DNA from: a virus
Direction: 5' to 3' (one strand)
Length of the DNA: 36,860 bases
IMG/VR virus record: IMGVR_UViG_3300031758_000227
Span: 1 to 36,860 of that record
A program made the translations under genes and the position numbers. A model generated the notes under the pieces. The model was not told the DNA's origin, made no database searches, and saw only the letters and a program-made list of their open reading frames with translations. How positions within the stretch are numbered: the stretch's first letter is position 1; every line of letters begins with the position of its first letter. Positions 1 through 36,860 of this stretch are shown in pieces.

Positions 1-123
1 CTGGGGTGTCGTTATCTCAAGATTGGCGGATTGATCCGCTACAAGATGCAAGATGTACTGGAGTATGAAGACGCCTGTACGCATGAACCAAAGTCAGCCA
101 AACTCAAGGAGAAGAACACATGA
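1..123 (+). CDS. C-terminal part of a small helix-turn-helix DNA-binding protein (partial)
   Basis: Frame 1 is open from the window edge to a TGA at 121-123, giving the last 40 residues of a protein whose start lies outside the window. The segment YLKIGGLIRYKMQDVLEY resembles the end of the MerR/AlpA/excisionase-type helix-turn-helix fold, where a conserved K-I-G-x-x-I/V-R-Y turn is followed by a short helix ending in an aromatic residue. Such proteins are small phage regulators or excisionase-like factors. The stop codon overlaps the ATG of the next gene (ATGA at 120-123), so the two are probably translated together. With the N-terminus missing, the family call rests on this short motif alone. 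Confidence 0.6.
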   Translation: MGCRYLKIGGLIRYKMQDVLEYEDACTHEPKSAKLKEKNT

Positions 124-354
124 GCGACCCACTCGACAAGATGGCCGACAACGCCAAAGAACTGGGTCTGGACTACGAGCCAGCACGAGACAGCGGCATT
201 GTTACCGCTGGTGGCGCTGACCCGCGCACACAGCGCACATGGGTTGGGCTGACGGATGAGGAGTACATCAACATCACCGATTCTGTGTATCACAAAGGCC
301 AAGGACTTGTCGCTTACTACAAAGCCATCGAAGCCAAACTCAAGGAGAAGAACA
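96..354 (+). repeat. 23-bp direct repeat spanning two gene ends and their ribosome-binding sites
   Basis: The same 23 bases occur at 96-118 and 332-354. The core is AACTCAAGGAGAAGAACA. Each copy encodes a C-terminal AKLKEKN and carries the AAGGAG ribosome-binding site of the next gene, whose ATG follows directly. This looks like a duplicated gene-end plus translation-start cassette. Confidence 0.9.
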
Positions 355-362
355 ATGGATGA
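120..362 (+). CDS. Small phage protein of unknown function (80 aa)
   Basis: The ATG at 120 overlaps the stop of the preceding gene and has an AAGGAG site just upstream, so the start is well supported. The product is an acidic, mostly helical 80-residue protein with no signal peptide or membrane segment. I do not recognise a family. Its last residues, AKLKEKNNG, repeat the end of the preceding protein because of a 23-bp duplication. It overlaps the next gene by 8 bp. It sits among small early regulators, so a host-takeover or regulatory role is possible, but this comes only from position. Confidence 0.75.
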   Translation: MSDPLDKMADNAKELGLDYEPARDSGIVTAGGADPRTQRTWVGLTDEEYINITDSVYHKGQGLVAYYKAIEAKLKEKNNG

Positions 363-462
363 CGAAGACAAACCAACCCCCGCTGACGGACAACTTATCT
401 GGGTGGCGCTGGCATTCATCGCCTTCATGCTGGCGCTCCTGACCATCAGGAGCTGCGTATGA
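355..462 (+). CDS. 35-residue single-pass membrane protein
   Basis: The ATG at 355 follows a perfect AAGGAG site and fixes a 35-residue product. A longer reading frame begins at 256 but lies inside the preceding gene and has no such site. About 14 polar, acidic residues are followed by a hydrophobic stretch of about 18 residues (IWVALAFIAFMLALLTI) and a short basic end (RSCV). This charge pattern predicts one transmembrane helix with the N-terminus outside and the C-terminus inside. The stop overlaps the next ATG (ATGA at 459-462). Possible roles include a small inner-membrane effector or superinfection-exclusion peptide; I cannot choose between them. Confidence 0.7.
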   Translation: MDDEDKPTPADGQLIWVALAFIAFMLALLTIRSCV

Positions 463-800
463 ACATCGTGCAGATGGTGACTATATTCAAAGCCCTGATG
501 CAAGGGCCAGCCAGCAGACTTGATCTATCTGAGCGCACTGGAGTGCCACCCAAGACTGTGGGCAAGCTGCTCACCGAACTCAAGAACCAGAAGATGATCT
601 ACGTCATCGACTACAGCAACGAATCTGATGGGCGTAACCGTGTCAAGCTGTTCACGTTCGGTGACGGCGAGGACGCACAACCCAGACAGTCGCAGCCTCA
701 AGCAGAACGCAGCCGCAGGAGCTACGTGAAGAAGGTGCGGGCTATCAAAGATGCAAAGATCAAGACAACATTCGTAGGAGGTGTGTCGCTATGGCAATAA
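459..800 (+). CDS. Winged helix-turn-helix DNA-binding protein
   Basis: The 113-residue product starts at an ATG overlapping the previous stop, with AGGAGC upstream. Residues 5-60 fit a winged helix-turn-helix: a first helix (VTIFKALMQG), then DLSERTGVPPKTVGKLLTELKN as turn and recognition helix, then the wing strands MIYVIDY and VKLFTFG. This resembles MarR/IclR-type N-terminal domains that sense when to repress or activate. The C-terminal 45 residues are basic and rich in Gln, Arg and Lys, likely adding non-specific DNA contact. A transcriptional regulator of early phage or host genes is the simplest reading. The end overlaps the next gene by 10 bp. Confidence 0.75.
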   Translation: MNIVQMVTIFKALMQGPASRLDLSERTGVPPKTVGKLLTELKNQKMIYVIDYSNESDGRNRVKLFTFGDGEDAQPRQSQPQAERSRRSYVKKVRAIKDAKIKTTFVGGVSLWQ

Positions 801-1006
801 CCGATTGCAAACTTACACACGACCATTTTGCTGTGGTCGATGTCCACAACCACTGGCGCGATGCTAAAGAGTATCCACCACCATTAAGTGCAAAGATGCT
901 GATGATCGACAAACGCTTGGGCGTTGCAGTCCTTGGCACATGGCGCGACTCTGATGGGTGGACACACTGGTGCCCGCTGCCTACGTTCGACCGGAGCAAG
1001 GAATGA
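791..1006 (+). CDS. Small DUF551-like phage protein
   Basis: A 71-residue product with a ribosome-binding site (TAGGAGGTG at 775-783) upstream of ATG 791. The C-terminal half, GVAVLGTWRDSDGWTHWCPL followed by P, matches the pattern of DUF551-type phage proteins, in which a short beta-sheet ends in a conserved THWMPLP. The function of that family is unknown; it is common in the early regions of enterobacterial phages. The upstream gene overlaps its first 10 bases and its own stop overlaps the next start. Family assignment rests on the C-terminal motif. Confidence 0.6.
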   Translation: MAITDCKLTHDHFAVVDVHNHWRDAKEYPPPLSAKMLMIDKRLGVAVLGTWRDSDGWTHWCPLPTFDRSKE

Positions 1007-1164
1007 AGTGCCCACAGTGCAGGGCGTACGCTGACGTTATCGACAGCCGCATGAAAGCAGACAACACACGCAGACGACGCTATGTCTGCGGCAACGAACA
1101 CAGATTCACAACGCTTGAGATCGTAGTCCCGAGCAAACCCAAGAAGGAGAGAGACGATGAGTAA
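1003..1164 (+). CDS. NrdR/Ogr-like zinc-ribbon protein
   Basis: The ATG at 1003 is coupled to the preceding stop (ATGA) and has GGAG six bases upstream; the reading frame is open further upstream, but that would lie inside the previous gene. The 53-residue product begins with a C-P-x-C knuckle (C3, C6) and has a second half-site at C29-x3-H33, with an Arg-rich stretch between (TRRRRY). This is the layout of the NrdR/Ogr-type zinc ribbon, a small nucleic-acid-binding fold. Phages often carry such single-domain ribbons as transcription factors. No ATP-cone domain follows, so it is not a full NrdR. Confidence 0.72.
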   Translation: MKCPQCRAYADVIDSRMKADNTRRRRYVCGNEHRFTTLEIVVPSKPKKERDDE

Positions 1165-1381
1165 CGCATTGGATGTGCAAATTGACGGCAGTCACTACAA
1201 GGACATGGCCATTCAGCCAGCAGAGTTCATACACGCCAACAACATTGGCTACATGGAGGGCAACGTCATCAAGTACGTGTCCAGATGGAAGAAAAAGAAC
1301 GGCATCAAAGACTTGGAGAAAGCCAAGCACTACGTCGAGTTACTAATTGAACTGGAGACTCGCACATGCTCAAAGAATTGA
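1157..1381 (+). CDS. SaV/DUF3310-like phage protein
   Basis: The 74-residue product contains the family signature SHYK...IQPAEFI, EGNVIKYVSRWKKKNG and DLEKAKHYVELLIE. This is the DUF3310 (SaV-like) family, widespread in phages and sometimes labelled nucleotide kinase from a suggested link to T7 gp1.7. The reaction is not established. Length matches the usual 60-80 residues of stand-alone members. The ATG at 1157 follows AAGGAGAGAG, and the gene overlaps its predecessor by 8 bp and its successor by 16 bp. It precedes a MazG-like enzyme by three genes, which fits a nucleotide-metabolism block. Confidence 0.85.
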   Translation: MSNALDVQIDGSHYKDMAIQPAEFIHANNIGYMEGNVIKYVSRWKKKNGIKDLEKAKHYVELLIELETRTCSKN

Positions 1382-1644
1382 TGCACGCTTTGGTTGGAAA
1401 TTCTTCGCAAGGTGTACTGACCACTTCTACCGTATCAGGCACTATGCTAGGGCAACAATCAAGACGATCGCTGAGCAAGAAAATCTTCAGCGGTAACATC
1501 GAGGTGCAACAAGTGTCCAACGGCTACGTTGTCAACATCGCCACACGCGAAGGCTACGAGTACGAGACGCACATCGCACACACAATCACTGAAGTCAACG
1601 AGATCATTGCAGCAGCGATGGTCGCATTCCAACTGGAGAAGTAA
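1366..1644 (+). CDS. Phage protein of unknown function, paralogue of the next gene
   Basis: A 92-residue product that I cannot assign to a named family. The C-terminal half has a beta strand NGYVVNIAT, a polar strand, and a final helix ending in LEK. The next protein has the same arrangement (NGYIVKAS, then an alpha helix ending INALEK), so the two are probably old tandem duplicates. The N-terminal 35 residues differ and are rich in Ser and Thr. It overlaps the upstream gene by 16 bp. Its stop and the next start share one base (TAATG). Confidence 0.68.
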   Translation: MLKELMHALVGNSSQGVLTTSTVSGTMLGQQSRRSLSKKIFSGNIEVQQVSNGYVVNIATREGYEYETHIAHTITEVNEIIAAAMVAFQLEK

Positions 1645-1917
1645 TGAGTATCAAACAATGGCTGCGTAACTGGCTTATGTCATCCGACGCAATAGTTGCA
1701 AAAGAGACTGTAGGCGGCAGACTGACCGAAGAAGATGGCATGCTCAGCTTCGCAATTATCAGAGCCACCAACGGCTACATCGTCAAGGCATCACAATACA
1801 AGCCGCAACAGCGCGGCCCTGACTGGCAGCACCAACTCTACATCGTCAAGGACGACGAGAAAATCCCGGACGTCATCGCCCGTATCATGGCAATAAACGC
1901 ATTGGAGAAGTAATGAG
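1634..1917 (+). repeat. Repeated stop/start junction TGGAGAAGTAATGAG
   Basis: The 15 bases TGGAGAAGTAATGAG occur at 1634-1648 and again at 1903-1917. Each copy encodes the last residues (LEK), holds the GGAG ribosome-binding site, and contains the TAATG overlap where one gene stops and the next starts. The two copies bracket the second of two related genes, as expected if a gene plus its junction was duplicated. Confidence 0.85.
1644..1913 (+). CDS. Phage protein of unknown function, paralogue of the preceding gene
   Basis: An 89-residue product starting at a TAATG overlap with GGAGAAG upstream. N-terminal MSIKQWLRNWLM is an amphipathic helix rich in Trp. The C-terminal half, with NGYIV, a charged strand and a closing helix ending INALEK, mirrors the preceding protein, and the DNA around CAACGGCTAC is also shared. 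No catalytic or metal-binding motif is visible. Similarity to its neighbour is low overall, so divergence after a tandem duplication is inferred, not shown. Confidence 0.68.
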   Translation: MSIKQWLRNWLMSSDAIVAKETVGGRLTEEDGMLSFAIIRATNGYIVKASQYKPQQRGPDWQHQLYIVKDDEKIPDVIARIMAINALEK

Positions 1918-2356
1918 CGTAGATCAAATTGAACTGTGGCACAGACGTGCCAGACCGAAGCCAACCGAAGAAGACTTCAACGTGCAGCTTGGCTGTCATT
2001 TTGAGGAGGTCGTTGAGATGCTGGACACGCTTGACTTCACCAACGCAGACGGCATCGAGTATGAAGTCCGTGCAACGCGAGTCGCCATCAACGCACTGGC
2101 GCGTATGCTCAAGAACGGTGAGTTGCTTGCACATATAACTGACCGCAAAGAATTCCTCGATGCGCTGGCCGATCAAGTCGTTACAGCCATTGGCGCTGGC
2201 CACTGCGCTGGCATGAAGACCGCTGATGGTGTGGCCGCTGTGAACCGCAGCAACTACAGCAAGTTCGACAAGAACGGCTATCCCATCTTCAACGAGAACG
2301 GCAAGATAGCTAAAGGCCCGGACTATGCACCGCCCAACCTTGAAGGGATGTACTGA
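1913..2356 (+). CDS. MazG/PRA-PH-like NTP pyrophosphohydrolase
   Basis: The 147-residue product fits the all-alpha NTP pyrophosphohydrolase superfamily (MazG and phosphoribosyl-ATP pyrophosphohydrolase-like). E31, E32 and E35 form the first metal-binding E-E-x2-E helix (FEEVVEML). A second helix (LDALADQVVTAIG) supplies Asp residues. The C-terminus, VNRSNYSKFDKNGYPIFNEN then GKIAKGPDYAPPNL, is the conserved tail of phage members, which binds substrate. Such enzymes hydrolyse nucleoside triphosphates to monophosphates, trimming unusual or excess nucleotides or lowering alarmone signals. It lies directly before the DNA polymerase, which it overlaps by one base. Confidence 0.82.
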   Translation: MSVDQIELWHRRARPKPTEEDFNVQLGCHFEEVVEMLDTLDFTNADGIEYEVRATRVAINALARMLKNGELLAHITDRKEFLDALADQVVTAIGAGHCAGMKTADGVAAVNRSNYSKFDKNGYPIFNENGKIAKGPDYAPPNLEGMY

Positions 2357-4311
2357 TGACACCCGTCTACATTGACTTTGAAAGTTTCTGGTCTACGACT
2401 CACACGCTGAGTCGTATGTCCCCCACTGAGTACGTACAGCACCCAGACACTGAGATCATCTCGGTGGCTATTCGTGAGGGCGATGAGCCTACATACGTGC
2501 TGTTCGGTGAAGATAAGATCAGAAGACACATGCAGGACATGGACTGGAGCGACAAGATCGCAATTGGTCACAACATGTCTGGTTTCGATGCGATGATCCT
2601 TGCATGGAGACTTGGCATCAACCCCAAGATGTATGGCTGCACTGCTGCCATGGCACGTTCCAAATACAGCAAGACAGGCGCATCCGTTGGCGGCAAGTTC
2701 CTCACTGGCGTGTCGCTCAAGAAGCTGGCCGCTGAGTTGAAGGTCGGTGCCAAGCTAGACCTCGAAGCCACGAACACCAAGGGCAAGCATCTGTGTGACT
2801 TCAGCCCTGATGAGCTAGCTCAGATGGAAGAGTACAACAAGGTGGACACTGACCTGTGCGCTGAGTTGTTCAAGAAGCTGGCCAAGGGATTTCCCAAGGC
2901 AGAGCTGATGCACATCGACATGACTACACGCATGCTGGTGGAGCCTAAGTTCCAACTCGACTACGCCATGGTGAACAAGGCGCTGGAAGATGTGAAGGCT
3001 GAGAAGGCCAAGTCACTCAACGATCTGTATGACTTGCTGTTTACGCAAGCTGAGTCAGTGGCCCGTAAGCTGGAGGGTGACCCCACAGACCCTGAAGAAT
3101 ATGTACGCATGACCATGGCAAGCGCCGCTAAGTTCGGTGAGTTGCTTACGTCTCGCGGTGTCGAAGTTCCCATGAAGCAGTCGCCCACCAACCCGGCCAA
3201 GATGACACCTGCACTGGCCAAGACTGACGATGCGTTCATCGCACTGCAAGACCACGAAGACCCGATCATCGCTGCTGCTGCCCGTGTGCGCCTTGAGGTT
3301 AAGTCCACCCTGCTGGAGACAAGACTGCAAGCGTTCGTCAAGGCTGCTGACGCATGCGGCGGTCGCCTACCCGTGCCTCTCAAGTACGCTGGTGCAGACA
3401 CCACTGGCCGCTGGTCTGGTGAGCAGTACAACATGCAGAACCTGCCTCGTATCAACCCCAAGAAGCCCAAGCCGTCTGACGCACTGCGTAACTCACTGCG
3501 AGCACCCAAGGGTCACAAGATCGTAGTGGCTGACTTGTCCGGCATCGAGCTGCGGGTCAACCACTTTCTGTGGAAGGTCAAGCAGTCCATGGACTTGTAT
3601 GCGTCCGATGCTGAGGCTGACCTGTACAAATCGTTTGCTGCTGCACGCTACGGCATCGACGAGAGCGAGGTGACCAAAGATCAACGACAGCTGGCCAAGA
3701 TCGCGCAGTTGGGTCTGGGCTTCGGTGCTGGTGCGCCTACGTTCCGCAAGGTGGCCAAGCTCATGGGCGGTCTGGACTTGTCGGAAGGTGAGTCCCTTGA
3801 AGTTGTGACTGCATGGCGTGACACGTACCACGACATCGTTAAAGGCTGGAAATCGTTTCAGTCTAGTCTGCCAAGCATCCAGCAGGGTATCGAGACAGCC
3901 ATCGACCCGTGGGGCCTGTGCGTTACCGAGAAGCACGCTGTGCGTCTACCGTCTGGACGCAAGATTCACTACCCCGGCCTGACCAAAGAATCCGACAACG
4001 GCAAGACCGAATGGTGGTATGGCAGTGGCCGATCACGAGCCCGCATCTACGCCGGGAAAGGCGTTGAGAACTTGGTGCAAGCCCTTGCACGCGACGTGAT
4101 TGCGGAGCATGCCCTGACGATGTTCAAGCGCACCAGATACCGTGCGTCGCTGGCTGTCCATGACGAGCTGGTCTACGTCGTTCCCGAGACTGTGGCTCAA
4201 GATGTGCTCGACGAATTGCAGGGCATCATGCGCAAAGGCGTGTCGTGGTGGCCTGAGCTAATCACATGGTCTGAGGGTGACTTGGGTGACACCTACGGCG
4301 AAGTGAAATAA
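2356..4311 (+). CDS. polA: Family A DNA polymerase with 3'-5' exonuclease domain
   Basis: The 651-residue protein replicates phage DNA. The N-terminal 3'-5' exonuclease domain shows all three motifs: D7 and E9 (IDFESF), N73 with D78 (HNMSGFD), and Y160-x3-D164 (YNKVD). The polymerase domain has motif A (VVADLSGIELR, D393), motif B (R444, K448, then LGLGFG) and motif C (VHDE, D603). There is no 5'-3' exonuclease domain, as in T7-type phage enzymes. In motif B the residue matching E. coli Pol I Phe762 is Leu452, and the one matching Tyr766 is Phe456. The start overlaps the preceding stop (TGATGA), with AAGGGATG upstream. Confidence 0.96.
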   Translation: MTPVYIDFESFWSTTHTLSRMSPTEYVQHPDTEIISVAIREGDEPTYVLFGEDKIRRHMQDMDWSDKIAIGHNMSGFDAMILAWRLGINPKMYGCTAAMARSKYSKTGASVGGKFLTGVSLKKLAAELKVGAKLDLEATNTKGKHLCDFSPDELAQMEEYNKVDTDLCAELFKKLAKGFPKAELMHIDMTTRMLVEPKFQLDYAMVNKALEDVKAEKAKSLNDLYDLLFTQAESVARKLEGDPTDPEEYVRMTMASAAKFGELLTSRGVEVPMKQSPTNPAKMTPALAKTDDAFIALQDHEDPIIAAAARVRLEVKSTLLETRLQAFVKAADACGGRLPVPLKYAGADTTGRWSGEQYNMQNLPRINPKKPKPSDALRNSLRAPKGHKIVVADLSGIELRVNHFLWKVKQSMDLYASDAEADLYKSFAAARYGIDESEVTKDQRQLAKIAQLGLGFGAGAPTFRKVAKLMGGLDLSEGESLEVVTAWRDTYHDIVKGWKSFQSSLPSIQQGIETAIDPWGLCVTEKHAVRLPSGRKIHYPGLTKESDNGKTEWWYGSGRSRARIYAGKGVENLVQALARDVIAEHALTMFKRTRYRASLAVHDELVYVVPETVAQDVLDELQGIMRKGVSWWPELITWSEGDLGDTYGEVK

Positions 4312-4314
4312 TCG

Positions 4315-4342
4315 TTGACAGCACTCACCATGCTGCTACGAT
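4315..4342 (+). promoter_or_regulatory. Sigma70-like promoter
   Basis: A consensus -35 box TTGACA (4315-4320) and a -10 box TACGAT (4337-4342) are separated by 16 bases. It lies three bases after the DNA polymerase stop, in the longest non-coding gap of the first 9 kb, and points at the nuclease-helicase genes. Transcription should begin near 4349. Confidence 0.75.
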
Positions 4343-4360
4343 AGAGCTTCAGAACACAAA

Positions 4361-4389
4361 GCCCCAACCGTCAAATGACGCATTGGGGC
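4361..4389 (+). promoter_or_regulatory. Two-part leader hairpin downstream of the promoter
   Basis: GCCCCAA (4361-4367) pairs with TTGGGGC (4383-4389), and inside it CGTC (4369-4372) pairs with GACG (4377-4380) around an AAAT loop. A single base on one side and two on the other separate the stems. No T-run follows, so it is not a standard terminator. It lies in the leader made from the promoter at 4315 and ends 19 bases before the next ATG, where it could stabilise the message or control translation. Confidence 0.6.
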
Positions 4390-4408
4390 ATCACCGCATT
4401 GGAATGAC

Positions 4409-5065
4409 ATGACAAACCCAGCATGGACGTATTCGCAGTTGGATACGTTCGAGACCTGCCCAAGGAAGTTCTACCACCTCAAGGTCAAGCGCGACATTGT
4501 CGAGCCGCCTACGGTACACACTGAGTGGGGTACAAGGGTTCACACTGCCTTTGAAGACTTCATCAAGGACGGCGTCATGCTGCCGGATGGCATGACTCAG
4601 TGGCAGAAGCTGGCGTTCAAACTCGCTGCACTGCCGGGCCAGAAGCTGTGCGAAAAGGAATACGCCCTTGACCGTAACTTCCAACCAACCGCATGGAAGG
4701 GCGCATGGACTCGTGGCATCGCTGACTTGGTTGTCATCCATGGCAAGAACGCTGTTGTCGCAGACTACAAGACTGGCAAGCGCAAGCCCACCGAGCAGCT
4801 AGACCTGTACGCCAACTACGTGTTCGCTCACCACCCTGAAGTCGAGAAGGTGACAACCGGGTTCATCTGGCTCAAGGAAAAGAAGATTGACTGGAAGCCT
4901 GTGGAGCGCAAGGAAGTGCCCATCATCTGGCAGGGGTTCGTGCCCCGTGTGGCCAAGCTGGAGTCTGCATACGAGCGTGACAAGTGGCCAGCCAAAACGT
5001 CAGGGCTGTGTAAGGCGTGGTGTCCAGTATTGAGCTGCGAATTCAACGGGAGGAAAAACACATGA
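4409..5065 (+). CDS. Cas4/RecB-like PD-(D/E)XK nuclease with Fe-S cluster cysteines
   Basis: The 218-residue product has the PD-(D/E)XK core: H45 in GTRVHTAFEDF, D106 in GIADLVV, D119 and K121 in VADYKTGK, and Q130 after it. C17 (ETCPRKFY) near the start and C201, C205 and C210 at the end (CKAWCPVLSC) match the split four-cysteine pattern that holds an Fe-S cluster in Cas4, AddB and Dna2 nucleases. Members are single-strand exonucleases acting in recombination or end processing. No CRISPR array or other cas gene is present, so a phage recombination or host-DNA degradation role is likelier. It is the first gene after the promoter at 4315. Confidence 0.88.
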   Translation: MTNPAWTYSQLDTFETCPRKFYHLKVKRDIVEPPTVHTEWGTRVHTAFEDFIKDGVMLPDGMTQWQKLAFKLAALPGQKLCEKEYALDRNFQPTAWKGAWTRGIADLVVIHGKNAVVADYKTGKRKPTEQLDLYANYVFAHHPEVEKVTTGFIWLKEKKIDWKPVERKEVPIIWQGFVPRVAKLESAYERDKWPAKTSGLCKAWCPVLSCEFNGRKNT

Positions 5066-5265
5066 CAAACAAAATTTTTGACGACAGGCCAAGTATTTTT
5101 CCAGCGCCGTATGTGGTGCAGAGAACAGAAGACGGCAACTACCAAATTATTTTTACAGTGGCTCCGCCAACTAAAGACGTTGACCGTATTGTGTACTTTC
5201 TCAAAGGTGCGTCGGCTATGTCCAAAGCATTTATTGAGTTTGATGAGGCTCAGAACAATGGCTAG
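5062..5265 (+). CDS. Small phage protein of unknown function (67 aa)
   Basis: The ATG at 5062 has a strong GGGAGG site (5048-5053) just upstream; the longer frame from 5017 would start inside the nuclease gene. The 67-residue product has a beta-rich middle (YVVQRTEDGNYQIIFTV) and a helical C-terminus (AMSKAFIEFDEAQ). I recognise no family. It is wedged between two nuclease genes and overlaps the second by 8 bp, so it may be a partner or modulator of one of them; that is inference from position only. Its base composition is more A+T-rich than the polymerase gene. Confidence 0.68.
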   Translation: MTNKIFDDRPSIFPAPYVVQRTEDGNYQIIFTVAPPTKDVDRIVYFLKGASAMSKAFIEFDEAQNNG

Positions 5266-5578
5266 TACACCAGAAGGCAAGGTCAAAGACGCTTGCAAGA
5301 AGTTTCTCAAAGAGCGTGGCGCATGGTTCTTTATGCCTGTGTCCAACGGCATGGGACAGGTCGGTATCCCCGACATCATCATTTGCTACAAAGGGCTGTT
5401 CGTGGCTATTGAAGCCAAGGCCCCCGGCAAGAAAAAGAACATTACGTCAAACCAAGAAAGAGTAATTGAAGCTATCAGAAATGCTGACGGATTTGCTTGG
5501 GTAGTGGACAATCCTGATGACATGCCAATGTTGTTCGACGTAATCGACGTTTATTCAAAATTGGAGCCTAAAAAATGA
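5258..5578 (+). CDS. VRR-NUC domain nuclease
   Basis: The start at 5258 gives a 106-residue protein, the typical size of a stand-alone VRR-NUC domain; a longer frame from 5078 would lie wholly within the preceding gene. The catalytic core is visible: E6 in the first helix, D39 in VGIPDIIIC, and E52-x-K54 in FVAIEAKAPGK, followed by Q66. This fold is a PD-(D/E)XK variant found in phage nucleases and in eukaryotic FAN1. Known stand-alone members cut branched DNA such as Holliday junctions. It overlaps its neighbours by 8 and 4 bp. Together with the Cas4-like enzyme it forms a recombination/repair block before the helicase. Confidence 0.88.
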   Translation: MASTPEGKVKDACKKFLKERGAWFFMPVSNGMGQVGIPDIIICYKGLFVAIEAKAPGKKKNITSNQERVIEAIRNADGFAWVVDNPDDMPMLFDVIDVYSKLEPKK

Positions 5579-6498
5579 CTAGAGCGTTTACAACTGATGA
5601 CAAAGGCTTTTCACCTTTGGCTGCTGTTGCCATGAGCACTGAAAAGATAGAAACGTTGCGTATACCGGCGAGTGAATTTAAAGTAGACGCCATATTCGTC
5701 ATGTCCCCCAAAACAGCACTGGAAATACAAAAGCTATCCAAAAAGAAAGCTGGGGAGTTAGTCGAGGCGCAAGAGCTGCACATGCCATACGACTCGTTGG
5801 TCGTAGAAATGCCTATTACCCCAGAGATCGCTACTTTACGAAACGCTGTTGAAGGTGAGAACAAGCTGAGTATTCGCAGAGTCGCAGCGCGAATTAGACG
5901 TACTGCTATTAGCGGTCAGCCTGCGTTTGAGTTTTGGCCATTTTGGGAGTTTGATAACGGCACTTTAGGTGGCGGCGCATTTATGGCTAATATATTCACA
6001 GACCAACAAACTGCAACCACGCAATGTGCTTTTTCCCCGAGCCCCATGGCGTATGCAATCAGCAGCCACATTCTTAGTCAGGCAAATACCGCGACGTCGA
6101 ATACCAATCAGTTTGTGCAAGGTTTGCTACGCATGACTCCTAAACTTAAGCAAGAGGTTCTTGAAGAAGTTAGCCCGTTGATGTTTATTTGGGAGTCAGT
6201 CATTAACTGCAAGTCAGGTATTGCCAGAACAAAAGTTGGCCCAAGGCAAGGTGTAGGTACCATGCTTGGTCGGCGTAAGAAGATACTGGCTAGCACTGAG
6301 TACACTGTAGTCTCCCTGTCCGCAGTAGAAACTGTCTGCAAAGGAACTACTAGTCAACGCGCTGACGTAGAAGCTCACCTTGTGCGCGGACATTTCAAGC
6401 GGCGAAGCAGCGGAGTGTACTGGTGGAGCCCGTTCATTCGTGGGACCGGCGAACTCAAACAACGTAAGGCTTACATCGTAGAAGGAGTACTAGCATGA
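5575..6498 (+). CDS. Phage protein of unknown function (307 aa)
   Basis: A 307-residue protein whose start overlaps the VRR-NUC stop (ATGA). The clearest segment is near the C-terminus: HLVRGHFKRRSSGVYWWSPF followed by IRG. I recall very similar motifs in phage proteins without a known function. The N-terminal part is mixed alpha/beta; a Gly-rich FDNGTLGGGAFMANIF lies near residue 125. No recognised enzyme motif, signal peptide or membrane helix is present. The DNA is noticeably more A+T-rich than the polymerase or helicase genes, and codon choice is less biased toward G/C endings. It lies between nuclease and HNH-like genes. Confidence 0.72.
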   Translation: MTRAFTTDDKGFSPLAAVAMSTEKIETLRIPASEFKVDAIFVMSPKTALEIQKLSKKKAGELVEAQELHMPYDSLVVEMPITPEIATLRNAVEGENKLSIRRVAARIRRTAISGQPAFEFWPFWEFDNGTLGGGAFMANIFTDQQTATTQCAFSPSPMAYAISSHILSQANTATSNTNQFVQGLLRMTPKLKQEVLEEVSPLMFIWESVINCKSGIARTKVGPRQGVGTMLGRRKKILASTEYTVVSLSAVETVCKGTTSQRADVEAHLVRGHFKRRSSGVYWWSPFIRGTGELKQRKAYIVEGVLA

Positions 6499-6761
6499 CC
6501 AAGTCGACACCCCAAAAACTTAAGTACCAGAAGGAATACAACGCTCGCCCTGAAGAAGTGGCCAAGCGTGTGAAGAACAACGCTGCACGGCGCGAAGCTA
6601 TCAAAGATGGCAAGGCCAAGGTAGGCGATGGTAAGGACGTAGCCCACAAGAAGTCACTGGAGAACGGCGGTGGCAACCACAAGGCTAACGTAGCAGTGCA
6701 AGACCGTACAACCAACCGTGGATGGAGGAAAGGCAGTGGCTCGTATAACCCCGATAAGTGA
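6495..6761 (+). CDS. Small basic HNH-like protein
   Basis: An 88-residue, strongly basic product coupled to the preceding gene by an ATGA overlap, with AAGGAG upstream. The N-terminus (KLKYQKEYNARPEEVAKRVK) is a charged helix seen at the start of a common family of small phage proteins. The C-terminal part, GDGKDVAHKKSLENGGGNHK then ANVAVQ and NRGWRKG, follows the spacing of an HNH fold (D-x-H, then N, then N). The second catalytic His is not obvious, so activity is uncertain. It may be a DNA-binding remnant of an HNH nuclease. Confidence 0.62.
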   Translation: MTKSTPQKLKYQKEYNARPEEVAKRVKNNAARREAIKDGKAKVGDGKDVAHKKSLENGGGNHKANVAVQDRTTNRGWRKGSGSYNPDK

Positions 6762-6963
6762 AGGCATGTGGACGCCGGGGTTTGCATTCTTCGGCGTGCC
6801 GCTACCTAAAGGTATAGCGAAGTGTCAACTATTACATGACCACACGTACGACATTGTAAATTTGCACTGGATAACAGTAGATGGAGAGAAGCATTCCATG
6901 CCGTTTGAACAAACCGACGAAGGAGTCACAGCAGCTCTTGTTGCAATGAAACTCACATGCTAA
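6736..6963 (+). CDS. Small phage protein of unknown function, GTG start
   Basis: The likely start is GTG at 6736, because GGAGG (6724-6728) lies seven bases upstream. An earlier GTG at 6718 has no ribosome-binding site, and the internal ATG at 6766 would drop ten residues. The 75-residue product has a beta-rich pattern (GFAFFGVPLP, YDIVNLHWITVDG) and ends in a helix. I recognise no family. It overlaps the HNH-like gene by 26 bp and the helicase by 7 bp, so translation is probably coupled on both sides. A helicase partner is possible but only by position. Confidence 0.6.
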   Translation: MARITPISEGMWTPGFAFFGVPLPKGIAKCQLLHDHTYDIVNLHWITVDGEKHSMPFEQTDEGVTAALVAMKLTC

Positions 6964-8528
6964 TTCACAAAGAAAAGAAAGCAGTCGTACTCAAGCTCCG
7001 TAATCCGACACGAGTAACGACTGTCATACCAACCTCAGTGTTGGTCGAACACAAAGGCGCGACACTGGTAGCAGTGCCACACAGACCCGATGAAACTCGG
7101 GTGCTGCGTAACTTGGGCTTCGAGGTTCCTGACCCCATGCCCATGCACTATGACTGGCCCAAGGTCAGTGGTAGGCACAGTCCGTTCTCCGCTCAACTGG
7201 AGACGGCATCGTTTCTGTCCATGAACAGCCGTGCGTTCTGCCTCAACGGTATGGGCACTGGCAAGACCAACAGCGCACTGTGGGCGTACGACTATCTACG
7301 TCGTACCAAGACAGTCAAGAAGATGCTCGTTGTGTGTCCACTGTCTACCATGGAGCGTACGTGGGCTGACTCAGTGTTCCAGACGTTCCCGCACCTAGAC
7401 TGCGTGGTACTGCATGGCTCACGGGACAGACGCAACAAGCTGCTCAAGCAGGACGTGCATGTCTACGTCATCAACATCGACGGGTTGGCTACCATCAAAG
7501 ACGAGCTGGCCAAGCGCCCTGACATTGACCTGATCGTGGTAGACGAACTTGCGCTGGCACGTAACTCTGGCACCGACCGCTGGAAGATTCTGAACACCAT
7601 CTGCAACAAGCAGTCCACACGCCGTGTGTGGGGCATGACCGGGTCTCCGACTCCCAACGCTCCTACCGACGCATGGGCGCAATGCAAGCTGGTGACACCT
7701 GACAACTCTGCTGTGCCCAAGTACTTCAGTGCGTTCCGTGACCGCGTGATGCGCCAGATCACCCCGTTCAAGTGGGCGGCAAGGCAGGACGCCAACGACG
7801 CCGTGTATCAGATGATGCAGCCAGCTATCCGGTTCTCGCTGGATGACTGCGTGGACTTGCCAGAGCAGACGTTCATCACCCGTGAGGTCGCCCTCACCAA
7901 GGAGCAGGACAAGGCTTACAAGGACATGATGAACAAGCTGGCTACCGAGTACTCCGGTGGGCAGATTCTTGCGGTTAACGAGGCTGTCAAGGCCAACAAG
8001 CTGATTCAGATTGCATGTGGTGTCGCGTACGGGACAGATGGCGAAGAGGTTGTCATTCCATCTAAGCCTCGCATAGACGTCCTCAAAGAAATCATCGAGG
8101 AGTCCGAAGGCAAAGTCATCGTGTTTGTGCCATTGACCGGCGCTCTGGAAAGCGTGGCGTCAGAACTGCGTAAGGACTGGGCGGTAGAAACGGTGCATGG
8201 CGGAACTAGCAAGTCCGAGCGCGACAGAATTTTTGGTGAGTTTCAACGAGGTCTTGACCCTCGTGTGTTGGTGGCTAACGCATCGACCATGAGCCATGGA
8301 CTGACACTGACGGCAGCAACCACCATCGTGTGGTACGCCCCGGTTCACTCGAATGAAACTTACGAACAGGCTTGTGCTCGCGTAAGGCGACCGGGCCAGA
8401 CAAGAACCACAGTGATCGTTCACATCGCAGGTACGGATGTTGAGCGGCGTGTGTATAAGAGACTGCAGGACAAACAGTCCATGCAGGGTGTGTTACTCGA
8501 CATGATGAAAGAGCGGATAGACCAATGA
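6957..8528 (+). CDS. SNF2/DEAD-like superfamily 2 helicase
   Basis: The 523-residue protein has two RecA-like domains. Domain 1 carries Walker A (GMGTGKT, K103), Walker B (VVDELA, D196-E197) and motif III (MTGSPTPN). Domain 2 carries motif V (ANASTMSHGLTLTAATTIVW) and motif VI (QACARVRRPGQ, Q471 to Q481), whose R-x-x-R-x-x-GQ form is typical of SNF2-type enzymes. Walker B reads DELA where DEAH is usual. Such phage proteins use ATP to move along duplex DNA and take part in replication, recombination or remodelling. The ATG is inside the end of the preceding gene. Confidence 0.92.
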   Translation: MLIHKEKKAVVLKLRNPTRVTTVIPTSVLVEHKGATLVAVPHRPDETRVLRNLGFEVPDPMPMHYDWPKVSGRHSPFSAQLETASFLSMNSRAFCLNGMGTGKTNSALWAYDYLRRTKTVKKMLVVCPLSTMERTWADSVFQTFPHLDCVVLHGSRDRRNKLLKQDVHVYVINIDGLATIKDELAKRPDIDLIVVDELALARNSGTDRWKILNTICNKQSTRRVWGMTGSPTPNAPTDAWAQCKLVTPDNSAVPKYFSAFRDRVMRQITPFKWAARQDANDAVYQMMQPAIRFSLDDCVDLPEQTFITREVALTKEQDKAYKDMMNKLATEYSGGQILAVNEAVKANKLIQIACGVAYGTDGEEVVIPSKPRIDVLKEIIEESEGKVIVFVPLTGALESVASELRKDWAVETVHGGTSKSERDRIFGEFQRGLDPRVLVANASTMSHGLTLTAATTIVWYAPVHSNETYEQACARVRRPGQTRTTVIVHIAGTDVERRVYKRLQDKQSMQGVLLDMMKERIDQ

Positions 8529-8911
8529 AACTATCAGAAGCAGTCACGCTGTACATACAGCTACGCGACAAGAAAGCGCAGATGAAGTCCGACTTCGACG
8601 CCTCGGTTGCCCCCATCAATGAGAAGATGGAGAAGCTCGAAGCCAAGCTGTTGGACGTGTTCAACAAGACCGGCATGGACTCAGTCAAGACTGAGCATGG
8701 TACGGCTTACACCGCTGTGCGTACAACCGCCAGCGTTGCAGATCGTGAAGCCTTCATGGAGTTTGTGAAGGCCAACGAAGAGTGGAGCTTGATCGAGGTG
8801 CGGGCTGCAAAGACCGCCATTGAGCAGTTCCGCGACAACAACGACAACGAGTTACCACCGGGCATAAATATTCGCTCAGAGCGCGTTGTCAACATCCGCC
8901 GTTCGGCATAA
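8525..8911 (+). CDS. Conserved phage protein with N-terminal coiled coil (128 aa)
   Basis: Coupled to the helicase by an ATGA overlap. Residues 1-48 form a long charged helix (LRDKKAQMKSDFDAS, then EKMEKLEAKLLDVF) with heptad-like spacing, so a coiled-coil dimer is likely. The rest is mixed alpha/beta: SVKTEHGTAYTAVRTTASVA, a helix with EWSLIEVRAAKTAIEQF, and the end LPPGINIRSERVVNIRR. I recall proteins of this shape next to helicases and DNA-binding proteins in other phages, but no named family with a function. It stands directly before the candidate single-strand-binding protein. Confidence 0.72.
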   Translation: MKLSEAVTLYIQLRDKKAQMKSDFDASVAPINEKMEKLEAKLLDVFNKTGMDSVKTEHGTAYTAVRTTASVADREAFMEFVKANEEWSLIEVRAAKTAIEQFRDNNDNELPPGINIRSERVVNIRRSA

Positions 8912-8938
8912 ACTCCTGTTCCCTCAACCGAGAAAATT

Positions 8939-9880
8939 ATGAACATCATTCCATTTGACTCCGGCAGCAACCTGCCAGCCTTCCTCAAAAAAGTTGACGT
9001 CGCTGCGCTCAACTCCGACCTCACAGCCCACGCAGGTGGTGGCTTCCCAGTCATCTCCATCAAGGGCAAAGTGTTTGCAGTCGTCCGCGACGGCGAGCGC
9101 GAAATTCAGATGAACCCCAAAGACCCGGACAGCGCTGCTACCAGCCTGAACGTGGTGTTGCTAAAAGCCAACAAGGGCACCAGCAAGGTGTTCTACATCA
9201 AGGGCTACGACAAAGACACCAGCGAAGGCCAGAAGCCTGACTGCTACTCCAACGATGGCGTTGAGCCAGCGGCTGATGCTCAGAACAAGCAGGCCAAGAA
9301 GTGCGCTACCTGCCCGCACAACCAGTGGGGCTCGCGTGTCTCCGAGAAGGGTGCTACCAAGGGCAAGGCTTGCGCTGACGCTGTTCGTATGGCTGTGGCC
9401 CCTGCCGGTCAGATCAACGACGCCATGCTGCTGCGTGTGCCCCCCGCGTCTATCAAGGCACTGGGCGAGTACGGTCAGATGTTGGCCAAGCGCGGTGTTG
9501 GCTACAACATGGTTGTCACCAAGGTTGGCTTCGACTTGCAAGCTGAGTCTCCCAAGCTGACGTTCTCCGCTATTGGTTTGCTGGATGATGACGGCTTTGC
9601 TGAAGTCCAAGAGATCGCTGCGTCGGACGTGGTGTCCAACATCCTCGGCTCGTCCATCGCTGTTGCGGTTGCTGCTGAAGCTACTGCTGAGCCAGAAGAA
9701 GAGGAAGCCCCTGCACCTGTGGCCAAGCCCAAAGCCAAGCCTGTGTTGGAAGAGCCAGCCGAGGAAGAAGCCCCTGCACCTGTGGCCAAGCCCAAAGCTG
9801 CTGCCAAGCCAGCTCCTAAGCCGGCTCCAGTTGAAGACGACATGGACCTCGACCTCGACGGTATCAGTTTCGACGATTAA
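8939..9880 (+). CDS. Candidate single-stranded DNA-binding protein
   Basis: The 313-residue protein has a folded N-terminal part of about 240 residues, a Pro/Ala/Lys-rich flexible linker and a very acidic end (DDMDLDLDGISFDD). An acidic tail on a flexible linker is the hallmark of SSB, T7 gp2.5 and T4 gp32, where it docks partner proteins. Four cysteines (C102, C122, C125, C145) could bind zinc, as in gp32. I see no clear OB-fold signature, so the call depends on architecture and on its place between helicase and primase. A 32-bp direct repeat lies in the linker. A 27-bp gap precedes it, with no strong ribosome-binding site. Confidence 0.68.
   Translation: MNIIPFDSGSNLPAFLKKVDVAALNSDLTAHAGGGFPVISIKGKVFAVVRDGEREIQMNPKDPDSAATSLNVVLLKANKGTSKVFYIKGYDKDTSEGQKPDCYSNDGVEPAADAQNKQAKKCATCPHNQWGSRVSEKGATKGKACADAVRMAVAPAGQINDAMLLRVPPASIKALGEYGQMLAKRGVGYNMVVTKVGFDLQAESPKLTFSAIGLLDDDGFAEVQEIAASDVVSNILGSSIAVAVAAEATAEPEEEEAPAPVAKPKAKPVLEEPAEEEAPAPVAKPKAAAKPAPKPAPVEDDMDLDLDGISFDD
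9704..9798 (+). repeat. 32-bp perfect direct repeat in the acidic-tail linker
   Basis: The same 32 bases occur at 9704-9735 and 9767-9798, offset by 63 bp (21 codons), so the frame is kept. Each copy encodes EAPAPVAKPKA. Slippage or unequal recombination could lengthen or shorten the linker without breaking the protein. Confidence 0.92.
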
Positions 9881-9988
9881 TTTCGTGGGGGAAAGCTTAT
9901 TCTGTGGTGACGCATGGCCCATAGCCATGAAGGTTGCAGTACAGTTAGTACCCCACACCCCCAACGCAACATCAACCTAGGAAATATC

Positions 9989-10195
9989 ATGGAATACAAA
10001 ATCAAACTCGACATGAGCATGGACGCCAACTCCCTCAACACCCTGCTTGGTGCATTGGGTAGTGGCCCGCACAACTTCGTGCGTCCCATCATCGACAACA
10101 TCTTGGCTCAGGCCAAGGAACAAGAAGAAGCTGCCAAGGCGCAAGCTGACGCAGCACCTGTGCAAGACGACGTTTCCGCTGGCGGCACAGACTAA
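9989..10195 (+). CDS. Small acidic helical protein (68 aa)
   Basis: The ATG at 9989 has TAGGAAA upstream; a longer frame from 9914 lacks such a site. The product begins with a short strand (YKIKLDMSMD) and continues as helices, ending in a Gln/Glu/Ala-rich, acidic tail (QAKEQEEAAKAQADA, then DDVSAGGTD). No family is recognised. It lies 108 bp after the candidate single-strand-binding protein and is followed by an intrinsic terminator, so it ends a transcription unit. The 108-bp gap before it holds no clear promoter or hairpin. Confidence 0.65.
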   Translation: MEYKIKLDMSMDANSLNTLLGALGSGPHNFVRPIIDNILAQAKEQEEAAKAQADAAPVQDDVSAGGTD

Positions 10196-10213
10196 AAAGG
10201 GGTAATCTCTTGG

Positions 10214-10243
10214 AGCCCGCTCTGGCGGGCTTTTTCCTTTTTT
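10214..10243 (+). terminator. Intrinsic terminator before the primase gene
   Basis: AGCCCGC (10214-10220) pairs with GCGGGCT (10225-10231) around a TCTG loop, followed by TTTTTCCTTTTTT. It ends the unit that holds the helicase and single-strand-binding genes. The primase starts 42 bases later with no obvious promoter between, so it is probably expressed by read-through. Confidence 0.88.
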
Positions 10244-10284
10244 GGAGTAGTCATGCGTTGCAAAAATACAACAAGGGGTGCTGT

Positions 10285-13200
10285 ATGAACACCCTAGAGT
10301 TCCTCAAAACAATCCTGCCTGAGTTCGGCATCCATTACCTCGCCCTGTTTAAGGAGGGCTACAAATACCCGGCGCACAAGGTCTATACTGACCTTGAGAC
10401 CATGGCCGAGGCGGTTGATCGCATGGCTGGCAGCAAGCAGCTATCGGTGTACCACGCCTGCGCTTCATATCAGAAGGCCGTCATTGAGTTGGACGAGCTG
10501 GACAAGAATGGCAAACCCCAACGCAAGTACCGCATCTCGGAGAACTGGGACAAGGCCAAGGCGTTCTGGGTAGACGTTGATTGCGGCCAAGAGAAGTTCG
10601 ACAAGGGGCAGGGCTATCTGACCAAGAAGGACGCTTGTGTGGCCATGGCCAAGTTTGCCAAGGATGTAGGCATCCCACGCCCCATGCTGGTTGATTCGGG
10701 CAACGGCATCCACGCATACTGGCCTCTGACCCATGAGATCGGCCACGAGTTGTGGTGCAAGGTGTCTACAGTTCTCAAGGCTACTCTGGCACACGAGAAG
10801 GTCTTAGCTGACCCAACACGCACCGCCGACTTCGCATCTATTTTGCGCCCAATCAATTCGACTAACAGAAAAGAAGGCAACGCCAAAACAGTCAAGCTGC
10901 TGGCTACATGCGAAGCTGTTAACCCCAAAGAATTTGCCGTAACGCTGTTTGCGTTCGCCAAAGAGAACAATGTCAAGGCCGTCAAAGAGACACCCAAGAA
11001 GACCCAAAAGTATCAGTCGACTGACCTGAACTCTGACCTGACAGCCCACCTCACGCAGTACCCTGAAGTCCCAGTGGACGCCAACGTAATGGCCGACAAG
11101 TGCCAGCAAGTTTCAAAGATGCGCGACACCATGGGTGATGTGTCTTACGACCATTGGTGGAAAGTTATCGGGCTGCTGACTTTCTGTGAGGGCGGTCGTG
11201 AGACTGCCGAAGCATGGACGTCTAACCGTCAAGAGTCTGGTCACACTAGCCTTGACTGGGATGTCAAGTACGACACTTGGAGCAAAGGCCCGACACTTTG
11301 TGAGACATTGGATAGCTGTAATCCGGGCGGCTGCAACGGCTGCGCGTTCAAGGGCAAGGTTACAACACCGTTGCAACTTGGCCGGGTGATGCCCGAGCCT
11401 GAAGAAATTGTTGCTGAGACTGTTACTGAGGAAGGTGTTACGGAGCAAGCGACCATACCTGCGCTGCCTCGCGGCTACCAGTGGGACTCCGGGTTGCTGA
11501 GTCGCCTCATCCCAGACAAAGAAGGGGTCATGCAGATATTCCCATTCTGCGAGAACCTGTTCTACCCAACGACTCGTATCCGTGGCGAAGACGGCACGTT
11601 CCGTTATGGCATCCGGCTGCACCTACCCGACAAGCGCATCCGCGACTTCGAGATTTCAGGTGAGTCCGTGGCATCACCAACGGATTTGCTGAGGGCTATG
11701 GCCCGATACGAGCTCACGAAGAGCAACCACAAAAACGCTGGAGAGCACATGGCGGCATATCTGCTGGACCAACTGCAGTCCTTAAAGCGCAGCATCACCG
11801 AGACCAACACCATGACAGCCTTTGGCTGGAAGGACGACTACAAGTCGTTCCTGATCGGGGAGACCCTGTTCAACCAAGACGGCAGCGAACGCAAAGTGTT
11901 GGTCGGCGGCAACGCCAAGGAGCGTGCCAACGCATTTAAGAACGGTCGCGGTAGCTTGGAAGGCTACGCCGAGGCCATGAACTTCATGTACAACAGGCCA
12001 GAGGCTGTCCACTGGCAATACACCGTATGCGCTGGCTGGGGCTCACTGGTGTCGCACCACTGTGAAGACCTGTACAAGGGCTTGATTCTGGCGCTGCAAG
12101 GCGGCAAGTCTGGCCGTGGCAAGACCACTGCATGTCACGCTGCTCTGGCTGCGTTCGGCAATCCTGAGAAGATGACGCTCAACTCCAAGGAAGGCTTCAC
12201 CACCAACGCGCTGTGGGCTACGCTGGGTGTGTACAACAACATCCCCGTGCTGGCTGACGAGTTGACCAACATGGAAGCTGGCGTCTTCAGTGATGTGGCC
12301 TACGGCGTATCCAATGGCCAAGAGAAGGTTCGCCTGACATCCAAGGGCGGCGGCGTGGTATTCGCCAAGTCATCCGAGTGGCGGCTGAACGTGTACGTGA
12401 CCGGTAACCGCGACTTCTACGGACTGCTGGCCGCTAACCAAGCCAACTCACAGGCCGAGGCCGTGCGCCTGATTCAGCTCAACGTGGACCGCTACGACCC
12501 GCTGATGCTTGTTGACCGTGCAGAGTACCCAGACACCGAAGAGGGCGAGGACGCATGGAGATCAGCATCTGCCATGGTAGCCGCTGAGAACATCAAGAAG
12601 ATGACTGCCAACTCCGGCCATGCAGGTGCTGCCATGGTCAAGTACATTCTGGCCAACGAAGCCGAGGTCTACCGCGACATGCAGACCATGCTGGGCAAGT
12701 TCACTGAGGTGCTGTCCAACCCCAAGTTCCGCTTCTACCGGGCGCACAGTGCATGCACAATTGTGATTGCCAAGATCGCCAAGAAGCTGGGCATTGTGGA
12801 TTTCGATATTCGTGAGCTGTACAAGTTCACCGTGAACCTGCTGCGTGACCTGTCTGAGTCGGTCGAAGAGAACAACACCGTGTCATCAGAAGATGCGTTC
12901 CAGCGCATGGTCAGCATGTTGAGTCAGCGCATAATAGTCACAACAGAGTGCCGCGACAGCCGTGATGGGCGTGGCCCCGAGACCCCTCGCAATCGAGTCA
13001 ATGGGCCAATCGCCGGGCGCTACATCCTAGGCACGGCCAACAGCAAAGAACTTGCTGGGCGCTTGATCTTGTCTCAAAAGGAAGTGCGCGAATGGTGCAT
13101 GGCTCACCGCATGGACTACCATTCAATGGTGGCCAGCATCAAGGAAGCCGGTGCTTTGGTGTCTCAAGGTGAGAAGTTTGTCATCACCCGTGGTACTGAC

Positions 13201-13323
13201 TGCACGTCGCAGCAGACCCGTTGCATTGTGGTGGACACACGCCGCCTGAACGCGGATTCGGCTACACCAGTGTTGACTTTGGTTACCAGCCAATTTGACG
13301 GTGACGTCGCCAACGATGTATGA
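10285..13323 (+). CDS. Primase-helicase (AEP-type primase plus DUF927-type helicase)
   Basis: The start at 10285 has AAGGGG upstream; a frame open from 10210 runs through the terminator and is not a real start. The 1012-residue protein couples primer synthesis to DNA unwinding. Residues 90-215 look like an archaeo-eukaryotic primase core: D97 and D99 (FWVDVDCG) as metal ligands and MLVDSGNGIHAYW as a conserved strand. Near residue 279 a PriCT-2-like linker domain follows (MGDVSYDHWWKVIGLL), then cysteines C345, C350 and C353. The helicase part has Walker A (GGKSGRGKTT, K613) and Walker B (VLADELTN, D658-E659), like DUF927 proteins. The C-terminal 150 residues may form winged helices. Confidence 0.86.
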   Translation: MNTLEFLKTILPEFGIHYLALFKEGYKYPAHKVYTDLETMAEAVDRMAGSKQLSVYHACASYQKAVIELDELDKNGKPQRKYRISENWDKAKAFWVDVDCGQEKFDKGQGYLTKKDACVAMAKFAKDVGIPRPMLVDSGNGIHAYWPLTHEIGHELWCKVSTVLKATLAHEKVLADPTRTADFASILRPINSTNRKEGNAKTVKLLATCEAVNPKEFAVTLFAFAKENNVKAVKETPKKTQKYQSTDLNSDLTAHLTQYPEVPVDANVMADKCQQVSKMRDTMGDVSYDHWWKVIGLLTFCEGGRETAEAWTSNRQESGHTSLDWDVKYDTWSKGPTLCETLDSCNPGGCNGCAFKGKVTTPLQLGRVMPEPEEIVAETVTEEGVTEQATIPALPRGYQWDSGLLSRLIPDKEGVMQIFPFCENLFYPTTRIRGEDGTFRYGIRLHLPDKRIRDFEISGESVASPTDLLRAMARYELTKSNHKNAGEHMAAYLLDQLQSLKRSITETNTMTAFGWKDDYKSFLIGETLFNQDGSERKVLVGGNAKERANAFKNGRGSLEGYAEAMNFMYNRPEAVHWQYTVCAGWGSLVSHHCEDLYKGLILALQGGKSGRGKTTACHAALAAFGNPEKMTLNSKEGFTTNALWATLGVYNNIPVLADELTNMEAGVFSDVAYGVSNGQEKVRLTSKGGGVVFAKSSEWRLNVYVTGNRDFYGLLAANQANSQAEAVRLIQLNVDRYDPLMLVDRAEYPDTEEGEDAWRSASAMVAAENIKKMTANSGHAGAAMVKYILANEAEVYRDMQTMLGKFTEVLSNPKFRFYRAHSACTIVIAKIAKKLGIVDFDIRELYKFTVNLLRDLSESVEENNTVSSEDAFQRMVSMLSQRIIVTTECRDSRDGRGPETPRNRVNGPIAGRYILGTANSKELAGRLILSQKEVREWCMAHRMDYHSMVASIKEAGALVSQGEKFVITRGTDCTSQQTRCIVVDTRRLNADSATPVLTLVTSQFDGDVANDV

Positions 13324-13371
13324 TCCCCTCGCTGACTGTCATGTTAGCTCCTTAGTGTTGAGGAACCTTAG

Positions 13372-13402
13372 CCCCCGAGTCGAAAGACCCGGGGGTTTTT
13401 TT
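13372..13402 (+). terminator. Intrinsic terminator at the end of the early/replication strand
   Basis: CCCCCG (13372-13377) pairs with CGGGGG (13390-13395); after one A-C mismatch, GTC pairs with GAC around a GAAA tetraloop, and seven T residues follow. It stops + strand transcription just before the convergent - strand genes. Read from the other strand the hairpin has no T-run after it, so it protects one direction only. Confidence 0.92.
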
Positions 13403-13403
13403 A

Positions 13404-13541
13404 TCACTTGCCTTTGGCCAGACACTTGCCAGCAGCTTTGCATTTGGCAGGACTCTTGCAGCCGGGGCATGGCTTGAAGGGTGCAGCTTTCTTGCCAGCT
13501 TTTGCTGGGGCCTTGGCCATCATCATTTTTCCGTACATCAT
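13404..13541 (-). CDS. 45-residue Lys- and Cys-rich mini-protein
   Basis: An ATG at 13541 with AAGGAGT upstream opens a 45-residue frame that ends two bases from the terminator T-run. It begins MMYGKMMM, continues with a Lys/Ala/Pro-rich stretch and ends with four cysteines: C25-x2-C28-x5-C34-x5-C40, separated by Lys, Ala and Gly. No acidic residue is present, so the charge is strongly positive. The cysteine spacing could bind a metal ion; Lys/Ala/Pro content recalls histone H1 tails and basic DNA-packing peptides. No named family is recognised. It is the last gene of the - strand unit. Confidence 0.65.
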   Translation of the reverse strand: MMYGKMMMAKAPAKAGKKAAPFKPCPGCKSPAKCKAAGKCLAKGK

Positions 13542-13552
13542 GGTGGTACTCC

Positions 13553-13702
13553 TTATTTCATCTTCGAGGTGGACTTCTTACCCTCGTACTTCTTTTCCAT
13601 GGCGGCATAGGCTTTCTTGCCACCGGCCATCTTCTTCTCTTTGGCTTCCATCATCTTGGACTCGCCTTTGCCGAACGGGTTCGGCTTCTTTGCTTTCATC
13701 AT
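13553..13702 (-). CDS. 49-residue Lys-rich mini-protein
   Basis: An ATG at 13702 with GGAGA upstream gives a 49-residue protein. About one residue in three is Lys, with Met, Gly and Ala. It reads as a charged helix (ESKMMEAKEKKMAGGKKAYA) flanked by flexible ends (KKPNPFGKG at the start, KKSTSKMK at the end). No cysteines, signal peptide or membrane segment. No named family recognised; similar FGK-type short basic proteins turn up in other environmental phages. It follows the DUF5872-like gene by 19 bp. Nucleic-acid binding is likely from charge alone. Confidence 0.62.
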   Translation of the reverse strand: MMKAKKPNPFGKGESKMMEAKEKKMAGGKKAYAAMEKKYEGKKSTSKMK

Positions 13703-13721
13703 GGGATTCTCCAGTTGGTGG

Positions 13722-13955
13722 TTAACGGTACTTCGCGGTTTTTGCAGCTACTTTTTTGGGTTGCGCTACAAACTGTTTCCCCGCAGCTTTGCCAGCGCGT
13801 TTCGCACGCGTTGTTGCAGCATACTCAGCAGGGCTAAGGCTTTTGATTGCAGACTCAGGTAGATACCTTTCGCCCGTGTCAGATGATCGTTTTCCACTTT
13901 TGGTTCTCCAGTTCTGGTTAGTCCAGTCTTTGAGGGATTTTTGAGGGGCTTTCAA
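13722..13955 (-). CDS. DUF5872-like small basic protein, TTG start
   Basis: A 77-residue product beginning at TTG 13955, where the start overlaps the preceding stop (TTGA) and a GGGGGG run lies about eight bases upstream. There is no ATG before the conserved region. The pattern SLKDWTNQNWRTKSGK, TGERYLPESAIKSL, EYAATTRAKRAGKAAGKQF and the end QPKKVAAKTAKYR matches what I remember of the DUF5872 family, known from phages and large algal viruses. Its function is unknown. The basic C-terminus suggests DNA or RNA contact. Confidence 0.75.
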   Translation of the reverse strand: MKAPQKSLKDWTNQNWRTKSGKRSSDTGERYLPESAIKSLSPAEYAATTRAKRAGKAAGKQFVAQPKKVAAKTAKYR

Positions 13956-14140
13956 TCTTTATACCCCCCGCCAGCGGCCTTGTACTTCTTGGCCACAAGC
14001 TGCGCCTTGCGAGCGCTCCACTGTCCTGCACCAGTGCCTTGTGTGGCAGCGGCCTTGACCTGTGACACGATCCGCTTGCGCAGCTCGGGCTTGGTGTAGT
14101 TGCCAGCGGCGTTCACCGTGGACTTAGATTTGGTTGCCAT
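13952..14140 (-). CDS. Small basic protein with QWSARKAQ motif
   Basis: A 62-residue basic product starting at ATG 14140. The core VNAAGNYTKPELRKRIVSQV, then GQWSARKAQLVAKKYKAAGG followed by GY, matches a short family common in marine and freshwater phages, often as a stand-alone gene near virion proteins. No function is established. The sequence predicts two basic helices joined by a Gly/Thr loop. It follows the DUF6321-like gene by a single base, and its stop overlaps the TTG of the next gene. Confidence 0.72.
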   Translation of the reverse strand: MATKSKSTVNAAGNYTKPELRKRIVSQVKAAATQGTGAGQWSARKAQLVAKKYKAAGGGYKD

Positions 14141-14141
14141 G

Positions 14142-14402
14142 TCAGCAGTTCCATGCTTTGAGCGACAGCGCCTTGCGAGTTGGGCGTCCTTTGTCGTCTT
14201 TCATGGGGCCGGGCATACCGCCCATCCGGGCGCAGAAGCTGTCACGACGCGCAGCGTCTTTGGCGTTCTTAGGGTTTGGAGCTGGTGGCTTAAGCCCGGG
14301 CTTGCCGGGGTTAGCTTTGTTGTATGACGCACGCCCCTTGGCGTTGAGCCCGCCCTTCTCGGACTTGCCCTCTTTGCGCTGCCATGCAGGTGACTTTGCC
14401 AT
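14142..14402 (-). CDS. DUF6321-like small basic protein
   Basis: The start at ATG 14402 has GGAGT at good spacing; an upstream in-frame start at 14417 has none and lies inside the giant gene. The 86-residue product has the pattern SPAWQRKEGKSEKGGLNAKG, RASYN, a Pro/Gly/Lys-rich linker, RRDSFCARMGGM and the end SLKAWNC. This matches what I recall of the DUF6321 family found in phages and algal viruses. It is strongly basic; its two cysteines are C57-like (SFCARM) and the final residue. Function is unknown. Confidence 0.75.
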   Translation of the reverse strand: MAKSPAWQRKEGKSEKGGLNAKGRASYNKANPGKPGLKPPAPNPKNAKDAARRDSFCARMGGMPGPMKDDKGRPTRKALSLKAWNC

Positions 14403-14413
14403 CGGATTACTCC

Positions 14414-17400
14414 TCAATTTTCAGCTATGGATTCTGCCAGCTTTTGCTGACCTTGGCGATACGCCACACCACCAACGGTGCGCTGCTCACGAGCCTTCTG
14501 CTCCTGCGGTGCCTTCAGCAGGTTGGATACTGGCTGGGGCTTCAAGCCGTTACGCTGACGAGTTTGCTGGAGTTTCGTCCACGCTGCACGGGCTTCGGCC
14601 ATAGCCGCAGTGTCTTTCTCACGGACAGCTTTGGCGTAGTCGTTCTTGATGCGCGTGGTGCGGTCGTTGAAGTTCTCAGTGACATCGCGCATACGGTTTT
14701 GACGTTCATAGGTCACAGCTTGTTCCACAACAGGCACGCCCAGCGCGGTAAATACTGTGTCTAGGGCGCTGATCTCACTGTCGGGCAAGATCACATCACC
14801 ATTGCGGCGAGTCATACCTTCGGCAGCTTGACGGCCAGCCTTGAGCGCATCGGACACACCCTTTGGCATAACACGCTCGACACCCTTGTAGTAGTCACCG
14901 CTGGCGATCAAGCCGAGACCGTCAATCACGCGAGAAGCCATACCCAGAGCGGCACCGCCCATCAATGTACCAAACGCTTCGGCACGACCTGCGTTGGTGC
15001 TCAAGTCAGCGTCACTGAATGGCATGATGGACAGCATGTTGCCAGCACCGATCTTGCCGGACAAGTCCATGTCAGCTAAGGTAGGAGCGCCGCGCATAAT
15101 CATGTCAGCCCACTCTGGGCCAAGCGCCTTGCGCATCTCAGCAGTCAGGTCGTATGGCTCGTCTTCGTCGCCGAAGGCGCTCATGATGGCAGCAATGGCA
15201 GCGTAGCCGGGCAATCCCATCATGCCAGCGAACACCGCAGTGTGGCCAAGTGAGTAGCCCAGAGTCTTCAAGGCAGCAGCACGCTCGTCAGGCTTAGTGA
15301 ACGCATCACGAATCAGCTTGGTGTAGAACGCGATCTGAATCAACTGGAACTTGCGGAACTGCAAAGCCACCTTACCCCACTGGGTGTTAAACGCACGAGG
15401 AGCGTTGAAGGCTGTGTAGTCACCATGAGTTTCAGTCAGGATGTCAGCAGCGTACTGAGTTGCCTTGGCAGCATCTTTGGTACGAGCGTACTCCAAGCGG
15501 TACGCAGCAATGGCAGTAGACAAGCGGTTGGTAGCTTCCACCTTCTGGACAGCCATACGCATGCCCTTGTTCAGGCGCTGTGCGAACTGACTGAGTTTGC
15601 CGTCAGCATCCACTTTGTACTCGTTGATCTCGGTGGCCAGACCAATGTCGATCTTGCCTTGGTTGACCAAGTCGTTGATGGCAGCACGAACATCGGCAGG
15701 CACTTTGGAGAAGTCAAACTGCTGGTCGAACAGCTTCACATCCTTGAACAGTGGACCCAGCTCAGTGTATGCCTTGGCCAACTCAGCAGCAGCCTTGGTG
15801 TAGTCGTGACGACCTGCCATGGCAGGCAGTGACATCATGAATGGCTGAGTCAAGTTCTGCAGGTAGTAGCCGGGGCTGGAAGCCAAGAAGAACTTGGACG
15901 CCATGTTGGTCAGGCCGTTGATGAACGGATTGTCCTTGGGCTCCAGCGAGTCAGCGTAGCGCTGGGTCAGCTCGTCGAAGATTTCAGACTTGCGCTCACG
16001 GTCGCCAGTGCGTGACTGGTTACGCATCTGCTGCAGGGCATCCTGAATCTTAGGCTCAAACTCAACGCTGGCCAAGAAGTTGGCATCGGCACGACCTTGC
16101 TGGGTGAACGACTGGAGCATGTCCACTTCACCGGCCACACCACGGCGACGCATCTCAGACTTGCGAGCACTACCCTCAGCCAACGCCTCCAAGTACAACT
16201 GGCTGATGATGTTAAGCAGCTTGCCAGCAGTCGGGTCTTTCTTGCCAGTAGCGTCTTGGCTACGGCGATCCACGGCGGCACGCATCTTGGTCAGGGCAGG
16301 CAGCATTGCCTCACCACTGAAGGCTTCGTCAAACGACTCAGAGCGCTTCACGATCTGTGGGCTATCGAACACACCCTGTTCAGACAACTTGTCGCTGAGG
16401 TTGCGAGCTTGCCACTTGGTATCGACAAACGACACATGGTAGTGGTCAGGGTCGGACTCCAGCTTCTTGACTGTGGCCATGTCACCTTTGGCTTTGGCGG
16501 CTTTGTACTCAGCAGACTCACCGATCACCACGTAAGCACCAGTGCGCTTGATGGGCGCGTAAGGTATGCCCTCACGGATGCGGAACAGTGTCTGGAAACG
16601 CTTGAGCGTGGCGGCTTTCTCAGCCTTGAGGGTGGCCTCAGTCTTGGTGTCACCAGCGTCCTGAGCTGCCTTAATCATGGCGTCGTACTCAGAGTTGGTA
16701 GCTTCCAAGACAATCTTCTTCTTGTTCGACAGCGTAGCGTCGCCATGGGCAAACACGTCTTTGACGAACTGCTGAGCCTTGGGGCCTAGCTTGTCGAAGG
16801 CAGCGCCCATCTTGGCATCACGGTACTTGCCGTAACCCCACTTGCCTGTGCGGGTGGACTCAAACAAGAACTCGTTGACCGAGCCGGGGCCGGAGCCCTT
16901 GTTGGCGTCTTCGATCAGAGCGTAGCGGTCAGCGATCTTTTCGATCTTGCGCTCTTCCTCACTAACCTTGGCGTTACGTGCAGCAAGGCGGTCGGAGAAA
17001 GTCTTGGCAGCGCCCAGACCTAAAGCCTGAGCACGCTTAACCAGATCGTTTGTGAAGACGGCGTAGTCGAGGTACTTGCCACCCAGATCACCAAGGGATT
17101 CAACAACACGCTTAACCGGCTGCTGAGACATCTTTGGCAGCTTGGCAATGTTGCGGTCGATCAGCCCTTGTGATGGCATGTTCTTGCCGAACTTCATGCC
17201 GGACAACTTGCCAGCGGTGGCGCTAAATAATGCATTGGCTTCTGCACGCAGCGCTTCAGCTTCGGCTGGGTCTTTGGTCTTAGCGGCCTTCTCCAAGAGT
17301 TTGATAGCACGGTCATTGGCGGTATCAACTCGTGTCTTACCAGCCTTCTCTTTCAACTGACCGCGCTTGCCCAACTCAACCATGTCGCTACCAAACTTCA

Positions 17401-20400
17401 TGCGCTGCGGATCAGCAGCAACTTCGGAGCCTACGCGGAAGATGTTCTTGTCGTTGAAGATAACAAGGTTGCGGGTTTTAGTGGGTTTGCCTGTGGAGAT
17501 GTTTGCTTCGTTAGCCTCAAGCCATGCCAGTTTTTCACCCCATGGTGTCTCAGCGCCTCTTTGCTTGGCGTCCTTGAGCGCAGCTTCAGAATCAAACTTA
17601 ACCCCGTATCTTTCAGATGAGTCTTTGTCAACGGTAAACATCCGATCTACAAACTCATCTACGCGCTGTTGGAGATCACTCTTTACCTGTGTCAACCCAT
17701 CATACGCAATGTCGCGCAGCAGGCTGAATTTCATGCTTTCGGTACTGCCTTTGGCTTGTTTTGCCAACTCTGCAAGTTTGTCCCAGTTGTAGCTTGTACC
17801 GTCGTAATTAACTATGCGCTTACCACCACGACTCTTTGCGTCCAAGAACTGAATGCCTTTGATCCCCATGGAATCAAGGAACAACGAGGCGACCTTCTTA
17901 CCGGGCTGACCGACGTAATCGTCAATGCCCCAGAACTCAGACACAGCGCCTTCATTTTTCTCAAGGAAACGCAGGCCGCGATACAGGTCTTCGCCAGTCA
18001 GCTCGCCGATGTCTTCCACGTTTTGCTGGTACTGGTCGGCCAACGCCTCTTGCAAACCTTTGGGCATGAGCATGCCCAACTTCTCAAGGATGGCAGGCTG
18101 CTCGCTCAATGGGCGATCCCAGTCCAAAGTCTCTTCTGGCGTGATGGCGGTATCTACGCGCATCAGTGTGCCTTCGGGCTTCTTACCGGGCACAACTTTG
18201 AACTTGGAATAGTTTTTATCCAGCCATTCAGACGCTTGCTTGTAACGCCTTCCAGTCAGCGGCCCAAACGAATCTTTTGTAATTGACCTAAGAGTATCCC
18301 GCAGTGCGTTATTGTTACCGTTGTCCAACTCCGCATTAAGGCGTGGCAGAATAAGACTGAGCGCTTGCTCCTCTTCGTTTAGGTCAAGCTCGAACTGTTC
18401 TTTAACGCCAAGCTCATTGTCTATGTCTTTAAGTGGGCGACCGTCATATGTAGCGGTCGGGTTGGCAGTCTTCCTGTCAACGTCAGCAGACCAGTATCCC
18501 TTGGCAATACCAGTGCGTTGGGCTAAGTATGTACCCCAACCATAAGCCTGTGCGCCTTCGCCAGTGCCCATAAACGCGTTACTGAATTTGCGGAAATCAG
18601 CAGCAGTGCCGTGCCATGTGCCGTTGATCTCTAGACGAGCAGCACCGAAGGCCAAATTGACCACGTCTTGTGCGTTCATGGACTCGGGCTTCATACCAAG
18701 TCTACGAGCAGCTGTTTTAAACGCAGCCCACAAAGTGCGGAACCAAGCTGTAAGCGCCGAAGAACTCTTTGAGCCAGCAATTGGGTCTATGCCAGCTTCC
18801 ATGGCCTCTTCAATGAAGTAAGCCAGCATTTCGGAGCGGCGGTCTTCTTGCTTTGTACCAGCGGCTTGAACTCGCTCAACGGCGTTCAGTGCCAGCTCGG
18901 ACTCTATAGAGCCGTCGTCTTTCTTGGCCCAATTGATGATTTGCTGAGTCAGCTTGTCGTATTGAGCTTTAGGCAGCAGCTTCTCCAGACCCAAGTGTGC
19001 TCCGACCTCGTGCATAAACTTAGCACGACCAGCGCCTTTTTGGATTCGGTTGGCAATCAGGTAAGCGCGGCCATTGACCGCAACGCCGTATGCGCCTTCA
19101 AGCGCAATACCAGCACCCACAGCACGAACCATCTTGTCAGGTGAACGCAGCAGGTCTTCGATGGAATCAACCACCATTAGCTTACGACCGGGGATGTCCG
19201 CACGGATGAAGTCCTTGAGTTCAGCCAGCAGTTCCTTGGCAGTGTATGGGTTCTTGGCTACAGCAGGCTCAATATCGCCTTCCTTACCAAACTTCATACC
19301 ACCCTTGGCCAACTTGGTCAGCTCAAGCTCAACGTCACCACGCTCCCAGTTGTCGGAGCCAAACTCTATAAAGGTGTTCTGCTGAGCCTTGGTCAGGTCA
19401 GCAAACTTGGGAGCGTCTGGGAAATCAGCAGCTACTACATCCCACGCTTGGGCGGCTTGCTCGGCTTCGGTGAGGACTTTGGCTGGGGCTTGGGCTTTAC
19501 CTTCTGTGGCAGGCTTTTTGGCACGCCGTACTTGTCCGCCCACTTTTTCGCCAGTTCCGGTTTCTGGCTGAACAGATACCCCTGCTGGGCTTTCGACTTG
19601 AACGGCATCTTCTGCTCCTAATTCCGCTGGTTGTTCGGCTTTAGCTTCTTTTTCGTCGCTAGCGTCTTTGTCAGACTTACGACCAGCAAGCGCCCGTACT
19701 TCGGCTTGGGCTTGTTTCTCAACTGCCTTGACCTTCTCAATCTGAGCAGTCAACTTGGCGTTTAGGTCTGCCAACACGGCAGGGTCTGTTTCTACAGCCA
19801 ATGCTTCCAGCGTGGCGTCAATCTCTTTTTGCAGCTTGGTAAAGCCTTCAACTGCACCAGTACTAGCGCCTGCTGTTTTAACGATGTTTCCCAGACCAGC
19901 CTCAATGGCTTCGTTTTCGTCCATGCGCTCTTGGCTCTGCGTAAACACTTGACTGGCTATTTGACCTTCGGTGCTGTCAGGCGCAACTGTATTGAACGCG
20001 TCAGCGATCTGCGCATCGGTTAGGCCAAATTGAGCCTTGGCCTTGGCAATACGTTCTGGCCATGTCTTCTGGCCAGTAGCGCCAGCAATCTTTTGAATGT
20101 TTGACCGGCTAGTATCGTACTTTGCAGCGGCCTCTGGCTCGGGCATGCCCATACCCACCACGTCAAAAATGATGTTGCCGTCGCGTTCGCCAAAGATTTG
20201 TTGCAGGATGGCTTGGCGTTCGTCTACGACTGGTCCTGCGGCGGCAGGTGCCGTTTGTCCTTGCGTTTCTGTTTGCTGGGTTTGAGCGGCTTTAGCGGCA
20301 TTTGCGGCTTCCAAAACGGTCATTGGTCGAGGGGCACGACGGAAACGAGTCTCCGGCGCGGGGGCGGCTGCTGGGGCAGTCGTAGTTACAGAGGTAGATG

Positions 20401-21985
20401 GTTGCCCGGCTGCGATTGGAAGAACGCCAGCTTGTTGAAGTGGGGCTCCAGTTGCTGGGGCACCTCCGTCCATTGTTCCTGCGACAGGAGCAGGGCGTCC
20501 TGCATCTCCCACGCTTCCTTGAACGACAGGGCTCCCGACTCCCACGCTTCCTGCAGGCTGCTGTACAGTAGAAACTCCTGTGCTGCCATCTGTAACTCCT
20601 TGCGCAGAAGCGCTCATAGCGTTAATGATGTTTTGCGCCGCAGCTTGCTTGATTATTTTTTCAGCCTGCTTGTACTTGTTTTGCGCAAGCACCGTACGAA
20701 CTTGATCTAGTTGCTCGGCTGTCAGATTAGCTTCCAGCAACTTTGGCAGTATTTCTAGTGTTCTACCAGACGGGTTGATGCCAAGTGAAAGAAGTTTTTG
20801 CTCGTCTTCGTTAAAGATTCTGGACGGCGCTGGAGCAGTTGGCTTGGTAACCTCAGCAGCGGCTGCAGTTGTACCGGCTGGCGATGTCAAGTCAGCTTCT
20901 TGGTTGTACAGAGAAGATGTTACTAGCGGTTGGTTGGGGTAGCCACCGCCAAGCAAGTTGGCATTTGCGTAGGGGCTGCCCATCAAAGCAGCAGTGTCCA
21001 AGCCGGTCAGAGTCGTACGCGGCGCAGGCGTTTGTACAGTGCTTGTTTCTGTTTCTTCAGTTGCAATGTCAGGCTTGGTTAAGTCCATTGGACCGCGAAG
21101 ACCGCCAACAGTACCCAAGCTACCACCGACAATAAGGCCAGCAGCAGCCGCATTAAGACGGCGAGATGCAATTTCTTCGTCGGTCAAGTCTGACCGCATG
21201 CCCATTTCAAGTTCGTTTTGCCCGAGTTCTGTTAGGGTTTCACCAGCACCAGCAACTCCACCAGCTTTAGCCATCCGAGTACCGAGATTGCCGGAGTACC
21301 GAGCTGGCGCACGCAAACTGCCTTGCAGCACAGCAGGAAGAACAGCTTCAGCAGCACCGTAAATTGGAGCCAGCGCCAGAGACTGAAATGGGCTTGGGTC
21401 ACCACCTTCGACAGACTCACCATAAAGCGAGCCAAAACCCATCGCGGAACCAGCCAGCGTGCCAGTACCAAAAGCTTCGCCCTGCGCCAAAGCTGCACGA
21501 CGTGCCGCAATACTAGAGCCAGCTTGCAAACCACCGCCGCCAAGCATGCGAGGCGCAACAGCCCCAAGGCGTGTAAGACCTACAGCACCTGCAACTTGAC
21601 CAGCGCCGGGAATAAGCTGCGCACCGGCAATACCTGCCATGGTAGGAACTTGCTTGGCAATCTGGTAACCGACGTAAGGCAGAGCAGACCCAAGTGTTTG
21701 GTCTTCAATACGCTCAAGGTCAGGACGACCGCCAATAGAAGCGTCAATTTGATTGCGGCGGGCTTGTTCGTTTGCCCAGTCGCTAGCTTCGCGGGCTCCC
21801 ACAATATCTGCAACACCGCCAAGGGCGCTGTAACCTAACCCCTGAAGCTGGTCAACACCAGCCGAAAGACCGGCAGCGATAGCCCCGCGCTGTTCCTGCG
21901 GGCCAAGATACACTTCACGCAATGGCTTAAAACCAGTATCCTCTTCGTCAGTTCCAACAATAGTGCGGATTGGTACGAAAGCCAT
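14414..21985 (-). CDS. Giant polyvalent protein with ADP-ribosyltransferase-like and metallopeptidase-like segments
   Basis: At 2523 residues this is the largest protein in the window, of the phage polyvalent type, thought to be injected with the DNA. In order: a Gly/Ala-rich N-terminus with hydrophobic segments (about 40-340); a Pro/Ala/Thr-rich linker (about 340-590); a region with a helix-turn-helix-like helix pair (about 600-760); an acidic linker; a metallopeptidase-like segment with H992-E993-x3-H997; an ADP-ribosyltransferase-like domain starting HGTAADF at H1125 and with GTGEGAQAYGWGTYLA; and a long helical C-terminus (about 1600-2523). Four MKFG/MKFS motifs (897, 1418, 1529, 1597) mark boundaries. 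They recall the PLxRFG motif of similar phage proteins. The start has AAGGGG upstream. Confidence 0.88.
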   Translation of the reverse strand: MAFVPIRTIVGTDEEDTGFKPLREVYLGPQEQRGAIAAGLSAGVDQLQGLGYSALGGVADIVGAREASDWANEQARRNQIDASIGGRPDLERIEDQTLGSALPYVGYQIAKQVPTMAGIAGAQLIPGAGQVAGAVGLTRLGAVAPRMLGGGGLQAGSSIAARRAALAQGEAFGTGTLAGSAMGFGSLYGESVEGGDPSPFQSLALAPIYGAAEAVLPAVLQGSLRAPARYSGNLGTRMAKAGGVAGAGETLTELGQNELEMGMRSDLTDEEIASRRLNAAAAGLIVGGSLGTVGGLRGPMDLTKPDIATEETETSTVQTPAPRTTLTGLDTAALMGSPYANANLLGGGYPNQPLVTSSLYNQEADLTSPAGTTAAAAEVTKPTAPAPSRIFNEDEQKLLSLGINPSGRTLEILPKLLEANLTAEQLDQVRTVLAQNKYKQAEKIIKQAAAQNIINAMSASAQGVTDGSTGVSTVQQPAGSVGVGSPVVQGSVGDAGRPAPVAGTMDGGAPATGAPLQQAGVLPIAAGQPSTSVTTTAPAAAPAPETRFRRAPRPMTVLEAANAAKAAQTQQTETQGQTAPAAAGPVVDERQAILQQIFGERDGNIIFDVVGMGMPEPEAAAKYDTSRSNIQKIAGATGQKTWPERIAKAKAQFGLTDAQIADAFNTVAPDSTEGQIASQVFTQSQERMDENEAIEAGLGNIVKTAGASTGAVEGFTKLQKEIDATLEALAVETDPAVLADLNAKLTAQIEKVKAVEKQAQAEVRALAGRKSDKDASDEKEAKAEQPAELGAEDAVQVESPAGVSVQPETGTGEKVGGQVRRAKKPATEGKAQAPAKVLTEAEQAAQAWDVVAADFPDAPKFADLTKAQQNTFIEFGSDNWERGDVELELTKLAKGGMKFGKEGDIEPAVAKNPYTAKELLAELKDFIRADIPGRKLMVVDSIEDLLRSPDKMVRAVGAGIALEGAYGVAVNGRAYLIANRIQKGAGRAKFMHEVGAHLGLEKLLPKAQYDKLTQQIINWAKKDDGSIESELALNAVERVQAAGTKQEDRRSEMLAYFIEEAMEAGIDPIAGSKSSSALTAWFRTLWAAFKTAARRLGMKPESMNAQDVVNLAFGAARLEINGTWHGTAADFRKFSNAFMGTGEGAQAYGWGTYLAQRTGIAKGYWSADVDRKTANPTATYDGRPLKDIDNELGVKEQFELDLNEEEQALSLILPRLNAELDNGNNNALRDTLRSITKDSFGPLTGRRYKQASEWLDKNYSKFKVVPGKKPEGTLMRVDTAITPEETLDWDRPLSEQPAILEKLGMLMPKGLQEALADQYQQNVEDIGELTGEDLYRGLRFLEKNEGAVSEFWGIDDYVGQPGKKVASLFLDSMGIKGIQFLDAKSRGGKRIVNYDGTSYNWDKLAELAKQAKGSTESMKFSLLRDIAYDGLTQVKSDLQQRVDEFVDRMFTVDKDSSERYGVKFDSEAALKDAKQRGAETPWGEKLAWLEANEANISTGKPTKTRNLVIFNDKNIFRVGSEVAADPQRMKFGSDMVELGKRGQLKEKAGKTRVDTANDRAIKLLEKAAKTKDPAEAEALRAEANALFSATAGKLSGMKFGKNMPSQGLIDRNIAKLPKMSQQPVKRVVESLGDLGGKYLDYAVFTNDLVKRAQALGLGAAKTFSDRLAARNAKVSEEERKIEKIADRYALIEDANKGSGPGSVNEFLFESTRTGKWGYGKYRDAKMGAAFDKLGPKAQQFVKDVFAHGDATLSNKKKIVLEATNSEYDAMIKAAQDAGDTKTEATLKAEKAATLKRFQTLFRIREGIPYAPIKRTGAYVVIGESAEYKAAKAKGDMATVKKLESDPDHYHVSFVDTKWQARNLSDKLSEQGVFDSPQIVKRSESFDEAFSGEAMLPALTKMRAAVDRRSQDATGKKDPTAGKLLNIISQLYLEALAEGSARKSEMRRRGVAGEVDMLQSFTQQGRADANFLASVEFEPKIQDALQQMRNQSRTGDRERKSEIFDELTQRYADSLEPKDNPFINGLTNMASKFFLASSPGYYLQNLTQPFMMSLPAMAGRHDYTKAAAELAKAYTELGPLFKDVKLFDQQFDFSKVPADVRAAINDLVNQGKIDIGLATEINEYKVDADGKLSQFAQRLNKGMRMAVQKVEATNRLSTAIAAYRLEYARTKDAAKATQYAADILTETHGDYTAFNAPRAFNTQWGKVALQFRKFQLIQIAFYTKLIRDAFTKPDERAAALKTLGYSLGHTAVFAGMMGLPGYAAIAAIMSAFGDEDEPYDLTAEMRKALGPEWADMIMRGAPTLADMDLSGKIGAGNMLSIMPFSDADLSTNAGRAEAFGTLMGGAALGMASRVIDGLGLIASGDYYKGVERVMPKGVSDALKAGRQAAEGMTRRNGDVILPDSEISALDTVFTALGVPVVEQAVTYERQNRMRDVTENFNDRTTRIKNDYAKAVREKDTAAMAEARAAWTKLQQTRQRNGLKPQPVSNLLKAPQEQKAREQRTVGGVAYRQGQQKLAESIAEN

Positions 21986-22005
21986 TGCTGCCCCTTAAAT
22001 TAAGC

Positions 22006-22027
22006 TTCGTTGAATTGTATCAACGAA
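22006..22027 (-). other. Perfect 8-bp inverted repeat before the giant gene
   Basis: TTCGTTGA (22006-22013) and TCAACGAA (22020-22027) form an 8-bp stem with a six-base loop in the 46-bp gap between two virion genes. No T-run follows on the - strand. It could be an RNA processing or stabilising hairpin, a weak attenuator, or a protein-binding site. Confidence 0.6.
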
Positions 22028-22031
22028 CAGG

Positions 22032-23870
22032 TTAGTCAACTAGGGGTCGGCGTAGTCCAGCAGCATTGCCGCTCAGCTGCCCTCTAAGGCGCTGCTCTGT
22101 CATGAGACGTTCATAAGCGATGCGGTTTCTATCCCAAGCAAGAAGTCGAGCTCTGAACTCAGGTTGCGTTTCTCCAGATCGTTTTTCTGGTTTGGGTGTT
22201 GGCGCAGTAGGTTCTGCCGCAGGCTGAACAACCGGCGTGCGTGATGTATCTAAGCCGCCCGACTGCGTATCTGCCTTAGCCGGTTTGGCGTACTTGGCTT
22301 TTTCAGCATCGTCGTAGAACTTACCATCAGGACCAACAAATTTAAGCACCAGTCTACCGTTTTCTTCCCCGGTGACCAGACCGACGCTGTTTTTCTGAGC
22401 AGCGGCCTTCATGTTTGTGTAGGCGTCTACGGTCATACCAAGTGGAATTTCTTCGCCGTTGTACGTGTTGTACAGCGCCCGACCGCCATCTTTGGAAAAC
22501 GCTGTGTATGTTCCATCGTCGTTCTTCTTGAGTTCGACAGGAGTTTGCAGCACAGAGCCTTTTTTACCAACACCAGTAGTCGGAATTGTTCCGCCAGCTT
22601 TGACAGACAGCATATTGAACTGCGTAATCAGGCTCTGACGTTTGGCACCACCGGGATCGTTGGTATCGTCCAACAAGGCAAACTGAGTTTGAATCTGTTT
22701 AGCCTCTTCGCTGTTTTTCAGATTTGTAGCCAGAGCGTTGTTCATCTGGTTGATCTGGCTAGTACGAGCGGCGTTGTAACTGACGTTTGACCTAGAGGCT
22801 TCAGTAGCCGCACGGTCTTTTTCTATGGCGGCTTTGTTCTTCTCCAGATTCATCGTGTAGTCGATGACGGTAGCTGGGTTCATGGCGGCTTTGTTGAGGT
22901 ACGCAGTAGTCTCAGCCTCACTACCAGAAAACACGTTTGGCTGAATGATTTCGCCTGTAGCAGTGTTGACGCGGTTAAGCGACACTTTGCCACCTTGGCC
23001 TCGGATGACTTCAAAGTGAGAATTCGGGTCAAGGTCTTTGCTTTCCTTGTGTGCTTTAAGCAAACCGTCCAAACTTGGGTTTTCCCTGATAATATCTTCG
23101 ATGCGTTGCTGAGACGCTTTAAACGCCTGCTCTTTAATGCCAGTCATGTTCGACGCAATTTTAAACTGCTGGTCGATACTTATGCCCAGTTCTTGAGCTT
23201 TCGCAGTCGTTGACGCAAAGTCAGCCTGTGGGTTCTGGGAACGCCACGCATTGAAGTCGGTCATTTTCTGCGCATCAGCATCAGCACGCTCAGCAGCGGT
23301 TAGTTCAAACCCAGATTTTTTAAGGCCGATCTTTCCGGATTCAACTTGAGTTTCCAGTTGCTGCTTCTGCAGTGGAAACAATTCATTCTCACGCTGCATA
23401 CGGACTTGTTCTTGGCGCATACGCGCAGCAGCCACAGGATCACGCTCAGCCAGCACATTGGCAGCGGCAGCGTAACGCGCAGCCTCAATTTCCTGCTGCG
23501 TTGGCATGCGATTAAGCGTCTGATCGCCGAGGCGGTATTGGGTTCCACCAACTTTCTGACCCACGTAGGGCATCTGAGGAGCGAATGAAGCGTCCAAGGG
23601 TCTTTCTGCAGGATTGCTCGAAAAGAGACCTGTGCGGTTCTCCAATGAATTTTCCGTAGCAAACATCCTTGCATCATCGGCAGCGCGTTTTTCAGTCTCA
23701 GCTATAGCGCGACCTAGCTCTTCTTGGGTAGGGGGACGAGGAGCAATCTCTTGAGGTGTAAGCCCCATGGCTTCACGCAGACGTTCGCGTTCTTGACGCT
23801 CTTGCATGGCTCGCCCAAACTGAAGACCGGTTTGCATGCCACCGGCGAGGCCTTTAAAGAAATCTGCCAT
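22032..23870 (-). CDS. Internal virion/ejection-type protein with coiled coils (612 aa)
   Basis: The 612-residue protein starts MADFFKGLAGGMQTGLQFGR, a pattern common among internal virion proteins of short-tailed phages. Residues 20-240 are charged and helical (QERQERERLREAM, RMRQEQVRMQRENELFPLQK) and should form coiled coils. A beta-rich part follows (GTYTAFSKDGGRALYNTY, LVLKFVGPDGKFYDD), then a Pro/Ala/Thr-rich linker and a final basic helix. No enzyme motif is visible. Its place between a gp14-like protein and the giant polyvalent protein fits the order of T7-like ejection proteins (gp14, gp15, gp16), and by that analogy it takes the middle slot. Confidence 0.72.
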   Translation of the reverse strand: MADFFKGLAGGMQTGLQFGRAMQERQERERLREAMGLTPQEIAPRPPTQEELGRAIAETEKRAADDARMFATENSLENRTGLFSSNPAERPLDASFAPQMPYVGQKVGGTQYRLGDQTLNRMPTQQEIEAARYAAAANVLAERDPVAAARMRQEQVRMQRENELFPLQKQQLETQVESGKIGLKKSGFELTAAERADADAQKMTDFNAWRSQNPQADFASTTAKAQELGISIDQQFKIASNMTGIKEQAFKASQQRIEDIIRENPSLDGLLKAHKESKDLDPNSHFEVIRGQGGKVSLNRVNTATGEIIQPNVFSGSEAETTAYLNKAAMNPATVIDYTMNLEKNKAAIEKDRAATEASRSNVSYNAARTSQINQMNNALATNLKNSEEAKQIQTQFALLDDTNDPGGAKRQSLITQFNMLSVKAGGTIPTTGVGKKGSVLQTPVELKKNDDGTYTAFSKDGGRALYNTYNGEEIPLGMTVDAYTNMKAAAQKNSVGLVTGEENGRLVLKFVGPDGKFYDDAEKAKYAKPAKADTQSGGLDTSRTPVVQPAAEPTAPTPKPEKRSGETQPEFRARLLAWDRNRIAYERLMTEQRLRGQLSGNAAGLRRPLVD

Positions 23871-23872
23871 GA

Positions 23873-24643
23873 TTAACCTGCCTTTTTGCCTGCACCACCA
23901 AAACCGCCAAAGCCGCCGCCAGCATAAATGCCAAGGCCAGTGCCGACAATGGTTGCGAACGGATCGGCCTGCGACATACCAGCGTTGTACGCGGAAGTCT
24001 GTGAGTTAAGGATACCGCCATACGTCTGGCCAGCTTGCTGCATACCTTGCTGGTACTGAGTTCCGGGAGCCATAGAAGAAGCCAGACCGGCAGAGCCTGC
24101 GCCTGTAGCGCCAGAGTAGGCAGCGTTTGCTGCGCCAGCCAGACCACGGCCAAGACCAGTAACTTCAAGGCGGCGGGCATAGCCCATCTGCTGAGCTTGG
24201 TTGCGAGCACCAGTCATAGCGTTAGCGCGGCCTGCAGCCAGACCCAGCATGTTCTGAGACTGCAACGCCATACCAGCGCCAGAGTTGGGGTTCACACCAC
24301 GGGAAGCAGCGGCGCGAGAAGCGGCATCTTGCATCACACCAAAGGCGCGACCAGTTGCAGCAGCGGCATCACGAGCTTGTTGTTCACGGTAGCCCTCAGT
24401 ACTGAACCTCTCAGCGTCTCGGACAAGACCCTGCTCCAGTGGCCGGAAGGTCTGCTGCTGGTAGTTGTAGTAGTCCTGAGCCTGCTGCATCTGTTGCTGT
24501 TGCGCAGCCATCTGTTGGTTAGCTACGCGCTCGGCCAATGGTTTCATCTCTGCATACTGCTGCCGGGAGAACGCCAACTGCTCTCGACCGAGAGCTTCCA
24601 TACCACGATAGTCTGGTGGTGGAGGACTAGATTTACCGCCCAT
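23873..24643 (-). CDS. Gp14-like internal virion protein (256 aa)
   Basis: ATG 24643 has AAGGAGT upstream. The protein starts MGGKSSPPPPDYRGMEALGR, then has a Gln-rich helical region (QQMAAQQQQMQQAQDYYNYQ), an Ala-rich middle (AASRAAASRGVNPNSGAGMA) and a Gly-rich hydrophobic end (TGLGIYAGGGFGGFGGAGKK). This layout is typical of the smallest internal core protein of short-tailed phages (T7 gp14-like), which is ejected first and sits in the outer membrane. The glycine-rich tail may be the membrane-inserting part. The upstream GNAT gene ends inside its ribosome-binding site. Confidence 0.75.
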   Translation of the reverse strand: MGGKSSPPPPDYRGMEALGREQLAFSRQQYAEMKPLAERVANQQMAAQQQQMQQAQDYYNYQQQTFRPLEQGLVRDAERFSTEGYREQQARDAAAATGRAFGVMQDAASRAAASRGVNPNSGAGMALQSQNMLGLAAGRANAMTGARNQAQQMGYARRLEVTGLGRGLAGAANAAYSGATGAGSAGLASSMAPGTQYQQGMQQAGQTYGGILNSQTSAYNAGMSQADPFATIVGTGLGIYAGGGFGGFGGAGKKAG

Positions 24644-24646
24644 GAT

Positions 24647-25063
24647 TTACTCCTTGCGCAGCCACCGACAGGTGTCAGGCCGCATTACCAAAACGTGCAT
24701 GTCGGCACCGGGGGCACCGTCTTTCATGACGAACTCTTCCTCAAAACCGAGGTGTTTGTCAAATGCCAGTATTTTAGGCTCATTTGATGGAACCATGCCA
24801 GTCAATCTTTTCAGCCCGCAGTGCCTGAACGCGTAGTCGCACACCGCTTGGAACAGCGGAACGATCTGTTTGGTCTGCTTGGCGATGGCAATGTGGCACG
24901 TTGCGTTGGCACCGTTGTAGTTGTTGATGACCACACCAGCCAAGATATTGTCACCACTCATCACGCCAATGGCGTAGAAGCTACCCCAGTCAGCGTTCTG
25001 GTTGACCTGCGCGGCGACCCATGCGCCGATGCGTTCTTTCTGGTCATAGACAAGGTGGGCCAT
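24647..25063 (-). CDS. GNAT-family acetyltransferase
   Basis: ATG 25063 gives 138 residues starting MAHLVYDQKERIGAWVAAQV, the usual beginning in phage homologues. A GTG at 25099 would add 12 residues; neither start has a clear ribosome-binding site. The GNAT fold is visible: strands FYAIGVM and NILAGVVINNY, the strand-helix region CHIAIAKQTKQIVPLFQAV, and LKRLTGMVPSNEPKILAFDK followed by HLGFEEE, the usual end of the acetyl-CoA binding half. Phage GNAT proteins next to tail and core genes are common, but their substrate is unknown; N-terminal or lysine acetylation of virion or host proteins is possible. Confidence 0.82.
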   Translation of the reverse strand: MAHLVYDQKERIGAWVAAQVNQNADWGSFYAIGVMSGDNILAGVVINNYNGANATCHIAIAKQTKQIVPLFQAVCDYAFRHCGLKRLTGMVPSNEPKILAFDKHLGFEEEFVMKDGAPGADMHVLVMRPDTCRWLRKE

Positions 25064-25077
25064 GCGTGGATTATGGC

Positions 25078-25494
25078 TTACTGGGGCGGGGTTGGCCACA
25101 CTACATTAAGCGGGTCTTGGCTGGTAATGTCACGCAGCGCTTGTCGGTACGGCTCCCAAAGAGCCTTGGTTGCAGCAGAGATGTCAGCCAATTGAGTCCA
25201 GTCAGACTGAGCAATCAGGTTGTTTCGGATGTTTCGTACCTGCTCAAGCGCATACGCAGAGTCGAGCTGCCAAGACTTGGCCTCGTAGTCAAACACATGG
25301 TTGCTGCTTGGGCGCGGAGGCTTTTCAACCACTGCGCCGTTATCTACGTAGTGCGTGCCCCAATGCCCTTTTGCACCCTCCAGCAGAGTACACCCAGTCG
25401 GCACAGGCTGGATAGAAACGACAGAATCGTCGCACTCGCCAAACGAAACAATCTTGCCAGTTGCGTCGTAAATAACGTACGTAGTAGCGCTCAT
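25078..25494 (-). CDS. Phage tail assembly chaperone-like protein
   Basis: The 138-residue product overlaps the preceding gene by four bases (ATGA). Its C-terminal half contains RNIRNNLIAQSDWTQLADIS, KALWEPYRQALRDITSQ and NVVWPTPP, the well-known pattern of the phage tail assembly chaperone family (Pfam Phage_tail_APC type). The N-terminal half is a small beta domain (TYVIYDATGKIVSFGECDDS). Such proteins help fibres or tail proteins fold and sit next to the gene they serve, here the 674-residue gpJ/DUF1983-like protein just upstream. Confidence 0.85.
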   Translation of the reverse strand: MSATTYVIYDATGKIVSFGECDDSVVSIQPVPTGCTLLEGAKGHWGTHYVDNGAVVEKPPRPSSNHVFDYEAKSWQLDSAYALEQVRNIRNNLIAQSDWTQLADISAATKALWEPYRQALRDITSQDPLNVVWPTPPQ

Positions 25495-27515
25495 CGCTTG
25501 GCTCCCATTATCACGATGGTAGTCTCTACCGCAGGTGCAGGGTTGCCATACACATCACTGACGTTACAAATAATAGTGTGCGTTCCAGCAGTCATGGTCA
25601 TATAGTGAATGATCGGCAGTGTAATTGTTGGAATCACGCCGCCAGCGCTGTTAGAAAATGTCTCTTTGACTTGTACGTAGTTGTCGAACAAACGGATCGT
25701 ACATCCACCGGATACCAAGACCACGCCGCTGCAAACGCCCCACAGCAAAACATTAGTAGTCTCAGCAAACGTAACTGTTGTTATCGCCTGCGATCCAGAA
25801 GCAGAGCTAACTTGGGGCACAGTTACAGCGTTGCCTGCAATGTTAATCGTATTGACTGCGTTGATAGCGCTTGCCGTAAGCGTGCCAGAAAAAGTTCCAG
25901 TTGCAGCAGACAACGACCCCGCAAATGAACCAGTGGCAGCAGATAACGCCCCGGCAAAACTTGCATCGCCGTTGCTACCGTTCAACACAAAAGTCGCCGC
26001 CCCAGCAGAGTTATAAGCCACGAGGCCGTTAGCGGTAAGTCCAACGCCAGACCCACTTGTGCGCACACCAGACGAGTTCCAATTGAGCGTTCCAGTGGCC
26101 AGACCCCCGGGACCAGACAGTACGTTGCGGGCGTCATTGTCGAGCTTAGTTGTCAATTCACCGACGGCAAAGTCGGCTGTGCCCTGAGCCGTAGATGCTG
26201 CGCTTGATGCACTATTGGCTGCAGACAAAGCTGAGTTTGCTGTATTTACAAGCGTGGAACCGGCAGTCCCAGCAACGGAACCAGTGAAGTTTCCAGTGCC
26301 CGCATTCAGGATGATGTTGCCTGCAGTGTCTCGAATGCTCAGTCCGTTTGCATTAATCTGCGCAGCAGTAATCAAACCACGGATAGACGCAGCACCGAAC
26401 TCAGCCGTGCCGTCGCCATGAATCTTCCAGCCTTGGGAGCCGATGAGGTAGTTCGACGACTGGATGTACGAGCCCACGCTGATGGAGCCTGCAGTGATCT
26501 TGCCTGCGCTGAGGCTGGCGATCTTGGCGTCGTCGATTTGCGCGTTGCCGATCTTTGCAGTGGTGATCGTGCCGTTCTTGATGTACGCAGCATCTATGTA
26601 AACACCGGCAGGTACTGCAACGCCATTCACTGTAGTTGGTGAAGTCTGCACAACAAAAGGGATAGCCCCCTTTACCTGCGTTGTTTGCCAACCAGTTCCG
26701 TTGTAATACTTGGTGATGTTGGGCGTTACGCTCGAATCAATCCATACGTATCCGACGTACAAGTTTGTAGTTGGCGCTGTAGCTGACACCGTAGATGGCG
26801 GTGCAATCCAGAACTGATCGGCTCTAACGCCAAACGAGCTGGTGGGGGTTCCATTGTTGGCAGTAGCCGCAATGCCGTAACCAGCAACATGCCCAGCCAA
26901 GTCAACCTTAACCGTGTACTTAGATAGCAGGCCTGTCGTGCCACCGGGGCCACCATCAATTTCGTCGATGCGGCCATTCAGATCGTTGTAGAGCTCGCTC
27001 TCCGTGATCTGACCAGCAAGCGTATCCAGAAGATACGCCACATCGGAACCAGTCTGGCCGAGTACGCCAGCAACTGCGTTAAACGCACCAGCAGTGCCTA
27101 GTGTGTTGACGAACCGAACCCAGTAGTACCTGTTTACGCTCGGCCCAACAGCGTCAATAAATATGGCCCCGGGGGTCATACCGACCTGAACAGCAGCGCC
27201 CAGATTGTCAGTGCTAGAGCCCCACACTTCTGCGTAGGCATGGCCGTAATACAGCGGGTCGTCCCAAGTGACTACGATATTCTGAATGGCACCGCTGGCA
27301 GCTACGTTCTTGGGCGTTGGCGGCGTAGTGATGGTTCCGCCACCGGGAGGAATGATTGTCCCGCCGGGTCCGGGTGATGCAATACCACTGGAAATCAGAT
27401 CGTCTACAGTCAACAAGCGGCTGGTGCCGCCGCTGTCCAGTGCCTCACGCACCCGGTTGATGAAGGCCCGAAGGTCGGGCGCTACGTTGGATACGACCGT
27501 TGGGAGTTTAGCCAT
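25491..27515 (-). CDS. gpJ/DUF1983-like tail protein with FN3 domain
   Basis: The start at ATG 27515 has GGAGGAG upstream; an earlier in-frame start lies within the previous gene. The 674-residue protein has a short helical N-terminus, a Pro/Gly-rich hinge (SPGPGGTIIPPGGGTITTPP), a fibronectin-III-like domain (about 70-150) and a region with AYIKNGTITTAKIGNAQIDD, AKIASLSAGKITAGSISVGS, which is the typical DUF1983 pattern of host-specificity proteins such as lambda gpJ. The C-terminal half has SFAGALSAATGSFAGSLSAA, a short-period beta repeat, then a closing beta domain. It likely forms a fibre or tail-tip appendage that contacts the host. Confidence 0.82.
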   Translation of the reverse strand: MAKLPTVVSNVAPDLRAFINRVREALDSGGTSRLLTVDDLISSGIASPGPGGTIIPPGGGTITTPPTPKNVAASGAIQNIVVTWDDPLYYGHAYAEVWGSSTDNLGAAVQVGMTPGAIFIDAVGPSVNRYYWVRFVNTLGTAGAFNAVAGVLGQTGSDVAYLLDTLAGQITESELYNDLNGRIDEIDGGPGGTTGLLSKYTVKVDLAGHVAGYGIAATANNGTPTSSFGVRADQFWIAPPSTVSATAPTTNLYVGYVWIDSSVTPNITKYYNGTGWQTTQVKGAIPFVVQTSPTTVNGVAVPAGVYIDAAYIKNGTITTAKIGNAQIDDAKIASLSAGKITAGSISVGSYIQSSNYLIGSQGWKIHGDGTAEFGAASIRGLITAAQINANGLSIRDTAGNIILNAGTGNFTGSVAGTAGSTLVNTANSALSAANSASSAASTAQGTADFAVGELTTKLDNDARNVLSGPGGLATGTLNWNSSGVRTSGSGVGLTANGLVAYNSAGAATFVLNGSNGDASFAGALSAATGSFAGSLSAATGTFSGTLTASAINAVNTINIAGNAVTVPQVSSASGSQAITTVTFAETTNVLLWGVCSGVVLVSGGCTIRLFDNYVQVKETFSNSAGGVIPTITLPIIHYMTMTAGTHTIICNVSDVYGNPAPAVETTIVIMGAKR

Positions 27516-30057
27516 TTGCCAACTCCTCCATGGACTGCGCCACGAGTACAGCGAACACCTCAGTGTTGCCCTCGATCTGGAACTCCCAGTCACGGCCCGG
27601 TGTCACGGGCAGGCGGAACGGCGTGCGCCCCGCCACAGTCTGGGTATGCACCAGCGTGCCATCAGAGTAAACCTTGGCTGTCACAGGGTAGGCTTCGGCT
27701 TCAACCTGAGCGCAACTGAACCCCATGATCTGAGGCATGGTGAACTTCTTGGACTTCCATGTGTAGCTCAGCGCTGCTCCGGCTTGCCATATTTTCACTG
27801 TGCGGTCGGCGAACGCTGTGTACAGCTTGTCAGCCTGCAGGTCGTTGTAGCCCGCTGTGGCGTAGATGTTGTGGTAGATGAAGTGGCCGGAGGTCAGGTC
27901 AAAGATGAACCCGCCAGCGGTTACGCCGTTGTTGTAAAACGCCACGTACTTCATGTCCTGCTGATACGCATGGATTGACGTAGGGTTAAATGCCTCTTGC
28001 CAGAGGGCACGGCTAAACATCTGCTCAGTCAGCAGGCGAGAGCCGCTGGAGCTCAACAGCACAAGGCCGTCAGGGCTGGCATAGATCACCGAGTTGTTGG
28101 TGCTGACGATGCTGCGCTTGGACGCGCAGGCTTGCTCCAGATCGGATTTGACCACCACCATCGCATCAGGCGAGCTGCCTTGGATGAAGTACGGCGTGCC
28201 TGTAGTGAGCACCGCCAGCGTTGTGTCCATGCGACCAAGGCCAACTACCGGGAAGTCCACGGTCTGGTTGTACTGCACCGGCCATGCGTGGGGGTGGTAG
28301 GGGTCGCAGAAGTACACGTCACGGCCAGTGAATCCAGCCATGATGCCGTTGGGCAAGTTGATGAGGCCGCGCAGCGTTGCCGGGGGCGGCAGCCATGTCA
28401 GGGATGGCAGCTCTTCACCGAGGTCTTCAGCCAGCACGCTGTCTGTGTACGAAGTCTGCGAAGCTGGGAGCTCAGCGACAAACAGATACACGCCGGACAC
28501 CGCACGGTACAGACGCCAGTGGGTCACCACATAGCCCGTAGGCACAACATCTCTTCCAGATATAGCCACAGACTGCTCAACGCGCACTTCAACGGTGGCA
28601 GATGCCGGTGATGGAGCGGACTCGAACTCGAAGCCAGCTTCCTTGTTGACCCAAGTCCATGCGTACACACGGCTCTCAGGAACTTCTGGTACGTCAGTTA
28701 CGCCCGTGGCATTCAGTGAGGAGTACTGGGCGACAGTTGGATAGTCACCGCCGCGCAGGCGTATGGAAGACGAGGTGCCGGTAGAGTTTGTGGCCACAAT
28801 GGCGAACGGTTCTACCGCGCCAAATACGGTAGCTGCCCCGCCGTAGCTTGACACAATGCTCAGGTTGTTCACTGTGTACACAGCAGGCACGGAAACAAAG
28901 CTCTCTACGCCGTTGATGAGCACAGACAGATAGCGTCCTTCCACACTGTCCACGTTGGCTTGGGTGACGAACACTTGGGCCGGAGCTGAACTCTCGGAGC
29001 CCACCGAATTTTTAGTGAAGGCAGTGTTCCCGTCAACAGTCCGGCTGTAAGTGATGGAGCCAGAAGAGCCGGTTGCCTCTGTGCCGGGTGTGATGACAAC
29101 GCAGGAGCCATATGCAGTAGCGACCATCTGGCCTGACATGCGGCTGTTTAGGAAGGTAACCAGCGTAGCTGCGGTCAGTGTGGTGCTGGTTACGGCGTCA
29201 ACCCGAGTCGCCACGTTGCTTGCCAAGGTGATGGTGTCCCCGGCATCAATGGAGCCAATCTCGGCGTCTTCGATGATAAGCAGCGGTGGTGTGTTGGCCG
29301 TGCCGGTAGCCTGCAAATCAAGCCCGGAATAGGTGAACGTACCAGACGTGTTTGTTGTAGAGCCCGTGCGGTAGCGCACATAGAGCTTGGCCGAGTCGCC
29401 TGTGGCGTCACTGGTGATCTTGACCCCGGTGCCATCGACAACAGCCGCTATGCCTGCTGCAGCGTTTACGGCTGAAGCTACGGAACTTGCTGTGATTGGG
29501 CTGGTCAGCGTCACTGTGGTGTAGTCGGCGTCTTCCGTACCGACAATGCTGACCTGAATGCCGTAAGACGTGCTGAGCTGCCCGATGGCTGTAGACGTCA
29601 GAACAACTTCCGCTGGGCTGGTTGTAGGCGTGAACACGGACGGGCTCGCCGCCAGTGCCGCCGTGGGGGCCGGAAGGCCCAGTGGCCTAGACACAGTGGG
29701 GTAGTTGCTGCCGGACAGCGCGATCTGGCCGTACGTTGCCTTGGGAGCGCCGTCGCCTGTGTAGAACGTCCACTCGGACGTGTCACCTGAAATCTGGCTG
29801 CGGCAGACGTCAACGTCTGAAGTCCAGTGGAACCAGTACTGCGAGTCGGACACAGAGTCTTGGCCGAAACGGTAGATGGTCAGCGGGGTGCCCACCTTGG
29901 TCAGTGTGTGTACGGCAGCGCCGACGTTCGACAGTGGCTGCAGCGATCCGTTGAAGACAACAGCGTTTAGCGCTGTCTGGGCCATAGTGTCCTGCAAGTA
30001 CCGAGGTGGCACCTTGGGAGATACCCCGCCGAACGATTTGATCTGAAGTGCTGCCAT
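27508..30057 (-). CDS. Beta-propeller-like tail/stabilisation protein (849 aa)
   Basis: The 849-residue protein begins MAALQIKSFGGVSPKVPPRY, the usual start of large podovirus tail-hub or head-closure proteins (P22 gp10-like). Strand-rich blades include LPNGIMAGFTGRDVYFCDPY, TTLAVLTTGTPYFIQGSSPD, NNSVIYASPDGLVLLS and DMKYVAFYNNGVTAGGFIFD, as in a beta-propeller. Residues about 150-420 form a Ser/Thr/Val-rich insertion with two similar halves, perhaps extra Ig-like or decoration domains. It lies between the endolysin and the gpJ-like gene, overlapping the latter by 8 bp. The family call rests on overall pattern. Confidence 0.72.
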   Translation of the reverse strand: MAALQIKSFGGVSPKVPPRYLQDTMAQTALNAVVFNGSLQPLSNVGAAVHTLTKVGTPLTIYRFGQDSVSDSQYWFHWTSDVDVCRSQISGDTSEWTFYTGDGAPKATYGQIALSGSNYPTVSRPLGLPAPTAALAASPSVFTPTTSPAEVVLTSTAIGQLSTSYGIQVSIVGTEDADYTTVTLTSPITASSVASAVNAAAGIAAVVDGTGVKITSDATGDSAKLYVRYRTGSTTNTSGTFTYSGLDLQATGTANTPPLLIIEDAEIGSIDAGDTITLASNVATRVDAVTSTTLTAATLVTFLNSRMSGQMVATAYGSCVVITPGTEATGSSGSITYSRTVDGNTAFTKNSVGSESSAPAQVFVTQANVDSVEGRYLSVLINGVESFVSVPAVYTVNNLSIVSSYGGAATVFGAVEPFAIVATNSTGTSSSIRLRGGDYPTVAQYSSLNATGVTDVPEVPESRVYAWTWVNKEAGFEFESAPSPASATVEVRVEQSVAISGRDVVPTGYVVTHWRLYRAVSGVYLFVAELPASQTSYTDSVLAEDLGEELPSLTWLPPPATLRGLINLPNGIMAGFTGRDVYFCDPYHPHAWPVQYNQTVDFPVVGLGRMDTTLAVLTTGTPYFIQGSSPDAMVVVKSDLEQACASKRSIVSTNNSVIYASPDGLVLLSSSGSRLLTEQMFSRALWQEAFNPTSIHAYQQDMKYVAFYNNGVTAGGFIFDLTSGHFIYHNIYATAGYNDLQADKLYTAFADRTVKIWQAGAALSYTWKSKKFTMPQIMGFSCAQVEAEAYPVTAKVYSDGTLVHTQTVAGRTPFRLPVTPGRDWEFQIEGNTEVFAVLVAQSMEELANG

Positions 30058-30070
30058 GCTGTGTTCCTCA

Positions 30071-30703
30071 CTACGCTTGATTGTAGTTGGGATCAGCCAG
30101 TAGGGCCAGAGCGTGGTTGGTGTGCTTGATCCGGTCGTCTAGGCCGATTGTGCCGCCGTTGATCTTCTTGGTCAGGGCCATATTGTTGCCAGCCTCGGCC
30201 AAAGCGTTGAGCTTTTGCGTGCTCCAGAACCATCCAGCCGTCAGGGCGGCGTACTGTGGCGTGGCCACCAGATCAGGCTCCATGATGAAATCCACGCCAA
30301 GCCCTTGGCCAGCATGGTAGTAATTCGCCGAGCCGGTCAACTGCAAAATCCCGCGACCGCGAAAACGCCAGCCATCTCCGGACGCCTCGTCACGGTTGTT
30401 CATGCGGTTGCCGTAGATGCGGTTGGCGATCTTCTTGGGCTGTTTCTCGTAGGCAGCAGCTTCCTCTGGTGTGAAGCCCCATGTGCGCTTGGGCGTGCGC
30501 GGGAACAGTTTGAGCAGCGTGGCAGCGCGGTAGTTCAGGTTCTCCTCAAGCACACGGAAGTTGCCGCTCTCGTGCCCACACTGGCCAATAAACGCAGCTT
30601 GCTGGCGTGGCGTCAAGATACCAAATCGCTCAAAAGTCTCGTTGAGCGGGTCAGCCCACTTGGGGTCAATGTGCAGTTTCTGCAGTTGTTCACTTGTCAC
30701 CAT
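30071..30703 (-). CDS. Endolysin, GH19 chitinase-like muramidase
   Basis: The 210-residue enzyme has the glycoside hydrolase 19 pattern: IGQCGHESGNF with catalytic E45, a second acidic residue near E53-E54 (VLEENLNYRA), the motif FRGRGILQLTG, then NYYHAG, and INGGTIGLDDR near the end. GH19 phage enzymes cut peptidoglycan glycan strands to release progeny. No signal peptide or membrane segment is present, so it needs a holin to reach the wall. The ATG has GAGGAG upstream and overlaps the spanin gene by 14 bp. Confidence 0.93.
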   Translation of the reverse strand: MVTSEQLQKLHIDPKWADPLNETFERFGILTPRQQAAFIGQCGHESGNFRVLEENLNYRAATLLKLFPRTPKRTWGFTPEEAAAYEKQPKKIANRIYGNRMNNRDEASGDGWRFRGRGILQLTGSANYYHAGQGLGVDFIMEPDLVATPQYAALTAGWFWSTQKLNALAEAGNNMALTKKINGGTIGLDDRIKHTNHALALLADPNYNQA

Positions 30704-31193
30704 TGATGATGCTCCTCATTTGGTCGTAGGCGTCGATACAGGCATTGAGCTGCGCAGTGTTCTTGTCGCCTTGGGCCACTATTTCTGCGATGGCTTGGAG
30801 GGTTGCTCGCTCGGAATCAACAGCTTCGTCAGCCTGTCGGTCAGGTTCGCTTCTCGCTTGGTTGCTATCTCCAACGGCAATGGCGGGACTTGGGCTGGCT
30901 TGTGGACAACTGGCGGAGGGGAAGCGCACGCGCCCAGCACGAATGGCAGCGTTAAGATCAGTCTGCTTTTTGTTGATGACATCTTTTGCCTTTCTGAGTT
31001 CAGCGTCTTTGGTGGCTACAGCCTTGGCCATTTCCTGTTCCTTGGCTCGGGCCTCTTCGTTCTTGCGGGCGATCTCGATCTGCATCTCTGTGTCGCGGTC
31101 ATCCCAGCCGCTACTGTAGCCGTACTTGTAGAAGCCGCCCATCGTGAGCAATGCAGCAAGCGCCAGAGCAGGGTACAGCATCAGCGGGTTCAT
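30690..31193 (-). CDS. Rz: Rz-like inner-membrane spanin
   Basis: The 167-residue product has an N-terminal membrane anchor (about residues 5-22, MLYPALALAALLTMGGFYKY), then a long charged helix (DRDTEMQIEIARKNEEARAK, KAVATKDAELRKAKDVINKK) that can form a periplasmic coiled coil. This is the layout of Rz-type i-spanins, which pair with an outer-membrane lipoprotein to fuse the two membranes at the last step of lysis. A lipoprotein gene is nested in another frame (30779-30982), which strongly supports the call. The start overlaps the preceding stop (ATGA). Confidence 0.9.
   Translation of the reverse strand: MNPLMLYPALALAALLTMGGFYKYGYSSGWDDRDTEMQIEIARKNEEARAKEQEMAKAVATKDAELRKAKDVINKKQTDLNAAIRAGRVRFPSASCPQASPSPAIAVGDSNQARSEPDRQADEAVDSERATLQAIAEIVAQGDKNTAQLNACIDAYDQMRSIINGDK
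30779..30982 (-). CDS. Rz1: Rz1-like outer-membrane spanin lipoprotein, nested in Rz
   Basis: A 67-residue frame fully inside the Rz gene. It starts with a basic signal peptide and lipobox (LPFVLGAC, C19), so the mature protein would be a lipoprotein. The next part is Pro-rich (SPPPVVHKPAQVPPLP), as in Rz1. Residue +2 is Ala, which favours sorting to the outer membrane. AAAGG lies upstream of its ATG at 30982. Rz1 nested in Rz in a different frame is a known arrangement in lambda-like phages. Confidence 0.88.
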   Translation of the reverse strand: MSSTKSRLILTLPFVLGACASPPPVVHKPAQVPPLPLEIATKREANLTDRLTKLLIPSEQPSKPSQK

Positions 31194-31717
31194 GACTCTT
31201 CCTTACGAGCTGCGGCGATCTCGGCACGGTCTTCGTCATCTTCAAGATGATCGGGCGGTGTGGTCGGTGGTGGGCCGGGAGTCCAGCTCTCGTCGAGCTC
31301 AGGGTTCTTGTAGCCCATCCAGTTGAAGTTCGGCATGGCAGACGCTACTGGCGCTGGTGGTGCGTAGCTGCTGTGGTTGTACCCGCCCATCATTGGCTGG
31401 CATGGCTGATGCTGTGGGGGCTGTGGCGTAAACGCTTTGGCTGCTGTTGACACTGCCCGCTTGCCGATAACACCGCCGATACCGCCCACAATCAGTAGCA
31501 CGATGTCGTTGAGCATCTTGGTGTAGGCTTGGTCGATGGGGGCCATCGACTTGATTGGCTGCGTCACGAAGGTCACGGAGTACAGCAGCGCCGTTACGAT
31601 GCCAAATAGGATGATGGTGACGGCAACGACAACAAAGGCCCAGATGCGGACCTCTAGCAGTGCAGTCTCTTCCTCAACGGACCGGGGTTGGCTCGGCGGC
31701 TGGTTTGGTTTGCTCAA
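31190..31717 (-). CDS. Two-helix membrane protein, candidate holin, TTG start
   Basis: The likely start is TTG at 31717, because TTGGAGAAG lies directly upstream; the longer frame to 31801 has no ribosome-binding site and would run far into the lipoprotein gene. The 175-residue product has two hydrophobic helices: WAFVVVAVTIILFGIVTALL and MLNDIVLLIVGGIGGVIG. The C-terminal half is Pro/Gln-rich and ends acidic. Two-helix membrane proteins next to spanins and endolysin are often holins or holin-like, but the long tail is unusual for a simple holin. It overlaps the Rz start by four bases. Confidence 0.7.
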   Translation of the reverse strand: MSKPNQPPSQPRSVEEETALLEVRIWAFVVVAVTIILFGIVTALLYSVTFVTQPIKSMAPIDQAYTKMLNDIVLLIVGGIGGVIGKRAVSTAAKAFTPQPPQHQPCQPMMGGYNHSSYAPPAPVASAMPNFNWMGYKNPELDESWTPGPPPTTPPDHLEDDEDRAEIAAARKEES

Positions 31718-31889
31718 TTTGCTTCTCCAAGATGGGTGCCACCAAATACTCAGGGCAAGTTTGCGTAAATTGGCAGCGTGGTTTTTGGCAGCGCTCAGCA
31801 TGGAAATTATCCGGGTTTTGGCAGAAGTAGCGGTACTGCTCGTCGCAGCCAGCCAGCATAATCAGCATTGACAGGATAATGTATTTCAT
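31674..31889 (-). CDS. Small Cys-rich lipoprotein
   Basis: A 71-residue product with a lipoprotein signal peptide (MLIMLAGC, lipobox Cys15). The residue after the Cys is Asp, the inner-membrane retention signal in enteric bacteria. After the anchor come four more cysteines (YFCQNPDNF, ERCQKPRC, QTCPEYL), perhaps forming disulphides in the periplasm. I recall similar short lipoproteins in the lysis regions of other phages, with no function assigned. It overlaps the next gene by 44 bp in another frame and is coupled to the one before by ATGA. Confidence 0.75.
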   Translation of the reverse strand: MKYIILSMLIMLAGCDEQYRYFCQNPDNFHAERCQKPRCQFTQTCPEYLVAPILEKQIEQTKPAAEPTPVR

Positions 31890-32368
31890 CGCTTCATCTC
31901 GAACATGACAAGGTACACGCCGAAGCCTACCAGCGCAAAGATGACAATGATGCCGCCCACAACGATCAGGATTTCAACCAGCTCTTCCTGTTCTTTCTTG
32001 GCTCGCAAAGCCCTGTCACGGGCCAGTTGAGCGTCGATCTTGTCTTGCTTGTCCATCTCGGCCACACGAACCATGATGGAGTTCCACACGTCCATGTTGT
32101 TCGGGAAGAACAAGCCTTTGACCTGCTCCTCAAAGTCCCGCTGAGCTTTCAGGTCAAGCTCGATCTGAACGGCTTGCCCCATGTTGGAGCCGCCCTTCTT
32201 CTTGGCGACCTTCAGGGCTTTGGTGACTTCATGCTTTTGCTCAAAGTATCTGCCTAGCAAAGGACCAAGACTGCGAACGTCGTCTGCTGTTTTGGATGCC
32301 TGCTTGATGAGAGAGACCGTCTTTTGGACAGCCGCCATCGCCGTTAAGGCCATTGTGATCGGTTCCAT
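31886..32368 (-). CDS. Tail-anchored membrane protein with helical domain (160 aa)
   Basis: The ATG at 32368 overlaps the preceding stop (TGATG), with AGGA upstream; a TTG one codon earlier is less likely. The first 125 residues are helical and charged (TVSLIKQASKTADDVRSLGP, DKIDAQLARDRALRAKKEQE). A single hydrophobic helix follows at the C-terminus (ILIVVGGIIVIFALVGFGVY), with a basic end (MKR). This tail-anchored layout puts the helical part in the cytoplasm. It may regulate or scaffold the lysis proteins around it, but no family is recognised. Confidence 0.72.
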   Translation of the reverse strand: MEPITMALTAMAAVQKTVSLIKQASKTADDVRSLGPLLGRYFEQKHEVTKALKVAKKKGGSNMGQAVQIELDLKAQRDFEEQVKGLFFPNNMDVWNSIMVRVAEMDKQDKIDAQLARDRALRAKKEQEELVEILIVVGGIIVIFALVGFGVYLVMFEMKR

Positions 32369-32469
32369 CAAACGATTCCTCGGAGCAGCAAAACAACTTC
32401 TTTAGCGCACCAGACCGTAAGCGCCACTACAAGGGCTGCTGCAATGAATGCTTCAGCCCAGTCTCTCAT
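32368..32469 (-). CDS. 33-residue single-pass membrane protein
   Basis: The ATG at 32469 lies two bases after the preceding stop; a longer frame from 32625 would lie inside the XhlA-like gene. The product is one amphipathic start (MRDWAEA) and one hydrophobic helix (FIAAALVVALTVWCAKEVVL) with a short basic end. No strong ribosome-binding site is present, so translation would depend on coupling. At this size it could be a pinholin, an antiholin or a modulator of the neighbouring membrane proteins; the sequence cannot separate these. Confidence 0.6.
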   Translation of the reverse strand: MRDWAEAFIAAALVVALTVWCAKEVVLLLRGIV

Positions 32470-32471
32470 GG

Positions 32472-32675
32472 TTACAAACCGAACAACTTTTTGACAAACT
32501 CGGCAGCAACGCCGGGTCCAAGCAGTACGGCTGCGATCACCGCATACAGCAGGTATTCGATCTTGGTCATACGCTTCTCGCCAATGTCGAGCGATTGGTT
32601 GATCTTCTCGTACCTTTGGGCGCACACTGCCTCGTGGGTGGACAAGCGTGCGTCTGTTGCGTCAATCGTAGCCAT
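32472..32675 (-). CDS. XhlA/holin-like membrane protein (67 aa)
   Basis: ATG 32675 has GAGG upstream. The product has a charged N-terminal helix (THEAVCAQRYEKINQSLDIG, then EKRMTKIE) followed by a hydrophobic helix (YLLYAVIAAVLLGPGVAAEF) and a basic end (VKKLFGL). A short coiled coil followed by one transmembrane helix is typical of XhlA-type haemolysin/holin-associated proteins. It sits at the head of the lysis gene run. Whether it makes the membrane hole itself or helps another holin cannot be read from sequence. Confidence 0.72.
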   Translation of the reverse strand: MATIDATDARLSTHEAVCAQRYEKINQSLDIGEKRMTKIEYLLYAVIAAVLLGPGVAAEFVKKLFGL

Positions 32676-32686
32676 ACTTCACTACC

Positions 32687-33286
32687 TCAAGGTGTTGCTG
32701 GGGTTGTTGTGTTGGTGGTCGTGGTTTCGGTGTTGGTCACCACAGTTGGAACAGACGTATTGTCAGTAATGCTGCCACCAGCAAGGCGACCAGAGTTGCC
32801 AGAGTTTGACCCACTGTTAGCTCCAATCGAATAGCTTCCCGATCCTATCACACCGTTGCCGCCGATGGTAGTGACATTGGCCGCTGGCGCTTGAATTTGG
32901 GATGCAATGCCGACGAAGGCTTGGTTGGTGCTGACAGCCACAGCAGTAGCGTTGTCAGACTGGCGCATACCCAAAGTCGTCTGCTTGTTGATCGTGTAGA
33001 TTTGACCAACAGTAGGCAGGAGCAAACCTGTCCACTGCAAGGCGTAGTCGGCCCAAGACTTGGGAGCCGCGATCTGAGCGTTCTGTGGGGCGCTACCAGC
33101 GTTCAGGCTGATGACCGCTGCGACCTTGGCCGTGGTGTCACCCATCTTGGCAATGTCAGCCAGAGCTTGGTAACGGGCAGTTTGCGCCGCTGCTTGAGCC
33201 TTGTGGGCGTCAGCGTAGGCTTGGTACTGGTTTGTCGCGCAGCCTGTCAAGGACAGGGCGCAGAGTACGAGGGCGACACGTTTCAT
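32687..33286 (-). CDS. Lipoprotein with Thr/Asn/Ser-rich C-terminus (199 aa)
   Basis: The start is ATG 33286, with TTGGAG upstream and an ATGA overlap with the gene before. A lipoprotein signal peptide (LCALSLTGC, C16) is followed by an Ala/Gln-rich helix (YADAHKAQAAAQTARYQALA), a hydrophobic middle segment (WTGLLLPTVGQIYTINK) and a low-complexity Gly/Ser/Asn then Thr-rich tail. The residue after Cys is Ala, favouring the outer membrane. Location between the fibre-side gene and the lysis genes fits a lysis-accessory or superinfection-blocking role; no family is recognised. Confidence 0.75.
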   Translation of the reverse strand: MKRVALVLCALSLTGCATNQYQAYADAHKAQAAAQTARYQALADIAKMGDTTAKVAAVISLNAGSAPQNAQIAAPKSWADYALQWTGLLLPTVGQIYTINKQTTLGMRQSDNATAVAVSTNQAFVGIASQIQAPAANVTTIGGNGVIGSGSYSIGANSGSNSGNSGRLAGGSITDNTSVPTVVTNTETTTTNTTTPATP

Positions 33287-33606
33287 GCTTGGCTCCAAGG
33301 CAGGGGTGGGGTTACCACGGGCGGTGCGATCTGATCTTTGATTTGCTGGTCTATGTTGGCTTCAGTGGCAGCTTTGTCCACGCCCGAGGCCCAGCACCAG
33401 CCGAGTACCTGCTCTTGCGTCAAGTCGGCGTAGGGGGTAAATGGTTCGCCGGGTTGGGAGAATCCGCAAGTGCCGTACACAGTGCCGTAGGTGTCTGCAA
33501 ACATGCCGTTGCAGCGCCAGTGGGCTGTGATGACGACATCCGTAAGATCGCCCTCTGTAGGCTTGCAATCAAGGGCTTCAACAATCCAAGTGATTTGTGT
33601 GGTCAT
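33283..33606 (-). CDS. Small tail-fibre-associated phage protein (107 aa)
   Basis: The 107-residue product has ATG 33606 with AAAGG upstream. The sequence reads as a beta-sandwich start (ITWIVEALDCKPTEGDLTDV, VITAHWRCNG) with TYGTVYGTCGF and PYADLTQEQVLGWCWASG near the end, a pattern I have seen in short proteins next to phage and cyanophage tail-fibre genes. No function is established. It lies 10 bp after the last S74 fibre gene and is coupled to the lipoprotein gene. A fibre-folding or fibre-decorating role is a guess. Confidence 0.66.
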   Translation of the reverse strand: MTTQITWIVEALDCKPTEGDLTDVVITAHWRCNGMFADTYGTVYGTCGFSQPGEPFTPYADLTQEQVLGWCWASGVDKAATEANIDQQIKDQIAPPVVTPPLPWSQA

Positions 33607-33616
33607 GGTTTACCTT

Positions 33617-35095
33617 TCAGGGGTGGGTTGCTTTGTATGCGTCAAACTCGGCTTTGAGTTCCTTAATGGCGGCAACCAGAAGCGGAATTACTTCTGTGTA
33701 ATTAACACCGAGGTACGGATCAATTGAAACGCCATCACGTGCATTTTCTGGCGGGTAAACAACAACCTCTGGCAAAACTGCCTCAAGGTCTTGTGCAATC
33801 AAGCCTATTTGTGGCTTGGCAGAAGGATCGTTTTTCCAAGTAAAACGGGCGGCTCTAAGTGAGTTGACTTTATCAAGGGCGTTTTCAATTTCGCCAGTGA
33901 TATTTTTTAACCTAGCATCGGAAGAACTTGTCCAAGATGTACCTCCAAAACTTACATACGGGCCATTTGTAAAGCTGATTGCGTTTCCTGCCGTACCAAT
34001 TGGAGCTGTATATGTCTGTATGCCGCCGCTGGCAAAAGTAATTATTGAAGCTGTGTCATTTGCGTAATATACGTATGCGGAAGCAGTTGGCGCTGCACCG
34101 TATCCAATATATCCGTAGCCTCCACCGGGAGCGCCCATTGCAATTGCTGGATAGCCTCCTGAGGCTCCAGCCACACCAAAAGCGCGATTTGGAAAATTAT
34201 TGAAAGCATTACCGATTTGCCCAATAAAAGTTGCGCCCACCGAGTTGGTGATTACGCGTGGATTTCCATCCCCATCAGACAGCACGATGTGGTTGCTTGC
34301 AGTGCGGATGTCGAGGCCACCTTGGTTGCCGCTGTAAGAACCAATAATCGTGTTCTTGGAGCCGGAAGTGACCCCCTGACCCGCTTGCGTTCCGATGAAG
34401 TTGTTGAAAGTTCCTGTGGTCATTTGCGACCCGGTGTAAAAACCTACAAGCGTGTTTCTATTGCCTGTGGTTACGCCATAGCCTGCGAGTTGACCAAGGA
34501 ATGTGTTGTCGGCCCCAGTGGTATTGCTGTACCCAGCTTGATAGCCAACAGCAGTGTTGTTGGAGGCGGTGGTGTTGGCTTGGAGTGCTTGGTAGCCTAC
34601 GGCAACTGAGTTACTGCCACTTGTAGTTTCTTTTCCGGCATATCCACCGATAAACGTGTTCAGAATGCCAGTTGTATTTTTTAGACCAGCCTGAACACCA
34701 ACGGCAGTTAAACCACCAGAGCCTGTTGTCGCCTTGCCCGCTTGAAAACCAACAAGCGTTAACTCAGCGCCAGTTTGATTGGCGTTGCCAGCTTCATAGC
34801 CAAGAACCACGCTGTAGGCGCCGCTTGTATTAGCCGCCAAAGCACTCGCGCCCACCGCAGTGTTGGAGGACACAGCACCTGCGCCACGGCCTACGGTGAG
34901 TCCTTGGATAACCGTACTGCCACTAACAGTCAAATTACCAGCACTTGTCAGTGTCAGCAGACTTGAGGTAATGCCTGTATTGCCGTTACCAATCCTCAAT
35001 GTTCCATCAGGTGTTGCTGGTTGGAAGATCGTGAAGTTGTTGGTTGCTGTTGGGTCAGAGCCAACCTGAAGATTCTTGGAGATTAGGCTGCTCAT
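33617..35095 (-). CDS. Tail fibre with 17-residue beta repeats and S74 chaperone
   Basis: The 492-residue fibre starts MSSLISKNLQVG. Residues 78-260 are eleven repeats of exactly 17 residues, of form N-T-x-hydrophobic-G...AG...TTG, like the head of trimeric autotransporters (YadA, Hep/Hag). A Gly/Tyr/Ser-rich stretch follows, then the C-terminal S74 intramolecular chaperone with SSDARLK (S392 and K397 as the cleavage pair), PQIGLIAQDLEAVLPEVV and a trimer-forming helix (LLVAAIKELKAEFDAYK). The chaperone folds the trimer and then cuts itself off. It likely binds the host surface. A four-base overlap links it to the fibre before. Confidence 0.9.
   Translation of the reverse strand: MSSLISKNLQVGSDPTATNNFTIFQPATPDGTLRIGNGNTGITSSLLTLTSAGNLTVSGSTVIQGLTVGRGAGAVSSNTAVGASALAANTSGAYSVVLGYEAGNANQTGAELTLVGFQAGKATTGSGGLTAVGVQAGLKNTTGILNTFIGGYAGKETTSGSNSVAVGYQALQANTTASNNTAVGYQAGYSNTTGADNTFLGQLAGYGVTTGNRNTLVGFYTGSQMTTGTFNNFIGTQAGQGVTSGSKNTIIGSYSGNQGGLDIRTASNHIVLSDGDGNPRVITNSVGATFIGQIGNAFNNFPNRAFGVAGASGGYPAIAMGAPGGGYGYIGYGAAPTASAYVYYANDTASIITFASGGIQTYTAPIGTAGNAISFTNGPYVSFGGTSWTSSSDARLKNITGEIENALDKVNSLRAARFTWKNDPSAKPQIGLIAQDLEAVLPEVVVYPPENARDGVSIDPYLGVNYTEVIPLLVAAIKELKAEFDAYKATHP
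34316..34864 (-). repeat. Eleven 51-bp (17-residue) coding repeats in a tail fibre
   Basis: The N-T-x-hydrophobic-G core recurs with its Gly at residues 82, 99, 116, 133, 150, 167, 184, 201, 218, 235 and 252, exactly 17 apart with no slip. The DNA copies differ, so the pattern is kept at protein level. Each repeat probably makes one turn of a beta-roll in a trimeric shaft. Confidence 0.92.
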
Positions 35096-36132
35096 GCTGT
35101 ACCTTTCAATGAGGCAATGTCTGCTTGCAGTTGGGCAATCATAGCTTGTTGTTCTTGGATGGCTTTTGTAAGAACAGCGACAATTTCAACTTTGTCCATG
35201 CCATATGTTTCACTGGTCATTTGGCTGACAGAACTCGGGACGACTTCCATTGCTTCTTGAGCAATAAAACCAAGGTGCTTTTGAGCATCGTCAGCTTCGT
35301 CATTCATTAAATATTCAACAGGACGCAAAGCCATAACAGCAGACAAGCCATACGAGATGTCTGTGATGTTTTTCTTTAGTCGTTGGTCAGACACAGCTAC
35401 ATATGCGCCTGTTGAACTGTTGATGTAAGAACGAGCAGCACTACCATAAAGGAAATACAACTCATCGCCAGCATTAGAAAAAGTGCCTTGAATATCCCAA
35501 GTTAAAGTATCTGCTTGAAGGCGAATGTAAGGGTTGTTGCCGGAACCACTAGTCCTGACTTGCAGAAACGGGTTGCCGCTTGTATTGATTGAGATATTGC
35601 CAGCAACCTCTAGCTTTTGTCCCGGCGAACTCGTCCCAATACCCAGACCTGTGGAGGTCAGGCGCATTTGTTCGGGTCCACCTGCTCCCGTACCAAATTT
35701 AATTGCTCCACCACCGTCAGCCATTAGAGAAATATTTTTGCCTGCGCCTGCGTAAATGTAAGCATCACCAGCAGCAAGGACGCCGTAGGTTGTATATCCA
35801 GTACCTAAAATGCCAAACTCATGCGAATTTGTGCCATTGCTATATGAGGTGTTTGCACTGGTTGATGTTCCACCATTCGAGTTAGTTACTCGAATACCTG
35901 CTGAAGCGTTTGCAGACAACGTGTTTGCAAAGTTCGTCCCATCAAACGTCAGCGCACTACCCGATGTAGGTTGACCAGAACCATTGACAAACAGAACACC
36001 GTTGTTGGTCACAGATGCCAGAGTAGCCGCTGTTCCAGAAAATGCTGGAAGCGTAAACGTCAGGGTGCTTGCCGTAACAGGCTCTTGTAGCGTTACGCTA
36101 CCACCACCAGAAGAATTAAGTTTCAGGCTCAT
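35092..36132 (-). CDS. Tail fibre with S74 chaperone (346 aa)
   Basis: The 346-residue fibre starts MSLKLNSSGGGSVTLQEPVT, a common start of short fibre or appendage proteins. The middle has the beta patterns QMRLTSTGLGIGTSSPGQKL, EVAGNISIN and FLQVRTSGSG. The C-terminal S74 chaperone has VSDQRLKKN with S248 and K253, then HLGFIAQEAMEVVPSSV and a coiled-coil end (LTKAIQEQQAMIAQLQADIA). The chaperone differs clearly from those of the two neighbouring fibres, so these are not recent copies. It overlaps both neighbours by four bases. Confidence 0.88.
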   Translation of the reverse strand: MSLKLNSSGGGSVTLQEPVTASTLTFTLPAFSGTAATLASVTNNGVLFVNGSGQPTSGSALTFDGTNFANTLSANASAGIRVTNSNGGTSTSANTSYSNGTNSHEFGILGTGYTTYGVLAAGDAYIYAGAGKNISLMADGGGAIKFGTGAGGPEQMRLTSTGLGIGTSSPGQKLEVAGNISINTSGNPFLQVRTSGSGNNPYIRLQADTLTWDIQGTFSNAGDELYFLYGSAARSYINSSTGAYVAVSDQRLKKNITDISYGLSAVMALRPVEYLMNDEADDAQKHLGFIAQEAMEVVPSSVSQMTSETYGMDKVEIVAVLTKAIQEQQAMIAQLQADIASLKGTA

Positions 36133-36860
36133 TTTGCCTCCAGTTGAGCTACACGGGCACGAAGGGATTTGAGTTCAGCAAGCATGTTAGCAATGATCTC
36201 AGCACTGGAGTAGTCCATACCCTGCATCTGTTCTCCGTCTTTGGTTCCTGTTGCCACAGGAGTACGTGATGCCTCTTGTACCTCGTGAGCAATCAAGCCA
36301 ACAAAAGCAGAGCCATCAGCCTTCCATGTGCCTTCAACAGGGTTCAGGCTGTCAATATACGCACCGCTGGTGGTGATCGGGCCTGTGATGTTTTTCAGGC
36401 GGTAGTCGGAGGAGGTGTTGTATGCGACTGTGGTTGATGTTGGCTGAGTAATTGAACCAATCGTTGCATCAAGGTAGTTGGCAAAACGAATGAAAGCACC
36501 ACCAGTGCTGTTTGCACCGTTTTTCATGGCGCAAGTGTTAGCAGTGTTTGCTAGGTCTGTGCTGTAAAGTGCCAGCTTTGCAGTGACGCCACTGATTACA
36601 CTCGTAGTCCCCACCAGCAAGTTGCCAGAGGAGTCGATACGCATTCGTTCGGTGGCGGCGGTATAAAAAGCAACAGGACTTCCTGCGATACCTAAAAGAG
36701 TTTCCGCTCCGCCATCGGTAATGCCAACAAGTGCGTTGCTACCGTATGCGGCTGCATTGATCGTTCCAATATTTGAAGTTCCTGCTGTTTTAACAAGCAG
36801 TTTTGTTGAGCTAAATGCTTGAATCCCAATCCCCACGTTGCCGGAGGAGTCGATACGCAT
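36129..36860 (-). CDS. Tail fibre with S74 chaperone, N-terminus beyond the window
   Basis: At least 243 residues are visible and the frame is open to the edge, so the real start is probably outside; the first Met (MRIDSSGNVGIG) matches an internal repeat and need not be the start. Two MRIDSSGN repeats are present, a pattern of beta-strand fibre shafts. The S74 chaperone shows SSDYRLKN (Ser codon at 36408-36410, Lys five residues on), then FVGLIAHEVQEASRTPVA and a helical end (AELKSLRARVAQLEAK). It is the first of the three fibres in transcription order. Confidence 0.86.
   Translation of the reverse strand: MRIDSSGNVGIGIQAFSSTKLLVKTAGTSNIGTINAAAYGSNALVGITDGGAETLLGIAGSPVAFYTAATERMRIDSSGNLLVGTTSVISGVTAKLALYSTDLANTANTCAMKNGANSTGGAFIRFANYLDATIGSITQPTSTTVAYNTSSDYRLKNITGPITTSGAYIDSLNPVEGTWKADGSAFVGLIAHEVQEASRTPVATGTKDGEQMQGMDYSSAEIIANMLAELKSLRARVAQLEAK
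36622..36860 (-). repeat. Near-identical 23-bp repeat encoding MRIDSSGN
   Basis: The segments 36622-36644 and 36838-36860 differ at one base and both encode MRIDSSGN. They mark two beta-strand repeats in a fibre shaft. The second copy runs to the window edge, so more may follow. Confidence 0.85.

Follow-up and report, generated by a model that had tools for sequence, protein, structure and literature searches.

Three adjacent S74 tail fibre genes and a putative separate anchor gene in an environmental viral contig

Fibre genes and their chaperones

The window analysed here is the whole 36,860-nucleotide stretch of IMG/VR record IMGVR_UViG_3300031758_000227. Its right end is occupied by three consecutive open reading frames on the minus strand, which we call fibres C, B, and A in the order of transcription. 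Fibre A (positions 33617 to 35095, 492 aa), the last gene of the array, has YadA-head-like shaft repeats, fibre B (35092 to 36132, 346 aa) starts with a GSVTLQEP-type leader, and fibre C is represented by its 3' part (36129 to 36860, 243 codons, running off the end of the contig). All three carry a minus-strand Peptidase_S74 domain (PF13884), at 33761 to 33922 in A (65 bits), 35227 to 35391 in B (65 bits), and 36270 to 36410 in C (23.8 bits, borderline), and no further match to this family was found in the PF13884 scan of the whole record. The E values (2.3e-19, 3.6e-19, and 2.2e-6, respectively) are each over the curated cut-off; in bits, A and B score 61 to 65 and C scores 20 to 24 against a cut-off of 22, with C at 20 to 21 when scanned as a protein. 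Together with an SDxRLK motif in every one of the three, this agrees with an earlier note, made from the letters of the window, that had described three S74 fibres in a row.

The chaperones begin at that motif, which reads SDARLK in A, SDQRLK in B, and SDYRLK in C; Ser392 is the predicted cleavage residue of fibre A, and the motif serine of fibre B is Ser248. The Ser-Lys dyad of the six-residue SxxxxK motif described for endosialidases and MYRF (PMC3742443) is found in A, B, and C. In an alignment of fibre C with 20 relatives (21 sequences), S333, D334, R336, K338, and H374 are invariant. The chaperones (93 to 101 aa) share a pairwise identity of only 32 to 37%, and the shafts give no reliable alignment among them, in agreement with the large differences that had been described in both parts. 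Regarding structural matches, the shaft of fibre B resembles the Bdellovibrio MAT fibre Bd2133 (8ond), which the shaft of fibre C also matches, and the S74 region at the C terminus of fibre B matches a solved tail fibre chain (8jov_1; we take 8jov to be from GP4). Matches of fibre B to antibody-fragment structures (5aam and others) were dismissed as low-complexity chance.

The genes are also coupled, as had been noted, with a 4-bp ATGA overlap at both the C/B and the B/A junction, and strong Shine-Dalgarno-like sites stand ahead of B, A, and the DUF7936 gene. The last of these (PF25590, 107 aa, 33283 to 33606, minus strand) directly follows fibre A. Of 97 usable related loci, 69 have DUF7936 immediately behind an S74 fibre, a biased figure, as the loci were chosen for S74, and the protein may be a fibre-associated factor. 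It is also encoded close to the fibre genes of phages that are not related (Synechococcus, Roseobacter, and Manatee Spring genomes). The fibre genes are more A+T-rich than the replication genes, as claimed before, with a GC3 of about 0.46, 0.37, and 0.44 for C, B, and A (about 0.37 to 0.47) versus 0.67 to 0.72, the flanking genes being at 0.63 to 0.68. S74 genes lie below their neighbours in GC3 in most related loci, and because of this general trend the low value is weak evidence of foreign origin; it lends some support, short of proof, to a block transfer of the three-gene set.

Completion of the locus on a second contig

The end of the window falls within the shaft motif ATGCGTATCGACTCCTC (36824 to 36860), which has another copy 216 bp away (36608 to 36644, 84%); this is a likely assembly break. 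As the window stops inside this repeated motif, the apparent ATG of fibre C is an internal methionine. The earlier note had proposed extending the contig to the right, and this could be done with the independent contig IMGVR_UViG_3300008116_001049, which overlaps the window from 31528 to 36860 (5,333 bp, 99.96% identical) and runs 8,252 bp beyond it. Fibre C was thereby completed to 425 aa (L259:7707-8984), and a separate anchor-like gene of 249 aa was found before it, overlapping C by ATGA and lacking S74. The extension codes for a portal, a scaffold (named by position), the major capsid protein, and two SU10-adaptor-like proteins, followed by proteins of 109, 399, 146, and 249 aa and then C (425 aa), B, A, and DUF7936. 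There is no fourth S74 gene, as Pfam finds exactly three S74 domains across the whole second contig.

The fibre DNA is identical between both assemblies, the sole two mismatches lying inside DUF7936. Decay of some of the fibres or an assembly artefact, named beforehand as outcomes that would speak against a functional array, did not appear: the overlapping contig carries the same array, and neither assembly shows a broken reading frame or motif. With C completed, three S74 domains present, and the fibre DNA the same in two assemblies, pseudogene decay and assembly error can therefore be excluded.

The portal and adaptor are of the SU10 type (PF23899, 4.5e-9, and PF24175, 4.1e-20, both above cut-off), and a nozzle-like tail protein of 849 aa (27508 to 30057, minus strand) belongs to phrog_511 and matches 8jov_A (E value of 1.3e-65). 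Judging from these families, the virus is most likely a short-tailed phage. Its replication half codes for a DNA polymerase, an exonuclease, a helicase, and a primase/helicase-like protein.

The putative anchor and the split of the docking motif

The 249-aa protein begins with the motif LTNAELDANF, for which the consensus is LTNxExDxNF (in a longer form, LTNxExDxNFxNLNxDK), and has the stretch LTNAELDANFSNLNTDK in common with a 748-aa fibre of the relative G025. It ends in a cap, SxGPxxxxSGxxVTVxSGSxWVVL, at the place where single-fibre relatives have S74, and Pfam gives no S74 match in it. In those relatives a single S74 fibre (748 aa in G025, 598 aa in G006/G007, and 994 aa in G004) is located between the gene of the 146-aa protein (g146) and DUF7936, and it is the S74 fibre itself that opens with the docking motif. 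In this phage and in two other loci (L077 and L174), the motif is instead on a separate protein followed by two or three S74 genes; L174 has a 298-aa anchor and then three, while in G036 a 404-aa anchor is followed by a pair of S74 genes and, on the other side of DUF7936, by one more. The 249-aa protein is thus a putative proximal anchor that would carry the virion-docking N terminus. AlphaFold models are of low confidence, with a mean pLDDT of 57 for the anchor and 54 for fibre C.

We placed the relatives by means of the nozzle-like protein. Related nozzles were found in 41 viral contigs, most of which have no more than one S74 gene close to the tail locus, and a scan of viral contigs for g146 gave only three loci. 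The nozzle of this phage is 80 to 81% identical to those of G025 and G001, and that of G036 is 84 to 91% identical to those of G004, G006, and G009, while identity between the two groups is 65 to 70%. As these values set two groups apart, the split of the anchor and the multiplication of fibres appear in two clades, both of which also hold sisters with a fused single fibre. Within the locus, variability is greatest in the fibre regions, the number of fibre genes varies among relatives, and at the DNA level the matches to phage records are confined to short patches of fibre DNA. A variant slot was seen in G001 (nozzle identity of 81%), where a 348-aa gene without S74 directly follows the S74 fibre (L075:15184-16230) and DUF7936 was not recognised.

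Tandem S74 runs in related loci

To see the array in context, we considered 152 related loci, defined as the distinct S74 runs with a complete 5' end found through A, B, or C. They comprise 132 single, 14 double, and 6 triple runs (this one included), counts that cannot be taken as a global frequency because the sample was picked by similarity to the three fibres. The statement that most phages carry one such fibre holds in the sample examined, but other phages have tandem S74 arrays as well, and three S74 domains were confirmed with the curated Pfam model in seven other records.

A cap-bearing reading frame is directly upstream of 10 of the 20 multi-gene runs versus 13 of the 132 singles (p 6e-5), so that a recognised anchor is missing from half of the tandem arrays; with loci found through B and C only, the association is 3/9 versus 10/88 (p 0.10). 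Cap and S74 never occur in a single reading frame (0/129). The N-terminal leaders, counted as alike at 30 bits or more, are alike in 1 of 38 pairs within arrays versus 246 of 1,447 pairs between arrays. When genes were shuffled among arrays, the mean was 6.4 alike pairs, and 8 of 2,000 shuffles gave at most one. Leaders that hold the same position resemble each other more frequently than under permuted order (1/2000), and the leader type of fibre B, second in this array, comes first in most others. Alternative fibres for one site would be expected to share a leader, so the distinct leaders count against competition for a single site; different leaders at conserved positions indirectly favour a branched set. 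The leaders may equally be shaft modules, and the arrays are not phylogenetically independent samples; the anchor and leader tests are therefore supporting rather than decisive.

Comparison with known fibre systems

The T5-like phage DT57C has adjacent LtfA and LtfB proteins, both with PF13884, in place of the one fibre of T5, and its mutants point to LtfB being attached to LtfA, from which a branched fibre was inferred (PMC4728585). Pfam finds two S74 domains in that genome. As in DT57C and DT571/2, with their L-shaped branched fibres, the locus described here has neighbouring S74 fibre genes in a position that holds a single one in relatives, and the docking N terminus of the single-fibre relatives appears to be retained on the protein that comes first. 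DT57C differs in being a siphovirus with two such genes rather than three, and its LtfA joins docking and S74, whereas here the putative docking protein is separate and lacks S74. At their N termini, A, B, and C show no similarity to phiEco32 gp15 or DT57C LtfB, whose leader type is xxxLMPKSGxMxPxVVV, so their docking may differ from that of these two proteins.

The long fibre of SU10 has a proximal part, a gp12 trimer seated on the adaptor, and a distal part, a trimer of gp13 (PMC9509320); the single S74 domain of that phage is in gp13. Like SU10 and phiEco32 (Kuravirus; PMC9509320, PMC4728585), the present virus appears to be a podophage whose portal and adaptor belong to related families, and it has a putative proximal gene without S74 directly before a distal S74 gene, as in gp12/gp13 and gp14/gp15; unlike them, it codes for three distal S74 fibres instead of one. 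The 249-aa protein has no blastp match to gp12 or gp14. As the anchor and leaders have no recognisable homology to those of SU10, phiEco32, or DT57C, we consider the locus as working alike and not as a member of these systems. By analogy, it would combine the proximal protein without S74 of SU10 with the multiple S74 fibres of DT57C.

A likeness to the GP4-type podophage tail (PF23140; 8jov/8jou) is seen in the nozzle homologue, in a weak match of the 146-aa protein to the GP4 fibre I family (gp80), and in the S74 region of fibre B. The tail spike complex of Ackermannviridae also gathers several receptor-binding proteins in one phage on a branched mount, although those are spikes of a myovirus tail (PMC11414711). 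The MAT fibres of Bdellovibrio, one of which (Bd2133) matches the shafts of B and C, are multicopy, many with S74 and diverse tips (PMC10769870); however, they are bacterial adhesins and not virion parts, and Bd2133 has no S74.

Arrangement of the fibres on the virion

With a probability of roughly 0.55, we propose that the three distal fibres are co-mounted on one virion as a branched or clustered apparatus with the separate 249-aa protein as anchor. The proposal starts from what the genomes contain: the genes themselves, their intactness, order, and coupling, the split of the docking motif, the recurrence of the array, and the diversity of leaders. A, B, and C would be functional distal tail fibre proteins of a podophage with an SU10/GP4-type portal, adaptor, and nozzle, translated as one coupled operon. 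Each would trimerise and fold with the aid of its C-terminal S74 chaperone, which, as in the rest of the family, would be cut off at the serine of SDxRLK. The 249-aa protein, with LTNAELDANF and no S74, would act as the proximal anchor through a presumed contact with the fibres, and fibres with different leaders would be displayed together, presenting up to three presumably receptor-binding tips. Given the small putative anchor gene just before the fibres, three receptor-binding fibres are probably displayed at once, which would enlarge a two-fibre design already known. Beyond the earlier note, the analysis adds the completed locus, the separate anchor, and the finding that such arrays recur with diverse leaders.

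The earlier note had left the choice between a branched apparatus and a cassette of alternative fibres. The separate docking protein, the distinct, position-conserved leaders, and the precedents speak indirectly for the former, and we consider it the more likely of the two. A cassette of which one fibre is used at a time, through phase variation or in a population of mixed particles, would fit the high variability of fibre regions and the differing gene number between relatives, but the fibres share no docking end, the locus has no long inverted repeats (only short ones of 74 to 79%), no invertase or reverse transcriptase was found among the proteins scanned, and one coupled operon has the identical arrangement in two assemblies, all of which makes this idea rather improbable. 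An even poorer candidate is the recent acquisition of a block in which one fibre works and the others are passengers or decaying. GC3 drops sharply at both block edges (0.68 to 0.46-0.37-0.44 and back to 0.63), yet the three reading frames keep the full catalytic motif, GC3 is lower in the S74 genes of most relatives too, and the seven other records hold similar intact triples.

Two further arrangements are unlikely, to a similar degree, although less so than the cassette or the acquired block. In one, anchor and fibres are stacked end to end, as are the proximal and distal fibres of T4 or SU10, with the mature C terminus exposed by S74 cleavage taking the leader of the next fibre. In SU10 the distal S74 fibre does sit on a proximal fibre, and different leaders at conserved positions would fit a chain too; against this, cleaved S74 fibres normally have a receptor-binding tip at their end, and array members vary in number and order, as the displaced leader type of fibre B illustrates. 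In the other, the three fibres dock independently at separate tail sites (adaptor, nozzle, and the g146 fibre) with no common anchor. SU10-type tails offer several docking sites and the leaders differ, but the relatives fill the whole slot with one fibre bearing a single docking motif, so no extra dedicated sites are implied.

A tentative generalisation can be made, which we regard as a possibility rather than an expectation, namely, that environmental podophages use a plug-in design of a short capped anchor plus one to three S74 fibres at set positions. In this design, and with the same reserve, the anchor, bearing an uncleaved C-terminal cap, would replace the one-piece fibre, and the leaders of the S74 fibres plugged into it would be mutually different. 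Receptor-binding tips could then be gained or lost without altering the part that docks to the virion. The two-fibre branched design of a few cultured phages would, as the loci suggest, belong to a broader set of modular designs among uncultured phages, in which the anchor is separable and as many as three tips occur. If leaders encode docking partners, this would explain how host recognition parts are gained and lost on a constant tail, and there would be an anchor-leader code open to testing.

Other genes of the contig

A further candidate for receptor binding lies outside the array. Between 25078 and 27593, the gene of a 700-aa Phage_Tail_Tip fibre, which is this candidate, precedes that of a Phage_tail_APC assembly protein, and the phage may therefore carry more than three tips. 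The virion protein phrog_8003 (23873 to 24643, 256 aa) has no S74 in this phage, while its counterparts in G004, G005, G020, and G021 (315 to 323 aa) have an S74 domain at the end; this position may be a second site where S74 is gained and lost. Last, a DarB-like protein of 2,523 aa (14414 to 21985) takes up one fifth of the contig, and the relatives code for DarB-like proteins of similar size and divergent sequence.
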